Shown here: positions 1 through 64,000 of the stretch, piece by piece | Layout: the number at the start of each line of letters is the position of its first letter | How positions within the stretch are numbered: the first letter of the stretch is position 1 | From: Gallaecimonas mangrovi | GTDB taxonomy: Bacteria > Pseudomonadota > Gammaproteobacteria > Enterobacterales > Gallaecimonadaceae | Direction of reading: 5' to 3' | DNA length: 64,000 nucleotides | NCBI RefSeq assembly: GCF_003367375.1 | Contig: NZ_CP031416.1 | Span: forward strand, 3,836,674 to 3,900,673 | Program-made: the position numbers and the translations under genes | The notes under the pieces: generated by a model | Databases searched by the model: none | Told to the model about the DNA's origin: nothing | What the model saw: the letters and a program-made list of their open reading frames with translations, nothing else

Positions 1-1
1 A

Positions 2-1525
2 TATGACATGAGCGTATTAGCCAATCACGGTATTACCTTGGCCGGTATCGCTTTTGACACCATGTTGGAAAGTTACATTTTCAACTCTGTGGCAGGCCGC
101 CACGACATGGACAGCTTGTCTTTGAAGTATTTGGCCCATAAAGCCATCAGCTTTGAAGACATTGCCGGCAAAGGCGCCAAACAAATTACCTTCGACCAGG
201 TGGCCATTAAAGATGCCGCCGTTTACGCCGCCGAAGATGCCGACGTCACCATGAAACTGCATCAGGTGCTGTGGCCAAAACTGGAAGCGGAGGCGCCACT
301 TAAAAAGGTATTCCAAGAGATTGAATTACCGCTGGTACCGGTGCTGTCACGTATGGAGCGCAGCGGCGTGTTAATAGACAAGACTCTGCTTGGCAAACAA
401 AGCGAGGAGCTAGCCACACGCATTGCTGAGCTGGAGAAAAAGGCCTTTGATATTGCGGGCGAAGAATTCAACCTCGGCAGCCCCAAACAACTACAGGCTA
501 TTTTGTTTGAAAAAATGGGCATTAAACCGCTGAAAAAAACACCTTCAGGGGTACCTTCAGTGGCAGAGGAAGTACTGCAAGAACTGGCCCACGACTACCC
601 GCTGCCGAAAGTCATTATTGAGTATCGTGGCCTTGCCAAGCTGAAATCCACCTACACCGATAAGCTGCCACAGCTTATTCATGGGAAAACCGGCAGAGTG
701 CATACCAGCTATCACCAAGCAGTGACAGCAACCGGCCGCTTATCTTCATCCGACCCAAACCTGCAAAATATCCCGGTACGTACCGAAGAAGGCAGGCGTA
801 TTCGCCAAGCCTTTATCGCCCCTAAAGGCCGGGTGCTACTGGCCGCTGACTATAGCCAAATTGAACTTAGGATCATGGCCCATTTGTCCAGTGATAAAGG
901 CTTGTTGGCTGCCTTTGCCGAAGGCAAAGACATCCACGCCGCCACCGCCGCCGAAGTCTTTGGCGTCAAACTGGATGCGGTAACCAATGAACAGCGCCGC
1001 CGTGCCAAGGCCATTAACTTTGGGCTTATCTACGGCATGTCAGCCTTCGGCTTGGCCCGCCAGCTCGACATTGGCCGCAATGAAGCCCAAGGCTATATGA
1101 ACACCTACTTTGAACGCTATCCAGGCGTTCTGGAATATATGGAAAGCACCCGTCAAAAGGCAGAAGAGAAAGGTTACGTTGAAACGCTCTTTGGCCGCCG
1201 CCTATATCTGCCCGAGATCACCGCCCGCAACCAGGCCCGTAAAAAGGCCGCCGAAAGGGCCGCCATCAATGCCCCCATGCAAGGTACCGCTGCCGATATC
1301 ATCAAAAAGGCGATGATTGCCGTTGATGAATGGATCACCACGCAAGCGGCCGACAAGGTGACGCTATTGATGCAGGTGCACGATGAATTGGTGCTGGAAG
1401 TTGATGAAAACTATGCCAAAGAAGCGGCGGCTAAGATCAGTGAACTGATGCAAAACGCCGCTGACTTAAAGGTGCCGTTAGTGGTTGATCCCGGCATGGG
1501 CATGACTTGGGACGAAGCTCATTAA
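2..1525 (+). CDS. polA: DNA polymerase I, C-terminal part (5' truncated by window edge)
   Basis: DNA polymerase I fills gaps during excision repair and removes Okazaki primers. The reading frame is open from base 2, so the gene begins before the window; about 507 residues remain of a protein normally near 920. The fragment starts inside the 3'-5' proofreading domain: the acidic residues of FDTMLE (residue 19 of the fragment) and YAAEDADVT are both kept, as in the E. coli enzyme. The polymerase domain carries motif A ([11 protein letters not shown]), the O-helix/motif B ([14 protein letters not shown]) and motif C ([10 protein letters not shown]). The internal ATG at position 8 is not a real start. 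Spot 42 RNA follows, as in enteric bacteria. Confidence 0.97.
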
Positions 1526-1582
1526 CTTACTTCTAACTGTAATATTTTTACCTTATGAGCATTAAAGGGCTGTATGAGCAAC

Positions 1583-1612
1583 AAAAAAGTGCATGAACCC
1601 ATGCATTTTTGA
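1583..1612 (+). terminator. probable polA terminator
   Basis: TGCATG and CATGCA pair around a 4-base loop (1590-1605), followed by TTTTT and preceded by an A run. It lies 60-80 bases after the polA stop. Confidence 0.6.
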
Positions 1613-1667
1613 AAAAAAATTACAGCGAGTGCTTTTAATCTGAGCAGCAGGCCATTACACTGACGGC

Positions 1668-1766
1668 GTAGGGTACAAAAGACGCTTTCCTAGCAAAGTG
1701 TCTTTGTTTCACGTAGTGGATTTGGCTACATAGCCGCCTCGCTCACAGCAGCGGGGCGTTTTTTTT
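1668..1766 (+). ncRNA. spf: Spot 42 small RNA
   Basis: Spot 42 is an Hfq-dependent small RNA that base-pairs with mRNAs of central and secondary carbon metabolism; in E. coli it is repressed by CRP-cAMP. The start GTAGGGTAC matches the E. coli 5' end. The conserved TTTCACGTAGTGGATTTGGCT block (one changed base relative to my recollection of E. coli) and the GCCGCC segment follow, and the RNA ends in a GC-rich hairpin with a run of eight T. It sits directly downstream of polA and upstream of engB, the classical spf locus. A -10-like TACACT lies at 1656-1661, seven bases before the inferred 5' end; no good -35 is visible. Confidence 0.93.
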
Positions 1767-1867
1767 GCCCGATATCAAACTCCCGCCTTTCATCTTTCTG
1801 AACACTTTTTGAAACAGATCCCGGTAAAGCAATTTTTTTAGAGCAAATACTTCAAATAGCCGAAAAA

Positions 1868-2003
1868 CTGTTGTACCTTGAAGTTGCTGCATAACCTCAA
1901 TGCTTGCTTATGCAAGCTTGTGGTGATTTTCTGCTGACATATTAGCTTCTCCCCCAATAAGCTAATATTTCTCACCGGTGGCTTCGGCCACCGGATTTTT
2001 TTT
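1868..2003 (+). ncRNA. candidate small RNA with a C-rich hairpin loop
   Basis: Three hairpins lie in a row in the gap between spf and engB, and no protein frame is present. The first is GCTTGC/GCAAGC with a TTAT loop (1902-1917). The second has a perfect 10-bp stem ATATTAGCTT/AAGCTAATAT (1939-1968) presenting the loop CTCCCCCAAT. The third is a GGC/TTCG/GCC-type terminator stem (1975-1994) with a run of T to 2003. Single-stranded C-rich loops are typical of small RNAs that pair with Shine-Dalgarno sequences. The 5' end is a guess and I see no convincing promoter. I do not recognise it as a known family; it could also be a processed 3' segment of the upstream transcript. Confidence 0.5.
1975..2003 (+). 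terminator. intrinsic terminator of the candidate small RNA
   Basis: An 8-bp stem CCGGTGGC/GCCACCGG closed by a TTCG loop is followed by nine T after one A. Confidence 0.8.
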
Positions 2004-2028
2004 GCCTAAAATCCAGCACCTTATAACG

Positions 2029-2053
2029 AAAAAAGCCCCTAAGGGGCTTTTTT
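2029..2053 (-). terminator. engB terminator (bidirectional shape)
   Basis: AGCCCCT/AGGGGCT stem flanked by A runs on the left and T runs on the right, 20-45 bases beyond the engB stop. Confidence 0.8.
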
Positions 2054-2074
2054 GTTTGCAGCAATAACGCCTCT

Positions 2075-2734
2075 TCAGGCTTCTGGTGAGTCGTCTTCTG
2101 GCTCATCCATCTCTGCTACCAGAGGATCTTCTAGCCAGGCTGCTAAATATCGACGCACCTCTGGTACGCCAAGGCCTTTGAGGGCCGATATAGTCATCAC
2201 CGTCACATCCCCTCCAAACGCCAGCGCCGCTTCTTTGCATTGCAGCAAGGTATTTTTACGGGCACCACTTTTTAACTTGTCCGCTTTGGTAAGCAGCGCC
2301 AACACCGGTAAGCCAGACTCAACCGCCCAGTAGATAAGGTCTTGGTCAATGTCCTTAAAAGGGTGACGAATGTCCATTAACACCACCAGGCCACGTAGCG
2401 ACTCACGCTTTTCCAGATACTCAGAAAGGCTGGCCTGCCACTTTTCCTTCATTTCCAGCGGCACTTTGGCAAAACCGTATCCCGGTAAATCCACCAGGCA
2501 ATGACGCGGGTCGGCCAAGCTAAACAGGTTAATTAGCTGAGTACGGCCAGGGGTTTTCGAGGTCCGCGCCAGCTGCTTTTGGCCGGTGATGGCATTCAAA
2601 GCACTGGACTTGCCGGCATTCGAACGGCCAGCAAAGGCGATTTCAACCCCGTCGTTACGTGGCAGATGACGAATGTCAGGTGCAGAGGTAATAAATCTGG
2701 CTTGGCGAAAGTCGATTTCAGGGGTGGAGTTCAT
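2075..2734 (-). CDS. engB: ribosome biogenesis GTP-binding protein EngB (YihA/YsxC)
   Basis: EngB is a small essential TrmE-Era-EngA-EngB-Septin-family GTPase needed for late assembly of the large ribosomal subunit. In the 219-residue product the P-loop GRSNAGKS is at 36-43, the DLPG switch II motif and the TKAD base-specificity motif follow in order, and SAL near residue 175 is the G5 motif. The frame extends 20 codons further upstream, but ATG at 2734 is chosen because GGGAG lies five bases before it and the protein then starts like its family. An acidic tail (DEPEDD) ends the protein. It is transcribed toward the candidate small RNA. Confidence 0.95.
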
Positions 2735-2937
2735 CAAAGCTCCCACTTTGGGCGTTAAAGACATCGATAAAAATTTGTGTACACTGACTGGCAACTCTGA
2801 TGTTGATCAGGGTGTTAGCGGCCTTTAAGCGCAAAACATTCGCTATTTACAGCAGCGGCCGAAGTCGCAATTCTAACATGGCCAGGTATTAAAAAGCGCC
2901 TTATTGATACCGGCCACGCGCAATGCTTTGGAGTATC

Positions 2938-3564
2938 ATGAAAAACATCGTCGTCGCAGTCGCGATACTTCTCACCAGTATCTCATTTTCGTCTTTTGCC
3001 AAGGGTGACATCACTGCTGGCAAAGCCAAATCAGCCGTTTGTAGTGCCTGCCACGGTCCGGATGGCAATAGCCCTGTCAGTATGTATCCCCGTATCGCGG
3101 GGCAACATGCTCGTTACATAATTAAAGAACTCAAAGACTTAAAATTGGGTATGAGTTCAGGTGGTAAAGACGGCCGCTTTAACCCAGTGATGAGCGCAAT
3201 GGCATCACCGCTATCTGACCAAGACATGGCAGATTTAGCGGCTTACTTTGCCGCCCAAAAGCCGGTTATAGGTACCACTCCTGCAAAAGATGCCGCAGCA
3301 GGTCAAAAGCTTTACATGGGCGGGGATACCAAAAGAGGCATTACCGCTTGTAGCGCCTGTCACGGCCCGAAAGGCAACGGTTTGGGGCTGGCGAAATATC
3401 CCGACATTTCCGGGCAATACCCGCAATATATTAAGGCGCAACTAGAAGCCTTTCGCGCCGGCAAACGTCATAACGACCCCAATCACATGATGCGAGATGT
3501 CGCCGCTAAGCTGAGCGATGCTGACATCAATTTGCTGGCAAATTACCTTGCCGGGCTCCATTAA
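2938..3564 (+). CDS. di-haem cytochrome c4, periplasmic
   Basis: Cytochrome c4 carries electrons in the periplasm, usually to terminal oxidases such as cbb3. The 208-residue precursor has a signal peptide (residues 1-21, ending FA before KGD) and two homologous halves, each with a CSACH haem-binding motif at 35-39 and 138-142, and methionine-rich stretches that supply the axial ligands (around residues 85-88, and HMM in the second half). The start is taken at 2938, where GGAG precedes the ATG by five bases, rather than at an in-frame ATG five codons upstream. Cytochrome c4 next to engB is a common arrangement in this class. Confidence 0.93.
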   Translation: MKNIVVAVAILLTSISFSSFAKGDITAGKAKSAVCSACHGPDGNSPVSMYPRIAGQHARYIIKELKDLKLGMSSGGKDGRFNPVMSAMASPLSDQDMADLAAYFAAQKPVIGTTPAKDAAAGQKLYMGGDTKRGITACSACHGPKGNGLGLAKYPDISGQYPQYIKAQLEAFRAGKRHNDPNHMMRDVAAKLSDADINLLANYLAGLH

Positions 3565-3699
3565 GCCATTTACGAGATGATGAAAAGACAACCTTTGGCG
3601 ACACTTTTGATAACTGTGATCGAGCACGAAAATTTGGCATTGCTTTAACAATAACCCCCGAGCAAGGGTTGCACCCCTCATGCGCTGACGGTAACTTCA

Positions 3700-4036
3700 A
3701 CCGCGTCGCAAGGTTTGAGGGTTGCCCACGGCACGGGCGCCCAAGCGAAGGAAACGGTAATAAGGTCAGGACGATCAACATCGACAAACCTGTGGGAAAA
3801 GCGCTAATCAACCGAGAAAAAGAGGTAAGGTGGCCACGACGGCCCTAAGCCTCCAGGGATGAAATAGAAAGCGCCAGGAGCGGCGTAAAAAGAATAACCA
3901 TGCAGGGAAAGCTGGCAAAAAAAAGATGGACACCCGTTAGACCGAAAAATAAAAGCAACGGTCAAACACAATGGGAAAGGTGTCAATATTCGACACAAGG
4001 GATAAGGCGATAGCGTAAAGCATCGCCTTTTTCTTT
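3700..4036 (+). ncRNA. CsrB/CsrC-family regulatory RNA (CsrA-sequestering)
   Basis: The 498-base gap after the cytochrome gene holds no credible protein frame but at least nine GGA motifs within 250 bases (3750, 3769, 3795, 3857, 3877, 3906, 3928, 3974, 4000), several as CAGGA, CAGGGA or CCAGGAG, the preferred CsrA-binding form. Small hairpins are visible, for example GTGTC/GACAC at 3980-3996, and the RNA ends in a terminator (AAGGCGAT/ATCGCCTT, then T-rich) very like that of E. coli CsrC. CsrC also lies between engB and yihI, so position supports the call. CsrB/C RNAs titrate the translational regulator CsrA and are usually switched on by a BarA/UvrY-type system. The 5' end is uncertain; I found no clear UvrY box. 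Confidence 0.78.
4004..4036 (+). terminator. terminator of the Csr-type RNA
   Basis: Eight-base-pair stem AAGGCGAT/ATCGCCTT with a 10-base loop, followed by TTTTCTTT. Confidence 0.85.
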
Positions 4037-4062
4037 ATCCGCCACTCCCGTAAAATACCCCC

Positions 4063-4695
4063 ATGCTTGAATGTCCCCTCTGCCAAAGCGCAGTTCACGA
4101 CTTTGCTCGTGACCGTCAGCGCCAATATTTTCAATGTGCAAACTGTGCCCTGGTCAGTGCTGACCCGGCCTGTCACTTGAATGCGGCAGAGGAAAAGGCG
4201 CTCTATGACATTCACGACAACCACGTGGATGACCCAGGCTATCGGCGCTTTTTAACTCGGCTAAGTGCGCCGTTGCTGCAAAAGCTGGCCGTAGGAGCAC
4301 AAGGCTTGGATTTTGGCTGTGGGCCAGGGCCAGCACTGGCGGCTATGTTACAAGAGGCGGGCATGGTAATGACGCTTTTCGACCCATACTATGCACCGCA
4401 ACAGAAAGCGCTTAGGCGCCAATATGATTTTGTAACCTGCACCGAGGTGGTGGAACATTTTAACCACCCCCTTGCAAGCTGGACCCAGTTAACCTCGCTG
4501 GTAAAACCCGGAGGCTGGCTGGGAGTAATGACTAAGCTGGTGATAAACCAGGCCCGTTTTGCCAACTGGCATTACAAAAATGACCCCACCCATGTGAGCT
4601 TCCACAGTGAAGCGACCTTTGACTGGCTAGCCAAACATTTTGGCTTTGTCTGGCAACGGGTGGATACCGATGTGATCCTGCTGCAAAAAAGGTAA
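4063..4695 (+). CDS. class I SAM-dependent methyltransferase with N-terminal zinc-ribbon-like cysteines
   Basis: The 210-residue product opens with two cysteine pairs (CPLC at 4-7, CANC about residue 27-30) that look like a small zinc ribbon, then a Rossmann methyltransferase core with the SAM-binding glycine motif LDFGCGPGPALA near residue 85-95, an acidic FDPYY at the end of strand 2 and TEVVEHF further on, as in Methyltransf_11/23-type proteins. The substrate cannot be told from sequence. There is no obvious Shine-Dalgarno sequence and the ATG lies only 26 bases after the upstream terminator, so a near-leaderless transcript or a promoter inside the Csr RNA region is possible. It stops seven bases before yihI and probably forms an operon with yihI and the DUF2489 gene. 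Confidence 0.85.
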   Translation: MLECPLCQSAVHDFARDRQRQYFQCANCALVSADPACHLNAAEEKALYDIHDNHVDDPGYRRFLTRLSAPLLQKLAVGAQGLDFGCGPGPALAAMLQEAGMVMTLFDPYYAPQQKALRRQYDFVTCTEVVEHFNHPLASWTQLTSLVKPGGWLGVMTKLVINQARFANWHYKNDPTHVSFHSEATFDWLAKHFGFVWQRVDTDVILLQKR

Positions 4696-4702
4696 GGCAG
4701 AG

Positions 4703-5212
4703 ATGACCCGAATGAAGAAAACCCGCGCCCCGGGTAAATTGGGTACCGCCAAGAAAGTGGATACTGGCAATACCCAGTTAAGCACCAGTAAGGGTAAAAA
4801 ACACAAGCTGGGCAATAAATCTGGCAGTCGTCATGCCGTCGCTACGGCTGGCAACAACGCCAAGCAAGCCAATGCCCAAAACAAAGATAAGCGTTTGGGC
4901 TCGACCAAACCGGTCACCTTGGTGAAACCAGGTGCCAAAGCTGCGCCTAAAGCCAAGCCGGCTCCTGCAACGCCCAAACAAGACATGGCAGCCAAAGCGG
5001 CCCTGCTGGAAAGCCTCGAGAACGACATTCGTCTGAACGATTTGCTCGACAGACTGGATGAAGACCAAGAGCTTGGTGCCGAAGAACTGGCTTACGTTGA
5101 AGAGATGACCGGTAAAATCGAGAAGCTGATGGCCGAGCTGGGCATCACTGACGATGAAGACGACGATTACACCGACGACATCGACTGGGATGACGAGGAA
5201 AAGCCGGCATGA
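4703..5212 (+). CDS. yihI: Der GTPase-activating protein YihI
   Basis: YihI binds the ribosome-assembly GTPase Der (EngA) and stimulates its GTP hydrolysis, acting as a brake on 50S assembly. The 169-residue product has the usual architecture: a very basic, low-complexity N-terminal half (many Lys, Ala, Thr) and a folded acidic C-terminal part containing LLDRLDEDQELGAEE, finishing in an Asp/Glu tail (DDEDDDYTDD). A short GGTAAGG lies before the ATG. The last codons overlap the next gene by four bases (ATGA), indicating translational coupling. Confidence 0.92.
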   Translation: MTRMKKTRAPGKLGTAKKVDTGNTQLSTSKGKKHKLGNKSGSRHAVATAGNNAKQANAQNKDKRLGSTKPVTLVKPGAKAAPKAKPAPATPKQDMAAKAALLESLENDIRLNDLLDRLDEDQELGAEELAYVEEMTGKIEKLMAELGITDDEDDDYTDDIDWDDEEKPA

Positions 5213-5649
5213 GTTTTTGGACCATTGCCGCCATTGTTGGGGTTGTCATTATTATTGGCCTGGCCTTTTACGCTGGAAAGCTACTCTTTATGGTCAAAGC
5301 GCAGCGCCAAAAAGAAGAAGCCTTCCTAGCCGAGCACAATGAAAAGCTGCTGAAAAGTGTTCGCATTATTGCCGCCGCCATGGTGGAAGAGCAGTGTGAT
5401 TTCTCGGAAGGGGCCATCCGCATTCGAGTATTAACCGACCACTTACTGCCTTATAAGGATTACCAGCCGCAGTTCCCGGCATTATTTGATCTTTATGACA
5501 GGGTCAAAGACATGCCGACCCACGACGCCCGTAAAACCATGGATAAAAAGGAACGCTTTAAACAGGACATGCAACGCGCCGCCTGGGAGCAAGAGCTGGG
5601 CGCCGCCATAAAACTGGAAGCCAAAACGCTCAAAGAATTGACTCATTGA
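5209..5649 (+). CDS. DUF2489 membrane-anchored protein
   Basis: A 146-residue protein with one N-terminal transmembrane helix (about residues 5-27, AAIVGVVIIIGLAFYAG) followed by a charged, mostly helical cytoplasmic or periplasmic domain. It matches the DUF2489 family, which is regularly found between yihI and hemN; no biochemical function is known. It overlaps yihI by four bases. A hairpin (GAGGGCACC/GGTGCCCTC, 5674-5696) follows with only a weak T stretch. Confidence 0.85.
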   Translation: MSFWTIAAIVGVVIIIGLAFYAGKLLFMVKAQRQKEEAFLAEHNEKLLKSVRIIAAAMVEEQCDFSEGAIRIRVLTDHLLPYKDYQPQFPALFDLYDRVKDMPTHDARKTMDKKERFKQDMQRAAWEQELGAAIKLEAKTLKELTH

Positions 5650-5673
5650 GTCAGATCAAGCACCGCTTCGAAG

Positions 5674-5699
5674 GAGGGCACCATACTGGTGCCCTCTTG
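5674..5699 (+). terminator. hairpin between the yihI operon and hemN
   Basis: Perfect 9-bp stem GAGGGCACC/GGTGCCCTC with a 5-base loop. Only two T follow, so it may attenuate or stabilise the message rather than terminate strongly. Confidence 0.4.
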
Positions 5700-5717
5700 A
5701 TTTGAAGGAGCCGTGCT

Positions 5718-7076
5718 GTGTATTTCGATCCTGAACTCATTCGCCGTTACGATATGGCCGCCCCCCGTTACACGTCTTACCCCACAGCACTGAGCTTTAC
5801 CGAGCAGGTCAGAGGCGACCAATGGCGCACCGCCATTACGCAAGCGCCCTCGCGCAAGTTAAGCCTTTATGTCCACATCCCCTTCTGTCAGAAGATGTGC
5901 TACTACTGCGGCTGCAACAAAATAGTGACTCGCCATAGCCATAAGGCCGACCTTTACCTTGACCACTTAGCCAGGGAAATTGCCTACCAAGCTGAGCTTT
6001 TTGGCGACTTTACCGTGCATCATTTGCACCTGGGCGGCGGCACCCCAACCTTTTTAAACCAGCTGCAAATGCAGCGGCTATTGGCGATGCTGAAAGGCAA
6101 CTTTCATTTTGCCAAAGACTTTGTTGGCAGCATTGAAATTGACCCCCGTGCCATCGAGGTCAGAGATCTGGCATGGTTAAGAGAGCTGGGCTTTAACCGC
6201 CTCTCCATGGGCGCCCAAGACTTTGACCCGAAAGTGCAGGTGGCTATCAACCGGGTACAAAGTACCGACAAAATTGCCGCCCTGATGGACAAAGCCCGCC
6301 AGCTTGGCTTTAACTCCATCAACCTCGACTTTATTTATGGCCTGCCCTTTCAAAACGCCGGTTCCTTTGGCCAAACCTTGCAAAAAGCGCTGCAACTGGC
6401 CCCCGACCGCTTCTCTATTTTTAACTACGCACACCTGCCAGAGCGTTTCCCGGCGCAGCGCAAAATAAAAGAAGACACCATGCCGGGCGCACCAGAAAAG
6501 CTGCGAATGCTGGGCACCACCATCGACACCCTAACCGGCGCCGGATATCACTTTATTGGCATGGATCATTTTGCCAAGGCCGACGACGAACTCGCCGTTG
6601 CCCAGCAGCAAGGGCGCTTACACCGTAACTTCCAGGGCTACACCACCGACGGCGACTGCGAATTACTGGCCCTTGGTGCCTCTGCTATTAGCAAAGTCGG
6701 CGGCCAGTATGTGCAGAACGAAAAAAGCATTGGCGACTACCAAAACGCCAGCGCCAGCCAAGGCCATGCCCGCTTAAAAGGCTACCTAATGAGCCAAGAA
6801 GACCACATCCGCGCCGCCGCCATTCACAGCCTGCTTTGCCACTTCAATCTTAACTGGGCCAAACTCGACCAGCGCTTTGGCATTGATAGCAAAAGCTATT
6901 TTAAAGACGACCAAGCATTGTTGGCCCCCTTTATCAAAGACGGTTTGGTTGATACGCACAGTCAGGGCATAGACGTAACCGACAAGGGCCGCTTTTTGGT
7001 GCGCACCATCGCCACCGCCTTTGACGCCCACCTAAGAAAACAGGTGCAGCAGCACCGCTTTTCGCGGGTGATATAA
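5718..7076 (+). CDS. hemN: oxygen-independent coproporphyrinogen III oxidase HemN
   Basis: HemN is a radical-SAM enzyme that decarboxylates coproporphyrinogen III to protoporphyrinogen IX in haem synthesis without oxygen. The 452-residue product carries the iron-sulfur motif CxxxCxxC at C57, C61 and C64 with the extra cysteine C66 typical of HemN, then the GGGTP SAM motif and the C-terminal HemN domain. The start is GTG at 5718, set by AAGGAG seven bases upstream and by the family N-terminus (YFDPELIRRYD). A strong bidirectional terminator separates it from add. Confidence 0.96.
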   Translation: MYFDPELIRRYDMAAPRYTSYPTALSFTEQVRGDQWRTAITQAPSRKLSLYVHIPFCQKMCYYCGCNKIVTRHSHKADLYLDHLAREIAYQAELFGDFTVHHLHLGGGTPTFLNQLQMQRLLAMLKGNFHFAKDFVGSIEIDPRAIEVRDLAWLRELGFNRLSMGAQDFDPKVQVAINRVQSTDKIAALMDKARQLGFNSINLDFIYGLPFQNAGSFGQTLQKALQLAPDRFSIFNYAHLPERFPAQRKIKEDTMPGAPEKLRMLGTTIDTLTGAGYHFIGMDHFAKADDELAVAQQQGRLHRNFQGYTTDGDCELLALGASAISKVGGQYVQNEKSIGDYQNASASQGHARLKGYLMSQEDHIRAAAIHSLLCHFNLNWAKLDQRFGIDSKSYFKDDQALLAPFIKDGLVDTHSQGIDVTDKGRFLVRTIATAFDAHLRKQVQQHRFSRVI

Positions 7077-7100
7077 AAAAGGGCCGCCAGGCCCTTTTTT
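7074..7100. terminator. bidirectional terminator between hemN and add
   Basis: A-run, GGGCC/GGCCC stem with a GCCA loop, then TTTTTT; it serves the two convergent genes, and the add stop codon falls at its edge. Confidence 0.9.
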
Positions 7101-8094
7101 ATTGCTTGGCGGCTAGCAGCGCCTGTTTTTCCTTGTCACTTAGAAAGCTCATGGCCAAACCATGGCGCTGGCAGGCGCTAATTTGCGAAGGGCTTAACCC
7201 CGCCCTAGGCGCGGCAACCTCATATTCGTAATCAAGCTCAATGCCGCTCACCCCCGGGTCGTCGGTATTGAGGCTCACGGCAATGCCGTTCGCTAAGAAG
7301 GCGTTAATAGGGTGCTCGGCGTAGCTGGCAACCGTTGAGGTATGAATATTGGAGGTCAGGCAAGACTCGATGCCAATATTATGCTTTGCCATATAATCCA
7401 AAAGCTTAGGGTCTTGGGCGGCTTTCACACCATGGCCAATGCGCACCGCACCCAGCGATTGCAGCGCATGCCAAACCGACTCAGGCCCAGCCGCTTCACC
7501 GGCATGCACTGTCACCTTAAGGCCAGCGTCCAGCACCTGCTTAAAGTGCGGCTCATAAAGCGGCCCTGGAAAACCGAGTTCATCACCGGCGAGGTCGACC
7601 GCAGCAATATGTTGGCTTTGGGCCAAAATAGCGTCTAATTCCCGCTGGCATTGCGCCGTGCCAAAGGTGCGACTTAAGATGCCAATCAAATTGGTTTTCA
7701 CCGCAAAGTCTCGGCTGCCGGCAGCAACCCCGGCGACCACCGCTTCCACCACCGCTTGCGGGTCAAGGCCGTGGCTCATTGCCATATACCAGGGGCTAAA
7801 ACGCAGCTCGGTATAATCAATACCAACCTTGGCCGCGTCTTCAACGTTTTCGTACGCCACGCGGTAGCAGGCGTCCAAGTCCCCCAACACTTTTACACCC
7901 CAATCTAACTTGGCTAAAAAGGCCACCAGTGAGGCTTCGTTCTCAATAACCTGCGCATAGGGTTTCATGCCCGCTTCGTCCTGGGCCGGCAATGGCACGT
8001 TAAAACGCCTGGCTAAATCGATAATGGTGCCAAGGCGTACGTTGCCATCCAGATGCCGGTGGATATCCACCAGAGGAAAAGTCTTATCAATCAT
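7099..8094 (-). CDS. add: adenosine deaminase
   Basis: Deaminates adenosine and deoxyadenosine to inosine forms in purine salvage. The metal-binding HRHLDGN lies at residues 12-18 (H12, H14), [12 protein letters not shown] provides the third metal histidine and the catalytic Glu, GHGVKA and NTDDPG complete the site. Length (331-332 residues) and end-to-end similarity to the E. coli enzyme are normal. Two adjacent ATG codons are available (8097 and 8094); the second matches the family start MID. Single gene with its own short upstream region. Confidence 0.95.
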
Positions 8095-8137
8095 CACGGG
8101 TATCCGCTTATGCTTGTGGTGGGTATTAGTGTAACGG

Positions 8138-8941
8138 ATGCGTTTTATGAGCCACAGCGCTTGCTTTAGCTATTGTTTGGGCGACAGGTTTAGTTTGGAC
8201 GTTTTAAGGCCAATATTGGCCAAGCACGGCCAGGCGCAAAGCCTGCGCGATGCTTTTATCCTGCCAATGCCTGCCGGCGAATGCATTATTTTTCACTACG
8301 GGGTGGTGGTTTGCTGGGGCATGGCCGAAGACAAGGCCAAGGCCTTTTGCCAAAGCCTTAGCGCCGCGGTTGAAGGGCCCATTAAAGCCACCCGTGATGA
8401 AATCAGCTTTGCCGAACTCGGCCAAAACGAGCGGCTACACATCAAGCACGACCACTTTGTGTTTCCCGGCAACGACAGTTTAAGCAAACTGGCGGTTAGC
8501 CATGCTTTGGCGCAATCGGTGAAATTGGAAGCCTTTGAGGAACAGGTGGCGGCAACCATCAAGGAAACCTCGCCCATTCCCGAAACCCTGGCCAACCAAG
8601 GCAAAATTCGCCTGCCAAGGCGCAAACTGGCGGTGTTGCGTGGGCGGCTGTATTTGGCCAAAAGCCAGGTTAACCTGCATTTTGACTTGTTGGATAAGCC
8701 CGATTTCTTTTGGGACCACCCGGAGCTCGACCCTTATTACGACTTAACCCGTGCTAACCAGGAATTAGACAGCCGCTTGGAGATCTTAAATAAGCGCCTG
8801 GAAGTGATAGGGGAGCTGCTGGAAATTTTGGCCGATGAGGAACATCATAAACATTCAAGCTTCTTGGAATGGATCATCATCTGGCTGATTAGCATCGAGA
8901 TTCTTATCTTTATCTTTCACGACTACCTCGGTTGGATTTGA
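8138..8941 (+). CDS. RMD1/YagE (DUF155) family membrane protein
   Basis: The 267-residue product matches the RMD1/DUF155 family: an N-terminal mixed domain, a central helical region with [14 protein letters not shown] near residue 187-200, a predicted coiled coil ([19 protein letters not shown]) and a single C-terminal transmembrane helix (about 247-265). Mitochondrial relatives (Rmd1, RMND1) support organelle translation; bacterial members are uncharacterised. The start may be the first ATG or the fourth codon (ATG 8147); neither has a clear ribosome site. It ends 34 bases before epmA. Confidence 0.8.
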
Positions 8942-8975
8942 TGGGTTATCTTGTGCCCCCCCAAGGAGGTCTCTG

Positions 8976-9956
8976 ATGCTCGACAACAACTGGCAGCCAC
9001 AATGTTCCCTTGACGCCCTTAAGCGCCGGGCCCAGCTTTTTGCTGACATTCGCCGCTTTTTTGCACTCAGGCAGGTGTTGGAAGTCGACACCCCGATGTT
9101 GTCGCAGGGCAGTATTTCCGACCCGCATATTGAGGTGATGACCAGTACCTACACTGGCCCTTTGGCGGCAAACGGCCTGACCCTGTATCTGCAAACCTCA
9201 CCGGAATTTGCCATGAAGCGGTTACTGGCAGCTGGGGCCGGCGACATTTACCAACTGGGGAAAGTGTTTCGTAATGAGGAAGCCGGGCGCCGCCACAACA
9301 GCGAATTTTGCATGCTGGAGTGGTATCGGCTGGGCCTTGACCACCAACAGTTGATGGACGAGGTTGCAGAGCTGCTGGTGGCCGTTGCCGGCATTGATGC
9401 CGCCAGTATCGAAAAGGTGAGCTACCTTGAGGCATTCGAGCGATGCTTAAACGTCAACCCGCATACCATTAGCCACCACGCTTTACAGGCACTGGCCCAG
9501 CAGCATGCCGGGTATGGCGCCGAAGAACCCGACCGCGACACCTTATTAAACTTGCTGGTGAGTTTTGTCATTGAGCCCAGCCTGGGTAAGGCTGGCCCAA
9601 GCTTTCTTTACGATTACCCCGCCAGCCAGGCAGCACTTGCCCGCACCTCGGTGGATAAATACGGCCACGGTGTCGCCAGTCGTTTTGAGCTTTTTATCAA
9701 CGGGGTAGAGCTTGCCAACGGCTACCACGAGCTAACCGATGCCGCCGAGCAGCGCCGCCGCCTGTTGGCAGATGGCCAAACCCGTTTGGAACTGGGCCGA
9801 CCTTACAACAACCCCGATCTTCGCCTAGCCGATGCGCTGCAGGCAGGCATGCCCGATTGCGCCGGCGTGGCTCTGGGGGTAGACCGGTTATTAATGGTTA
9901 TCCAGGGCGCGGGCCATATTCGCGAGGTGATGCCTTTCACCCTGGAAAGGGCTTAA
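8976..9956 (+). CDS. epmA: elongation factor P--(R)-beta-lysine ligase EpmA
   Basis: EpmA (PoxA/GenX) attaches (R)-beta-lysine to a lysine of elongation factor P, which then rescues ribosomes at polyproline stretches. The 326-residue product is a class II lysyl-tRNA synthetase catalytic core without the anticodon-binding domain. Motif 2 (FRNEEAG), the substrate pocket and motif 3 (GVALGVDRLLMV) are all present. AAGGAGG before the ATG gives a very strong ribosome site. The stop abuts the stop of the convergent hypothetical gene with no bases between. Confidence 0.95.
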   Translation: MLDNNWQPQCSLDALKRRAQLFADIRRFFALRQVLEVDTPMLSQGSISDPHIEVMTSTYTGPLAANGLTLYLQTSPEFAMKRLLAAGAGDIYQLGKVFRNEEAGRRHNSEFCMLEWYRLGLDHQQLMDEVAELLVAVAGIDAASIEKVSYLEAFERCLNVNPHTISHHALQALAQQHAGYGAEEPDRDTLLNLLVSFVIEPSLGKAGPSFLYDYPASQAALARTSVDKYGHGVASRFELFINGVELANGYHELTDAAEQRRRLLADGQTRLELGRPYNNPDLRLADALQAGMPDCAGVALGVDRLLMVIQGAGHIREVMPFTLERA

Positions 9957-10238
9957 TTACGCGGCAGTACGCATTTCGCCAATGTGGCGATTCACTTCGG
10001 CAACCACCTTAAGTTTGTCGGTACTGGGCTTGCTGGGCGGCAATAACCTGCCGTCTTCAAAACGAAAGGCGCCCACACCTTTTATCCAAATAACGCCTTC
10101 AAAAAAACCGGCAACATGCTTAGCCACTTGTTTTACGTGGTACTGAGGAAACCTACGCACTTCCTTGCTCCTCGAAAAAAGACCGTCAAAGTCTAGTGCT
10201 GTTTGATGACAGAGATATGGACTTAATGATCTCATCAT
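9957..10238 (-). CDS. small hypothetical protein
   Basis: A 93-residue basic protein I do not recognise. It contains a compact region (VIWIKGVGAFRFEDGRLL, then PPSKPSTDKLKVVAEVN) that reads like a real folded domain rather than antisense noise. GGGA lies about five bases before the ATG pair at 10238. It lies on the same strand as rmuC and 41 bases beyond the rmuC stop, so it may be the last gene of that operon. It converges with epmA at zero distance. Confidence 0.55.
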   Translation of the reverse strand: MMRSLSPYLCHQTALDFDGLFSRSKEVRRFPQYHVKQVAKHVAGFFEGVIWIKGVGAFRFEDGRLLPPSKPSTDKLKVVAEVNRHIGEMRTAA

Positions 10239-10279
10239 CGGTTCCCAAGTGCTTACGCAAAACCCATGCCAGTCAGTTT

Positions 10280-11617
10280 TCAGTCATCCAGGGTGCCAGA
10301 ACGCTGGCGTAGCTCAGTTGCTAAGGTTTTTTTCGGTTCAACACCCAGCTCTAGCAGCATCTCGGTTTGCCGCACTAGGTTTCCCCTGCCGGAAGCCAGT
10401 TTTCCCATAGCCTCGCCGTAACGCTTTTGGGTGTTATCAAGGGCGGCGCCGACTTTTTCCAAATCCTCAACGAAGCCGACAAATTTTTCGTAAAGGGCTG
10501 CGGCGCGGCTGGCGATGTCCTGGGCATTGCGCGATTGCTGCTCGTAGCTCCAGACCCGTTTAATGGTGCGCAGCACCACCAGCAAATTGGTGGGGCTAAC
10601 CACAAGAATGTTTTTCTGCAGTGCTTCGGTAAAGAGGTTGGGGTCGGCTTCCATAGCGGCGAAAAAGGCGCCTTCAATGGGAATAAACATCAGCACATAA
10701 TCAAGGGCATTAACCCCAGAAAGCCGTTCGTAGTCTTTATTGCCAAGGCCTTTAATATGCTGGCGCAGCGCCTGCACATGGCCACGCAGCGCCGCTTCTT
10801 TTTGCAGGTCATTTTCGGCAGAAAAATACTTTTCGTAGTCCACCAGGGACACTTTCGAGTCAACAATAATGTCTTTGCTATCGGGCAGGTGCACCACTAC
10901 ATCGGGGATAAAACGCTCACCGGCGTCGTCTTTTAGTGCCACCTGCACGTCAAATTCATGGCCCTTTCTAAGCCCAGATTCTTCCAAAACCCGGTTCAGC
11001 ACCATTTCCCCCCAGTTACCCTGCAGCTTTTTATCGCCTTTAAGGGCACGGGTCAGATTTTGGGTTTCTTCACTCATTTGCCGGTTAAGATCTTTAAGCA
11101 CCTGTAGCTCGTTCATGAGCCCTTGGCGCTGCAGTCGTTCGTTGTCATAAACGGTGTCGACTTTTTTATGAAAGTCGCCCAACTGCTGGCGAAGTGGCGT
11201 CAGGATGCTTTGCAAACTCTCGTTGCTTTGCTTGGAAAGCGCTTCGGCTTTTTGCTCAAAAATACGCTGCGCCAAGTTTTGAAACTGTTCCGACAGGCGC
11301 TGTTCGGCATCTTGCAGCGCCGCCACTTTATCTGCGGCAGCTTTTTGCTGTTCTTCCAGCCGCGCTTGCAACTCGGCCCGGCTTTGCTGCTGCTGAGCAA
11401 GGGAGATACGGGTTTCTTCCAGTGTGTCTAAGGTGGCATCGCGTTCTGCTTGCAGCACGTCTAAACGTTCTGACTGCGCTTCATGGCGGCTTTGTAAACT
11501 CCCCAGCTCCAACGCCATTGTTTGTAGGCGCTGGCGACTTTGCCATAGCGCCAGGGCTAACAGCAGTACCAGCACCGCTAAAGTGCTCGCCGCGATTAAC
11601 CATTGCAGTTCGGTCAT
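10280..11617 (-). CDS. rmuC: DNA recombination protein RmuC
   Basis: RmuC limits recombination at inverted repeats; it has a PD-(D/E)XK-like nuclease fold. The 445-residue product starts with one transmembrane helix (residues about 5-25), then a long Gln/Glu-rich coiled coil (about 30-190), then the conserved RmuC core with NWGEMVLNRVLEESGL, FIPDVVVHLPDSKDIIVDSKVSL and the YVLMFIP segment. The first four bases overlap the end of the upstream reductase gene, indicating an operon. Confidence 0.93.
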   Translation of the reverse strand: MTELQWLIAASTLAVLVLLLALALWQSRQRLQTMALELGSLQSRHEAQSERLDVLQAERDATLDTLEETRISLAQQQQSRAELQARLEEQQKAAADKVAALQDAEQRLSEQFQNLAQRIFEQKAEALSKQSNESLQSILTPLRQQLGDFHKKVDTVYDNERLQRQGLMNELQVLKDLNRQMSEETQNLTRALKGDKKLQGNWGEMVLNRVLEESGLRKGHEFDVQVALKDDAGERFIPDVVVHLPDSKDIIVDSKVSLVDYEKYFSAENDLQKEAALRGHVQALRQHIKGLGNKDYERLSGVNALDYVLMFIPIEGAFFAAMEADPNLFTEALQKNILVVSPTNLLVVLRTIKRVWSYEQQSRNAQDIASRAAALYEKFVGFVEDLEKVGAALDNTQKRYGEAMGKLASGRGNLVRQTEMLLELGVEPKKTLATELRQRSGTLDD

Positions 11618-12147
11618 GCCGCTTCCTTGTGATAATGCAATTGCACCAGGCCGCTACCAAAGGTGCGCATACCGGCCAGCTTCCAGGGTTGTTGGCGGCC
11701 GGTGGGCAGGAATAAAGGATTACCTTCGCCTTTGGTGACAGGCAGCAGCGACAAGATAACTTCGTCGACCAAGCCATGATTTAAAAAGCCTTTCACCGTT
11801 TCACTGCCCCCCACTAACCACAGCTGCTGATGTTGCTGGCCAATTTGCGCCATCAATTCTTCACCCGTGCCAGTAAAAGGAATAACGCCATCGGCATTAA
11901 TGTCGTCTTGGTCTGTTAATACATAAGCGGTTTTGCCGCTATAGGGCCAAACACCCAGGCTTAATACATCATCAAAGGTGTTGCGGCCCATAATCAGGCC
12001 ATCCATGCGTGAAAAAAAGGCATTGTAACCGTAGTCTTCGTCCGTTTTATTATCCTTAGACAACCACTCTAACTGGCCTTTGGGGCGAATGATAAAGCCG
12101 TCCAAACTAATGGCGATATAAAGCGTTACTGTGGGGCGAGTCGACAT
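11614..12147 (-). CDS. dihydrofolate reductase-like protein (RibD C-terminal domain family)
   Basis: A 177-residue protein of the RibD C-terminal/DHFR-like reductase family. It begins with strand ISLDGFI, has the NADPH-binding IMGRNTFDDVLS segment (about residues 52-63) and LWLVGGSETVKGFL near residue 107-120, which holds the GG nucleotide loop. It is a stand-alone reductase domain without the RibD deaminase half, so the substrate is not known; true folate reduction is not implied. Overlaps rmuC by four bases. Confidence 0.85.
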   Translation of the reverse strand: MSTRPTVTLYIAISLDGFIIRPKGQLEWLSKDNKTDEDYGYNAFFSRMDGLIMGRNTFDDVLSLGVWPYSGKTAYVLTDQDDINADGVIPFTGTGEELMAQIGQQHQQLWLVGGSETVKGFLNHGLVDEVILSLLPVTKGEGNPLFLPTGRQQPWKLAGMRTFGSGLVQLHYHKEAA

Positions 12148-12189
12148 CTTTGCTATGCTCCAGGCATCAATAACTTAGGTCCTACTACG

Positions 12190-12594
12190 ATGTTCTCTTT
12201 GCATCCTCAGCTAAGCGCTGATACTCACCAGGTCACTGACCTCACCCTTTGCCGCGTATTAATGAGCAAAGACGCGAATTATCCCTGGTTTTTACTGGTG
12301 CCCAAAAGGGATGGCATACGCGAGATCTATGAACTGGAAAAAAGCGAACAAAATCAGTTGTTACATGAATCGACTTTGCTTTCCAGAGCATTGATGGATC
12401 ATTTCGAAGGCCACAAACTGAATGTGGCGACCCTGGGCAATATGGTGCCGCAGTTACATATTCACCATATCGTGCGCTTTAAAGAAGACTTGGCCTGGCC
12501 AAAACCGGTTTGGGGGCAAGTGCCCGCTAAGGCATTTAGCGATGATGAAGCACAACAGCGCATTGCCGCTATCGCTGCCCGCTTAAAAGCCTGA
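12190..12594 (+). CDS. HIT-family nucleotide-binding protein
   Basis: A 134-residue histidine-triad protein. The signature QLHIHHIVR lies near residue 97-105 (H-x-H-x-H), the middle of the triad supplying the nucleophile that attacks nucleotidyl phosphates. It lies divergent from the reductase gene with a 42-base gap, so the two share a promoter region. Confidence 0.9.
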   Translation: MFSLHPQLSADTHQVTDLTLCRVLMSKDANYPWFLLVPKRDGIREIYELEKSEQNQLLHESTLLSRALMDHFEGHKLNVATLGNMVPQLHIHHIVRFKEDLAWPKPVWGQVPAKAFSDDEAQQRIAAIAARLKA

Positions 12595-12676
12595 ACAGCA
12601 AGGTCTTTTAAGGTTGTTAGCCGCGCCGCACTGCTTTAGTTATTTGCCTTAACCAATCAAAGGAAGAGGAGCGCCA

Positions 12677-12925
12677 ATGGGCATTATCACCTGGATTATT
12701 TTAGGCTTGGTTGCGGGCATCTTAGCGAAATGGATCATGCCAGGCCGTGACGGTGGCGGCTGTGTTATTACGGTGCTGTTGGGCATTGCTGGCGCTTTTG
12801 TCGGCGGCTGGATAGGCACCTTTCTTGGTTTTGGCCCAGCCACCGGCTTTAACCTCGGCAGTATCTTCACCGCTGTGGTCGGCGCTTTGGTCTTGCTGGC
12901 TATCTACCGCGGCTTAAGCCGGTAA
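12677..12925 (+). CDS. GlsB/YeaQ/YmgE family small membrane protein
   Basis: An 82-residue protein with three hydrophobic helices rich in Gly and Ala, starting GIITWIILGLVAGILAKW and containing the conserved PGRDGGG loop (about residue 22-28). The family (transglycosylase-associated) is often induced by general stress; function is not established. GGAAGAGG precedes the ATG. Confidence 0.9.
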   Translation: MGIITWIILGLVAGILAKWIMPGRDGGGCVITVLLGIAGAFVGGWIGTFLGFGPATGFNLGSIFTAVVGALVLLAIYRGLSR

Positions 12926-13019
12926 GGTAGCGCTTAACCCGCCATTTTGTTGCGCCAGCGCAAAAAATCAGCAGCCATGAACTCGCACAATGCCGGTACC
13001 TTAAAACGGAGGTACCGAT

Positions 13020-13214
13020 ATGCCCACTTGGTTAAACAAATTCAAACTGGATTACTTTGAAACCCTAGCGCTGGCTTCGATGAGTTTTGTGCTGCTGATC
13101 TTGGCCGTTTTTGAAGCAACCACTGCTGCCTGGCTACCCTTGGCCATTATCTTTGCCGCTAGCGGTTCTTGGTTTGCTTATCGTCACCTTCTTCGCCCTG
13201 GGCGCGCGCACTGA
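13020..13214 (+). CDS. small membrane protein, unknown function
   Basis: A 64-residue protein with two predicted transmembrane segments (about 16-30 and 35-52) and a basic C-terminus. No family is recognised. GGAGG seven bases before the ATG supports real translation. It may be co-transcribed with the downstream yjaG-like gene. Confidence 0.6.
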   Translation: MPTWLNKFKLDYFETLALASMSFVLLILAVFEATTAAWLPLAIIFAASGSWFAYRHLLRPGRAH

Positions 13215-13271
13215 CGACAACAGCCCTCGGCTCAGGCTACAATGGGCGGCGACTTCAATGAGCCCGGTTCC

Positions 13272-13841
13272 ATGGAAAAACAGCTTTCTCAACTTACCCC
13301 CTTGGCCCAGCGGGCCTTCGCCGCTGCCCTAGCCCAACGCATGATGCCTAATTTTGTGCTGTTTGCTGATATTACCGAACAGCTTGATAACGCCCATGCT
13401 TTGCAATCTGCCTTGGATACGGTTTGGGAAAAGCTGCTGACACCAAAAGCCAAAATCAACTTCGAAAAGCAGCAACTGAAAATTGCCGAACTCGAACCAG
13501 AACCCGATGCCCACGACTTTTTCGGTGTTTACCCGGCTCTTGATACCTACATGGCCGTGCTCGCCGTCTTAGCGGCAATGCAAGATAAGGACGAACAGCC
13601 AGCGCTGGACGTGAGCCGTTTGTCCCGTGGTTCGGTGCAGTTTTATTTAAATATCCAGGCTGAAACCACCCTTGATTACAGCCAGCTGGATGAAGAACCG
13701 CTGTGGCAAGAAGAGCGCGATTTTCAAGATAACTTGCTAGAGCTTCTTGCCGATGAGCCGGATCTTGAGTGTTTTCGCCAAGCGCGGCAGTTGGGGAAAA
13801 ATGACGGAATTTCTAACCTTGGCATAGCCTTAGAAGATTAA
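13272..13841 (+). CDS. YjaG family (DUF416) protein
   Basis: A 189-residue soluble protein matching E. coli YjaG along its length: MMPNFVLFADI near the start, LDTVWEKLLTPKAKINFEKQ, DFFGVYPALDTYMAV and the C-terminal SNLGIALED. The start at 13272 is preferred over an in-frame ATG ten codons upstream because the family begins here. Function unknown. Confidence 0.85.
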   Translation: MEKQLSQLTPLAQRAFAAALAQRMMPNFVLFADITEQLDNAHALQSALDTVWEKLLTPKAKINFEKQQLKIAELEPEPDAHDFFGVYPALDTYMAVLAVLAAMQDKDEQPALDVSRLSRGSVQFYLNIQAETTLDYSQLDEEPLWQEERDFQDNLLELLADEPDLECFRQARQLGKNDGISNLGIALED

Positions 13842-13946
13842 GCCGTAAAGGCTAGCGCCAAAAGATACAAAAAAGTTAAAAATGTTAAAGAAAACTCCCA
13901 CGTTAGGCGCTATACATTAGCGACCTTTTAAGTAGTGGAGTTTTTG

Positions 13947-15122
13947 ATGAAAAGGCCCCTTGTTCTTTTGGCATCTCTTGCCAGTTTTAGCCTCTATGCC
14001 CAAGATGCCCGTATCCAGGCAATGGGCGGTGCCGGCACCGCCAACGCCGACTACTTGGCAGCTCCCTTTTACAACCCCGCCTTGTTGTCACATTTCGATG
14101 AAAGTGACGACTTTGGCCTGGAGCTCCCCAGCATTGCCGCCAGTTTTCAGGACAAGGACAGCCTGCTCGATAAAATCGATGATTTTCAAGACTTAAACGA
14201 CCGCCTAGAAGCGGTGCAGCAAAACCCTAATGGCACCACCCAAGCCGAGGCCGAACAGCTTGTTGGCCAATGGCAAGACGCCCTTCGTAAAATGAACGGC
14301 AATAGCCTGGATGGGGAAATTGGCTTAGGCGCCGCCATGGCACTGCCCAATAAAACCCTCAGCAGTGCGTTTTTTATCGGTGTTACTGCCTATGTGCGCG
14401 GCATCGTCGACATTGACGAAAACGACCTTGATTGGACCGCCGCAGAGTTGCCAGACCAAGACCTAGACAACCTTAATTCCAACGTCAAAGCCGTTGGCAT
14501 TGCCGTGGTTGATACTGGTCTTGCTTTTAGCCACGGCTTTACCCTTAACAACGGTGACCTGTTAATGGTGGGCGCCAGCCCCAAAGCCCAGCGCATCTAC
14601 AGCTATTTTTACCAGGCAGACGTGAGCAACTTTGACGACAGCGATTGGGACGACAGCCAATATCGCCAAGATAAAAGCGCCTTTAACCTTGATTTAGGGC
14701 TTGCCTATCAACACGATAATTGGCGGCTTGGCTTGAGTGGGCAGAACCTTTTTAAGCAGCAGGTTGATTCAATCATCATCAACCAGCAGCAATTTCGCTA
14801 CCAGTTAAAACCCCGTTTTACCTTGGGTGGCAGTTATGAAAATCATTGGTTTGCGGCCACCTTGGAAGCGGAGCTCACCAAAACCGAGCTGCCATCCTTT
14901 ATTGGCGAAAAACAACAATGGGTGCGCGCCGGTGTTGAGTTTGATGCCTATCGCTGGGCACAGCTTCGGCTTGGCTACCGCCATGATCTGGAAGAGGGCC
15001 AAAATGTATTAACCGCCGGGGTAGGGTTTTCTCCCTTCGATACCGTGCACTTGGACTTCGCATTTGAGACCGGCCAAAACAGCCATACCGGTGGCGCACT
15101 CACCCTTGGCTTTACTTTCTAA
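13947..15122 (+). CDS. TraF-like (TraF_2 family) outer-membrane beta-barrel protein
   Basis: The 391-residue precursor has a signal peptide (residues 1-18, ending SLYA before QDAR) and the motif ARIQAMGGAGTANADYLAAP that marks the TraF_2/conjugal-transfer TraF-like family and FadL-like barrels. Alternating hydrophobic strands and a C-terminal phenylalanine (LTLGFTF) fit an outer-membrane barrel. Despite the name there is no conjugation locus nearby. ATG at 13947 has GTGGAG before it; a GTG four codons upstream is the alternative. A strong terminator follows. Confidence 0.82.
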   Translation: MKRPLVLLASLASFSLYAQDARIQAMGGAGTANADYLAAPFYNPALLSHFDESDDFGLELPSIAASFQDKDSLLDKIDDFQDLNDRLEAVQQNPNGTTQAEAEQLVGQWQDALRKMNGNSLDGEIGLGAAMALPNKTLSSAFFIGVTAYVRGIVDIDENDLDWTAAELPDQDLDNLNSNVKAVGIAVVDTGLAFSHGFTLNNGDLLMVGASPKAQRIYSYFYQADVSNFDDSDWDDSQYRQDKSAFNLDLGLAYQHDNWRLGLSGQNLFKQQVDSIIINQQQFRYQLKPRFTLGGSYENHWFAATLEAELTKTELPSFIGEKQQWVRAGVEFDAYRWAQLRLGYRHDLEEGQNVLTAGVGFSPFDTVHLDFAFETGQNSHTGGALTLGFTF

Positions 15123-15123
15123 C

Positions 15124-15154
15124 AAAGCGCCCCGAACCAGGGGCGCTTTTTTTT
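15124..15154 (+). terminator. terminator after the TraF-like gene
   Basis: AGCGCCCC/GGGGCGCT stem with a 6-base loop followed by eight T. Confidence 0.92.
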
Positions 15155-15206
15155 AGGAATTCCTTTACCATTTGCCCAGCCCCATGCTTTGCAGGCCTAG
15201 GAATAC

Positions 15207-15794
15207 ATGGACTTTTTTTCTGCTGCCGTCACCTTATTTTTGATCATGGACCCCTTAGGCAACATGCCGGTGTTCATCTCCATTCTTAAACATCTACCCG
15301 CAAAACGCCGCCGGGCGATTTTGGTGCGTGAACTGTGCTTGGCACTGCTGATCATGCTGATGTTCTTATTTGGTGGCGACACCATCCTGCACTTTATGGG
15401 CCTCAAGCAAGAGTCGGTGTCCATTGCCGGTGGCATCATTCTGTTTTTAATCGCCATTAAAATGATCTTCCCAAGCCCCGGAGGCCTTACTGGCCTAGCC
15501 GTTGGTGAAGAACCCTTCTTAGTACCCATGGCCATTCCCTTGATGGCGGGTCCTTCAATACTGGCGTCACTGATATTAATGTCGAACCAAGTGCCCAATC
15601 ACTTAGGGCTATTAACCCTGGCACTGGTCGGTGCCTGGGTAGTGAATGCCGCTATTTTGTTGTGCTCAGAGGTATTGATGAAACTGCTAGGTGAACGCGG
15701 CCTGGCGGCAATGGAAAGGCTAATGGGGATGATTTTGGTGATGATCTCCGTGCAGATGTTCTTAAATGGCATTGGCCATTACTTCAAACTTTGA
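15207..15794 (+). CDS. MarC/YhgN family membrane protein
   Basis: A 195-residue protein with six predicted transmembrane helices; the N-terminal LFLIMDPLGNMPVFISIL is the MarC signature. The name NAAT transporter comes from homology; the true substrate is unknown and the old link to multiple antibiotic resistance has not held up. Closest in form to YhgN. Confidence 0.9.
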   Translation: MDFFSAAVTLFLIMDPLGNMPVFISILKHLPAKRRRAILVRELCLALLIMLMFLFGGDTILHFMGLKQESVSIAGGIILFLIAIKMIFPSPGGLTGLAVGEEPFLVPMAIPLMAGPSILASLILMSNQVPNHLGLLTLALVGAWVVNAAILLCSEVLMKLLGERGLAAMERLMGMILVMISVQMFLNGIGHYFKL

Positions 15795-15947
15795 AGGAGT
15801 TAAGTTTTTGTAAATAAAAGTTAAGACATTAGTCACACAAAATCACATTAAGTTACATATTTGCTCAAACTTGTAATAGTTTGCGAACCAATGCGTCAAA
15901 TAGTGCAAAAAAGATGCATGGAAAACCAACTATTTCAGGGAGCAAAA

Positions 15948-18857
15948 ATGAAGAACACTTTGCGCAAGAGTGTATTAGCACTCACTGTCAGTACCATTCT
16001 CTTTTCAGCCGCGCCTGTTTATGCAGATGACCCTCAAGGTTCTTTGGTGGGGAAAGTCGAGCAAGCAAACGGTACAACCTTGGCTGGCACAACCATCACC
16101 ATTACCAACATTGAAACGGGGCTAACCCGTACTGTGACCTCAACAGAACGCGGTGAGTATCGCTTTCCATTGCTGCCCATCGGTCACTATAAAATTACTG
16201 CCAGCAAGTCTGGTTTCGAGCAGGTGATCGCCGACAAGGTTGCTATCAGCGTTGGCCAGCGTGCTAACGTTGACTTTACGCTCTATGAGCAAGGCGTTGA
16301 ACGAATTGAAGTTTCAGGGGCAAGAATTGCCGCTTTTGACGTGTCATCCAATACCAAAGGAATGGTGGTTGATGCCGAAACGTTAGACCGTATGCCCGTA
16401 GCCCGTAACCAAACAGCAGTTGCACTGCTGGCTCCTGGCACTACCAAAGGCGACAGCGCCTTCGGCAACCTCGCCTCTATTGGTGGTTCATCCGTTGCTG
16501 AGAACGCTTACTATGTTAACGGTTTGAACATTACCGACTTCCGTAAAGGCCTCGGCAGCTCTGATGTACCTTTTGACTTTTATGAAACCTTCCAGGTAAA
16601 AACCGGCGGCTATAAAGCAGAATTTGGCCGTTCTACTGGTGGTGTTATTAATGCCACCACCAAAAAAGGCTCTAACGAATTTCACTTCGGTGCCAACACC
16701 TATTGGGAGCCTAAAGGGCTGCATGAAGACAGCCCGGATGTTGTGAACCGCAACGGCACTATTTATCAAAAGAAAAGCGATATCGGCGATTCATCGCTGG
16801 ACGGAAATATCTGGGCATCTGGGCCACTGATTAAAGACAAGCTGTTCTTCTTTGCACTTTATAACCCCCGCGATATTAACAGCCGACGTTTTCGCACCGA
16901 TGGTACGCAAGAAGACGGCAAAACCGACAATGCGTTTTGGGGCGGGAGAATTGACTGGTACATCACCGATGATGTGGTACTAGACGTTACTACCTTCTCT
17001 GACAAACGTGACGACCACTACGTCGATTACAACTATGACTATGACACCAATAACCGTGGCGAAGAGGTAGGTTCTTACACCGAGAAACACGGCGGTAAAA
17101 ACTACATTGCCAACCTCAACGCCAATGTTACGGACAACCTGACAGTGCACGCCTCTTACGGTGTAAACAAAAATGAGTCGACCTCTGTGGCACCAGGTGA
17201 CAACTGCCCCATCGCCTATGACGCCCGTGATCCAGATACATTAAAGCGACTTGGCTGCTGGGATAACAGTTACCGCGGTGCAACCAACGACGAACGTAAA
17301 CAGTATCGCTTTGATGTGGGTTATTACGTTGATGATTTCTTCGGTGCCCACGAATTAAAAGCCGGTATCGATGTTGAAGAGTTAACCTCCAATACCGTAG
17401 AAGAATACTCCGGTGGCACTTACTACCGCTACGTTACGGCTGATCGCAATGACGACGGGGTGTTGGAAGATGAGGTGAGGGTACAGGTTTATAACAACAA
17501 TGGTTCCTTTAAAACCACCTCTACCGCCTTTTATGTTCAAGACACATGGCACGTTACCGATACCCTAACCCTGAACTTAGGTATCCGTAATGAAAGCTTT
17601 GAGAACGATAATAAAGACGGAAAATCCTTTATCAAAATGGATAACCAGTGGGCACCGCGTTTAGGTTTTGCCTGGGATATCAACGGCGATGGCGAGTCAA
17701 AACTTTTTGGTAGCTATGGCCGTTATCATCTTGGTGTGGCAGCTAACACCAATATTCGTTTGGCAGGTGGTGAGCTCTATACCTCAGACTATTACCAGTT
17801 CAACGGCACTATTAATGAAGATGGCTCACCCAGCTCCATCGGTAACCTCACCGAAAGTCACGTTTATGGGAACGGTGAAGTACCAGACACTCGCGCCATT
17901 GTTGACCAAGGTATTGAACCGATGTACCAAGACGAGTACATCCTTGGTTACTCGCTGCAACTGACCGATGACTGGAGCATGTCGATTGTCGGTACCCGCC
18001 GCGACTTAAAATCCACCATCGAAGATATGGCCATTGATGCTGCACTTAATACCTATGCACAAGAAAATGGCTATACCGACTTCGAGGCAGGTGGCTTTGA
18101 TTACTACGTCTTGGGTAATCCCGGTAAAGACATGAATGTCTATATCGACCTTGACGGCGATGGTAATCCTGAAAACATCAACCTATCAGCCTCGGAGCTT
18201 GGTTATCCAAAATCAGAACGATACTACAACGCCGTTGACCTTATCTTTGACCGGATGTGGGATGGCAAGTGGATGTTCCACGGCTCTTACACTTGGTCGC
18301 AAAGCTACGGCAACAACGAAGGTTCAGTACGCTCCGACAACGGCCAAGATGATGCTGGCTTAACCACCTTGTTTGACCAACCTGGTCTGTTAGATGGTGC
18401 CTATGGCTACCTACCTAATGACCGCCGTCACCAGATCAAAATGTTTGGTGCTTATGCACTTGATGAAGCCTTTACCGTTAGTGCCAACTTCAATTGGCAA
18501 AGTGGCCGTCCGAAGAATGCCTTTGGTTACCACCCCACTGATGAGTTTGCCGCGGCTTATGGTTCAGAGTCCTTCTATAGCCTGGGTGAACCCTCACCAC
18601 GGGGCTCTCAAGGCCGGTTGCCCAGCACTTGGACACTGGACCTTGGGCTGCAATGGCAAACCCAGTTCTCCGAAAAATATGACCTGACACTGCGCGCCGA
18701 TGTATTCAACGTCTTCAATAATGACCGTGCCACCGAGGTGTACGAGATTTATGACGACGAAGATACCGGCGGTGCATCCATGGACCCGATGTTTGGCCAA
18801 GCTACCAGCTACCAAACGCCGCGTTACGTGCGTTTGTCAGCGTCGCTTAAATTCTAA
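15948..18857 (+). CDS. Oar-like TonB-dependent receptor, first paralogue
   Basis: A 969-residue outer-membrane receptor. After the signal peptide (about 1-27, ending VYA before DDP) comes a carboxypeptidase-regulatory-like beta domain (about 30-115), then a plug domain and a large barrel ending in a C-terminal phenylalanine (LSASLKF), as in the Oar/TonB-dependent receptor class. Such receptors take up scarce substrates with energy from TonB-ExbBD; Oar itself acts in protein/peptide signal handling in myxobacteria. The ATG at 15948 has AGGGAG before it; upstream in-frame codons are ignored. It shares long blocks (for example GDSAFGNLAS, AENAYY-NGLN, GGY-AEFGRSTGGVI) with the convergent receptor at 19299-22220. 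Substrate unknown. Confidence 0.9.
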   Translation: MKNTLRKSVLALTVSTILFSAAPVYADDPQGSLVGKVEQANGTTLAGTTITITNIETGLTRTVTSTERGEYRFPLLPIGHYKITASKSGFEQVIADKVAISVGQRANVDFTLYEQGVERIEVSGARIAAFDVSSNTKGMVVDAETLDRMPVARNQTAVALLAPGTTKGDSAFGNLASIGGSSVAENAYYVNGLNITDFRKGLGSSDVPFDFYETFQVKTGGYKAEFGRSTGGVINATTKKGSNEFHFGANTYWEPKGLHEDSPDVVNRNGTIYQKKSDIGDSSLDGNIWASGPLIKDKLFFFALYNPRDINSRRFRTDGTQEDGKTDNAFWGGRIDWYITDDVVLDVTTFSDKRDDHYVDYNYDYDTNNRGEEVGSYTEKHGGKNYIANLNANVTDNLTVHASYGVNKNESTSVAPGDNCPIAYDARDPDTLKRLGCWDNSYRGATNDERKQYRFDVGYYVDDFFGAHELKAGIDVEELTSNTVEEYSGGTYYRYVTADRNDDGVLEDEVRVQVYNNNGSFKTTSTAFYVQDTWHVTDTLTLNLGIRNESFENDNKDGKSFIKMDNQWAPRLGFAWDINGDGESKLFGSYGRYHLGVAANTNIRLAGGELYTSDYYQFNGTINEDGSPSSIGNLTESHVYGNGEVPDTRAIVDQGIEPMYQDEYILGYSLQLTDDWSMSIVGTRRDLKSTIEDMAIDAALNTYAQENGYTDFEAGGFDYYVLGNPGKDMNVYIDLDGDGNPENINLSASELGYPKSERYYNAVDLIFDRMWDGKWMFHGSYTWSQSYGNNEGSVRSDNGQDDAGLTTLFDQPGLLDGAYGYLPNDRRHQIKMFGAYALDEAFTVSANFNWQSGRPKNAFGYHPTDEFAAAYGSESFYSLGEPSPRGSQGRLPSTWTLDLGLQWQTQFSEKYDLTLRADVFNVFNNDRATEVYEIYDDEDTGGASMDPMFGQATSYQTPRYVRLSASLKF

Positions 18858-18879
18858 TAACAATCCTGGACCAAACTTT

Positions 18880-18905
18880 GCGCGGGCCTCGCCCGCGCTT
18901 TTTTT
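18880..18905 (+). terminator. terminator after the first Oar-like receptor
   Basis: GCGCGGGC/GCCCGCGC stem, CTC loop, seven T. Confidence 0.93.
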
Positions 18906-18982
18906 ACATCATGCATTTAAAAAATGAGATGTATGTAATGCAAAAAATTACATATTTAGATCGCATCATAATAATTAGTGAG

Positions 18983-19222
18983 TCACTTAACTTTTACTGA
19001 GCAATAAATGATGCTGTAGGGTTCTATTTCTGAATAGTTAGTTTCAATACCAGCCATAGTAATACTTCCATTACAAGTGACTGTGTACCATCCTACAACA
19101 TTCTCCATTGCCGATGTTTCAAAGTATAAACGCCTAAAAGAATACTGAGGAGAAGCTCCGACGACAGATATATTACCCAATAAAGAAATAAAGAAAACAA
19201 AGACCAAATGTATTTTTTTCAT
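18983..19222 (-). CDS. small secreted two-cysteine protein
   Basis: A 79-residue product with a clear signal peptide (residues 1-23, ending VGA before SPQ) and a mature part of about 55 residues with two cysteines (TCNG near residue 50 and IIYCSVKVK at the end). The layout recalls the DUF6289-type small exported proteins, a weak similarity judged by eye. It lies just beyond the terminator of the second Oar-like receptor, on the same strand. Base composition is AT-rich relative to neighbours. No function can be given. Confidence 0.6.
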   Translation of the reverse strand: MKKIHLVFVFFISLLGNISVVGASPQYSFRRLYFETSAMENVVGWYTVTCNGSITMAGIETNYSEIEPYSIIYCSVKVK

Positions 19223-19240
19223 GACTAAAATTCCATTTTT

Positions 19241-19265
19241 AAAAAGGCCCCGCTAAAGGCGGGGC
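19241..19265 (-). terminator. terminator after the second Oar-like receptor
   Basis: On the minus strand GCCCCGC/GCGGGGC pairs around a 5-base loop and is followed by T5. It lies between the receptor gene and the small secreted-protein gene. Confidence 0.8.
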
Positions 19266-19298
19266 AATAAGGTCAAGAGAGAAAGTGGTAAGAACGTC

Positions 19299-22220
19299 TT
19301 AGTAGGTAACCTCTACACCCAGCCTAACCGAGCGGGGTGATTGATAACCCGTTGCTAAACCATAACGCTCATCTTCATTACCAGCGGTACTGTGTTCCGC
19401 ATATTCATAGACCTCTGTTACACCATGGGCATCCATGACGTTAAAGATGGTCGCTGAAAATTTGACATTCACCTTGTTGAACTTCATTTCATAGGCGGTG
19501 GACAAATCCAAGTTGGCAATCCAAGGAGTGCGGCCCATAGAACCACGGCTCACTTTGGTCAGCTCGCCGCTGTCAGGGTCGGTCAGATAATAGGTGTAGC
19601 CGTAACCTGGCTGCCCACCTAACGCTTCCGGATAACCAATACCAAAAGCATTAATAGGACGACCTGACATCAGATAAGAGTTCCAACCTACGGTCCATTG
19701 GTCGGTAATAGAGTACGAGCCATAGAACTTGAAGGAATGGCGACGATCATTAGGCAAATCACCGTAGGCACCATCCATTAACTGCGGGTAATCCCAATCG
19801 GTAGTCAAGCCAGCATCATCTTGGCCGTTATCCGATTTGACATAACCTTCGGTGTTACCCTCTGACTTAGCCCAAGTATAAGAAGCATCAAACTGCAGTT
19901 TGTCGGTGGTATGTTTTAAATCGAAGGTCAGCGCTTTATAGGTACGTTTGGCTTTCGGCAGGCCTAACTCATCGGCGGTAAAGTGTTTAGTTTCATAAAC
20001 ACCATCACCGTCAGGGTCAACGCTAACCGTTGCACCATAGCCAGGGTTAATGAGAACACAAACACCTTCACCGAATAGATCATCATTACAGGTGTCATCG
20101 ATAGAGCGTTTCAGGTCCCGATAAGTACCAGTGACATTTGCTTTCCAACCTGGAGCAAATTCATTTTCATAACCGAGGATCCACTCTTCCTGATACATCG
20201 GTTTGATATTTTGATCAGCTACTGCATTAACAGGCTGAGGAGACGAATAAACGTAAGTGTCTCCTAGCTGTGAACCTAGGTTAGGTACACCTTCTGAGTC
20301 TAAGCCGTTGTAGGCATAGTAGTTAACATAGTAGGACTCATTACCGGCAATACGTACGTTGGTATTGTTTTCAATAGGTAGGTAATAAAGCCCCCAGTTA
20401 CCAAAGACACGAGAATTACCATCACCAACCGGATCCCACGAGAAACCAAGACGCGGTGCCCACTGGTTATCGATTTTAATGAAAGACTCACCACTGGCAC
20501 TTTTATTATTGAACATGTCATTACGCAGCCCGATATTTAACAGTAAATTGTCGGTTATCTGCCAGGCATCTTCGAAGTAATATGCATAAGACTCGGTACT
20601 AAAAGATCCATAGGAGTCATATACAACCGCTTCGACATAATCTAAGTCCGAGCCAGTATCGTTGGTGTAACCATTATTCAGCTGAGCACCATCAGACATT
20701 GAATCGATGTAATATCCAGTACCACCAGAATAATAAACATCATCACTTGATGATTTCAGTTTCTCAAAGTCAGCACCAAACTTTAATGTATGGTGATCAT
20801 TCACAACCCATTCGAAATCAAGCCGTCCAGCTTGACGTTTATCTTCATCATTATTGACACCCGAATACGCACTTCCAGAGCAAGAAGGGTGAGTATTATC
20901 TGCATCAAGATAGTTATAAACATATGGACATTCAGAAGTCGCAGAGTGACTACTTAAATTGTATTTATTTTCACCATAAAGAGCGGTGACAGTTAAATCG
21001 TCTGTCCAATATCCCGTATACTTTAACAACCAGTTTTTACCACCTTTATCGTAGTAGGTGGTTGAAGGAGAAGTGCCAGCGACAACTTGACCGGCATCAT
21101 AGTCATATTCATAGTCATTATCGGTATAGGTTCGAGAATCATTAAAAGCGGTAAATTCCAGCACATGATTATCGGTAATATACCAATCTAAATTAACCCC
21201 CCAGAAGGCATTATCGCTATCTTCGGTTGTAAGCGTATCGCCCCCTTCGATGCTTGACGTGTAGCTGCCCGAATTCAACCCTGCTGTATGAACATCACGC
21301 GGGTTATAGAGCGCATAGAAGAAAAGCTTATCTTTAATCAGTGGCCCAGATACCCAAATGTTGCCTTCCTTGCTATCGCTTTCGTCCTTATCGTTGGGGA
21401 TATACATTTTACCGTTACGGTAGCGGGTATTGGGCGAGTCTGAGCGAAGCGAATCAGGGGTGTAGTAAAAACTGGCACCAGCATGGAATTCATTGGTACC
21501 AGATTTTGTTACTGCATCAATAACCCCACCGGTTGAACGACCAAACTCAGCACCATAGCCACCGGTTTTAACTTTAAATTCTTTATAAAACTCAAAAGGA
21601 ACGGAGGAACCACCCAAGCCATTACGAAAATCGGTAACGTTAAGGCCGTTGATGTAATAAGCATTTTCGGCAACAGAAGCACCACCAAAAGACGCTAAAT
21701 TACCAAAAGCACTGTCACCTTTAACGGTACCGGGTGCGAGCATTGCAATGGACGTGGAATCACGGCCTACTGGCAGCTTATCGTACTGCGTTTCGCCAAT
21801 ATTAAGACCAGTACTGGTTGCTGCAGTATCCACCATGGAAATACTGCTACCCACCACACTGATGGTTTCAATATTGTCATCATTTAAATCGATAGTGGTT
21901 GCAGTATTATTCCCCAAGGAGACCACAACGTTCTTAGACTTTATTGTGGTGCCGCTACTGTCCTTAATGGAAATAATATATTTACCAACCTGCATTTGCG
22001 GAAAACGAAAGGTGCCATCATCGGTTACTTCCACTGAGCGATTTTGCCCCGTTGCCGGGTTTGTCATTACCGCCGTTAACCCTTTTTTTGAAACATGCAA
22101 CAAAGTCCCGGATACAGACCCTGTAGTTTCATTAGCAAAAGCTGCGTGAGGAGCAAGTGTGCCTAAAACCGCTGCTATGGCAGCTGCTTTGACACACTCT
22201 GCAATATATTTTTTCTTCAT
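19299..22220 (-). CDS. Oar-like TonB-dependent receptor, second paralogue
   Basis: A 973-residue outer-membrane receptor with signal peptide (about 1-29, ending AFA before NET), carboxypeptidase-regulatory-like domain, plug (VDTAATSTGLNIGETQYDKLP region then GTVKGDSAFGNLASFGG) and barrel, ending in an aromatic residue (VEVTY). It is a full paralogue of the receptor at 15948-18857, pointing toward it. The barrel loops differ most, which suggests different substrates. GGGAT precedes the ATG. The long AT-rich leader has a CRP-like site. Confidence 0.9.
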   Translation of the reverse strand: MKKKYIAECVKAAAIAAVLGTLAPHAAFANETTGSVSGTLLHVSKKGLTAVMTNPATGQNRSVEVTDDGTFRFPQMQVGKYIISIKDSSGTTIKSKNVVVSLGNNTATTIDLNDDNIETISVVGSSISMVDTAATSTGLNIGETQYDKLPVGRDSTSIAMLAPGTVKGDSAFGNLASFGGASVAENAYYINGLNVTDFRNGLGGSSVPFEFYKEFKVKTGGYGAEFGRSTGGVIDAVTKSGTNEFHAGASFYYTPDSLRSDSPNTRYRNGKMYIPNDKDESDSKEGNIWVSGPLIKDKLFFYALYNPRDVHTAGLNSGSYTSSIEGGDTLTTEDSDNAFWGVNLDWYITDNHVLEFTAFNDSRTYTDNDYEYDYDAGQVVAGTSPSTTYYDKGGKNWLLKYTGYWTDDLTVTALYGENKYNLSSHSATSECPYVYNYLDADNTHPSCSGSAYSGVNNDEDKRQAGRLDFEWVVNDHHTLKFGADFEKLKSSSDDVYYSGGTGYYIDSMSDGAQLNNGYTNDTGSDLDYVEAVVYDSYGSFSTESYAYYFEDAWQITDNLLLNIGLRNDMFNNKSASGESFIKIDNQWAPRLGFSWDPVGDGNSRVFGNWGLYYLPIENNTNVRIAGNESYYVNYYAYNGLDSEGVPNLGSQLGDTYVYSSPQPVNAVADQNIKPMYQEEWILGYENEFAPGWKANVTGTYRDLKRSIDDTCNDDLFGEGVCVLINPGYGATVSVDPDGDGVYETKHFTADELGLPKAKRTYKALTFDLKHTTDKLQFDASYTWAKSEGNTEGYVKSDNGQDDAGLTTDWDYPQLMDGAYGDLPNDRRHSFKFYGSYSITDQWTVGWNSYLMSGRPINAFGIGYPEALGGQPGYGYTYYLTDPDSGELTKVSRGSMGRTPWIANLDLSTAYEMKFNKVNVKFSATIFNVMDAHGVTEVYEYAEHSTAGNEDERYGLATGYQSPRSVRLGVEVTY

Positions 22221-22432
22221 CTACTAATCCCTGAAATGAAAAATAAAACAAAAATTCACGTTTTATAAACATTGAAAACATTCAGGGAATTTTTTTGCTA
22301 GATCATCAACTTAAAAGGAACATTGTGACACTTATCAAAAACAATTAATAAACAAGACCAATGTCACACCAAAATATAATTAATAAAATAGATATTTTTA
22401 ATTATTTGACACTATTAATTAACAATATGCAT
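22221..22432 (-). promoter_or_regulatory. AT-rich leader of the second Oar-like receptor
   Basis: About 210 bases, very AT-rich, with no gene. It holds the CRP-like site at 22324-22339 and a second TGTCACA-type half-site near 22362-22368. I do not see a convincing -35/-10 pair. Confidence 0.4.
22324..22339 (-). promoter_or_regulatory. CRP-like site upstream of the second Oar-like receptor
   Basis: TGTGA-N6-TCAAA matches the CRP consensus TGTGA-N6-TCACA at nine of ten fixed positions, about 105-120 bases before the receptor start. It fits catabolite control of a nutrient receptor but is a single-site observation. Confidence 0.4.
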
Positions 22433-22476
22433 AAAAAAAGAAAGCCCTGCGTCATCATCAAGGCTTTCTTTTCGTT
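22433..22476 (-). terminator. terminator of the rsmD-DUF1145 unit
   Basis: GAAAGCC/GGCTTTC stem with A-run on the left (U-run on the minus strand) after the DUF1145 stop. Confidence 0.65.
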
Positions 22477-22735
22477 ACTTTTTAGGAAAAAGAGACTGGC
22501 GTTTTTGATTAACAGCGATACTGCCAAAAACGAAAAAGGAGAGTTTTTCTTTGCCGGTGAGTTTGATGGCCTTACCGATGAGCAGCACTAGAATACTGTG
22601 CATCACAATGATAACGGCCAAGGCGATGTACAGAACGGTGTTCAGCGGCGCCTGCATCGGATGCACCACATTAATAAAGCAGGCTACCCAGACAACGAGC
22701 ATCATCAGCTGTTTTATCTTCAGCATTACCAGCAT
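22475..22735 (-). CDS. DUF1145 (YhhL-like) small membrane protein
   Basis: An 86-residue protein with three predicted hydrophobic helices and a basic C-terminal tail. DUF1145 genes commonly follow rsmD, as here, where its first base is shared with the rsmD stop codon (22735). Function unknown. Confidence 0.85.
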   Translation of the reverse strand: MLVMLKIKQLMMLVVWVACFINVVHPMQAPLNTVLYIALAVIIVMHSILVLLIGKAIKLTGKEKLSFFVFGSIAVNQKRQSLFPKK

Positions 22736-23310
22736 TATTCTTGTCCTTCATATTGAAAAAGCATGGCTTGCACTTGCCCGGCGTTAAGCTCCCGATGAAG
22801 CCGCCAATGGGCGGGAGTGGCGGGCGTTAACCCCTTTTCGACCTCAACATAAATCCATGCATCCGTATTGAGCCAGCCACCATCAGCCAGTAACTGCATA
22901 GCCGGTTCGGCAAAGCCTTTGCCAAAAGGCGGGTCAATAAACACCAAATCAAACCCCTGTTGGGGCGGTAGTTTGAGCCATGCCAGTACATCCGCTTGCA
23001 CCACCGAGCCTTGCTGGGTGTTAAGCCTGGCAAGGTTGTCGATAAGTTGCCGGGCAACCGCTTGGTCTTTCTCAACCAGCACCAGCTCTGCACCGTGGCG
23101 CGATAACGCTTCCAAGCCAAGCGCCCCAGCGCCTGCAAAGCAGTCCAGAATACGGGCATCAATGGTATGCCCCTGTAGCCAGTTAAAAAGGGTTTCACGC
23201 ACCCTGTCGGTGGTGGGGCGCAAACCTTCAACATCCTTAACAGGAAGCTTTCTGCCCCGGTAAATACCGGAGATGATACGAATTTGTCCGCTGTTGCCTT
23301 TGACTGCCAT
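22735..23310 (-). CDS. rsmD: 16S rRNA (guanine(966)-N(2))-methyltransferase RsmD
   Basis: RsmD methylates G966 of 16S rRNA in the assembled 30S subunit. The 191-residue product has the opening GQIRIISGIYRGRKLP, the SAM motif DCFAGAGALGLEALSRHGA, and the catalytic DPPFGKG (IDPPF), all in normal order and length. It is divergent from ftsY with about 77 bases between. Confidence 0.94.
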   Translation of the reverse strand: MAVKGNSGQIRIISGIYRGRKLPVKDVEGLRPTTDRVRETLFNWLQGHTIDARILDCFAGAGALGLEALSRHGAELVLVEKDQAVARQLIDNLARLNTQQGSVVQADVLAWLKLPPQQGFDLVFIDPPFGKGFAEPAMQLLADGGWLNTDAWIYVEVEKGLTPATPAHWRLHRELNAGQVQAMLFQYEGQE

Positions 23311-23387
23311 GGCGGTTCTTTGCCCTCCGGGTTAGACTAACGCCTTTAAAAATCCCGCTATTCTAGCCGCCAGACGACAGATTGCCC

Positions 23388-24743
23388 ATGAGCAAAAAGA
23401 AAGGTTTCTTGTCCTGGATGGGTTTTGGCCGTGATAAGGCCGAACCGGTTCAGGAAGATAAAAAGGCCGAGCAGGCCGCAAGCGAACAACAAACACCCAC
23501 CAGCGAGCCGACCGAGCAGCCAGAAGCAGAAGTCGCATCTGTAGCAAAGGTCGCGATTGACCTGGAGTCGGCCTTGCCGGTTGAAGCCGAAGCCGAAGCC
23601 GAAGCCGAAGCCGAAGCCGAAGCGAAGCCGAAGCCGAAGCCGAAGCCGAAGCCGAAGCCGAAGCCGAAGCGAAGCCGAAGCCGAAGCGAAGCCGAAGCCG
23701 AAGCCGAAGCCGAAGCCGAAGCCGAAGCCGAAGCCGAAGCCGAACAGGATGCTGCGCCCGCTGCTGAGGAAATCAAGGCCGATTTAGCCACGCAAGCGGC
23801 GGCAGCCCATGCAGGCAGAGAAAAGCCCGGCTTTTTCGCCCGTTTGCGCCAGGGCTTGCAGCGTACCCGCCAAAACCTCGGCGCGGGTTTTCTGGCGATT
23901 TTCCGCGGCAAGAAAATTGACGACGAACTGTTCGAAGAGCTGGAAACACAGCTGTTATTAGCCGACGTTGGTGTAGAGACCACCACCCGCTTAATCGACC
24001 GGCTCACCAAACAGGCACATTTAGGCCAGCTAAAAGACGGCGAAGCCTTATATGAGCTGTTAAAAAAGGAAATGCAGGCGCTGCTGGCACCGGTTTCCCA
24101 GCCGCTGGTAATTGACCGTAAACCCCATGTCATTTTGATGGTGGGCGTTAATGGTGTTGGCAAAACCACCACCATTGGTAAATTGGCTCGCCAGTTTAAA
24201 GATCAGGGCAAATCGGTGATGCTGGCCGCAGGCGACACCTTCCGCGCTGCGGCGGTTGAGCAGCTGCAAGTGTGGGGTGAGCGCAATAACATTCCGGTTA
24301 TTGCCCAACATACCGGCGCCGACTCGGCCTCAGTGGTGTACGACGCCCTGCAGGCAGCGCAGTCACGCGGCGCTGATGTACTGATCGCCGACACCGCCGG
24401 GCGCCTGCAAAACAAAGCGCACCTGATGGAAGAGCTGAAAAAAATCGTTCGGGTTATGAAAAAGCTCGACCCGGAAGCCCCCCATGAAGTGATGCTTACC
24501 CTTGATGCCGGTACCGGCCAAAATGCCCTAAGCCAGGCCAAACTCTTTAGCGAGGCGGTAGGCTTAACCGGTATTACCCTGACCAAGCTCGATGGCACCG
24601 CCAAAGGTGGGGTTATCTTTGCCATTGCCGATAAATTTGGTATTCCTATCCGCTATATAGGTGTAGGTGAAGGCATTGAGGACCTGCGTACCTTTAACGC
24701 AACCGACTTTGTTGACGCCCTCTTCGAGACAGAGGAAAAATGA
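23388..24743 (+). CDS. ftsY: signal recognition particle receptor FtsY with expanded repeat domain
   Basis: FtsY is the membrane receptor that docks SRP-ribosome complexes at the Sec translocon. The 451-residue product has the N-terminal A domain, then the NG GTPase: helical N domain (ELETQLLLADVG), P-loop GVNGVGKTTTIGKLA, DTFRAAAVEQL, DTAGRL, TKLDG and the closing GVGEGIEDL. The A domain, usually simply acidic, contains about 54 residues (about 66-119) coded by a GAAGCC hexamer tract that reads Glu-Ala, then Lys-Pro, then Arg-Ser, then Glu-Ala again. The ATG at 23388 gives the family start MSKKK; a TTG two codons earlier is the alternative. It overlaps ftsE by four bases. Confidence 0.95.
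   Translation: MSKKKGFLSWMGFGRDKAEPVQEDKKAEQAASEQQTPTSEPTEQPEAEVASVAKVAIDLESALPVEAEAEAEAEAEAEAKPKPKPKPKPKPKPKRSRSRSEAEAEAEAEAEAEAEAEAEQDAAPAAEEIKADLATQAAAAHAGREKPGFFARLRQGLQRTRQNLGAGFLAIFRGKKIDDELFEELETQLLLADVGVETTTRLIDRLTKQAHLGQLKDGEALYELLKKEMQALLAPVSQPLVIDRKPHVILMVGVNGVGKTTTIGKLARQFKDQGKSVMLAAGDTFRAAAVEQLQVWGERNNIPVIAQHTGADSASVVYDALQAAQSRGADVLIADTAGRLQNKAHLMEELKKIVRVMKKLDPEAPHEVMLTLDAGTGQNALSQAKLFSEAVGLTGITLTKLDGTAKGGVIFAIADKFGIPIRYIGVGEGIEDLRTFNATDFVDALFETEEK
23583..23744 (+). repeat. GAAGCC hexanucleotide tract inside ftsY
   Basis: About 160 bases of tandem GAAGCC. Three units are five bases long (GAAGC instead of GAAGCC), at about 23620, 23668 and 23685. Each moves the reading frame by one base, and the three together restore it. 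The tract is free of stop codons in all three forward frames, so the shifts are tolerated. Confidence 0.92.
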
Positions 24744-25414
24744 TCCGCTTTGAGCAGGTTTCCAAGGCATATCCTGGTGGTGCGCAAGCATTGCAAAACG
24801 TCAGTTTTGAACTGGCAAAAGGGGAAATGGCCTTTCTGACCGGCCACTCCGGAGCAGGGAAAAGCACCTTGCTCCGCCTTATTACGCTGCAAGAAAGGCC
24901 TTCTGCCGGCAGGGTAAGCATTAACGGCCACGACATCAGCCGCTTAAAATCGTCCCAGATCCCTTATGTACGCCGCGACATCGGCATCATTTTTCAGGAT
25001 CACCGGCTGCTGATGGACAAAACCGTTTTTGAAAACGTGGCTCTGCCATTAATGGTGGTGGGCTTTACCGCGGGTGAGATCCGCAAACGGGTCCAAACGG
25101 CCCTGGGTTGGGTTGGCCTTGCCGACAAAGCCAACTGCTACCCCATACAACTTTCTGGTGGTGAACAGCAACGGGTGGGCATTGCCCGGGCGGTGGTCAA
25201 TAAGCCGCCGCTACTGCTGGCCGACGAACCTACCGGCAACCTCGACCCGAAATTGTCGATGGATATCCTGCACCTGTTTGAAGATCTTAATAGTCTTGGC
25301 ATCTCGGTGCTGGTGGCTACCCATGATTTAGGGCTAATTGCCAGAATGCGCCATCACACCCTCACGTTGAAGAATGGCCGAATGCTCGGTGATGCGTTGG
25401 GGGGCGATTTATGA
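24740..25414 (+). CDS. ftsE: cell division ATP-binding protein FtsE
   Basis: ATPase subunit of the FtsEX complex, which links the Z ring to activation of septal peptidoglycan hydrolases through EnvC (gene also in this window). The 224-residue product has Walker [10 protein letters not shown], signature LSGGEQQR, Walker [13 protein letters not shown] and the H-loop ATHD. Overlaps ftsY and ftsX by four bases each. Confidence 0.97.
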
Positions 25415-26391
25415 GCCTGCTGTTTGAGAACCGCACCGTTGCCGCCAGCGCTGCCAAGCCCGGCTTTTTTAGCCGCTTGGCCATGTACTTTGTGCGCCAT
25501 GTTCAGCAAGGCCTTGGTAGCCTTGGCGAGCTGTGGCGCTCGCCTATCGCCAGCTTGCTCACCATTGCGGTGTTAGGTTTTTCACTCACCTTGCCCGCAA
25601 CCTTTTATGTGCTGCTGAAAAATGTTGAAGCGGTGTCAAACCAGTTTCAAAAGGCCTCCGAAATCACCTTGATGCTGAAAGACTCGGTCAGCACCGAAGC
25701 CGCTGCCAAAGCAGCAACCCGTATTGGCCTGTATCCAGAAGTGGCTAAGGCGCGGCTTATCACCCGTGATGAAGGCCTAACCGAATTTCGACAAAAAAGC
25801 GGCTTTGGCGAAGCGCTCGACTATTTGGACAGCAACCCGCTGCCCAACGTGATAGTGGTTGAGCCCAACGACCACAATTCTGGCCCACAGGCCGCCCAAG
25901 CCTTACTCGGTAAGCTCGAAAAAGAGCGGGAAGTGGCGCAAGGCCGGCTCGACATTGGCTGGTTGAAACGGCTGTATGCCATTGTCTCTATGGTTAAGGC
26001 CGGGGTATCGTTGGTGGCACTGCTGCTGCTGGTAACCATGGTACTGGTGGTAGGCAACACCATTCGGCTGATGATAGAGCACCGCCGCGATACCATTAAT
26101 GTGATGAAAATGGTGGGTGCAACCGACGCCTTTGTGCGCCGTCCTTTCCTTTATACAGGACTGTGGTATGGCTTGGCGTCCGGTATTTTATCGCTGATTC
26201 TAGTCGCACTTGGCGTTTGGTGGCTAGAGCAGAGTGTGGCCCGTGTGGTTGATTTATACGGCTCCAACTTCCGCCTTGACGGCCTGGGCTTTGAAGAAAG
26301 CCTTGTACTGCTTGGTCTTTCTATTTTATTAGGCTTAAGTGGCGCCTACATTGCAGTTTGGCGACACCTTAAAGCCATGGAACCGGCTTGA
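25411..26391 (+). CDS. ftsX: cell division permease-like protein FtsX
   Basis: Membrane subunit of FtsEX; it does not transport but passes conformational change to EnvC. The 326-residue product has a cytoplasmic N-terminal stretch, one transmembrane helix (about 47-68), a periplasmic loop that would contact EnvC, and three more helices near the C-terminus, ending in LGLSGAYIAVWRHL. Normal family length. Confidence 0.96.
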   Translation: MSLLFENRTVAASAAKPGFFSRLAMYFVRHVQQGLGSLGELWRSPIASLLTIAVLGFSLTLPATFYVLLKNVEAVSNQFQKASEITLMLKDSVSTEAAAKAATRIGLYPEVAKARLITRDEGLTEFRQKSGFGEALDYLDSNPLPNVIVVEPNDHNSGPQAAQALLGKLEKEREVAQGRLDIGWLKRLYAIVSMVKAGVSLVALLLLVTMVLVVGNTIRLMIEHRRDTINVMKMVGATDAFVRRPFLYTGLWYGLASGILSLILVALGVWWLEQSVARVVDLYGSNFRLDGLGFEESLVLLGLSILLGLSGAYIAVWRHLKAMEPA

Positions 26392-26473
26392 TCCTGACGA
26401 AACTTTTTCTTAGAGTGGGACTCTTAGGTATAGGTTTTTTGTGATCTATGTCGCTATTTTTTGAGGGAATGAG

Positions 26474-27325
26474 ATGACTGACCATCTGCAATCCATGTCT
26501 TTAACCGTTCCTGCCAGTGGCAGCCTTGAAGCGTACATTCATTCGGTAAACAGCATGTCGATGCTGACTGCCGAGGAAGAACGCGACCTGGCAACTCGCC
26601 TTCAGGAAGAAGGTGACCTGCAGGCGGCGAAACAACTAATCATGTCCCATCTGCGCTTTGTGGTGCATGTGGCTCGCAGTTATTCCGGCTATGGTCTGCC
26701 GCAGGCTGACCTTATCCAAGAAGGCAACATTGGCCTGATGAAGGCCGTAAAACGCTTCGACCCAAAAGTGGGCGTGCGTTTGGTTTCCTTTGCCGTGCAT
26801 TGGATCAAAGCCGAAATTCACGAATATGTGCTGAAAAACTGGCGCATTGTGAAAATTGCCACCACCAAAGCACAGCGCAAACTGTTCTTTAACCTGCGTT
26901 CCAAGAAAAAACGTCTGGGCTGGTTTAGCCACGACGAAGTGCAAATGGTGGCGCAGGAACTCGGCGTTAGCACTGCAGAAGTTCGGGAAATGGAAGCACG
27001 TATGAGCTCCCCCGACCAGGCCTTCGACTTGGCCAGCGATGACGACGACGAAAGCTACGCCCCGGTGCACTATTTGGAAGACAAGTCTTCCGATATCGCC
27101 CAGGAAATTGAAGAGCAGCAATGGGAAGCAGCGTCCCACGCCCGTTTGGGCCATGCCTTACAGGCACTGGACGACCGTAGCCGCGATATTCTGCAAAGCC
27201 GCTGGCTTGATGATGAAAAAGCCACGCTGCAAGAACTGGCAGACAAATACCAAGTGTCCGCTGAGCGGGTAAGGCAGCTTGAAAAAAGCGCCCTCACCAA
27301 GCTCAAGGGCGCCATGGTGAACTAA
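26474..27325 (+). CDS. rpoH: heat-shock sigma factor RpoH (sigma-32)
   Basis: Directs RNA polymerase to heat-shock promoters. The 283-residue product has region 2 ([19 protein letters not shown], then [15 protein letters not shown]), the RpoH box (QRKLFFNLR) that distinguishes it from other sigma factors, and region 4 ([19 protein letters not shown]). ftsE-ftsX-rpoH is the usual order. The 82 bases between ftsX and rpoH hold its promoter; translation of rpoH is often controlled by structure around the start codon, which I could not evaluate. Confidence 0.97.
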
Positions 27326-27327
27326 CA

Positions 27328-27353
27328 AAAAAGCCGGCTTCGCCGGCTTTTTT
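27328..27353. terminator. terminator after rpoH (bidirectional shape)
   Basis: AAAAAAGCCGGC and GCCGGCTTTTTT pair around TTC. Confidence 0.93.
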
Positions 27354-27374
27354 AATGCGGGTAAAAAGCACCTT

Positions 27375-27752
27375 TTATAAGGCTTTTTGCCAAAGCCCAG
27401 CTGCAGCCGCAGTAAAGCCTTGCGCCACTAAAAAGTCGCCTACCAGGGCCTGGTTTTCTCGCGGGTAATCGCTGGCTACAACCTTCACTTGGCTTAGCCC
27501 TAATTCTTTTGCCCGTTCCAGGGCTTTTTGCAGTAAGTATTTACCTACGCCGCGACGGCGCGTTTCCGTGCGCACCGCTAAATTAACAATGCGATCTTCA
27601 TCAAGACGCAAGGCGGCGATATGGCGGTCATTAAAGGTGGCAATAAACCAGAAGGGGGCTTTGAGGTCGGCAGGAAGGTGGCCATAAAGCTTACCCAGGT
27701 CGGTTTCCATTTGCGCCGATACCGGCGGATTATTATGGATAGTCAAACGCAT
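27375..27752 (-). CDS. GNAT protein of the PanZ/PanM type
   Basis: A 125-residue GNAT-fold protein with the acetyl-CoA loop RRRGVGKYLL (about residue 65-74). Length, the VNLAVRTETRRRGVG core and the position beside rpoH resemble PanZ (PanM), the acetyl-CoA sensor that triggers maturation of aspartate decarboxylase PanD in pantothenate synthesis. Sequence match to E. coli PanZ is modest by eye, so a plain N-acetyltransferase remains possible. Confidence 0.7.
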   Translation of the reverse strand: MRLTIHNNPPVSAQMETDLGKLYGHLPADLKAPFWFIATFNDRHIAALRLDEDRIVNLAVRTETRRRGVGKYLLQKALERAKELGLSQVKVVASDYPRENQALVGDFLVAQGFTAAAAGLWQKAL

Positions 27753-27762
27753 GTGCAGGTCC

Positions 27763-28494
27763 TTAACCTCGGTTTGCCGCCATTTTACCAGAACTTGCCA
27801 ACTGCTCCTTGGGCATCAAAGAAGAAACCGGTACCAGTTCAACGTCCTTCATATTTGACAGCGCCTTCGACAAAAACGCCAAGGTAGTGGGGTGTGGATG
27901 GGCGATAACCACCACATGGCCTAGCTTATGGGCAATTTCTAACGCCCGTTGCCATTGGTGATTGAGCACGCTGGCACTGTTATCTAAAAAGATGCGTCTG
28001 GAAACCGCGGGCACCCCCGCCGCTTGTGCCGCCAGCAGTGCTTGAGACTTGGCCGTGGTGCGTGAATCGACAAAATACAGGCCACGCTTTGACAGCATCG
28101 CCATCAGCCAGTCCATGCGTGTTCGGTCTTCGGTGAGTAACGATCCCATGTGATTGTTGACACCTTTGGCCTGAGGAATGGCCTTAAGAGCATCGTTCAG
28201 CAGCGCTTCCATTTGCTGGCGGTTCTGTTCAACCGTCATGGTGTCTTTTTCTAAATGCACATGGGTGGAGATAGGCTCCATTGGCATATGCAGCATAATG
28301 GGCTGTTTGGCTTCGGCCGCTAGTCGTTCGCCGTAAGGGGTATGGGGTAAGACGCTAAGGGTCACCGCATCAGGCAGCGACAGCGCCTTAATATCACTTT
28401 TGTGGTAACCAATATCATCAATGATCAACGCAATTTTCGGTTCGGCAAAGGCCATAAAGGGGACAAGCCCGAACAGCAGGGCAATAAGGCGCAC
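27763..28494 (-). CDS. divergent polysaccharide deacetylase family protein (YibQ)
   Basis: A 243-residue exported protein with a signal peptide (1-17, ending FA before EPK) and the divergent polysaccharide deacetylase fold (DUF610): IALIIDDIGYH at the start, LPHTPYG, HMPMEP and HPHPTTLAFL. Some usual metal ligands differ from true deacetylases, so activity is uncertain. Last gene of the gpmI-envC-ctp-yibQ run. Confidence 0.88.
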   Translation of the reverse strand: MRLIALLFGLVPFMAFAEPKIALIIDDIGYHKSDIKALSLPDAVTLSVLPHTPYGERLAAEAKQPIMLHMPMEPISTHVHLEKDTMTVEQNRQQMEALLNDALKAIPQAKGVNNHMGSLLTEDRTRMDWLMAMLSKRGLYFVDSRTTAKSQALLAAQAAGVPAVSRRIFLDNSASVLNHQWQRALEIAHKLGHVVVIAHPHPTTLAFLSKALSNMKDVELVPVSSLMPKEQLASSGKMAANRG

Positions 28495-28512
28495 AGTGAT
28501 CCTTTTACTTAT

Positions 28513-29733
28513 TTAGTGTTGTTGTTGTGTTTTATGGTCAAGGTAAGCAATGGCTTCCCACAACTCGGCGTCGTCAGCCCATTTACCCTCGGCGGCCACT
28601 TCCGCCTTACGCGCCAAAGGATACTGGCTTTTTAGTAACGAACGCACCTTGGGGCCGCTCAACACCGTGCCCGCTGCGATATTCGGCTTAATCCCTTTCC
28701 CCTGAATAGACACACCACTGGGGGTGAGATAGCGAGCGGTAGTGAGTTTAATGGCTCTATCACCACCGGCAATAGGAATTAAACTTTGCACACTGCCTTT
28801 GCCATAACTTTGCTGGCCAAGAATAAGGGCGCGGCCTCGGTCTTTGAGCGCACCGGCAACAATTTCAGCCGCCGAAGCCGAGTCTTTATCCATCAGCACC
28901 AATAAAGGAAGCGACTCAAATGGGTCGCCACTTTTGGCAGAAAACACCTGATTTGCATAAGCGGCGCGGCCACGGGTACTGACAATAGGCCCCTTGGTTA
29001 AAAAAAGGTCAGCCACATCCACCCCCGAAGCCAAAACACCGCCCGGATCGCCACGCAGATCTAAGATCACGCTTTGGGGATGATGTGCTTCTATCGCCTG
29101 CGTGACCTCACTGGGCGTTGAATACTGGAACTGGCTAATACGTAGCCACAGCCGATTTTCGTCCAGCATATAGCTGGTCACCGAATCCACCTTCACCTCG
29201 GCTGGCATAATGGCAAAGTGCAGCGGCTTATTATCACGCTCTATCAGAAGCTGTACTTCTTGCTTCGGCTTACCACGTAGGTCATGGGCCAAAGCCGTGA
29301 GGGATTTGCCCTTGGTGCTTTGGTTATTAATGGCCAGCACCCAGTCACCCCGTTTAATACCCGCTTTTGCCGCAGGCGATCCCTTAAGGGGAGAGGTCAC
29401 CACCAGGTGCTGGTCTTTATCAAAGGCCACTTCCAAGCCCAGCCCCGAGTAATGACCATCAGCCATTTCTTCAAGGTCGCGAATGTCATCGGCTTCAAGG
29501 TATTTGGAATGGGAGTCAAGGGAAGCCACCAAGGCCTTAAGGGCAATGTCGGTCAGTGCCGTTTTATCAACCGGGTCAACATAAGCTTTGGCCACCTCAG
29601 AGAGCGTTTGGCTAAACAAGACATCTGGCGCTAGCCGCTGCTGGCCGGTTTGCCCGGCCAAGGCCAAGGCCCCAGCTGTTAGCAAACCGCCAACCAAGAT
29701 GCCTCCCAGCAGCCAATAAACCTTTGTTGCCAT
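28513..29733 (-). CDS. S41 family carboxy-terminal processing protease
   Basis: A 406-residue periplasmic protease with an N-terminal hydrophobic anchor/signal (about 5-27), a PDZ domain (GLGLEVAFDKDQHLVV through KAGIKRGDWVLAIN), and the S41 catalytic region: serine in DKDSASAAEIVAGAL and lysine in SYGKGSVQ. Such proteases (CtpA type) trim periplasmic proteins and control cell-wall hydrolases, in line with the neighbouring envC. Confidence 0.93.
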   Translation of the reverse strand: MATKVYWLLGGILVGGLLTAGALALAGQTGQQRLAPDVLFSQTLSEVAKAYVDPVDKTALTDIALKALVASLDSHSKYLEADDIRDLEEMADGHYSGLGLEVAFDKDQHLVVTSPLKGSPAAKAGIKRGDWVLAINNQSTKGKSLTALAHDLRGKPKQEVQLLIERDNKPLHFAIMPAEVKVDSVTSYMLDENRLWLRISQFQYSTPSEVTQAIEAHHPQSVILDLRGDPGGVLASGVDVADLFLTKGPIVSTRGRAAYANQVFSAKSGDPFESLPLLVLMDKDSASAAEIVAGALKDRGRALILGQQSYGKGSVQSLIPIAGGDRAIKLTTARYLTPSGVSIQGKGIKPNIAAGTVLSGPKVRSLLKSQYPLARKAEVAAEGKWADDAELWEAIAYLDHKTQQQH

Positions 29734-29748
29734 AGTTGCCTCCCTGGC

Positions 29749-30870
29749 TTAACGGCACCATTTGGCGGGGTTAACCGCTTTACCTTGATGACGAATTTCA
29801 AAATAAAGGCCTGGCTCCTGCTGGCCCCCAGAACGGCCAACCAAAGCGATGCTTTCGCCTTGCTTAACATCGTCGCCCACTTTCTTCAGCAGCGCCTGGT
29901 TTTGCCCGTAAAGGCTCATGTAACCATCGGCGTGTTGAATCACCATCAGCAAACCATAGCCGCGCACCCAATTGGCATAGACCACCACCCCGCCGGCAAC
30001 GGCTTCTACTTTGGCACCTTCACTGGCGCGGATAATGTCGCCGCGCCATTCCACGCCGGCGGCGCGTTTTTCACCAAACAAACGTTCCACCTTGCCTTTA
30101 ACCGGCCAGGCTAAACGGCCCTGCTGGCCTTTTAGGGTTTGCTTGCCTTTCGATTGGCGGGCTTTGCGCTCGGCTTCGGCAATGGCGTCATTAAGGGCTT
30201 TACGGTCGGCGACCATTTGTGCCAATTGGCCAGACTGGCTTTGAATATCGCTACTGAGCTTATTAATGGTGCTTTGGCGCTGACTTTTTTGCTGGTTCAA
30301 GCTCGCTTGCTGGCTCTTGGCTTCTTGCTCCAAAGCGTTGAGCTTGGCAATGGCTTGGTCTAAATCGGCTTGTGTGGCTTCTACCTTGGCGCGGGTGGTT
30401 TTTAACGCATTGAGCGCGTCCATACGCACACCATTGAATTTTTGGTAGTAGGCCATCATCCGCTCCAAGTCAGACAACGACTGCAGGTTAAGCATCATCT
30501 TTAGGTAGTCGTCTTGGCCCATGGCATAAGCGGCCCGCAGCTGTTTTACCAACAAGGCTTGTTGCTGCTGCGACTGCTTTTTAAGGTCGTCTAATTGCAG
30601 CTGTAACTGCTGGCGCTTTTGGGTTTGCTCTGCCTGTTGCTGGTCTATCTGATTCAGCCGCGCACTGAGTTTACCAATCTGGGTATCAATGCCTTTCAAG
30701 GTTTGGCGCAGCGTGCTGCGTTTGGCCTTTTGCGCTTCTATAGCCTGGCGGGTTTTGGCAATTTCCTTTTCAACGGCTTTTAACTTGTTTTCGGTATCGG
30801 CGCCGAAACAACTAAAGGCGGCCACCAGGGCCGCCATCATCACCAACAGAGCAACTAAGCGCTTGATCAT
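29749..30870 (-). CDS. envC: murein hydrolase activator EnvC
   Basis: EnvC activates the amidases AmiA/AmiB at the septum and is itself recruited by FtsX. The 373-residue product has a signal peptide (about 1-23), a long coiled coil (about 25-230) and a C-terminal LytM (M23) domain. That domain has [11 protein letters not shown] where active endopeptidases have metal ligands and lacks an HxH motif, so it is a non-enzymatic activator, as expected. It overlaps gpmI by four bases. Confidence 0.94.
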
Positions 30871-32393
30871 TCAATAATAAACAACGGTTTACCGGTCATC
30901 TCGGCGGGAACATCCATGCCCATTAAGGTCAGCATGGTAGGGGCAATATCTGACAGCACACCACCTTCAACTGCGCGGGCGGCACGGCCATAGTAAATCA
31001 GTGGCACCGGATCAGAGGTGTGAGCGGTATGGGGCTGGCCTGATTCAGGGTCAGCCATTTGCTCGGCGTTACCGTGGTCGGCGGTAATGAGGCATTCGCC
31101 GCCCACTTTCTCAAGCGCTCCAACCACACGGCCAATGCAATGGTCAACGGCTTCACAGGCCTTAACAGCGGCGTCAAAAATGCCGGTATGGCCGACCATA
31201 TCGCCATTAGGGTAGTTACAGATAATGACATCAAAGTCGCCAGACTCGATGGCGCCAACCAGTTTGTCGGTCAGCTCAAGGGAGTTCATTTCTGGCTGCA
31301 GATCGTACGTTGCCACCTTCGGCGAAGGAATAAGGATGCGTTCTTCACCCGGGAAGGTTTGCTCAACGCCGCCATTAAAGAAAAAGGTAACGTGGGCGTA
31401 TTTCTCGGTTTCAGAAATGCGCAGCTGGGTTTTGTCGTGCTTGGCCAGCCATTCCCCCAAGGTATTGTGCAGTGACTCCGGCGGATAGGCACAAGACGCT
31501 TTAATGTCGGCGGCATACTGGGTCAGCATCACAAAGTCGCTAACAGCAGGAACGCTGCTACGGCTAAAGCCGTCAAAATCGGGGTTAACAAAGGCGCGCG
31601 TAATTTGCCGCGCCCGGTCGGCACGGAAATTCATAAAGATAATGGCGTCACCGTCTTCCACCGCCACCGGCGCGCCAATGTGGCTGGCTTTCACGAACTC
31701 GTCGGTTTCACCGCGCTCGTAGGCGGCGTCCAATGCCGCTACGGCATCGTCATAGCTAAACTCGGCTTTGCCTTGGGTGATAAGGTCATAGGCGGCTTGC
31801 ACCCGGTCCCAGCGGTTGTCGCGGTCCATGGCAAAGTAGCGGCCAATCAGGCTAACCAAGCGGCCTTTACCCAAGGCAGCCGCTTTGGCATTAACACGTT
31901 CAATAGAGGCTTTGGCGCTTTTCGGTGGGGTGTCGCGGCCATCCAAAAAGGCATGCACATAAATGTGCTCGGCGCCCTCTTTAGCGGCCAACTCCATCAT
32001 TGCCAAGATATGGTCTTCATGACTGTGCACGCCACCGGGCGACAACAGCCCCATGATGTGTACCGCCTTACCCTTGCCAGCCGCTTTTTTCACGGCGGCG
32101 CGCAGCACTGGGTTTTGGAAAAAGAGGCCTTCTTTGATTTCTTTACCGATGCGGGTGAGCTCTTGGTAAACCACCCGGCCTGCGCCTAGGTTGACATGGC
32201 CTACTTCGGAGTTACCCATTTGGCCGTCGGGCAAGCCAACATCTAAACCGGAGCCAGAAATAAGCGAATGCGGCTTTTCGGCCCAAAGCGCGTCTAAGTT
32301 GGGGGTGTTTGCAGCAAGAACGGCATTGTTTTCTGGGTTTTCACGGTAACCCCAGCCATCCATGATGATTAATACAAGCGGTTTCTTAGCCAT
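30867..32393 (-). CDS. gpmI: 2,3-bisphosphoglycerate-independent phosphoglycerate mutase
   Basis: Interconverts 3- and 2-phosphoglycerate in glycolysis through a phosphoserine intermediate, using Mn. The 508-residue product starts [15 protein letters not shown] (metal Asp in DGWG), has the nucleophile in [12 protein letters not shown] (near residue 60) and the C-terminal metal site [11 protein letters not shown]. An in-frame extension of 34 codons upstream lacks family similarity and is left out. gpmI-envC is a conserved pair. Confidence 0.96.
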
Positions 32394-32534
32394 GACATTA
32401 CCCACATCAAAGAGTGATCTATCGAAACCTTGGTAGTTTAAACATAAAGACTGCTCACAAACCAGCGGGGGGGACTGGCTTTGCAAGGTTGCCAAGGTAT
32501 ACTCAAGGCCCTCGAAATCTGAGGAAAGGCATTC

Positions 32535-32966
32535 ATGAATTTGTCAGACGTACTGACTTTCGCACAACACAACCCCATGCCCAGCATCATATGGGTGGTG
32601 GTTCTGGCTTTGTTGATCATCTCTGTGGTGCAGGGAATGATTTCAGGTGTGAAAAAAATCAAACCACAACAAGCGGTTTTTCTGATTAATCAGGACGACA
32701 GCGTGGTTGTGGACATTCGCTCTCAGGCCGACTTCAAAAAAGGCCATATCGCCAATGCACTTAACTTGGCGAAAGACGAATTGCTAAAAGGTGAAGCCAC
32801 ACGCCTTGAAAAACATAAAGATGCCCCCATCATCGTGGTATGCGACATGGGCCACAGCGCACAACAAGTTGCCAAACAACTTAAAAAAGGCGGCTTTAAA
32901 TCTGTCTTTGTATTGAGCGGTGGCATTCAGGGGTGGCGAGACGCCGGCATGCCGGTGAAAGGTTAA
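32535..32966 (+). CDS. membrane-anchored rhodanese-like protein (YibN)
   Basis: A 143-residue protein with an N-terminal transmembrane helix (about 18-38) and a rhodanese domain: [16 protein letters not shown], active-site cysteine in [13 protein letters not shown] (about residue 100) and [14 protein letters not shown] at the end. YibN-type proteins interact with Sec machinery in E. coli. First gene of the yibN-grxC-secB-gpsA unit, divergent from gpmI. Confidence 0.9.
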
Positions 32967-32974
32967 GGAGTAAC

Positions 32975-33235
32975 ATGGCTGACATCATCATTTACACCAA
33001 AACAGGCTGCCCCTACTGTGTTCGGGCCAAGGCTTTGTTGACCGAAAAACAACAAACCTTCAATGAGATCTGCAACGACAACGCTGCCGAGCGCCGCGCA
33101 AAGATGCTGGAATTAACCCAAGGTGCCAGCTTCACCGTCCCCCAGATATTCATCAATGGTCAGCTCATTGGCGGTTGCACAGAACTGGAAGCGTTGAACG
33201 CAACCGGTCAACTTGATGCCTTGCTAAACGCCTGA
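32975..33235 (+). CDS. grxC: glutaredoxin 3
   Basis: An 86-residue glutaredoxin with the CPYC redox site at residues 12-15, the cis-proline TVPQIFI segment and the GGCTEL glutathione-binding loop. The start at 32975 is fixed by AAGGAG upstream; a longer frame beginning inside yibN is discarded. Confidence 0.95.
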   Translation: MADIIIYTKTGCPYCVRAKALLTEKQQTFNEICNDNAAERRAKMLELTQGASFTVPQIFINGQLIGGCTELEALNATGQLDALLNA

Positions 33236-33283
33236 GCAGACAACTTATAACGACAAATACACAACCAAGACAGGTTTACCATC

Positions 33284-33763
33284 ATGGCTGAAGAAATTAA
33301 CAACGCAGAGCAACAGGCTCCTCAGTTCCAGATCCAACGGGTCTACACCAAGGACATTTCCTTCGAAACGCCCAATGCCCCCGCTATTTTCCAAAAAGAA
33401 TGGCAGCCGGAAATAAAACTGGACCTGGACACTCGTTCTGACAAACTCGCTGACGACGTCTACGAAGTGGTACTGGTATTGACCGTAACCACCACCGTTG
33501 GCGACGAAACCGCCTTCCTGTGCGAAGTGCAGCAAGCCGGTATCTTCAGCATCGGTAACATGCCTGACGCGCAAATGGCCCATACCCTGGGCGCCTTCGC
33601 GCCGAACATTTTGTTCCCTTATGCCCGTGAAGCGGTATCAAACCTGGTTAACCGCGGTACCTTCCCGCCGCTGAACCTGGCACCGGTTAACTTCGACGCC
33701 CTGTTCGCTCAATATGTTCAGCAACGCGCCAGTGAAGCTGCCAACGGCGAGGCCCAGGCCTGA
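33284..33763 (+). CDS. secB: protein-export chaperone SecB
   Basis: SecB keeps precursor proteins unfolded and hands them to SecA. The 159-residue product has [17 protein letters not shown] near the N-terminus and the [15 protein letters not shown] segment of the tetramer core, with the usual acidic/flexible ends. Confidence 0.97.
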
Positions 33764-33780
33764 AAGCCTGAGATAACTGC

Positions 33781-34791
33781 ATGACAGCCGAACAACCGGC
33801 CATCTGCGTATTAGGGGCGGGCTCTTATGGCACCGCCCTTGCCATTTCATTGGCACGCAATGGTAATCGCACCCTGCTTTGGGGCCATAACCCGGCACAC
33901 TTGGCCGATTTAGCGCGCGACCGCCAAAATCGCCGCTACCTCGACGGCATTCCCTTTCCAGACAGCCTAGAAATGGAACCCGACCTTGCCAAGGCCGTTG
34001 CCAGCTGCCGCGATATTCTGGTGGTAGTCCCTTCACATGCTTTTGACGACGTTCTTCAGCAGATGAAGCCTTACCTGCTTGCCGATGCGCGCGTTGCCTG
34101 GGCCACCAAAGGGCTGGAGCCTGACACTGGCCGCTTGCTGCAAGACGCAGCGCGGCAAGTATTAGGTGAGCAAATTCCGCTGGCTGTGGTCTCCGGCCCT
34201 ACCTTTGCCAAAGAATTGGCCGCCGGCCTGCCGACAGCGATTTCCATCTCCAGTACCGACCAAGCCTTTATGGACCGCCTGGCGGACCTGCTGCACTGCG
34301 AAAAGCGGCTGCGTACCTACGCTAACCCTGACTTTGTTGGAGTGCAGTTAGGTGGCGCCGTGAAAAACGTGATTGCCATTGGTGCCGGCATGGCCGACGG
34401 TCTTGGCTTTGGTGCCAACGCCCGCACTGCTCTTATCACCCGCGGCTTGGTGGAATTGTCCCGGTTAGGAGCCGCCTTAGGTGCCGACCCTGCGACCTTT
34501 ATGGGCATGTCGGGCCTTGGCGACTTGGTGCTGACCTGTACCGATAACCAATCACGCAACCGCCGCTTTGGTTTGGCCTTAGGCCAAGGCAAAAGTGCCA
34601 AGCAAGCGATGGACGATATTGGCCAGGTGGTGGAAGGGTATCGCAACGCCAAGGAAGTGTTCGCGCTGTCACGCCGGTTAGGGGTAGAAATGCCCATTAC
34701 CGAGCAGATTTACGCCGTGCTCTATGAAGGGCGCGATCCGAAAGAAGCCGCTAAAAACCTCTTGGCTCGGGAACGTAAATCAGAATATTAG
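33781..34791 (+). CDS. gpsA: glycerol-3-phosphate dehydrogenase [NAD(P)+]
   Basis: Makes sn-glycerol-3-phosphate for phospholipid synthesis. The 336-residue product has the dinucleotide fingerprint [10 protein letters not shown] at residues 12-21, the [10 protein letters not shown] motif, the catalytic lysine in [11 protein letters not shown] and the substrate loop [10 protein letters not shown]. It lies 17 bases after secB, in the conserved order. Confidence 0.96.
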
Positions 34792-34808
34792 GCGACTGAT
34801 ACGCCCAT

Positions 34809-34844
34809 TAATAACGGCCGCTGATGCGGCCGTTATTGTTTATT
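34809..34844 (+). terminator. terminator after gpsA
   Basis: Twelve-base-pair stem AATAACGGCCGC/GCGGCCGTTATT with a TGAT loop, followed by GTTTATTT; may also serve the convergent oxidoreductase. Confidence 0.8.
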
Positions 34845-35698
34845 TAGCTCTTTGCAGAGCGGATGGTATGGTCAGCTATTACTGACCAGTCCTTGTTGCC
34901 ATTGCCATTCTCCACCGCAGCCTGCATCTGTTGACGTACGGCGCTAAGCATAGGTAGTTGGCTATCCAGTTCATCCGCTGCAGCCTGCGCTAAACGCAGA
35001 TCTTTGAGTCCCAGAGACGCTTTAAAACCCGGTTGATATCTGTTGTTACTGATGTTTTCTGAATATAACTGATATGAGCGACTGCCAAAAAGGGTGTTTA
35101 AGATCAGCTCAAAAAAGCGGTCACGGGCTAAGCCATTGGCTTCAGTCAACACCACCGCCTCGGCCATAGCCTCAATAGCCATGGTGATCATCATATTGCA
35201 GGCAATCTTAGCCGCATGTGCCATAGGCGGCTCTTCCCCCATTGGCCAAATCCGCTTGCTGATCGCCGCCAGCGCAGGGGTTATCTTTTTAGTCGTCGCG
35301 GGTAAACCAGCAACTAACACATTTAGCTCGCCTTTAGCAGCCACATCTGGTCGCCCTAGTACAGGCGCTGCCACATAATGAATACCAGCGGCACGATGCA
35401 ATGCCACCAACTCGCGGGACAAAGCCACAGATATAGTTGAAGACACTACATGCACCACTCCTTGGCGAGCCTTTTTAAACACATCACCGCTCAGTAATAC
35501 CTGACGAATAGCGTCATCATCAGACAACAGTGTTAGCACCATCTCAGCCTGCATGGCCTCTACCGGTGTCTCTAACAGAGTGACGCCCTCAACAGGGCTG
35601 TTCGAACGATTCCAGGCAGACACCCGGTGCCCAACTTTTACTAGGTTGGCGGCAATAGCCCGCCCCATGGCCCCTAAACCAATAATTGCAATGTCCAT
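34844..35698 (-). CDS. NAD(P)-binding beta-hydroxyacid dehydrogenase family protein
   Basis: A 284-residue member of the 3-hydroxyisobutyrate dehydrogenase / glyoxylate reductase-like family. The Rossmann motif is GLGAMGRAIA at residues 7-16; VVSSTIS, APVLGRPDVA and the region with catalytic Lys (AAKIACNMM, about residue 165-173) follow in order. The substrate is not known. The ATG at 35698 is preferred to a TTG seven codons upstream because the family starts DIAIIGLG. It lies downstream of the hydrolase and MFS genes on the same strand. Confidence 0.85.
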   Translation of the reverse strand: MDIAIIGLGAMGRAIAANLVKVGHRVSAWNRSNSPVEGVTLLETPVEAMQAEMVLTLLSDDDAIRQVLLSGDVFKKARQGVVHVVSSTISVALSRELVALHRAAGIHYVAAPVLGRPDVAAKGELNVLVAGLPATTKKITPALAAISKRIWPMGEEPPMAHAAKIACNMMITMAIEAMAEAVVLTEANGLARDRFFELILNTLFGSRSYQLYSENISNNRYQPGFKASLGLKDLRLAQAAADELDSQLPMLSAVRQQMQAAVENGNGNKDWSVIADHTIRSAKS

Positions 35699-35821
35699 CG
35701 TTTCGACTTCCTCTTTCAACGAGGCAGAACGCCGCTTTGACGACGCAGCCCGTCCATATCAGTAGCCTTCTCTGGCCGAAATAAGACCACAATGGTAACC
35801 AGCCTCACCTTTTTCAACAGC

Positions 35822-35857
35822 GCTCTTGGTTACTAGCGTTGCTTAGTAACCAAGAGC
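35822..35857. repeat. perfect 14-bp inverted repeat
   Basis: GCTCTTGGTTACTA and TAGTAACCAAGAGC flank an 8-base loop. The repeat spans the end of the hydrolase remnant and its stop codon. No T-run follows on either side, so it is not a standard terminator. Confidence 0.85.
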
Positions 35858-36033
35858 ATCACTGGCGCAAGTGCAGCATCGGGGTTCTTTTCGTAGGTCA
35901 AACCGTGACCATTACCGTGCACGCCCACGTTGGGCAAATGCATCACCTCAGCTGAAGCGCCAGCGGCATTTAAAAATGCTGCTGTTAGTGGGCTAGCAGC
36001 AGCAAAATGCAGGTTTAAAGGGCCAATAAAGGG
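35833..36033 (-). pseudogene. 3' remnant of an alpha/beta-hydrolase gene
   Basis: Reading the minus strand up from the stop at 35833-35835 gives about 67 open codons in frame, including EVMHLPNVGVHGNGHGLTYE, which has the HLP-VGI-GN-H pattern of the C-terminal end of a family of bacterial esterases/hydrolases, with the likely catalytic His. No start codon or N-terminal domain is present. The stretch follows the stop of the intact hydrolase gene in the same frame but belongs to a different hydrolase subfamily, so it is best read as what is left of a second gene after deletion. Confidence 0.6.
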
Positions 36034-36036
36034 GTA

Positions 36037-36987
36037 TTAATGCCCGTCGAGAAAACGGGTAACGGCCTTGTTTAAAGCAACAGGGCATTCCTCTGGTAGC
36101 CAATGGCCACACCCATCCAGCACTTTGCCTGTTACATGCTCGGCATAATGACTGACAACTTTTGCTTCATAGGCCCCCATACCGCCGTTACCACCACCGC
36201 CAATGGCAAGCATCGGTACTTCGATTTTTTGCTTGGCTAACTGCTGGTTATCCTTCACGTCTTCATTCAAAACCCGGTAGTACTCAAAGGCAGCATGCAA
36301 GCTGTGCGGCTTGGCATAAGATTTACCGTAGAGGTCGAGTAAGGCCGGGGTAAATACAGCCTTATTGGTGGCATGCACCTTGATAAAGTGACTAAAAAAG
36401 AAGCGTTCTTTACCGGTCACCAAGGTTTCAGCCAGGTTGTCATCCGCCGCGAAGAAGCTGAAGTGCCATACCAAAGACTCGCCCTTTGGCGTGAAGGCGG
36501 GAAACTTGTAGATACTGGGATCGGGGATTGGCGCTTCCATATAAATGGCGCTTCGAATGGCTTTTTGATGTTTCACCAGCATTGGGTAGGTATTCCAAAT
36601 GCCGATATCGTGGGCGACCAAGTCGAACTTCTGGCCACCACTAAAATGCTGCGCCAGCTGGTACAACAACTTCGCCACATCAATGGCCCGGTATGATGGT
36701 GGCACCGCCGACTGACCAAGACCAGGTAAATCGACTGCCACAACAGTGTGGTGCTTGGCCAACAACGGCATTAATTGGTGCCACTCATACCAGGTTTGGC
36801 CAAAACCATGCACTAAATAAACCAATGGACCGCTACCGCCTTTGACGTAATGCAGACGTACACCATCTACGGTTTGATAGGCGCTGGTAAAACCCGTGGG
36901 AGTGGGAAATTCATCGGCGGCCAATACCCAAGTACTGGCTAACAATGCCAAAGTACAGAAAGCGTTGCGAACAATACGATGTAACAT
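36037..36987 (-). CDS. exported alpha/beta hydrolase, epoxide-hydrolase/dehalogenase type
   Basis: A 316-residue precursor with a signal peptide (about 1-23, ending VLA before ADE). The oxyanion motif is [10 protein letters not shown] and the nucleophile elbow is VAHDIGIW, so the nucleophile is aspartate, as in epoxide hydrolases and haloalkane dehalogenases rather than esterases. [11 protein letters not shown] supplies the catalytic His. The natural substrate is unknown. ATG at 36987 is used; a TTG at 37026 would extend it by 13 codons and overlap the MFS gene. It stands 35 bases after the MFS gene, likely the same operon. Confidence 0.85.
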
Positions 36988-37022
36988 ATAGAAACCTATT
37001 AGTAGTTGATAAAAAAGGGAAA

Positions 37023-38237
37023 TCAAACGGAATGCGGGTGGCGGGAACCGGCTTTAAAGCCCGTAGTGCGCGCCATCCAGGCGATAACGAAACCCGCCGT
37101 CAGTACCACCACTAATACCGGTGCAAAAGAGGATGCCCCCCAGGTATCAAGCAGCACACCGCCCAGTAATCCGCCTCCGGCAATAGCACCGTTCCAAGCG
37201 ACAACGTTCATCGACAGCGCGACATCAGCGCCACTACCTGCGTTGTCGGCTAAAGCCGTTTGCAAAAGTGTTGCCGCACCACCGAAGGTCAGCCCCCATA
37301 GCGCGACACCGATATAAATGACCACAGGTACTGTTGCTAGCCAGCAAAAAGCCAATGAAACCAAGGTGAACACTGCCAAGCAGGCCATCACAGTAGCCCT
37401 TAGATGTTGGTCCACCAGGTGGCCAACAATACCGATGGCAACCAGTGCTGCGACACCGAAGACAAACAACACGGTATCTACTTGATCGGCCAGACCTGCC
37501 TGAGCAATAAAAGGGGATACATAGGTATAAAGAAGGTTGTGAGCAAGCATCCACAACATCACCACTGCCAGCACTGACCGCACACCAGGGGTCCGTAAAA
37601 CACGCCCAAATGGGATTCCCTCACCCCGTGCTTGACCGGGGTAATCTGGCACCTTGGCCAGCACCCATCCAATCAGTATCAACGTCAGTGCCGACATCGC
37701 GATAAAGGACATGCGCCAACCAATTTGTGCACCAAACCAAGTGCCAATGGGGACACCAAGCGACAACGCAATAGGTGTACCCACCATTGCCACTGCCATA
37801 GCCTTACCTTGCAGGGGAGCTGGCACTAAACGCCGCGCATACCCTGCCAGTAAGCTCCAAGCCAACCCCGCTGCCATTCCAGCAAAAAATCGAGCAATGA
37901 GGGTCAACCAATACTGAGTAGACAAGGCGGTAACGGAGTTGAAGACCAAAAAGCCAACAATGGTGAACAACAGTACAGTACGCCGCCGCCAGCTTTGGGT
38001 GGCAATACTCAAGGGAATGGCAGTTAACAGCGATCCCAGTGCATAGGCTGAAACAAATTGACCCGCCAGAGAGCTGGAGATCCCAAGCCCTGCAGCCATT
38101 TGTGGCAACAAGCCCGCCGGTAAAGTCTCAGTAATAATGCAAATAAAGCCGGTCATGGCCAAAGCTAACAGCGCCATCATCGGCAAACGCATGCTTTGGG
38201 ATTCGGCAGTGGTAGTGCTCAGGTTTTCCAAATTCAA
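37023..38237 (-). CDS. MFS transporter, AraJ/sugar-efflux-like
   Basis: A 404-residue major facilitator protein with twelve predicted helices. It begins in the cytoplasm, then [29 protein letters not shown], typical of the DHA1/AraJ-like drug or sugar exporters, with the motif-A-like loop ([12 protein letters not shown]) between helices 2 and 3. A TetR repressor is divergent from it, the standard arrangement for efflux genes. Confidence 0.9.
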
Positions 38238-38292
38238 TTCCTTAGGCTGATATCAAACACTTGCTGATGCTTTTTACTTATCTTATTTATTT

Positions 38293-38307
38293 ACCAATCG
38301 ATATATA
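38293..38307. promoter_or_regulatory. candidate TetR operator, MFS side
   Basis: ACCAATCGATATATA lies about 55-70 bases upstream of the MFS start. The same motif occurs in inverse orientation before the tetR gene, with one base difference. Confidence 0.5.
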
Positions 38308-38430
38308 TGTAAAGCGCAGCCAACTCTGGGCTAATACCCAAAACGCCAGTCACCAACACAACTCACGAAAGGCGAGAAGATATGTAACGATCAATACATT
38401 AATAAGATGGCCGCAGCATTGTCAACCATT

Positions 38431-38445
38431 TATATATCGATTAGT
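38431..38445. promoter_or_regulatory. candidate TetR operator, repressor side
   Basis: TATATATCGATTAGT, the reverse complement of ACTAATCGATATATA, about 40-50 bases before the tetR start. Confidence 0.5.
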
Positions 38446-38483
38446 ATAAATATTAATTAGTGATGACCGTTCGGAGAGGCAAC

Positions 38484-39098
38484 ATGGCTGCGATGGGCCG
38501 CCCGCGTACCTTTGACCGCGATAAGGCAATTGAGCAAGCAATGCATATATTCTGGCAAAATGGCTATGAATCAACCTCGTTAGGCCAGTTAAAGGCAGGG
38601 ATAGGCAAAGGCATATCAGCACCCAGTTTTTATGCTGCCTTTGGCTCAAAAGAGGCGCTTTTTCAAGAATGTGTTCAGCTTTATTTGGACACTTATGCAC
38701 AGGCCACTGCAGTGCTGTGGAACAGCAGCCTGCCACCTCGTGATGCTATTGAACAGGCGCTGCGCAGTTCGGCCAAAATGCAATGCGAAGAAGGTCATCC
38801 GCGTGGTTGTATGGTAGCCCTTGGCGTAATGAGCGCTCCGTCTAAGGCTCACGCCTCAGTCACGGCCGCATTAACCCGTTCCCGCACGCACACCCGCTCT
38901 GGATTTAGCGAATGCGTGCAAAGAGGCATTAACAGCGGCGAGCTGCACCCAACAACCAATGTAAAGGCGCTCACCACAGTTTTTGATTCGTTTCTGTTAG
39001 GGCTTTCAACCCTGGCACGTGACGGCGTTGACTACGCGGTGATGGACCAATCTATTTCACAAATACTTTTAGCCTGGGACGCCGCAAAGACTAGCTAG
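38484..39098 (+). CDS. TetR/AcrR family transcriptional regulator
   Basis: A 204-residue repressor. The N-terminal helix-turn-helix (about residues 12-58) shows AIEQAMHIFWQNGYESTSLGQL and the PSFYAAFGSKEALF recognition region, followed by a ligand domain with RGCMVALGVMSAPS, the form seen in the TetR_C_16/AefR-like group. The start at 38484 has GGAGAGG before it; eight in-frame codons upstream are ignored. Divergent from the MFS gene, which it most likely controls. Confidence 0.88.
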   Translation: MAAMGRPRTFDRDKAIEQAMHIFWQNGYESTSLGQLKAGIGKGISAPSFYAAFGSKEALFQECVQLYLDTYAQATAVLWNSSLPPRDAIEQALRSSAKMQCEEGHPRGCMVALGVMSAPSKAHASVTAALTRSRTHTRSGFSECVQRGINSGELHPTTNVKALTTVFDSFLLGLSTLARDGVDYAVMDQSISQILLAWDAAKTS

Positions 39099-39149
39099 CC
39101 AACAGATTAACTGCAGGCTGTTCGCAGAAGGTGCGCATTAACTTCGGGA

Positions 39150-39614
39150 TCACCCAAGCCCTGGGTAATCCAGTTGCCGCAGCGCCTCATAGCTAATAAT
39201 GGCAACCGCGTTGGAAAGGTTAAGGGAGCGCGAATTGGGCTGCATAGGAATACGAATGCGCTGCTCAGCAGGCAGGCTTTCGATAACGTCCATCGGCAAG
39301 CCGCGGGTTTCAGGGCCAAACAGCAATATATCGCCCGCTTGGTATTGTGGCAGGTGAAAACTGCGGCTGCCCTTGGTAGTGCAGGCGTATACCGTTGCCT
39401 CTGGCAGTGCCGCCAAACAAGCCGCTAGGCTGTCGTGCTGGCGCACTTCAGCAAACTCGTTGTAATCAAGGCCCGCCCGGCGTAGCCGTTTATCGTCAAA
39501 CACAAACCCTAATGGCTTTATTAGGTGTAGTTTGCAGCCGTTGTTGGCACACAAGCGGATGATATTGCCGGTGTTGGGCGGGATCTCGGGTTGAAATAGA
39601 ACAATATTCAGCAT
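39150..39614 (-). CDS. trmL: tRNA (cytidine(34)-2'-O)-methyltransferase TrmL
   Basis: SPOUT-class enzyme that 2'-O-methylates the wobble base of leucine tRNAs. The 154-residue product has [20 protein letters not shown] at the start, [11 protein letters not shown] and [19 protein letters not shown], the knot region that binds SAM. Full family length. Confidence 0.95.
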
Positions 39615-39615
39615 A

Positions 39616-39630
39616 TTTACGCTTCTTTAC
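39616..39630. promoter_or_regulatory. perfect CpxR box upstream of cpxP
   Basis: Read on the minus strand it is GTAAA-GAAGC-GTAAA, an exact match to the CpxR consensus GTAAA-N5-GTAAA. It lies about 70-85 bases before the cpxP-like gene and just before trmL on the other side. Confidence 0.75.
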
Positions 39631-39698
39631 CGGGGCCTAACGCCCCTTTGCATTGCGCGGGGTAATCTTAAGGCGAAGTCAATCATAGGAGACACCCC

Positions 39699-40229
39699 AT
39701 GAAAAGCATTTTTCGCACTTTGACTGTCGCCTCCGCCATGGTGCTGTCTGCCCATGCGATGGCGGCTGACAACAGCCAGTCTGACCAAAAAGACCAAAAG
39801 CCGCCGATGATGCAACGCGGCCCGGGTGGTCCTGGCCCGCATATGCACGGCCCCATGATGGGCCCTGGCCCAATGATGCCCTTCCCAATGCTGTTAAAAG
39901 GCCCCATGGCCAAAGAGCTGGGCCTTAGCGAAGCACAAACCGGCAAAATTAAGGCACTGCTCGACGCTGACCATAAACAGCACGAAGCTGAAATGAAGGC
40001 CAAACAAGCTGAATTTAAAGCACTGATGGATGCGCCGAAATTCGACGAAGCCAAAGCAAAAGCGCTGCTGGCTGACCGTAAAGATATGGGTCTTGACCGC
40101 TTGCGCCTGGCGCACGATGTAATGCAGGTGCTAACTCCGGCCCAGCGCGATAAACTGGCTAAAATGCGTGACCACCACCCAGAGCGTGGCCACATGAAAA
40201 AGCCACCTCGCCCGGGAAAAGATGACTGA
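39699..40229 (+). CDS. cpxP: Spy/CpxP-family periplasmic protein
   Basis: CpxP-type proteins bind the sensor CpxA and damp envelope-stress signalling; the related Spy is a chaperone. The 176-residue precursor has a signal peptide (1-23, ending AMA before ADN), then a Met/Gly/Pro/His-rich stretch (about 35-66, repeats of GPMM and GPG) that may bind metal, and a helical domain with the family LT-x-x-Q-like motifs (LSEAQTGKI, LTPAQRDKL). The Met/His-rich insert is longer than in E. coli CpxP. It overlaps fieF by eight bases and has a perfect CpxR box upstream. Confidence 0.85.
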   Translation: MKSIFRTLTVASAMVLSAHAMAADNSQSDQKDQKPPMMQRGPGGPGPHMHGPMMGPGPMMPFPMLLKGPMAKELGLSEAQTGKIKALLDADHKQHEAEMKAKQAEFKALMDAPKFDEAKAKALLADRKDMGLDRLRLAHDVMQVLTPAQRDKLAKMRDHHPERGHMKKPPRPGKDD

Positions 40230-41160
40230 TCAGTACGCCACCCTCGTAAAAAAGGCGACATTGGCTTCCACCTTTGTCGCCACCCTGTTAATTATCAGCA
40301 AGCTGCTGGCCTGGATAATGACCGGCTCTGCCAGCATGCTTGCGTCATTAACCGACTCGCTGATGGACGTGTCTGCGTCCCTTATCAACCTGTTTGCGGT
40401 GCGTTATGCCCTGCAACCTGCCGATGACGAGCATCGTTTTGGCCACGGTAAAGCGGAATCTTTGGCCGGTATTGCCCAGTCGGGTTTTATCGCCGGTTCA
40501 GCCATCCTGCTGCTGTTTAACGCCGCCGACAGGCTGATGAACCCAATGCCGCTGACCCAAACCTACGTGGGTATTGGTGTTACGCTGCTGGCACTGCTGC
40601 TGACCATTATCCTGATTAGCTACCAAGCTTATGTGGTTAAAAAAACCGGCTCGCAAGCGGTCAAGGCCGATGCACTGCATTATCGTTCCGACTTGCTGCT
40701 AAACGTAGGGGTGCTGATAGCCCTGGTTGCCAGCGGTTTTGGCCTGTTTTGGGCCGACGGCGCCCTAGCTCTGGTGATTGGGGTATATATCTTGGTTTCG
40801 GCTGGCAGCATCGCCGTTGAGTCGGCCAATACCCTGATGGATAAAGAACTGCCGGAAGACGAAAAGCAGCGCATTAAAGAAATTGTCCATGGCCACGACC
40901 AGGTATTGGGGTTTCACGAATTTCGCACCCGCCAAGCCGGGCCAACCAAATTTATTCAAATGCACTTGGAATTGCCTGACGATATGTCGTTAAGAGCGGC
41001 GCATCAGGTAGCAGATGAAGTGGAAAAGGCCCTGGAAGACGCCTTCCCTGGCGCCGATGTGATTATTCACCAAGATCCGCTTTCAGCGTCCCCGCCCTCG
41101 TCATACCTTAAGCCGGTAGCTGCAAAGCAAAACACAAGCCCCCCAGCTCAGAGCGACTAA
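40222..41160 (+). CDS. fieF: cation diffusion facilitator FieF
   Basis: Proton-driven efflux of ferrous iron and zinc. The 312-residue product has six transmembrane helices; metal-site residues lie in TDSLMDVSASLINLFA and HRFGHGKAESL, and the second site in DALHYRSDLLLN. The cytoplasmic domain ends in a metal-binding HQDP. It overlaps cpxP by eight bases and its last 53 bases overlap the end of convergent cpxA. Confidence 0.93.
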   Translation: MTDQYATLVKKATLASTFVATLLIISKLLAWIMTGSASMLASLTDSLMDVSASLINLFAVRYALQPADDEHRFGHGKAESLAGIAQSGFIAGSAILLLFNAADRLMNPMPLTQTYVGIGVTLLALLLTIILISYQAYVVKKTGSQAVKADALHYRSDLLLNVGVLIALVASGFGLFWADGALALVIGVYILVSAGSIAVESANTLMDKELPEDEKQRIKEIVHGHDQVLGFHEFRTRQAGPTKFIQMHLELPDDMSLRAAHQVADEVEKALEDAFPGADVIIHQDPLSASPPSSYLKPVAAKQNTSPPAQSD

Positions 41161-42433
41161 CCGTTAGGCTTCCTCCCAGTGCTTTGGCGGCTGCTTGGGC
41201 AATAGCAAGCCCCAAACCGGTTTTACCTTGGTGGCCCCGCGCGGGGTCACCCCGGTAAAAGGGTTCAAACAATTTATCGAGCATCTCAACTGGCACACCC
41301 GGGCCGTCATCTTCAACCATCAGCAACCAACCGTTCTTTGCCGCCTTTAGCTGCACATCGACACGGTTGGCATATCGGCAAGCATTAGAGAGCAGGTTAT
41401 CCAATACCCGTTGCAAAAGCCGCGGCTTAAAAGCGATATCGGCGTGTTCTGGGGCATCGAAGTTAATGGTTTTGTCGCTCATTTGAAAACGCCAGTCTTG
41501 CACCGACGAATTCACCTGCTCGACCAAGTCGGCCTCTTCGTTTTCTTCCTGATTAAGCGCCGCTTCCAACCGTGACAGTGTCAGCACTTGGTCAATCAAG
41601 TGTTCTAAGGTGTCGCATTCCTTTTCAATACGCGGCACGTATTTACTGTCTTTATGCTGCTCACCCATCAACGCGGCAGCCAGCTTTAGCCTTGTTAGTG
41701 GTGAACGTAACTCATGGGATACATCCGCCAATAAGCGCTTTTGCGACGCCAGCAGATTTTCGAGCTTTTCGGCCATGGTGTTAAAGTCGCGGCCCAATTT
41801 ACCCAGCTCACCACCGGCAGGTTTTACCCGCACCGACAAGTCGCCGTCACCAAAGCGAGCGGCAGCCTTAGACAACTTGCGGATAGGGCTAGCAAGCCAG
41901 GCCGCCAGGCCTAAGCTCAGCAGTAACACCACCACCAACGACAGTGTCAGGCGCATCCAGGCTGGCCCTTGCCAGAACCTTTCCCATGGACCCATTGGCC
42001 GCGGCGGCATCATCCACACCGCGAGCACCGGGCCATCCAGCGTTTGAATTTCAAAGGGGCCTATGGCGCGCATTTCCCCTTGTTCCAACACTTCTACGCC
42101 TTTATCAGACGCCACTAGCTCAGGAATACGCCAATGTTTGGGCCGGCGCTGCTGCAAGGGCTGCAGACTGCGCGGTTCAAACAGCACCAAAAAACGGCCC
42201 ACTTTACTGTGTTCAAGGGTATCAAGGGGAAGGTGGGCAAAGTGGCGCAGCCGGTCACGCAAGTCGCCCAGTTCTTCCAGTTCAGGGGGGAAAGGCTGGC
42301 GCAGTTCTTCGCTGCCACGCAGGTGATGACTCAACTGCAGGTTGGCCACCAGCATTAAGGTCAGTACCAACCAAAACCACAGGAAAAGACGGCCGGCAAA
42401 TCCCGTCAGCCAGTCCAACCCAAAGCGCTTCAT
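41108..42433 (-). CDS. cpxA: envelope-stress sensor histidine kinase CpxA
   Basis: Senses misfolded envelope proteins and phosphorylates CpxR. The 441-residue product has an N-terminal transmembrane helix (about 13-33), a periplasmic sensor domain, a second helix (about 165-187), HAMP (PIRKLSKAAARFGDGDLSVRV), the H-box DVSHELRSPLTRLK with the phospho-accepting His, and ATP-binding motifs (NLLSNACRYA, EDDGPGVP, GLGLAIAQ). It overlaps cpxR by four bases and converges on fieF. Confidence 0.93.
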   Translation of the reverse strand: MKRFGLDWLTGFAGRLFLWFWLVLTLMLVANLQLSHHLRGSEELRQPFPPELEELGDLRDRLRHFAHLPLDTLEHSKVGRFLVLFEPRSLQPLQQRRPKHWRIPELVASDKGVEVLEQGEMRAIGPFEIQTLDGPVLAVWMMPPRPMGPWERFWQGPAWMRLTLSLVVVLLLSLGLAAWLASPIRKLSKAAARFGDGDLSVRVKPAGGELGKLGRDFNTMAEKLENLLASQKRLLADVSHELRSPLTRLKLAAALMGEQHKDSKYVPRIEKECDTLEHLIDQVLTLSRLEAALNQEENEEADLVEQVNSSVQDWRFQMSDKTINFDAPEHADIAFKPRLLQRVLDNLLSNACRYANRVDVQLKAAKNGWLLMVEDDGPGVPVEMLDKLFEPFYRGDPARGHQGKTGLGLAIAQAAAKALGGSLTVSRSELGGLCFALQLPA

Positions 42434-43098
42434 GCTTGCTCCGTGATCAACTGATAACCCACGCCCCGCAAGGTGCGAATAACCTGGGCCGGGTCAACTT
42501 CTGTCATCTTTTTACGGATATGAGAAACATGAATATCGATGTGCCGGTCGAAGGGTTGCAAGTGACGGCCAAAAGCATGCTGACAAATGTCTTCCTTGCT
42601 GACCACTTCACCACAACGCTCAAAAAGCACGGCTAAAACCCGAAATTCGGCAGCGGTTAAATCCAGCAACTGGCCGTGGTAACGCGCTTCTAAGCGTTCA
42701 GGTTGTAAATCAAGGGCACCCACAGCCTGATTAACCGGCGCCAGCCGCCGTAAAATGGCCTGAATACGCGCCACTAATTCGCGATGGGAAAAGGGCTTGG
42801 CGACATAGTCGTCGGCGCCAAGTTCAAGGCCGAGCACCCGGTCTACTTCATCACCACGGGCGGTGAGCATTAAAACCGGTACCTGACTTTTTTGCCGGAT
42901 GCCTTTGAGCACCCCAAAACCGTCAAGGCCCGGCAGCATCACGTCCAGCAACACCAAGTCGGGCGCGCCGTCGATAGCTTTCGCCAGGCCATCAGGCCCG
43001 GTATGGGCCGTATCCAGCTCAAAACCGTGGCTGCTCAGGTAGTCACCGAGCAGCTCACACAGGCTGGTATCATCATCGATAATAAGGATTTTGGTCAT
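42430..43098 (-). CDS. cpxR: envelope-stress response regulator CpxR
   Basis: OmpR-class regulator. The 222-residue product has the receiver domain with acidic IIDDD near the start and the phospho-accepting Asp in LVLLDVMLPGLDG (near residue 51), the K of VAKPFSHREL, and the winged-helix DNA-binding domain (RHIDIHVSHIRKKM, then RTLRGVGYQL). The gene partner cpxA follows. A CpxR-box-like sequence upstream suggests autoregulation. Confidence 0.94.
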   Translation of the reverse strand: MTKILIIDDDTSLCELLGDYLSSHGFELDTAHTGPDGLAKAIDGAPDLVLLDVMLPGLDGFGVLKGIRQKSQVPVLMLTARGDEVDRVLGLELGADDYVAKPFSHRELVARIQAILRRLAPVNQAVGALDLQPERLEARYHGQLLDLTAAEFRVLAVLFERCGEVVSKEDICQHAFGRHLQPFDRHIDIHVSHIRKKMTEVDPAQVIRTLRGVGYQLITEQA

Positions 43099-43137
43099 AG
43101 CTGCATCCTAACTAAGTCCTTATTTTAACCAACCGTT

Positions 43138-43152
43138 TTTACCCTTCTTTGC
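43138..43152 (-). promoter_or_regulatory. CpxR-box-like site upstream of cpxR
   Basis: On the minus strand it reads GCAAA-GAAGG-GTAAA, one mismatch from GTAAA-N5-GTAAA, about 40-55 bases before cpxR. It suggests autoregulation of cpxRA. Confidence 0.55.
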
Positions 43153-43213
43153 ACTGACTGCAACACACTATTAGTAACACGTCAGTATCCCCTCAACTAA
43201 ACCTTTACCCGCG

Positions 43214-44581
43214 CTAAGAATCTGGCCCAGACAGTTTACGGGTTAGGGTGTTACGGCCCCAGCCAAGGCGCTTAGCCGCATCCTGTTTATGGCCGTTGGA
43301 GCGGCGCAGCGCCACCTCAATTAACGCTTCTTCGAGCATTTGCTGTGCCTGCGCCGCCACCCCTTGGCTGCCCGCCATCATCAGTTGGTCGGCCCACACT
43401 TTGAGTTCTTCCACCCAGTCTTGGGAGGCTTCTTTAAGCTCTAAGTTCTCGGGTAAGTCACTGGGCAGTATTTCCTGGCCCGCCGCCATAACCGTTAAGT
43501 AACGACAGGTATTTTCAAGCTGTCTGACATTGCCCGGCCAAGGTAGCTTGGTCAGCAATTTAACGGTCTCAGGGTGCAGCCGTCGCTCGGGGGTATGCAA
43601 CTCGGCAGCAATGCGGTTTAGAAAGTATTCGGCCAGCTTCGGGATGTCCTCACGGCGCTCTGCCAGGGGCGGCAATTGAATGCGAATAACGTTTAGGCGG
43701 TGAAAAAGATCTTCGCGAAAACGCCCTTCTTTAACCCCTTTTTCCAAGTCTTGGTGGGTGGCGGCGATGATCCGTACATCCACGTTCACCGCCACAGCGC
43801 CACCGACACGGTAGAACTGACCTTCTTGCAACACCCTGAGCAAACGGGTTTGTGCGGGCAACGGCATGTCGCCAATTTCATCCAAAAATAAGGTGCCACC
43901 ATCGGCTTGCTCAAAACGCCCTTCGCGGCGCCCGGCGGCGCCGGTAAAAGAACCCTTTTCGTGGCCAAACAACTCTGACTCGATTAAATCGGCGGGAATG
44001 GCAGCCATATTGATGGCCACAAAAGGGCCTTTGCCGCGCGGACTGTGGCGGTGCAGGGCACGGGCCACCAATTCCTTACCGGTACCGCTTTGGCCGTTAA
44101 TGAGCACCGACACCGAGGAACGCGACAAGCGCCCCACGGCACGAAACACCGCCTGCATGGCGGGAGCTTCACCAATCAGCTCTGTGACCTGGCCTTGTTG
44201 GCTGGGCGTAGGCTCCGGTTCGGGCTTATCTTTTACCGCGCGTTTAAGTAGCGCCACCACTTCGTCTAAATCAAACGGTTTGGGCAGGTATTCAAAAGCG
44301 CCAGTTTGATAAGCACTGACGGCGGTATCCAAATCAGAATGCGCGGTCATGATGATGACTGGCAGCTCAGGGTGACTATCGCGCAGGGCTTGCGTTAACG
44401 CCAACCCGTCCATACCGGGCATCCGTACATCGGTCAGCAGTACATCAGGGCGTGTGTTGACCAACGCCTCCAGCATGCTTTTGGCATCAACAAAAGTCGT
44501 GACTTCCATCTTCTGCTGGCTCAGGGCACGTTCTAGTACCCAGCGAATGGCTGCATCATCATCCAGCACCCAGGCTTTCAT
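43214..44581 (-). CDS. glnG: nitrogen regulation response regulator NtrC
   Basis: NtrC (NRI) activates sigma-54 promoters under nitrogen limitation. The 455-residue product has a receiver domain with phospho-acceptor D51 (LLTDVRMPG), the AAA+ domain with Walker A GQSGTGKE, the sigma-54 contact loop GSFTGA (GAFTGA in E. coli; Ser here is seen in other members), Walker B GGTLFLDEIGDMP, and the Fis-type DNA-binding end (AAKRLGWGRNTLTRKL). It overlaps ntrB by four bases. Confidence 0.95.
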   Translation of the reverse strand: MKAWVLDDDAAIRWVLERALSQQKMEVTTFVDAKSMLEALVNTRPDVLLTDVRMPGMDGLALTQALRDSHPELPVIIMTAHSDLDTAVSAYQTGAFEYLPKPFDLDEVVALLKRAVKDKPEPEPTPSQQGQVTELIGEAPAMQAVFRAVGRLSRSSVSVLINGQSGTGKELVARALHRHSPRGKGPFVAINMAAIPADLIESELFGHEKGSFTGAAGRREGRFEQADGGTLFLDEIGDMPLPAQTRLLRVLQEGQFYRVGGAVAVNVDVRIIAATHQDLEKGVKEGRFREDLFHRLNVIRIQLPPLAERREDIPKLAEYFLNRIAAELHTPERRLHPETVKLLTKLPWPGNVRQLENTCRYLTVMAAGQEILPSDLPENLELKEASQDWVEELKVWADQLMMAGSQGVAAQAQQMLEEALIEVALRRSNGHKQDAAKRLGWGRNTLTRKLSGPDS

Positions 44582-45600
44582 GCGATATCCTCCATTGGCA
44601 GATAGAGAGAAAAAATGGTGCGCCCGGGCTGGCTATCCAGCTCAATACGGCCGCCATGTAAGGCCACCAATGACTGGGCTATTGCCAGCCCCATACCAGA
44701 GCCGTCGGCCCGGCCGGTAACCAAAGGATAAAAAAGCGTATCTTTAAGTTTGTCAGGTACGCCGGGGCCGTTATCTTCGACATCAATGCGCGCCACCATG
44801 CGGTGGCGATTGCCTTGTAAGGTGATGCCAGAAGCCACCCGCGAGCGCAAAATCACCTGGCCATCGCGGCCCAACGCCTGCACTGCATTTTGCAAAATAT
44901 TCAGCACCGCTTGTTCTATTTGCGCACCATCTAGCGCCATATCCGGTAATGATGGGTCGTAATCTCTTAGCAATTTAATGTTGTCAGTAATTTGCAGCCC
45001 AACCAAGGTGCGCACCCGCTCCAACACCTGATGGATATTAATCACCTTGCGCTGCGGCCCCGCTTTGGGGCCAAGCAGTCGGTCGACCAGCTCAGTCAAG
45101 CGGTCGACCTGCGCCATAATAAGGTCAGTGTATTCCCGCTGACTGGCGGTTAGCTCCAGCGACAACAGCTGAGCGGCGCCTCTTAGCCCGCCAAGGGGGT
45201 TTTTAATTTCATGGGCCAGGCCGCGCAGGATCTCTTGGCTGGCTTGTTGCTGAACCTGATGAAAGGCATCTTGGGAAATACGCTTTAACTGGTCGATAGG
45301 CGTAAGCTCTATCACCAAATGCCGGGGCTTGCCTTCCATGACGGTAACGGCCAGCTCAACATGTACCTGCCCCAAATTACAGTCCGCATCAATAAACCCC
45401 TGGCCGGTTTTGCGCGTTTCGATAAAACGCTCAATACCGCGATAATCGCCCATCAACGCCGCCAACGGCTGCCCCAAGCTTTTCGCCCTGGAAACGCTCA
45501 GCAGTGACTCGGCGGCCGTATTGAGATAGGTCACCAAGAGTTGGTCATCAACGACCACAACACCGGTCAGTAGATTGTCGAGAACTTGCTGTTTTTCCAA
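44578..45600 (-). CDS. glnL: nitrogen regulation histidine kinase NtrB
   Basis: NtrB (NRII) phosphorylates or, with PII, dephosphorylates NtrC. The 340-residue soluble kinase has a PAS domain (VVVVDDQLLVTYLNTAAESLL), the H-box GLAHEIKNPLGGLRGAA and ATP-binding motifs (QNAVQAL, VEDNGPGVPD, GSGMGLAIAQ). The start is TTG at 45600. The GAGGAAG ribosome site just upstream is inside one arm of a 17-bp palindrome, so initiation is probably weak and regulated. Confidence 0.93.
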   Translation of the reverse strand: MEKQQVLDNLLTGVVVVDDQLLVTYLNTAAESLLSVSRAKSLGQPLAALMGDYRGIERFIETRKTGQGFIDADCNLGQVHVELAVTVMEGKPRHLVIELTPIDQLKRISQDAFHQVQQQASQEILRGLAHEIKNPLGGLRGAAQLLSLELTASQREYTDLIMAQVDRLTELVDRLLGPKAGPQRKVINIHQVLERVRTLVGLQITDNIKLLRDYDPSLPDMALDGAQIEQAVLNILQNAVQALGRDGQVILRSRVASGITLQGNRHRMVARIDVEDNGPGVPDKLKDTLFYPLVTGRADGSGMGLAIAQSLVALHGGRIELDSQPGRTIFSLYLPMEDIA

Positions 45601-45603
45601 GGA

Positions 45604-45642
45604 CTTCCTCCAATTGCACCAATTTGGTGCAATTGGAGGAAG
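45604..45642. promoter_or_regulatory. NtrC-type operator in a perfect 17-bp palindrome before ntrB
   Basis: Arms CTTCCTCCAATTGCACC and GGTGCAATTGGAGGAAG are exact inverse complements around AATTT. The core TGCACC-N5-GGTGCA is the NtrC-binding consensus seen at glnA and glnL of enteric bacteria. On the ntrB transcript the proximal arm contains the GGAGGAAG ribosome site, so as RNA it would fold into a hairpin that hides it. Confidence 0.8.
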
Positions 45643-45788
45643 TGTAAATAAAATCCCGCTGACTGGCTACTGCCGCGTGCCAACTCTGTGACCTGAGAGC
45701 AATATGACAGGTGACAGAGTGTTACTTGAGCCTTGTTACATTGCTGATAACGTAAACGAGTCAATCTGATTCAAAGGACTTTTAATCG

Positions 45789-46532
45789 ATGAAAGCCCCG
45801 TTACTGATAGCGCTTACGCTGGCCTCGACTTCGGCCGTGGCTGAGCAGGAGGCCACGAGATCCGTTGGCATTGGCGTTATTGAATCGCCCTCGCCTTATG
45901 TTGGCGTGGATAAGCAAAGTTTGGTGATACCGGTGCTGGGCTATGAGGGAAAGCATTTCTACCTGCGTGGTCCGTCTGCAGGCTATTACCTTGTCAAAAA
46001 CAAGGCCTTCTCACTGGCTGCCGGACTGCAATTGGGGCCTTCTCGCTTAGACCCTGATAAGTCCGACGACAACCGCATGAAACAGCTTGATGACCGCCGC
46101 TACAGCATCTTGGGCGGCTTACGGGCAACAATACGTACGCCATTGGGTGGTTTTGAGGGCGTTGTGGCTACCGATGTCTCTGGCCGCCATGACGGCCAAT
46201 ATGCGGAGTTCAACTATAAGTACCCCATTATTCGCACTGACAGCTTTCGCTTAGTTCCGGGCATTGGTGTTGCTTACTATTCCAGTAAGTATGCCGATTA
46301 CTATTACGGTGTGAGCGCAGATGAAAGCCGAAAAAGTGGCTTTGATGAGTACCACCCCGGTTCCTCCACCAACACTTTTGTGAATGTCGGCTTTAACTGG
46401 ACACTGAACAAAAGTTGGATGCTGCTGGGTAGTGCACGCTACACCTGGCTTGATAGCAGCCTGTCGGACAGCCCGATCGTTAACCAGGACTACAGCACCT
46501 CAGCCTATTTAGGGGTTGTTTACCGCTTCTAG
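45789..46532 (+). CDS. MipA/OmpV family outer-membrane protein
   Basis: A 247-residue precursor with a short signal peptide (1-18, ending VAE or AVA) and the MipA/OmpV barrel: GVIESPSPYVGVDKQSLVIPVLGYEG at the start of the mature protein and the C-terminal YLGVVYRF with terminal Phe. MipA can scaffold murein hydrolase complexes and related proteins serve as porins; which applies here is unknown. It shares the intergenic region with ntrB. The stop overlaps the convergent DUF4124 gene by four bases. Confidence 0.88.
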   Translation: MKAPLLIALTLASTSAVAEQEATRSVGIGVIESPSPYVGVDKQSLVIPVLGYEGKHFYLRGPSAGYYLVKNKAFSLAAGLQLGPSRLDPDKSDDNRMKQLDDRRYSILGGLRATIRTPLGGFEGVVATDVSGRHDGQYAEFNYKYPIIRTDSFRLVPGIGVAYYSSKYADYYYGVSADESRKSGFDEYHPGSSTNTFVNVGFNWTLNKSWMLLGSARYTWLDSSLSDSPIVNQDYSTSAYLGVVYRF

Positions 46533-47059
46533 TTACGACGCGTGGGACTAAAAATGCTGGCCCTGTGCATGTAAATGGTATGGGGCTGGCTTTGGGCAAC
46601 AATTTTATTATCTCGACCAATCAGCTGCACCATGATGCTGTGCTCGCCTCTATCCACGTCTTTGACTTCAAAACGGCTTATCACCCTTGCCGGACCAAAG
46701 GGTTTACCGTCGATAAAAAGCTGTAACCGTTGCCCTGGCTGCATGTCGGGCTGCACCTGCACCGAAATGGTTAACAGGCCATCATTGTCACGCAGTGTTT
46801 CTTCATGGGCTGGCGTCAGAATATTAACCTGCCAGGCTGGGGCTGCTTGTGGCTTCGGTGTCGCTTTAAGAATACTGGTATCAACCGCCGGCATGGTGTA
46901 TTGCTGGGTTGGCGCCACTACCGTTTCTTTTGCCCCTTTATGGGGCTGGTCAGAATAATGCACCACGCCCTTTTCATCGGTCCAGGTATACACCTTGCTC
47001 GGTTCTGCAGCCGTTGTCATAAAGGTAGTAACCAACAGTAACAGCAATGCCTTATTCAT
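46529..47059 (-). CDS. DUF4124 domain periplasmic protein
   Basis: A 176-residue precursor with a signal peptide (about 1-18) and the DUF4124 motif VYTWTDEKGVVHYSDQP (residues about 23-39), then a beta-sandwich-like C-terminal half (FEVKDVDRGEHSIMVQLIGRDNKIVA) resembling an Ig-type domain. Proteins of this kind often lie between glnA and ntrB in Shewanella- and Vibrio-type genomes; function unknown. Confidence 0.88.
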   Translation of the reverse strand: MNKALLLLLVTTFMTTAAEPSKVYTWTDEKGVVHYSDQPHKGAKETVVAPTQQYTMPAVDTSILKATPKPQAAPAWQVNILTPAHEETLRDNDGLLTISVQVQPDMQPGQRLQLFIDGKPFGPARVISRFEVKDVDRGEHSIMVQLIGRDNKIVAQSQPHTIYMHRASIFSPTRRN

Positions 47060-47161
47060 CGGCTTTGTCTCTTGCCAAAGGGAAGGTAAACCCCGAACTG
47101 CCTGGGCTATCTAAGGGTAGTGCACCGCGTAAAGATTGTTGCAGCGCTAGATGTACTGGCA

Positions 47162-47189
47162 ATAAAAAAGCCCACCAAAGTGGTGGGCT
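47162..47189 (-). terminator. glnA terminator
   Basis: AGCCCACC/GGTGGGCT stem (47169-47189), with an A-run on the left giving a U-run on the minus strand, just past the glnA stop. Confidence 0.9.
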
Positions 47190-47221
47190 CCAACACGCAA
47201 AGCAGCAAACTTACGGTGTTG

Positions 47222-48631
47222 TTAAACGCTGTAGTAGAGTTCGAATTCCACTGGGTGAGTGGTCATCGCAATACGCTTAGCTTCAGCCGCTTTCAACTCG
47301 ATGTAGGCATCGATAGTTTCGTCGGTGAATACGCCGCCACGAGTCAAGAACTCACGGTCACTGTCCAGGGCAGCCAAGGCTTCTTCCAGGCTTTCCGCAA
47401 CAGTTGGGATCTCTGCCGCTTCTTCTGGTGGCAAGTCGTACAAGTCTTTATCCATGGAATCGCCAGGATGGATCTTGTTCTGAATGCCGTCCAGGCCTGC
47501 CATCATCAGGGCGGTGAAACCCAGGTAAGGGTTGGCAGTCGGATCAGGGAAACGTACTTCAATACGACGCGCTTTCGGGCTAGAAACGTAAGGAATACGG
47601 ATAGAGGCGGAACGGTTACGGGCAGAGTAAGCCAGCATTACCGGGGCTTCGAAGCCGGGCACCAAACGCTTGTAAGAGTTGGTGGACGCGTTAGTAAAGG
47701 CGTTGATGGCCTTAGCGTGCTTGATGATACCACCGATGTAGTACAGAGCTTCTTCAGACAGACCGCCGTATTTGTCACCGGCGAAGATGTTTTTACCATC
47801 TTTGCTCAAGGACTGGTGGCAGTGCATACCGGAACCGTTATCCCCCACCAGCGGCTTAGGCATAAAGGTCGCTGACTTGCCGTAGGCATGGGCAACGTTA
47901 TGGATAACGTATTTGTAGATTTGGATCTCGTCAGCTTTGGCAGTCAGGGTGTTGAAGCGGGTAGCCACTTCGTTCTGACCGGCAGTAGCCACTTCGTGGT
48001 GGTGAGCTTCAACCACCAGACCCATTTCTTCCATCACCATACACATGGCGGCACGGATGTCGTTGGCTGAATCAACAGGGGCAACCGGGAAGTAACCACC
48101 TTTAACCATAGGACGGTGACCTTTGTTACCGCCTTCATATTCACGGCCGGAGTTCCAAGCCGCTTCTTCAGAATCCAGTTTGTAGAATGCGCCAGACATG
48201 TCGGCACCGAAACGGACGTCGTCGAACATGAAGAATTCAGGCTCGGGACCAAACAGTACGGTATCGGCAATGCCGGTAGATTTCAGATAGGCTTCGGCGC
48301 GCTTGGCAATGGAACGCGGGTCACGATCGTAACCTTGCATGGTGGCAGGTTCGAGGATGTCGCAACGCAGGTTCATGGTCACTTCTTCAGAGAAGGGATC
48401 CAGTACTGCGGTAGACAGATCCGGTTTGAGGATCATGTCGGACTCGTTAATCGCTTTCCAGCCAGCAATGGAAGAGCCGTCAAACATTTTGCCTTCTTCC
48501 AGGAAATCGGCGTCCACTTGGTGATGCGGAATGGCTACGTGCTGTTCCTTGCCTTTGGTGTCAGTAAAACGCAAGTCGACAAATTTGACTTCGTGTTCTT
48601 TGATTAAGTCGAGGATTTTCTCAACGGACAT
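47222..48631 (-). CDS. glnA: glutamine synthetase, type I
   Basis: Converts glutamate and ammonia to glutamine, the entry point of nitrogen assimilation. The 469-residue product has the conserved [11 protein letters not shown] region, [31 protein letters not shown] and the adenylylation site Tyr in [11 protein letters not shown] (near residue 397), so it is regulated by GlnE. GGAGG precedes the ATG. NtrC-type sites lie upstream. Confidence 0.98.
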
Positions 48632-48693
48632 TCGAATTAGCCTCCGATTTAAGGTAGTTGTCGCCTGGCTGGGGCGTCGCTGGCTACAGTTAT

Positions 48694-48709
48694 TTCAAAT
48701 CCCACGCCA
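48694..48709 (-). promoter_or_regulatory. possible sigma-54 promoter of glnA
   Basis: On the minus strand TGGCGTGGGATTTGAA resembles the sigma-54 -24/-12 consensus (TGGCAC-N5-TTGC), keeping TGGC and TTG but with A in place of the -12 C. It lies 65-80 bases before glnA and about 90 bases from an NtrC-type site. Confidence 0.35.
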
Positions 48710-48795
48710 ACTTCACAAGAGCTTGTTTTAAATGACTAAACATCCCTGCTCTCACCAGGTACCAGACGGTACTTGCACCACTGTAGATCAGCAGT

Positions 48796-48812
48796 TGCAC
48801 CAACACAGTGCA
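48796..48812 (-). promoter_or_regulatory. NtrC-type site upstream of glnA
   Basis: TGCACC-AACAC-AGTGCA matches the NtrC palindrome at eleven of twelve fixed bases. A half-site TGCACC occurs at 48774-48779. Distance to the putative sigma-54 promoter fits an enhancer. Confidence 0.65.
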
Positions 48813-48912
48813 ACAATAAACAACCGATGCGCAAATCAGTTTACGCTTAGTACTGTTAAAGTCATGTGGCTTGAGTACAATAGCGGGCATTTTTTCGCCT
48901 GAGGCCCCCCTT

Positions 48913-50751
48913 GTGATCAACAAGCTGAGAAATATCGCCATCATCGCTCACGTCGACCATGGTAAGACTACCCTGGTAGATAAACTGCTGTCCCAATCCG
49001 GCACTTTGGAAAGCCGTGGCGAGATGGCCGAGCGTGTAATGGACTCCAACGACCAGGAACGTGAGCGTGGTATCACCATTCTGGCCAAGAACACCGCTAT
49101 TCGCTGGACTTCCCCGGAAGGCGAAGAGTACCGCATCAACATCGTGGACACCCCCGGACACGCCGACTTCGGTGGCGAGGTAGAACGGGTACTGTCTATG
49201 GTGGACTCCGTACTGCTGTTGGTGGACGCTCAGGAAGGGCCTATGCCACAAACCCGCTTCGTCACCCAGAAAGCTTTTGCTCAGGGTTTGAAGCCAATCG
49301 TGGTTATCAACAAAATCGACAAGCCTGGTGCCCGTCCTGACTGGGTTATCGACCAAGTATTCGACTTGTTCGACAACCTGGGCGCAACCGACGAGCAACT
49401 GGACTTCCCTATCGTTTATGCGTCTGCGCTCAACGGTTGGGCCAGCAAATCCGACAGCGAAATCGGTACCGACATGACCCCGCTGTTCGAAACCGTTATC
49501 GAGAAAGTGTCTCCGCCTGACGTTGACCTCGACGGCGGCCTGCAAATGCAGATCTCCCAGCTCGACTACAGCTCCTACGTGGGTGTTATCGGTATTGGCC
49601 GTATCAAGCGCGGCAAAATCAAGCTCGGCCAACAGGTAACTGTGGTGAGCGCCGATGGCAGCAAACGTAACGGCAAAGTAGGCCAGGTACTGGGCTACAT
49701 GGGTCTCGATCGTTTTGAAACCAACGAAGCCACTGCTGGCGATATCGTTGCTATCACCGGTTTGGGTGAGCTGAAGATCTCTGACACCGTTTGCGACCCA
49801 GCCAATGTCGAGGCGCTGCCAGCATTGACCGTTGATGAGCCGACCGTAACCATGAACTTCCTGGTAAACACCTCTCCGTTTGCCGGTAAAGAAGGTAAGT
49901 TCGTTACCTCTCGTCAGATCCTTGACCGCCTGACCCAAGAGCTTAAACACAACGTGGCTCTGCGCGTTGAAGAAACCGCTGACCCGGATACCTTCCGCGT
50001 ATCTGGCCGCGGTGAATTGCACTTGGGCGTGTTGATTGAAAACATGCGTCGTGAAGGCTTCGAACTGGCCGTATCACGCCCGCAGGTTATCATTCGCACC
50101 GACGAGCAAGGCAACAAGGAAGAGCCCTTCGAAACCCTGACCGTTGACGTTGAAGAGCAATCTCAAGGTAGCGTCATGGAAGCCCTTGGCCTGCGTAAGG
50201 CTGAGCTGCGTAACATGGACATCGACGGTAAAGGCCGTGTTCGTATCGACTTCATGATCCCGGCACGGGGCCTTATCGGCTTCCAGACCGACTTTATGAC
50301 CATGACCAGCGGTACCGGTCTGATGTACCACAGTTTTGACCACTACGGCCCGCACAAAGGCGGCAACATTGGCCAGCGCAACAACGGTGTGTTGATCTCC
50401 AACGCCACCGGTAAAGCCCTTGCCTATGCGCTGTTCAACCTGCAAGACCGTGGTCGCCTGTTTATCGGTCACGCCGTTGAGGTGTACGAAGGCCAGGTTA
50501 TTGGTATTCACAGCCGTGATAACGATTTGACCGTTAACTGCCTTAAAGGTAAGCAGCTGACCAACATGCGTGCTGCCGGTACTGACGAAGCCCTGACACT
50601 GGTTCCGCCGATCAAAATGACCCTGGAACGGGCCATGGAATTTATCGACGACGACGAGCTGGTGGAAGTGACGCCGCAAAGCATCCGTATTCGTAAACGC
50701 CATCTGACCGAAAACGACCGTAAACGCGCTTCACGCTCGTCCAAGGACTAA
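48913..50751 (+). CDS. typA: translational GTPase TypA/BipA
   Basis: Ribosome-binding GTPase of the EF-G group, needed for 50S assembly at low temperature and for stress and virulence traits. The 612-residue product has G1 AHVDHGKTT, the G2 Thr in ERGITI, G3 DTPGH, G4 NKID, then EF-G-like domains and the BipA-specific C-terminal domain ([17 protein letters not shown]). Start GTG at 48913 gives the family N-terminus ([10 protein letters not shown]) with GAGG upstream; fourteen in-frame codons before it are ignored. Divergent from glnA, the conserved arrangement. Confidence 0.96.
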
Positions 50752-50764
50752 GGTTTTAGATGTT

Positions 50765-50792
50765 AAAAAAGGCGCCGAATGGCGCCTTTTTT
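50765..50792. terminator. terminator after typA
   Basis: AAAAAGGCGCC/GGCGCCTTTTT stem with GAAT loop and T-run; also fits the convergent cupin gene. Confidence 0.93.
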
Positions 50793-50809
50793 GTGGTTAA
50801 CGTCATCGA

Positions 50810-51469
50810 TCATGTCGAAGTGGGGAAGTGACCTTGCTTGATAAAAAGCACGGTATCCTCAGCCGTCATCAACTTGTTGCTGAACCAATCAGCCCGCCTT
50901 AGCCAAGTGCCTGCTCGGTAGCGCCCTCGCGCGTCTAGCAGGGTACCTTTAAGCACCAATGCTTCCACCTGGCCGTCCAAACACGGCAAAAACGTATCAG
51001 CGCCATGGGGTAATCGAATCAGCGCGGTATATTCGTTGCCGAAACGGTGCAGCGGCAATTCTACCGGCAACCCTGGCTCACAACACCATGGCCGGGTATC
51101 AACGGCAATGCGTCTATTATCGCCTGTTTGAAACTGATTGAGCTTTACCAGCAAAGTGCAGCCTTGGGCGCTGTACGGAGCATGCTTGGAGCCAGCAGGG
51201 TGACGCAAATAGCTGCCAGCTTTATATTCACCGCTGTCATCACAAAACACCCCATCTAACACTAAAATCTCTTCTCCTTTAGGGTGCTGATGCTGGCTAA
51301 ACGCAGCACCGGGCTCATAACGCACCAGACTAGTGGTATGGCCTTGCTCAGGCAGCTCCCGCTCTAACGGACAGCGCCAAACTCCGGCCTTGGGGCTAGG
51401 TATCCAATCGGCACTATTGGTATCGATAGTGACCGCTTTCGAAAAATCCATATTCAGTGGTACAAACAT
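50810..51469 (-). CDS. double cupin protein, ChrR-like
   Basis: A 219-residue protein with two cupin halves. The first has the metal motif FSQHQHPKGEEILVLDG (about residues 55-71, H-x-H and Glu) and SYLRHPAGSKHAPYS with a further His; the second half is degenerate. This is the ChrR cupin-like family, in which one member is the anti-sigma for sigma-E-type factors; there is no sigma gene next to it, so an enzyme or stand-alone sensor is more likely. AAGGAG supports ATG at 51469 over upstream in-frame codons. Confidence 0.8.
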   Translation of the reverse strand: MFVPLNMDFSKAVTIDTNSADWIPSPKAGVWRCPLERELPEQGHTTSLVRYEPGAAFSQHQHPKGEEILVLDGVFCDDSGEYKAGSYLRHPAGSKHAPYSAQGCTLLVKLNQFQTGDNRRIAVDTRPWCCEPGLPVELPLHRFGNEYTALIRLPHGADTFLPCLDGQVEALVLKGTLLDARGRYRAGTWLRRADWFSNKLMTAEDTVLFIKQGHFPTST

Positions 51470-51591
51470 CGAGTGGCTCCTTGGGGGAGTCTTGAATTTA
51501 GTCAATAAAGCAAAGAGTTGCGTAGAAGTACAATAACAACAAGGGCGCCGAAGCGCCCCTGTACAATGCAAGCAAGATGATAATTTCTATT

Positions 51592-51891
51592 TTAGAAGCG
51601 CCATTTCACGCTGAACTGATAGGAAGCGTTAGATAAGTTATCTTCCAAACTCTGGTGCGGCATTGGATTACCCGGGGTCGGCTCAACAGTGGTTAACTGT
51701 CCAGTAAACCCTAGCACTACATCATCAGAAACACGCACTGTGACCATAGGTTTATGGTTCTCTTTAGCTTGTTCTGGGTGTGGTTCTGATAATAGCCGCT
51801 GATACCAGTCAGCCTGTTTATCTGCAGCCGTATCGGCCAAGACGGGCATCCCTGCCAATGCTATCCACATACCTAGCAGTACCTGACGCAT
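51592..51891 (-). CDS. small exported hypothetical protein
   Basis: A 99-residue product with a signal peptide (1-19, ending VLA before DTA) and a mature domain of 80 residues ending in SYQFSVKWRF, a C-terminal aromatic that could suggest a strand or membrane association. No family recognised. It lies on the same strand 23 bases beyond the in-frame start of the cupin ORF, but about 120 bases before its chosen start. Confidence 0.6.
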   Translation of the reverse strand: MRQVLLGMWIALAGMPVLADTAADKQADWYQRLLSEPHPEQAKENHKPMVTVRVSDDVVLGFTGQLTTVEPTPGNPMPHQSLEDNLSNASYQFSVKWRF

Positions 51892-52528
51892 TGCGTACCC
51901 CCCTTAAAGTCGAATGGCGATAGGATTATTCAGGATGCATTCATCCTCTAAGGCATTTATAGCGACCATAAGTTGGTTAATGCTTAAGCAATTCATCAAA
52001 AACTTAACAATTGATTGTTTTTATTAAAGAAACCGACTGTTTAACCTTTCAAACCAACGACAAAGATTTGCAACTTCGATCACAACTTTTTCTTAACAAA
52101 GCCACTTGCCGCAAAGCTGACAACAGTTGGAGTTAAAGGAACGCACTCTGTCATTGGAAGTCTTGATAAAGAAAGCTGCAGAGGATTTGTCAAAACCCGT
52201 ATCGGCACCACCAGGTAAGGTTGGCGTAGTCAGACTGGCAACACACGTTGGAAGGTTTAGGTGAAGAGCTCAGGCTGAACGACCAAAGCCTGGCTCAAAG
52301 CTTAACCCAGCAGCAGACCAGAACACTTAACGAGCGAAAATGACTCGCTATTCGATTTGAGCTGTGGCCCTTTGGGTTAGTGATGGCTATCCACTTCGGG
52401 GCAGCTCAACTTCAGCCATTTTCCATGAGACATATCATTTACAATGATTAGAATCTTTATTTATTTGATTCCTAAAAATTTTACGAGATGGCCGAAGCCG
52501 TTATATCAAATCTCATATCAGCTAAAAA
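51892..52528. other. gene-free stretch with degraded coding sequence
   Basis: No intact gene. Around 52230-52341 the plus strand has a short open stretch (ending LAQSLTQQQTRTLNERK, stop at about 52339-52341) with no start or ribosome site and with the neighbouring frames broken; it looks like the tail of a decayed gene. Composition changes from ordinary to AT-rich near 52430, toward the acyltransferase pair. I see no IS ends. Confidence 0.4.
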
Positions 52529-52561
52529 TTAAAAAAGATAAGCTTTGCTTTATCTTTTTTT
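52529..52561 (-). terminator. terminator after the SGNH gene
   Basis: A-rich arm, GATAAGC/GCTTTATC stem with one bulge, and T-rich arm; 45-75 bases beyond the stop. Confidence 0.6.
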
Positions 52562-52605
52562 CAAACTTAAATAATTGAATCTTCGGATCGCATTATATTA
52601 TTCAG

Positions 52606-53544
52606 TTAGTGAACTGTATATTGAGGGCTCAAACAGTTATTTATTTTTTTATTGATAATTTTTTCCATATAAATAGCACCGTTTTTATTAAGATGATCCC
52701 CATCCCAAAAATATTTATCTGATAATGGATAGTTTATTAAATTTATATAGCATTTACCGAATAGGGACTGCATATCGTTAGTGAAACGACTTAGTCCTAA
52801 CAAGTGATATTCATTAAATTTACTTTCCATATGTGCAACATACCTGTGGTTTAAAGGCATAGACACAACAACTACCTTAAATTTACTGTTAGCAAAAACA
52901 GCTTTAATTTTAGATAAGTTCTCATGATATAATTCTTTATTATGAATAAATAGATTTTTCTTATAATGAGAATCCCTTTTCCAATCTATAATATTTTCAT
53001 GTTCCCGAACACTCAATGGTCTGCGACCATTTTCTGTAAAACCACGATTGTTTTCCATAACCATAGAATTGTCGTTATTTTTTGTAAAGAAACTTAAAAT
53101 TTTATCAAAAAAATCAGAAAAGCTCACTGTCACACTTCTTTCAAATACATCTATATATGCTTTTGGGCTGCGCCTATATAAAAATGTGTTCTCAGATGGA
53201 TATTGTAGAGGAATATTAGTATACATCTCCACAGGAGTAAGGTTAAAAATAATATATTTTAGACTTTTAAAATTTTCTTTTGAATAAGAAAATTCTTTTA
53301 TAGAGTCAATTATTAAAGCACTACTTTCATTCAAATAAAAAACATTCTTGTTATTTAATAATATCCTGTCCGCATGAGAGTTACCAATTACAACCCCTTC
53401 TACCCTCTCTGGGTTTGTTATATTTCTATATTCAAGTCTTCTAGTGCTCACCATGACGATACACTCTATAATAATTATTATTACGCACATGCATACGAAT
53501 ATCTTATATTTTTTAAAATTGCGCATAATAAAATTGTCCATCAA
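52606..53544 (-). CDS. membrane-anchored SGNH-type O-acyltransferase/esterase partner (DltD/AlgJ-like)
   Basis: A 312-residue protein with one N-terminal transmembrane helix (about 13-32) and an SGNH-hydrolase-like domain: block I around VVIGNSHADRIL (Ser in GNSHAD) and the C-terminal DGDHLNKNGA (D-x-x-H). Genes of this type act with MBOAT proteins to acylate surface polysaccharides, as AlgJ/AlgX with AlgI. The start could be the first or second ATG or codon 7 (53526). The DNA is far more AT-rich than the rest of the window, and the 5' end overlaps the MBOAT gene by 32 bases. Confidence 0.75.
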   Translation of the reverse strand: MMDNFIMRNFKKYKIFVCMCVIIIIIECIVMVSTRRLEYRNITNPERVEGVVIGNSHADRILLNNKNVFYLNESSALIIDSIKEFSYSKENFKSLKYIIFNLTPVEMYTNIPLQYPSENTFLYRRSPKAYIDVFERSVTVSFSDFFDKILSFFTKNNDNSMVMENNRGFTENGRRPLSVREHENIIDWKRDSHYKKNLFIHNKELYHENLSKIKAVFANSKFKVVVVSMPLNHRYVAHMESKFNEYHLLGLSRFTNDMQSLFGKCYINLINYPLSDKYFWDGDHLNKNGAIYMEKIINKKINNCLSPQYTVH

Positions 53545-54679
53545 TATGTCTAACGAAAAATGATATCGTCACGAAAATTAAACTAACGGCAATAACCAGA
53601 GGTGGACTAATAGATATGATTTTTTTAACTTTCCTGTAGAAGAAGAAATCAAACAGGAATAAGGTTACTAACGATACAATAAATAGAATCCCATATTTGT
53701 AGCTAATCGTTGGGAATATATAATTTGGAATTATACCATTGAATGTATATCCAACTAAAAAATAAAATAAGATTTGACTTATTAATAAAATTTTACGATA
53801 TTTTTTTATTTTATTTTGTATTAAAAAGTAAGTTATATTAAAAATACCAAAGGATAAAAAGTTAAATGTCAATCCATGCCATAAAGATAGAACTGACACA
53901 CTAACGATAATATTAATATATGCTTTGTACTTTCTATACTTTTTACTGCCTGATACCTTAAAAAAGTCATTACACCATTTAAAAACCGTTATATTCCAAC
54001 GACTATAAAATTGAGATACATTTCGACAAAAGAATGGGGCTCTAAAACTCATTGGCATTTTAAACCCTGCCAAGCCAGCGATACCTATTCCCATTAATGA
54101 CCAAGATAGATAGTCCGAGTACATATAAGCGAGCCAAAATACCGAGTTTAATAAACTGTTATCTTCCAAAAAAATTTTATGCGTTACATAAGCCACATAA
54201 ATTTTAAAAAACAATCCAATGGCAAAAATGAGATGATATAAAGCCAGCGATTTAATATTAATTTTTTTTAATCTATCAAAGCTAGAAGGTTTTACTATTG
54301 GGCCGCAATATAGCTGAGGAAAAAAACTGAGTTTACTGATTAAGTCACCGCAGCTTATATTATCTTTTATATAATAGCAGACTTGAAATAGCGCAAAGCT
54401 CACCCCTACAAGCTGATAACCACTAGCTGTACTAAAAAAAGTGTTCTTCAATAAAATTAAAACCAATACCGTTAGTGCTATATATAAATCTTTAATAATC
54501 ACATATGTTGATAATATCTTCACTAGCAAAGAAATAGCACATATAATGAAAAATGTTTCTGGATACAATAAAAATGAAAAAACGACACCGCTTAATATCA
54601 CTATTTTTTTTGAATTAGTGATAGCAGAAATAAAATATAAAACAATAAGAGCGGTAACCAATCTTACATTCCCTTGCAT
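53513..54679 (-). CDS. MBOAT family membrane O-acyltransferase
   Basis: A 388-residue polytopic protein with about ten hydrophobic helices. The catalytic histidine is in VSVLSLWHGLTFNF, preceded by the MBOAT signature region FYSRWNITVFKWCNDFF, as in AlgI, DltB and PatA-type acyltransferases, which carry acyl groups across the membrane to polymers. Length is short relative to AlgI (about 470-520), so the N-terminus may be reduced. Codon use and composition are AT-rich, indicating acquisition by transfer together with the downstream SGNH gene. Confidence 0.85.
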   Translation of the reverse strand: MQGNVRLVTALIVLYFISAITNSKKIVILSGVVFSFLLYPETFFIICAISLLVKILSTYVIIKDLYIALTVLVLILLKNTFFSTASGYQLVGVSFALFQVCYYIKDNISCGDLISKLSFFPQLYCGPIVKPSSFDRLKKINIKSLALYHLIFAIGLFFKIYVAYVTHKIFLEDNSLLNSVFWLAYMYSDYLSWSLMGIGIAGLAGFKMPMSFRAPFFCRNVSQFYSRWNITVFKWCNDFFKVSGSKKYRKYKAYINIIVSVSVLSLWHGLTFNFLSFGIFNITYFLIQNKIKKYRKILLISQILFYFLVGYTFNGIIPNYIFPTISYKYGILFIVSLVTLFLFDFFFYRKVKKIISISPPLVIAVSLIFVTISFFVRHIDGQFYYAQF

Positions 54680-55177
54680 TAATAAAAATGTTCTGCATTA
54701 TCGTTAATTTAACTTAAAAAAATCAATATATTATTAAAATTTTCATGAAAATCATTTAACTTCTCGCTTTCTCAGTTATTAGTGACACTCAGCCAAAGCA
54801 AGAGAGCGATACTGAACATCGCGAGCTTACTTAACAGTGCAATACCAGAAACAAAGGCTGTTGGCCTACTTACAACACTAGGCATCGACCGGTGGCCAAG
54901 GCACTAGAAGACCGCAAACTTTAAAGCGCACATAGAAGCCTTGGCCCGCATGTGTTGTTGCACAGCAGTACCTGAGAGTTAAGAGAAAGGCTACGCCGAT
55001 TGAAATTAAGCGGCATAAAGCAGCCAAGCGGTTAGCCGACGACCTTTGGCTCGTCTCGCAACAAAGCAGGAGTCTATGAAGGTAACAGCCTTTAAATGCA
55101 CGCAGATACCAGTGAAGAAGGCTATCCACACGAAAGTGCAAGGCAAGGTGATACAGCAAGACAGGTTGATATCTAAC
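54680..55177. other. gene-free stretch with broken coding fragments
   Basis: About 500 bases without an intact gene. Short plus-strand open stretches, for example one reading KATPIEIKRHKAAKRLADDL around 55000-55045 and one near 54790-54900, are interrupted by stops and frame changes. They may be remains of a transposase, integrase or other gene but I cannot assign them. Composition returns to normal here from the AT-rich pair. Confidence 0.4.
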
Positions 55178-55207
55178 AAAAAGGCCGGGTTTCGACCCGG
55201 CCTTTTT
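55178..55207. terminator. terminator of the LysR gene (bidirectional shape)
   Basis: AAAAAGGCCGGGT/ACCCGGCCTTTTT stem with TTCG loop. Confidence 0.92.
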
Positions 55208-56244
55208 TAGCTGACTTTCGCCATCAGTTTTTTGTCTTCACTGGTAAATTTTGACAACACCTGATTAAGAAGGTCATCTTTAATCGCATCGCTATTCTTG
55301 GCAATAGCTTCACTTATCATCTCATCGCGGTCCTTACAGGAGCTGGTTTTTAACTTATCCAGCTCAATCAAGGTCTCGCTAAGCTCGTCCAAGAACGTCT
55401 TTAGCAGCTTCGGCATGTATTGACGGCTTTGGTAAAGAGCATACATTTCGCCACTTTCCATGGTCCACTCGGGCAGTACCCGTACTAGGCGACCTTCATT
55501 CACGTAAGGCAGTGCCATAAAGAGCGGCAATGCTCCCACTCCCATCCCAGACAGCATCGCTTCGCGGGCAAAGGTGACATTATTGCAGTGCAAACGGCCT
55601 TTGGGCTGAATGGTGACCTGCTCTTTGCTTTTGACAAAACGCAGTGGCTCGTAAGCATCGCCCGACATTTTTAACAGCAGGTTTTCGTGGTCGTTTAAAT
55701 CTTCCGGGTGTAGCAGGGGGCTGCTCGCCGCCAAATAATCAGGAGACGCCACCATGATGGTACGAGTAGAGGTCAGCCGCCGGGCAATCAGGTTGGAATC
55801 TTGGCCAAGGCCCACCTGAATATTAACGTCCACCCCTTCTTGCACCATATCGATGCGGCGGTTGGTAAGCTCTGCGTCAATTTCCACATCCGGATACTTT
55901 TGCATAAAGTGACCCAAAAAGCGGCCCATCAGCATTTGCCCCAGTTCGATGGGCATGACCACTTTGAGTTTGCCGCGTACTTGCTCAGCGCGGGTGGTTA
56001 CCAAAGCCTGGGCGTCGGCCAGGTCAGTCATGATCCGCGAGCAGCGCTCATAAAAGGCCTGGCCGGTTTCGGTCAGGTTTAATTGGCGGGTAGTACGGTT
56101 TAAAAGGCGCACCCCTAACCGTTCTTCTAAATCAGCAATCTTTCGGCTGACGGTTGCCTTGGTCATACTCAGTCGCTCACCGGCAGAGGTGAAGCTTCCT
56201 ACTTCGACAACTTTGGTAAATACCTGAATTTCATTAAGATCCAC
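55207..56244 (-). CDS. LysR family transcriptional regulator with C-terminal extension
   Basis: A 345-residue regulator: N-terminal winged helix (residues about 3-60, FTSAGERLSMTKATVSRKIADLEERLG), then the periplasmic-binding-protein-like effector domain (about 90-295, including KVVMPIELGQMLMGRFLGHF). A further tail of about 45 residues, charged and helical, follows the normal end and is unusual for the family. It lies next to, and divergent from, the ATP-grasp/Anbu operon (about 390 bases apart) and may control it. Confidence 0.9.
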   Translation of the reverse strand: MDLNEIQVFTKVVEVGSFTSAGERLSMTKATVSRKIADLEERLGVRLLNRTTRQLNLTETGQAFYERCSRIMTDLADAQALVTTRAEQVRGKLKVVMPIELGQMLMGRFLGHFMQKYPDVEIDAELTNRRIDMVQEGVDVNIQVGLGQDSNLIARRLTSTRTIMVASPDYLAASSPLLHPEDLNDHENLLLKMSGDAYEPLRFVKSKEQVTIQPKGRLHCNNVTFAREAMLSGMGVGALPLFMALPYVNEGRLVRVLPEWTMESGEMYALYQSRQYMPKLLKTFLDELSETLIELDKLKTSSCKDRDEMISEAIAKNSDAIKDDLLNQVLSKFTSEDKKLMAKVS

Positions 56245-56631
56245 TGAAGCCTCCCCGACTTAGCCACTAGAGCAAAGTAAGTAACAGTAAGCATAAAAGC
56301 GACGAACTTATTAAATTAATGGAACGAAACTAAGATGTCGAGCATCTAAGTGTTGATTTATTACGCAAGAAATACGATTGCCATCGCCAGTTTTTTCTAT
56401 TAGCAATTGAAATAAAAAGACATTTTGGCTTATTTGAAAAAAATGAAACAACAACCTCTTCTTCTAGGCATTTTTCCACCACGCTAACCGCTACTGGTTT
56501 TTGGTGCTTTAGGTCACGAAAATCTGTCATCTGCAGCGAAAGCTTCGCGTTCCTTAACAACATCTATTGACCAACCCCCTGACTCCCTGCAATTAATCCT
56601 GTTCGGATAGGGATATTTTTCAGGGTGCACG
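56245..56631. other. intergenic region upstream of the ATP-grasp operon
   Basis: About 390 bases, AT-rich, no credible gene. It must hold the promoters of the LysR gene and of the ATP-grasp operon. I see no strong repeat or operator; AGGG before the ATG at 56632 is the only clear signal. Confidence 0.5.
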
Positions 56632-58035
56632 ATGTTCAATGAAATGATGAGTGACGATAAGGTTCGCGACCCGTACCAAGCCCTCACCGAATGGATGGAA
56701 GCCACAGGCTCGGAAAACCTGGCGCAAAAACGCGCGGAAGCCGAAACCCTGTTTCGCAAAATTGGTATCACCTTCGCGGTCTACGGTGACGGTGGCGATC
56801 CGGAGCGGCTTATTCCTTTTGATTTAATTCCCCGCATTTTTACCGCCGACGAATGGCGCAACTTAAAGCGCGGCGTTGAGCAGCGCGCCCGTGCACTGAA
56901 CGCCTTTTTATTCGATGTTTACCACAATGCCGAGATCATCAAAGCAGGCATTATCCCTGGCGAACTGGTGTTTAATAATGCCGCCTTTGAACCCGCCGTT
57001 ATCGGCATCGACCCGCCGGGCAAGGTGTATAGCCACATCATTGGTGTCGATATTGTCAGGGTCAGCGAAAACGAGTTTTACGTATTAGAAGACAATTGCC
57101 GCACCCCTTCCGGCGTGTCCTATATGCTGGAAAACCGCGAGATAATGATGCGGATGTTTCCAGAACTGTTCTCGCAGCTGCGTATCGAGCCGGTCGACAG
57201 CTACCCGGAAGAACTCTTAAAAACCTTAAAAAGCATTGCCCCGAAAGACTGTAAGGGTGAGCCCTGCATTGTGGTGCTAACGCCTGGCGCCCTAAACAGC
57301 GCCTATTACGAACATTCCTTTCTGGCTGACCAAATGGGGGTTGAGCTGGTAGAGGGCCAAGACCTTTTTGTCTCTGGCAGCCACCTTTACATGCGCACCA
57401 CGCGCGGCCCGGAACGGGTTGATGTGATTTACAGGCGTATCGACGATGCCTACCTGGACCCTTTGTGTTTTCGCCCCGATTCAGTGCTGGGCGTGCCGGG
57501 GCTGATGAATGTCTATCGCGCCGGCAATGTGGCCATCTGCTCCGCGCCGGGGGCTGGCGTTGCCGACGACAAAGCCGTTTATACCTACGTACCGTCGATG
57601 ATCCGTTTTTATCTCGGTGAAGAGCCCATTTTGAACAATGTGCCCACCTACCAGTGCGCCAAAGCCGCCGATTTGGAGTATGTGCTGGCGCACCTTCCGG
57701 AACTGGTGGTCAAGGAAGTGCATGGCTCCGGCGGCTACGGCATGCTGGTGGGCCCTGCCGCCAATCGCGAGGAAATCGACGCCTACGCTGGCCGCATTCG
57801 CGCCAACCCCAGCGACTTTATCGCCCAGCCCACCTTAAGCCTGTCTACCTGCCCCACCTTTGTAGAAAGTGGCATTGCACCGCGCCATGTTGACCTGCGC
57901 CCCTTCTGCTTGGTGGGCGACAAAATTCGGCTGGTACCCGGCGGCCTCACCCGGGTTGCCCTGCGAGAAGGGTCACTGGTGGTGAACTCGTCGCAAGGTG
58001 GCGGCGTGAAAGACACCTGGATCATGGCGGAATAA
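56632..58035 (+). CDS. circularly permuted type 2 ATP-grasp protein
   Basis: A 467-residue protein of the circularly permuted ATP-grasp class (formerly DUF404/DUF407). Conserved stretches are RNLKRGVEQRARALNAFL-like near residue 75-92, YVLEDNCRTPSGVSYMLENR (about 147-166), GPERVDVIYRRIDDAYLDPL, VVKEVHGSGGYGMLVGP with the phosphate-binding Gly loop, and RPFCLVGDKIRLVPGGLTRVA. ATP-grasp enzymes join a carboxylate to an amine; this subclass was predicted from gene neighbourhoods to make a peptide or amide product. First gene of a four-gene unit whose members overlap or nearly touch. Confidence 0.92.
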   Translation: MFNEMMSDDKVRDPYQALTEWMEATGSENLAQKRAEAETLFRKIGITFAVYGDGGDPERLIPFDLIPRIFTADEWRNLKRGVEQRARALNAFLFDVYHNAEIIKAGIIPGELVFNNAAFEPAVIGIDPPGKVYSHIIGVDIVRVSENEFYVLEDNCRTPSGVSYMLENREIMMRMFPELFSQLRIEPVDSYPEELLKTLKSIAPKDCKGEPCIVVLTPGALNSAYYEHSFLADQMGVELVEGQDLFVSGSHLYMRTTRGPERVDVIYRRIDDAYLDPLCFRPDSVLGVPGLMNVYRAGNVAICSAPGAGVADDKAVYTYVPSMIRFYLGEEPILNNVPTYQCAKAADLEYVLAHLPELVVKEVHGSGGYGMLVGPAANREEIDAYAGRIRANPSDFIAQPTLSLSTCPTFVESGIAPRHVDLRPFCLVGDKIRLVPGGLTRVALREGSLVVNSSQGGGVKDTWIMAE

Positions 58036-58045
58036 GGAATCAAGT

Positions 58046-58987
58046 ATGCTCAGTCGCACCGCCGCCAACTTGTTTTGGCTATCCCGTTATGTTGAGCGCG
58101 CCGAAAACATGGCCCGCCTGATGGAAATGGGTTATCGCATGGCAATGATGCCCGCTACCGGCAAGGGCTACCGCAGTGAATGGCAGTCGGTAATGGCAGC
58201 TGCCGGTTTTACCCTCACCGATTTTATTCCGCTAACCCAGGCGGAAGTGGCCGATTACTTGGTGTTTGATAAAGACAACCCATCGTCCATCAGTAACTGT
58301 CTCGAGCAGGCCCGTAACAATGCCCGCGCCATGCGCACCGCCATTACCGCTGACATGTGGGACGCCATTAATAGTGCCCACATGGAACTGAAAAAGCCCG
58401 CCATGCGTTACATGGTGCGCAACAACCTGCCGGAATTTTTAGACTGGGTTAAACGCCAAGGGGCGCTGTTTCGCGGCGCCACCGACTCGACGGTGCTGCG
58501 CAATGACGGCTATGACTTTCTGCGCTTGGGCACCTTGCTGGAAAGGGCCGACAACACCGCTCGCCTGTTGGATGTAAAGTACTATGTGCTGCTGCCAGAA
58601 AGCTCGGTGGTGGGCGACAGCCGCGACAGCTACCAATGGACCACGGTGCTGCGCGCAGTATCTGCACTGCGTTCTTTTCATTGGGTATATAAAGACAACT
58701 ACACGCCACTACTCATCGCCGACTTTCTGATTTTAAACCCCCTAAGCCCGCGTTCTTTAGCGCACTGTTATTCGGGTATTACCGAGCATCTGCAACGGCT
58801 TTCAAGGCTCTATCACAGCCGTCAAAGCGCCGGCACCGAAGCGCTGGAAACCTATTCGATATTGCTGCACGGCGACATGGAAGACATTTTCAACAGTGGT
58901 CTGCACGAGTTTTTAAGCAACTTTTTGCTGCGTAATGCTGCCCTGTCGGAAAGCATTGCCGAGTCTTACTATTTCGGAGGCCAATAA
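58046..58987 (+). CDS. alpha-E domain protein
   Basis: A 313-residue all-helical protein of the alpha-E family. It opens with LSRTAANLFWLSRYVERAENMARLMEMG, the family signature, repeated in spirit at GTLLERADNTARLLDVKYY (about residue 168-186). Always found with circularly permuted ATP-grasp proteins, sometimes fused to them, so it probably is a partner or regulator of the ligase. AAGGA upstream; ten bases after the ATP-grasp stop; it ends one base before the next start. Confidence 0.92.
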   Translation: MLSRTAANLFWLSRYVERAENMARLMEMGYRMAMMPATGKGYRSEWQSVMAAAGFTLTDFIPLTQAEVADYLVFDKDNPSSISNCLEQARNNARAMRTAITADMWDAINSAHMELKKPAMRYMVRNNLPEFLDWVKRQGALFRGATDSTVLRNDGYDFLRLGTLLERADNTARLLDVKYYVLLPESSVVGDSRDSYQWTTVLRAVSALRSFHWVYKDNYTPLLIADFLILNPLSPRSLAHCYSGITEHLQRLSRLYHSRQSAGTEALETYSILLHGDMEDIFNSGLHEFLSNFLLRNAALSESIAESYYFGGQ

Positions 58988-59806
58988 ATGCGTCTGACGG
59001 TTTCCCACAGTACCTGTTATCGCTACGATCCGGCGGTACGTTACGTCACCCAAAGCCTCAAGCTTACCGCCAGCCGTTTTGCGGGCCAGCGGGTGCTTAA
59101 TTGGCAAATTAGCGCCGAAGGCTGCACCATCAGTGCGCCTTTTGTAGACGGCTACGGCGACACCGTTTACACCTTAACCGCCAGCGGCCCACTTGAGAGC
59201 CTTGAAGTATTAGTAACCGGCACGGTACGCACCCAAGACCAAGCGGGCGTACTCAAAGACCATAAAGAAAAGGCCGCGCCACAGGTTTTTCTGCGCGCAA
59301 CTGCCGCCACCAAAGCCGATGAGGCCATTGCCGAACTAGCCCTTAAGGTCAAAGCCGCCAACAGTGAGGTAAGCCCGTTAGAGCTTGCCCATGCCTTGGC
59401 CAACGCAGTAAGCGATGCCATTGCCTACGCGCCCGGCAGCACCCACGCCCATACCAGTGCCGCCGAGGCTCTGGCCGCCGGGCAGGGAGTTTGCCAAGAC
59501 CACAGCCAGGTGCTTATCAGCGCCGCCCGTTCACTGTGCATACCGGCAAGGTACGTGTCAGGTTACCTATTTGCAGACGCCGATGGCGTGCCACACGAAG
59601 CCGCCCATGCCTGGGCTGAACTTTACATTCAAGGCCTTGGCTGGGTTGGCTTTGATTGCGCTAACCGCTGCTGTCCCACCGAGTACTATATTCGCTTGGG
59701 ATCAGGGCTTGATGCGCGGGACGCGGCGCCCATTCGCGGTGTACATTCAGGTGGCGGCGAGGAACAACTTGATGTATCTGTTGTGGTGAAGCAATCACAG
59801 CAATAA
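58988..59806 (+). CDS. transglutaminase-like cysteine protease
   Basis: A 272-residue cytoplasmic protein. It has the N-terminal beta domain of bacterial transglutaminase-like proteases (LTVSHSTCYRYDPAVRYVTQ) and a papain-fold core with the catalytic Cys in GQGVCQDHSQVLIS (about residue 175), His in HEAAHAWAELYI and Asp in GFDCANR. It would cleave an amide or peptide bond, possibly in the product of the ATP-grasp ligase. It begins at the base after the alpha-E stop. Confidence 0.93.
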   Translation: MRLTVSHSTCYRYDPAVRYVTQSLKLTASRFAGQRVLNWQISAEGCTISAPFVDGYGDTVYTLTASGPLESLEVLVTGTVRTQDQAGVLKDHKEKAAPQVFLRATAATKADEAIAELALKVKAANSEVSPLELAHALANAVSDAIAYAPGSTHAHTSAAEALAAGQGVCQDHSQVLISAARSLCIPARYVSGYLFADADGVPHEAAHAWAELYIQGLGWVGFDCANRCCPTEYYIRLGSGLDARDAAPIRGVHSGGGEEQLDVSVVVKQSQQ

Positions 59807-59821
59807 CGGAATTCACCGCCA

Positions 59822-60541
59822 ATGACCTACTGTGTAGGACTCAAACTGGACCAAGGTCTGGTTTTTTTATCAGACACCCGCACCAACGCTGGCCTCGATA
59901 ATGTGGCCCGCTTTCGCAAAATGTTTCATTGGCAAGAGCCCGGTGAAAGAGCCATTGTCATGGTGACGGCCGGTAACCTGGCCATTACCCAGGCGGTGAT
60001 CAACCGCTTGCAAGATGCCATCGACAACAGTGACCCTGACGGCACCTTGTTGAGTGCAAAAACCATGTCGGAAGTGGCGCAGCACGTGGGCGACGCCATG
60101 CAGCAGGTGCAGGGCAAATATCACCAGACCTTAGAGCAGCGCAACGAAAACTCGACCGCCACTATCATGGTCGGAGGCCAGCTCAAGGGCGGTAAGCCGC
60201 GGCTATTTTTGGTGTATTCCGCCGGTAATTTTATTGAAGCCACCGAAGACACCCCTTATTTGCAAATAGGCGAACACAAATACGGCAAGCCCATTCTTGA
60301 CCGTGTTATTACCCCGGCCACGCCCCTTAGCGATGGGATAAAAGCGGTGCTGTTATCGATGGACTCCACCTTACGCTCCAACTTATCGGTAGGCATGCCC
60401 CTGGATTTGGCGGTACTGCCGGCAGGCAAATGCCAGTTTTCCATGCGCCGCCGCATCGAGGCTGACGATGAACATTTTCGGGCCTTGTCTGAGGCCTGGT
60501 CACAGGCATTAAGGGATGCCTTTACCGATATGCCAGACTAA
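59822..60541 (+). CDS. Anbu-type proteasome-like peptidase
   Basis: A 239-residue Ntn-hydrolase of the bacterial proteasome-homologue (Anbu) class. After removal of Met the protein begins with Thr1 (TYCVGLKLDQGLVFLSD), with Asp17 in LSDTRTN and a Lys at about residue 32, the three residues of the proteasome-type active site. Anbu proteins form open helical rings, unlike HslV, and their substrate is unknown. The linked ATP-grasp, alpha-E and transglutaminase genes are the usual company of Anbu. Confidence 0.92.
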   Translation: MTYCVGLKLDQGLVFLSDTRTNAGLDNVARFRKMFHWQEPGERAIVMVTAGNLAITQAVINRLQDAIDNSDPDGTLLSAKTMSEVAQHVGDAMQQVQGKYHQTLEQRNENSTATIMVGGQLKGGKPRLFLVYSAGNFIEATEDTPYLQIGEHKYGKPILDRVITPATPLSDGIKAVLLSMDSTLRSNLSVGMPLDLAVLPAGKCQFSMRRRIEADDEHFRALSEAWSQALRDAFTDMPD

Positions 60542-60568
60542 ACCATCACGTTAAAACAAGGATGATGC

Positions 60569-61963
60569 ATGCGCCGCTTGTTATGGTTTGCCCTTTTTAG
60601 CAGTTGTTGCTGGGCCAAAGGTGACTTAACGGCGACCCTGGCAGCCATTGATGCTGACCAGCGCCAGCCGTTACCGGTAAATGCCTACATCACCATTAAC
60701 GCCAATGCTCGCCGCGACCTTCAGCAAGCAAAGCCGGGGCCGCTCCATGGCTGGTTATTGGCGATAAAAGACAATATCGAGGTGGCAGGCCTGCCCACCA
60801 CCGCCGGTTCTTTAGCGCTTTCAAACTACCTGCCCGATAGCGACGCCGCCATTGTCAGCCAGCTCAAGCAAGCTGGCGCTGTGGTGCTGGGCAAGGCCAA
60901 CTTAAGTGAATGGGCCAACTTTCGCGGCCAGCATGCTAGCAGTGGCTGGAGCGCCGTTGGCGGCCAAACCCGGTTACCGATGGACCGGCGCCGCAGCCCC
61001 TGCGGGTCGTCATCTGGCTCGGCGGCGGCAGTGGCCGCCGGCATGGCTGACGCCGCCATCGGCACCGAAACCGACGGTTCCATTACCTGCCCGGCAGCCG
61101 TCAACGGGCTGGTTGCCATCAAGCCCACCCTTGGCGCCGTATCAAACCAGGGCATAGTGCCCATTTCGCATCAGCAAGATACCGCTGGCCCCTTGGCAAA
61201 GACGGTTGACGATACCGCCAAGCTTTTAATGGCCATCAGCCAGCCTGGTTATTTTGAGCAACAAGGCCTGCCAACGGTGGCCCTTGGCCAGCTAAAAGTG
61301 GCGGTACTGCAACACAAGGCCGACTTTGACCAACGGGTGGCGGCGCTACTGACAATGGCCGTTCAGCGTTTTAAAAAGCACGGCGCCAAGGTTAAGCCGG
61401 TGGATTTACCCGACACCAGCGCCCTTGGCCAGGCCGAATTTACTGCCCTGGTAGCAGAGTTTCACCACGACCTTGGTGCCTACCTGGCAGGGTTGCCAAA
61501 AACGGTAGCGGTACACAGCATTAGCGAGCTGGTGCGTTTTAATCAGCTGCACGCTGAGGATGAGCTGCGTTATTTTGGCCAACAAACGCTGCTAATGGCC
61601 GAAAAGGCGCAAGACGGTAGCAAGGCCAGAGCACAGGCACGGCGGCTTGCCAGGCAAACCCTGGACGGCATCTTTGCCCAAGGCTATGACGTCCTCATTG
61701 CCCCCACCAATGGCCCGGCATGGCTGATTGACCATATCAATGGCGACCATTACCGCGGCGGTACGTCAACACTGGCGGCGGTGGCCGGTTACCCCCATGT
61801 CACGGTGCCGATGGGCAACATCGCCAATTTACCCATCGGCCTATCACTCATAGGGCCACCGGGCAGCGATTTGCGGTTACTGGCCATTGCCAAAGGCTGG
61901 CAACAAGCCCACGACAAAGTTGCACTTACCGCCTCGCTTTCCCATACTGCCGCCCCTTTATAG
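60569..61963 (+). CDS. exported amidase (amidase-signature family)
   Basis: A 464-residue protein with a likely signal peptide (about 1-16, ending CCWA before KGD) and the Ser-cisSer-Lys core: catalytic Lys in LLAIKDNIEVAG (near residue 67), cis-Ser in SPCGSSSGSAAA and the nucleophile in GTETDGSITCPA. It hydrolyses an amide bond of unknown substrate, probably in the periplasm. Starts 27 bases after Anbu on the same strand, so it may belong to the same transcript. Confidence 0.88.
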   Translation: MRRLLWFALFSSCCWAKGDLTATLAAIDADQRQPLPVNAYITINANARRDLQQAKPGPLHGWLLAIKDNIEVAGLPTTAGSLALSNYLPDSDAAIVSQLKQAGAVVLGKANLSEWANFRGQHASSGWSAVGGQTRLPMDRRRSPCGSSSGSAAAVAAGMADAAIGTETDGSITCPAAVNGLVAIKPTLGAVSNQGIVPISHQQDTAGPLAKTVDDTAKLLMAISQPGYFEQQGLPTVALGQLKVAVLQHKADFDQRVAALLTMAVQRFKKHGAKVKPVDLPDTSALGQAEFTALVAEFHHDLGAYLAGLPKTVAVHSISELVRFNQLHAEDELRYFGQQTLLMAEKAQDGSKARAQARRLARQTLDGIFAQGYDVLIAPTNGPAWLIDHINGDHYRGGTSTLAAVAGYPHVTVPMGNIANLPIGLSLIGPPGSDLRLLAIAKGWQQAHDKVALTASLSHTAAPL

Positions 61964-61985
61964 CGCTTAACCCAAGGGAGTCGTG

Positions 61986-62612
61986 ATGAGACGCGCCAAG
62001 AACCTGGACGATAAAGCCCTGCGCTTTCAGCAGATCCTCGACAGCGCCAGAGCCTTGCACCATCAATTCAAACGCCTACCCACCGCCGCAGAGCTCGCCA
62101 CCGAAACCGGCCTCGGTAAAGGCACGCTATACCTGTATTTTCGCTCCCGCGAGGCCATTTTTCTGACGCTGCTTGAAGCCGACATCAAACAATGGCTCAG
62201 TAGCATTCAGCAGTTAGGCAACCCGGCATTGCCGTTTGAGCAGACCATGAAAATGCTGATAGACCGCATTGCCAGCGACCAAGATACCTGCCGCCTGGCA
62301 GCGCTTTCCCATGGCCTGATTGAAAACAGTGACGACCTAGACGCCATTACCAAATACAAAGGCGCTATCGCTGTTGCCGTTACCGAATGCGCCGACAGCA
62401 TTGCCAGGCGCACCCAGCACAGCGCCAGCGACATTCAGCGGCTGTTGCAAGCGTCTTACGCGTTAATGATGGGGCTGTGGCAGGCCGCTAACCCGCCCGC
62501 AGTGGTCAGAGCCATGCCAAAAGCAGGCACCCTGCAAGAGCCTGATTTTGTTACTACCAGCAAGCAGGCCTTACTGTCGTTATGGCAGGGCTGGCTGTTA
62601 AAGCCGAACTGA
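61986..62612 (+). CDS. TetR family transcriptional regulator
   Basis: A 208-residue regulator: DNA-binding helix-turn-helix about residues 12-58 (RLPTAAELATETGLGKGTLYLYFRSREAIFL) and an all-helical ligand domain. AAGGGAG upstream; ATG at 61986 is used, a GTG one codon earlier is the alternative. It lies 22 bases after the amidase and may regulate this block. Confidence 0.88.
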   Translation: MRRAKNLDDKALRFQQILDSARALHHQFKRLPTAAELATETGLGKGTLYLYFRSREAIFLTLLEADIKQWLSSIQQLGNPALPFEQTMKMLIDRIASDQDTCRLAALSHGLIENSDDLDAITKYKGAIAVAVTECADSIARRTQHSASDIQRLLQASYALMMGLWQAANPPAVVRAMPKAGTLQEPDFVTTSKQALLSLWQGWLLKPN

Positions 62613-62705
62613 CATTCACCCTGCCTGCCGGTCTTGTGGTCGTGCTGGCCGTTGAGCTTGGAGCAATTTCATAGACACTGGGGAAAACGATAAAAAGGAC
62701 GCCCC

Positions 62706-64000
62706 ATGAATCGCATCACCCCCGTCGCCGCGCTTTGCTTATCTTTGCTCGGCGGCTGCGCCTATCTGCCGCACTTGTATCAGCAGCCCGTGAGTGCACA
62801 AACCCAGCAAAGTGATTTTGACGGCCTGGTAAGCCAGTACTGGCAAGTCAGCAATCAATACGATGCCCTGATTGCCGGTGCCGACAATCCCAACCGCAGC
62901 GCCGGGCACCTGCCCAACTTGTCGCCAGAAGCATTAGCCGCCCAGAACACCTATTGGCTGCAATTTCGCGACAAGGTCAACGCCATTGCCGATGCGGATC
63001 TGAGTAATCAGCAGCAGATCTCTAAAACCATGCTGATTTACGAGTTGGATGACAAAATCGACAGCTACCATTTTGGTGCTCAGATGATGCCTTTCACCTC
63101 AGAATACGGCTTTTGGGTGAGTTTGGCGGGGCTAAAAGATGACATGCGATTCACCGCCGATGCTGACTACAATAGCTACCTGACGGCCCTTGGCGATATT
63201 CCCCATTACATCGACCAGCAAATTGCCTGGATGAAAAAAGGCCTGGCTAAAGGCATTACCCAGCCCAAGGCCGTGCTGGGTTTGGTGGGCGATAACATCG
63301 CCTCGTACATGACGAACGAGCAATTTTTCGCGCCCTTTGAAAAGCTGCCAGCCAAAGATCCGCGCCGCGCCCAGGGCGAAACCCTTATCGTTGATGAGGT
63401 ACTGCCGGCCTTTCAAAAGCTCCACAACTTTATGGTGCACACCTACATTCCCCAAGCCCGTGACAGCATCGGCATGTCTGCCATGCCCAACGGCCGCCAG
63501 TGGTATAAAAACCGCGTCAAACACTACACCACCCTGGATGTGACCCCCGACGAGGTCCACCAGATGGGCCTGGACGAGATGAAGCACATTCACCAGCAGA
63601 TGAATGCCATCATCAAACAGCTGCACTTTAAGGGCAATTTGCACCAATTCATGCACTTTTTGCGCACCGACCCGCAGTTCTATGCCAAAACTCCGCTGGA
63701 GCTACTAAAAGATGCCTCTTATTACGCCAAGCGGGCCGACGGTATCTTGCCGCGCTACTTTGGCAAGCTGCCCCGCAAACCCTACACCGTGACGCCGGTG
63801 CCAGCCGATATTGCGCCAAATTACACTTCGGCGCGCTATTCCGGCTCTTACAGTGATGACAGGCCAGGGCAGTTTTGGGTTAATACCTACGATTTAAAAG
63901 TCAGGCCCATTTATGAACTGGCACCGCTCACCCTGCACGAAGCGGTGCCTGGCCATCACCTGCAAATTAGCCTGACCCAGGAAATGACCAACCTGCCAGC
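62706..64000 (+). CDS. DUF885 family lipoprotein, putative metallopeptidase (3' end outside window)
   Basis: An open frame of 431 codons runs off the right edge. The N-terminus is a lipoprotein signal (MNRITPVAALCLSLLGGC, lipobox LLGGC with Cys at residue 18), followed by the DUF885 domain: GMSAMPNGRQWYKNRVKHYT, then FWVNTYDLKVRPIYELAPLT and the zinc-site HEAVPGHHLQ near the window end. DUF885 proteins resemble M32/M2-like peptidases. Full length would be about 580-600 residues. It lies 93 bases after the TetR gene. Confidence 0.9.
   Translation, partial: MNRITPVAALCLSLLGGCAYLPHLYQQPVSAQTQQSDFDGLVSQYWQVSNQYDALIAGADNPNRSAGHLPNLSPEALAAQNTYWLQFRDKVNAIADADLSNQQQISKTMLIYELDDKIDSYHFGAQMMPFTSEYGFWVSLAGLKDDMRFTADADYNSYLTALGDIPHYIDQQIAWMKKGLAKGITQPKAVLGLVGDNIASYMTNEQFFAPFEKLPAKDPRRAQGETLIVDEVLPAFQKLHNFMVHTYIPQARDSIGMSAMPNGRQWYKNRVKHYTTLDVTPDEVHQMGLDEMKHIHQQMNAIIKQLHFKGNLHQFMHFLRTDPQFYAKTPLELLKDASYYAKRADGILPRYFGKLPRKPYTVTPVPADIAPNYTSARYSGSYSDDRPGQFWVNTYDLKVRPIYELAPLTLHEAVPGHHLQISLTQEMTNLP

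What the first reader, a model, noticed from the sequence alone, without database searches (positions are those of the whole stretch)
56632..61963. Five-gene unit of ATP-grasp ligase, alpha-E, transglutaminase protease, Anbu peptidase and secreted amidase
The first four genes touch or nearly touch (gaps 10, 0 and 15 bases) and the amidase follows after 27. Established knowledge: circularly permuted ATP-grasp, alpha-E and transglutaminase genes recur together and with Anbu, a proteasome relative with unknown substrate; comparative genomics has suggested a peptide made by the ligase and cut or processed by the proteases. Inference specific to this window: the amidase with a signal peptide would act outside the cytoplasm, so a small amide- or peptide-linked product may be exported or salvaged. 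This is the best candidate here for an incompletely described system.
Basis: partly seen in the sequence, partly recalled or inferred. Interest (0 to 1): 0.78.

Follow-up and report, generated by a model that had tools for sequence, protein, structure and literature searches.

The report
Anbu operon landed beside efflux-locus amidase
The window holds a known four-gene set built around Anbu, a bacterial relative of the proteasome, which was likely taken over whole from a distant group of bacteria and dropped in front of a predicted amidase gene that likely already stood behind a predicted drug pump, so the apparent five-gene unit is mostly ordinary, although one unrelated lineage shows the same five-gene order.

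Summary
In detail: coordinates and gaps check out. The first four genes are the known Anbu operon. A TetR gene (61983-62612) follows as a sixth. The amidase resembles Stenotrophomonas peptide amidase and keeps its catalytic residues.

Within the genus (five genomes) the amidase is not tied to Anbu. In G003 it sits behind an HlyD-MFS pump and before TetR, with no Anbu or ATP-grasp gene in the genome. G004 keeps a decayed 5' end of it there. Only the window genome and G001 carry the Anbu block, between pump and amidase (the pump is gone in the window genome). Trees put the block with Thalassospira, in another class. Most likely it was acquired horizontally and inserted; the amidase is a captured neighbour.

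Against this: in an unrelated lineage (G769, G868) another peptide-amidase-like gene also follows Anbu directly, and three of 21 genomes outside the genus that hold both genes have them within 15 kb (0.18 expected). Yet 0 of 77 Anbu loci picked as about one per genus have an amidase nearby. A functional fifth part is possible but unlikely. Side result: sigma-54-type sites precede ATP-grasp in 14 of 64 loci, not here.

The parts
56632..58035 (+). Circularly permuted ATP-grasp ligase-like gene, first gene of the Anbu operon
   Evidence: Pfam CP_ATPgrasp_2 E 2.2e-166; PDB 3n6x E 1.6e-202; 93% identical in G001, no match in G002, G003, G004
58046..58987 (+). Alpha-E gene, second gene of the Anbu operon
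   Evidence: Pfam Alpha-E E 2.1e-91; one match in the genome; no convincing relative among solved structures (best E 0.14)
58988..59806 (+). Transglutaminase-like cysteine protease gene, third gene of the Anbu operon
   Evidence: Pfam Transglut_core and Bact_transglu_N; PDB 3isr, with Cys, His and Asp aligned by eye
59822..60541 (+). Anbu, proteasome-like predicted peptidase, last gene of the Anbu operon
   Evidence: Five PDB chains, three named Anbu, two named Peptidase; T2, D18 and K33 invariant in 12 sequences
60569..61963 (+). Amidase-signature enzyme, peptide-amidase-like, likely exported; judged a captured neighbour, not a member of the Anbu operon
   Evidence: Pfam Amidase E 3.5e-84; best PDB match peptide amidase 1m21; orthologue in G003 directly after the MFS gene without Anbu
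61983..62612 (+). TetR-family regulator of the same locus; orthologues in G001, G002 and G003
   Evidence: Pfam TetR_N and TetR_C_34; synteny
56245..56631 (.). Intergenic region: the LysR-proximal part matches the LysR-HlyD region of G003 (and weakly of G001), the ATP-grasp-proximal part (about 56498-56627) matches the region upstream of the operon in G001
   Evidence: Local alignments with shuffled controls
55207..56244 (-). LysR regulator; in the four other genomes its orthologue stands divergent to the HlyD gene
   Evidence: Pfam; synteny

Best explanation
The run of genes is the known four-gene Anbu operon, likely acquired as one block from an alphaproteobacterium and likely inserted between a predicted drug-efflux pump gene and a peptide-amidase-like gene that was probably already there, so the amidase is likely a captured neighbour and not a fifth working part. 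Shown: the block is at this place in two of five genomes of the genus; the amidase, or its relic, stands directly behind the pump in two genomes in which no Anbu or ATP-grasp gene was found; the nearest relatives of the block are in another class. Inferred: direction (insertion, not loss), the later deletion of the HlyD-MFS pump in the window genome, and co-transcription of amidase and TetR with the block. Mechanism, from family knowledge and untested here: the ATP-grasp enzyme would make a peptide-like or isopeptide bond at the cost of ATP with Alpha-E as a helper, and the transglutaminase-like protein and Anbu would cut or trim the product, or damaged protein, inside the cell, probably most important when nitrogen is short; the amidase would act separately in the periplasm, taking the amide off peptides or small molecules, as part of the old pump and TetR locus.
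For: Synteny of five genomes: G002 LysR(-)/HlyD-MFS-TetR-DUF885; G004 LysR(-)/HlyD-MFS-DUF885; G003 LysR(-)/HlyD-MFS-amidase-TetR-DUF885; G001 LysR(-)/HlyD-MFS-[ATP-grasp, alpha-E, TG, Anbu]-amidase-TetR-DUF885; window LysR(-)/[the four]-amidase-TetR-DUF885. Genome-wide in the five: ATP-grasp in 2, Anbu in 2, amidase orthologue in 3. Relic of the amidase 5' end behind the pump in G004: local score 102 with G003 (maximum of 300 shuffles 54) and 69 with G001 (50). Split {window, G001} against the rest 100/100 in an unrooted LysR + DUF885 tree. Among 80 named loci Thalassospira is closest for all four genes (ATP-grasp 83%, alpha-E 69%, TG 65%, Anbu 74%) and forms a starred clade with window + G001 in the ATP-grasp (82 rows) and Anbu (102 rows) trees; three genomes with 73-74% identical Anbu are listed as same phylum, not same class. 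No pump orthologue left in the window genome (best 32%). No amidase match in 77 loci picked as about one per genus, in 20 longer and 29 short loci of the class; four distant ones in 80 named loci.
Against: G769 and G868 have the same five-gene order with another peptide-amidase-like gene; G438 and G521, of one genus, have the two within about 10 kb. Of 21 genomes outside the genus holding both genes, 1 has them within 1.5 kb (0.018 expected, Poisson P 0.017) and 3 within 15 kb (0.18 expected, P 0.0008; 0.014 if G438 and G521 count once). Both genes occur together in 23 of 398 genomes, 17 expected. The window's own amidase start does not match the G004 relic above shuffles (28 against 47). Base composition does not mark the block as foreign. 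No terminator was found between Anbu and amidase in the window, so the amidase may really be transcribed with the operon. Five genomes and an unrooted tree do not strictly exclude loss in three. No expression data.
Confidence: 0.78

Rival explanations
1. The amidase is a true fifth component: the cytoplasmic enzymes make or trim an amidated peptide, and the exported amidase removes the amide outside, so gene order is kept by selection.
For: The same five-gene order exists in an unrelated lineage (G769, G868) with an amidase from another branch of the family; gap 27 bases here and about 20 in G769 if its third Met is the start; more co-location than random placement.
Against: No amidase match in 77 loci picked as about one per genus nor in 20 longer class loci; amidase without Anbu in G003; of four Anbu-bearing genomes seen of the genus of G769, two lack that amidase; different compartments.
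Confidence: 0.15
2. The five or six genes are one ancestral operon of the genus, and G002, G003 and G004 lost the four Anbu genes.
For: Presence and absence in five genomes alone cannot exclude it; composition of the block is like that of its neighbours.
Against: The block groups with another class in both trees; needs a clean excision in G003 that leaves 48 bases between the pump stop and the likely amidase ATG (about 10 to the first possible start); pump next to amidase or its relic in two genomes.
Confidence: 0.05
3. Chance adjacency with separate promoters and no shared transcription (not exclusive with the best explanation).
For: The amidase belongs to the pump and TetR locus in G003.
Against: 27-base gap with no terminator-like site in the window; terminator-like hairpins follow the pump in G001 and Anbu in Thalassospira, although such hairpins are also expected 0.6-0.7 times in shuffles of those stretches.
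Confidence: 0.2

Closest known systems
Anbu operon (ATP-grasp, alpha-E, transglutaminase, Anbu), as published for Yersinia bercovieri and named for Pseudomonas
   Same: Same four genes in the published order on one strand; Anbu matches solved Anbu structures over its full length; conserved Thr, Asp, Lys
   Different: Here followed closely by an amidase and a TetR gene; nearest relatives are alphaproteobacterial; no sigma-54-type site found upstream
Peptide amidase of Stenotrophomonas maltophilia (PDB 1m21; organism recalled)
   Same: Aligned over residues 54-446 of the window protein, with the Lys and two Ser taken as catalytic
   Different: Substrate untested; below the curated cut-off of the best NCBIfam amidase model; sits in a pump and TetR locus, next to Anbu in two genomes of the genus
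HlyD + MFS efflux locus with divergent LysR (EmrAB-like; name recalled)
   Same: HlyD and MFS Pfam matches in G003, LysR divergent
   Different: Pump genes are absent from the window genome; the Anbu block now stands next to LysR
NtrC-dependent DUF404/407, DUF403, transglutaminase cluster of Burkholderia cenocepacia (PMC5491218, passages)
   Same: Same ATP-grasp and alpha-E families; nitrogen control
   Different: The passages seen name no Anbu; the window lacks a sigma-54-type site

Membership tests
Anbu operon | ATP-grasp, alpha-E, transglutaminase-like and Anbu genes in order on one strand | tested here: met
Anbu operon | Anbu keeps Thr1 after the initiator Met, Asp17 and Lys32 (numbers from PMC6376114, passages) | tested here: met
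   M1, T2, D18, K33 invariant in 12 sequences
Anbu operon | Split-ring Anbu assembly and an enzymatic activity | not testable with these tools
   Needs purified protein; published assays found no peptidase or amidase activity of Yersinia Anbu (PMC6376114, passages incl. abstract text)
Anbu operon | Amidase as a regular member | tested here: not met
   0 of 77, 0 of 20 and 0 of 29 loci; 4 of 80 named loci, none just downstream of Anbu; exceptions G769 and G868 among 30 short loci of one order
Amidase-signature peptide amidase | Lys, cis-Ser, Ser triad (identity of the triad recalled) | tested here: met
   Window K67, S147, S171 align with K86, S165, S189 of chain 1m21_A (read off the alignment)
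Amidase-signature peptide amidase | NCBIfam equivalog cut-off for a named amidase | tested here: not met
   Best model NF006006, 472.8 bits against a cut-off of 534
Amidase-signature peptide amidase | Hydrolysis of C-terminal peptide amides | not testable with these tools
   Needs an assay
Exported protein | Sec signal peptide | tested here: inconclusive
   By eye only: charged start, hydrophobic stretch and an Ala-Lys-Gly-Asp junction in three orthologues; no predictor was run

The most novel reading that the evidence does not exclude
A periplasmic peptide amidase has been recruited to the Anbu operon at least twice by opposite routes (operon inserted before an old amidase here; amidase added behind an old operon in the G769 lineage), which would make the Anbu product an exported C-terminally amidated peptide and give the first substrate lead for this proteasome relative.
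Probability: 0.13. Interest if true: 0.75.

Novelty: new member of a known kind. Interest (0 to 1): 0.36.

Why it matters
In the papers seen the Anbu operon still has no proven function. Showing that its apparent fifth gene is most likely a local neighbour prevents a false functional lead. The repeated five-gene order and the sigma-54-type sites upstream of part of the operons give two cheap tests: amidated peptides, and nitrogen limitation.

Tried and rejected
NAGGN link: in G438 the three genes of the N-acetylglutaminylglutamine amide system lie between the amidase and a divergent Anbu operon. These proteins matched 1 of 111 loci (G438 itself) and 0 of 80, so I dropped it.

Recurrent further neighbour: all-against-all comparison of ORFs in 83 loci (the 30 largest clusters were printed) showed no steady partner besides the core genes. 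Amidase-like ORFs form a cluster of 4 loci, which are G001, G769, G438 and G521. Clusters that by position look antisense to core genes were discounted by eye.

Sigma-54 or NtrC control in the window: no site in 500 bases upstream. The sigma-70 scan found no promoter at its threshold; a TTGACC and AATC-type stretch shared upstream by window, G001 and Thalassospira was seen by eye only.

Amidase in other close Anbu holders: in G312, G407, G752, G642 and G748 only amidase-signature matches at 28-36% identity to the G769 amidase were found, at other places than Anbu.

Papers: Iyer et al. 2009 is not held and is cited through other papers and recall. Seen: PMC5666114 passages and section 14; PMC6376114, PMC5491218, PMC3597751 and PMC8665760 passages. 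A search for Anbu with amidase listed five papers; PMC6376114 uses the word for activity; the other four were not opened. I found no report of this gene order in the listings or the passages read; most subscription papers are not covered.

Weak points: PF01425 was not counted genome-wide; absence near Anbu rests on tblastn with the window amidase at E 1e-5. Alpha-E and transglutaminase were not searched genome-wide in G002, G003 and G004. The 77 loci were picked by hand as about one per genus from 145 Anbu genomes, flanks up to about 8 kb and 76 of 77 with at least 1 kb downstream of Anbu; the 20 longer class loci were picked from 86 genomes, the 29 short ones with 1.5 kb flanks; of 72 Anbu genomes only 30 short loci were looked at. 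The random stretches include coding sequence.
Full report
Check of the observation. Pfam assigns CP_ATPgrasp, Alpha-E, transglutaminase-like, proteasome subunit and amidase. Five PDB chains match the fourth protein, three named Anbu and two named Peptidase; the fifth matches peptide amidase 1m21 best. ATP-grasp has one solved relative, 3n6x; alpha-E has none at a convincing E-value. A TetR gene follows the amidase after about 20 bases.

What is known. The four-gene operon in this order is published (PMC5666114, PMC6376114, passages). [quoted passage not shown] Fuchs et al. hold a degradation role more likely and the peptide-synthesis idea less likely. Anbu rises in nitrogen-limited Pseudomonas putida. 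A related ATP-grasp, alpha-E and transglutaminase cluster depends on NtrC in Burkholderia cenocepacia (PMC5491218, passages), and the same domains go with urea metabolism domains in marine metagenomes (PMC3597751, passages).

Genus history. Of five genomes, Anbu is in the window genome and G001, ATP-grasp in the same two, and an amidase orthologue in these and G003. The locus is syntenic in all five (families). G003 reads LysR, HlyD, MFS, amidase, TetR, DUF885. G001 has the four Anbu genes as one block between MFS and amidase. The window genome has the block but no HlyD or MFS at the locus and no pump orthologue elsewhere (best 32%). G002 has pump and TetR without amidase. G004 has the pump and directly behind it a decayed 5' end of the amidase: as DNA, local score 102 with G003 and 69 with G001 (maxima of 300 shuffles 54 and 50), but 28 with the window's own amidase start (maximum 47), which is no match. 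The left part of the window's intergenic region matches the LysR-HlyD region of G001 weakly (64 against 56, 200 shuffles) and of G003 better (57 against 37); the right part matches the region upstream of the operon in G001 (94 against 39). A tree of LysR plus DUF885 splits window + G001 from the other three with 100/100, unrooted. Third-position GC of the four genes is like that of their neighbours in both genomes, so composition gives no sign of a recent transfer.

Origin of the block. Among the 80 named loci the closest relative is Thalassospira povalilytica for all four genes. Careful trees put window, G001 and Thalassospira in one starred clade, for ATP-grasp (82 rows) and Anbu (102 rows), inside a larger group of alphaproteobacterial rows that also holds two genomes of the window's class, G312 and G407. 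In the phylum survey the next matches after G001 are three genomes of another class at 73-74%.

Does the amidase go with Anbu? Class survey: Anbu in 86 of 369 genomes, peptide-amidase-like protein (E at most 1e-50) in 11 of 369, both in 3, adjacent only in the window genome. Phylum survey: 145 and 47 of 398, both in 23, against 17 expected if independent. Of the 21 outside the genus, G769 has them adjacent, G438 and G521 (one genus) within about 10 kb. Random placement gives 0.018 within 1.5 kb and 0.18 within 15 kb; the Poisson chances are 0.017 for one or more, and 0.0008 for three or more (0.014 for two or more). Around Anbu, an amidase match was found in 4 of 80 named loci: three Roseomonadaceae with a distant amidase just before ATP-grasp and one almost 10 kb away. 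It was found in 0 of 20 longer and 0 of 29 short loci of the class, in 0 of 77 loci picked as about one per genus, and in 2 of 30 short loci of the order of G769, namely G769 and G868. In their genus G858 and G811 have the operon but lack this amidase, so there the amidase probably joined an existing operon. The amidases of the window's genus form one starred clade, those of G769 and G868 another; deeper branches are weakly supported. So the same order arose twice, probably by opposite routes.

Reading. The simplest account is a horizontally acquired Anbu operon that landed in an efflux, amidase and TetR locus. The amidase then likely came under read-through from the operon: no terminator-like site lies in the 27-base gap, while such hairpins follow the pump in G001 and Anbu in Thalassospira. 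The scans are consensus matches, not proof. The repeated five-gene order keeps a functional link alive at low probability.

Side result on control. A strict sigma-54-type pattern lies within 400 bases upstream of ATP-grasp in 14 of 64 usable loci of the phylum set, against 10 of 1280 random 400-base stretches of the same loci; in 8 of 65 of the named set against 3 of 1300; and in 1 of 13 of the class set against 2 of 260. NtrC-like sites are in 5 of 65 of the named set (13 of 1300 random), 2 of 64 of the phylum set (25 of 1280) and 0 of 13 of the class set (4 of 260), so they are enriched at most in the named set. An earlier scan with shuffled controls gave 9 of 78 against a mean of 0.14. This fits nitrogen control in part of the family. 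The window has no such site.

Noticed in passing
L198 (G769) about 5511-11158, L235 (G868): Separate occurrence of the five-gene order ATP-grasp, alpha-E, transglutaminase, Anbu, peptide-amidase-like gene; two other genomes of that genus have the operon but lack the amidase.
   Followed up: yes
L199 (G438) 2924-16277: DPPIV-like peptidase, amidase, the three NAGGN osmoprotectant genes and a divergent Anbu operon in one stretch; NAGGN is a dipeptide amide (recalled). Not seen at the other loci scanned.
   Followed up: partly
L111, L113, L136 upstream of the ATP-grasp gene: Roseomonadaceae Anbu loci with a distant amidase-signature gene just before ATP-grasp and no transglutaminase match in the locus.
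   Followed up: no
L150, L151 (G312, G407): A second family of the window's class has ATP-grasp and Anbu genes grouped with Rhodobacter-type rows, suggesting another cross-class transfer.
   Followed up: partly
Upstream of ATP-grasp in 14 of 64 phylum loci, e.g. L241, L259, L266: Strict sigma-54-type sites, far above random stretches of the same loci; fits nitrogen control of part of the Anbu operons.
   Followed up: partly
L237, L243, L248-L251, L258, L260-L263, L269, L273, L282, L288: Anbu genes with no ATP-grasp or alpha-E match in the fetched stretch: 15 of 80 loci.
   Followed up: no
window 53513-54679 and left flank: MBOAT acyltransferase gene on the minus strand beyond LysR; the DUF6351 gene found left of LysR in the other four genomes was not seen in the 3.9 kb left of LysR here.
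   Followed up: no
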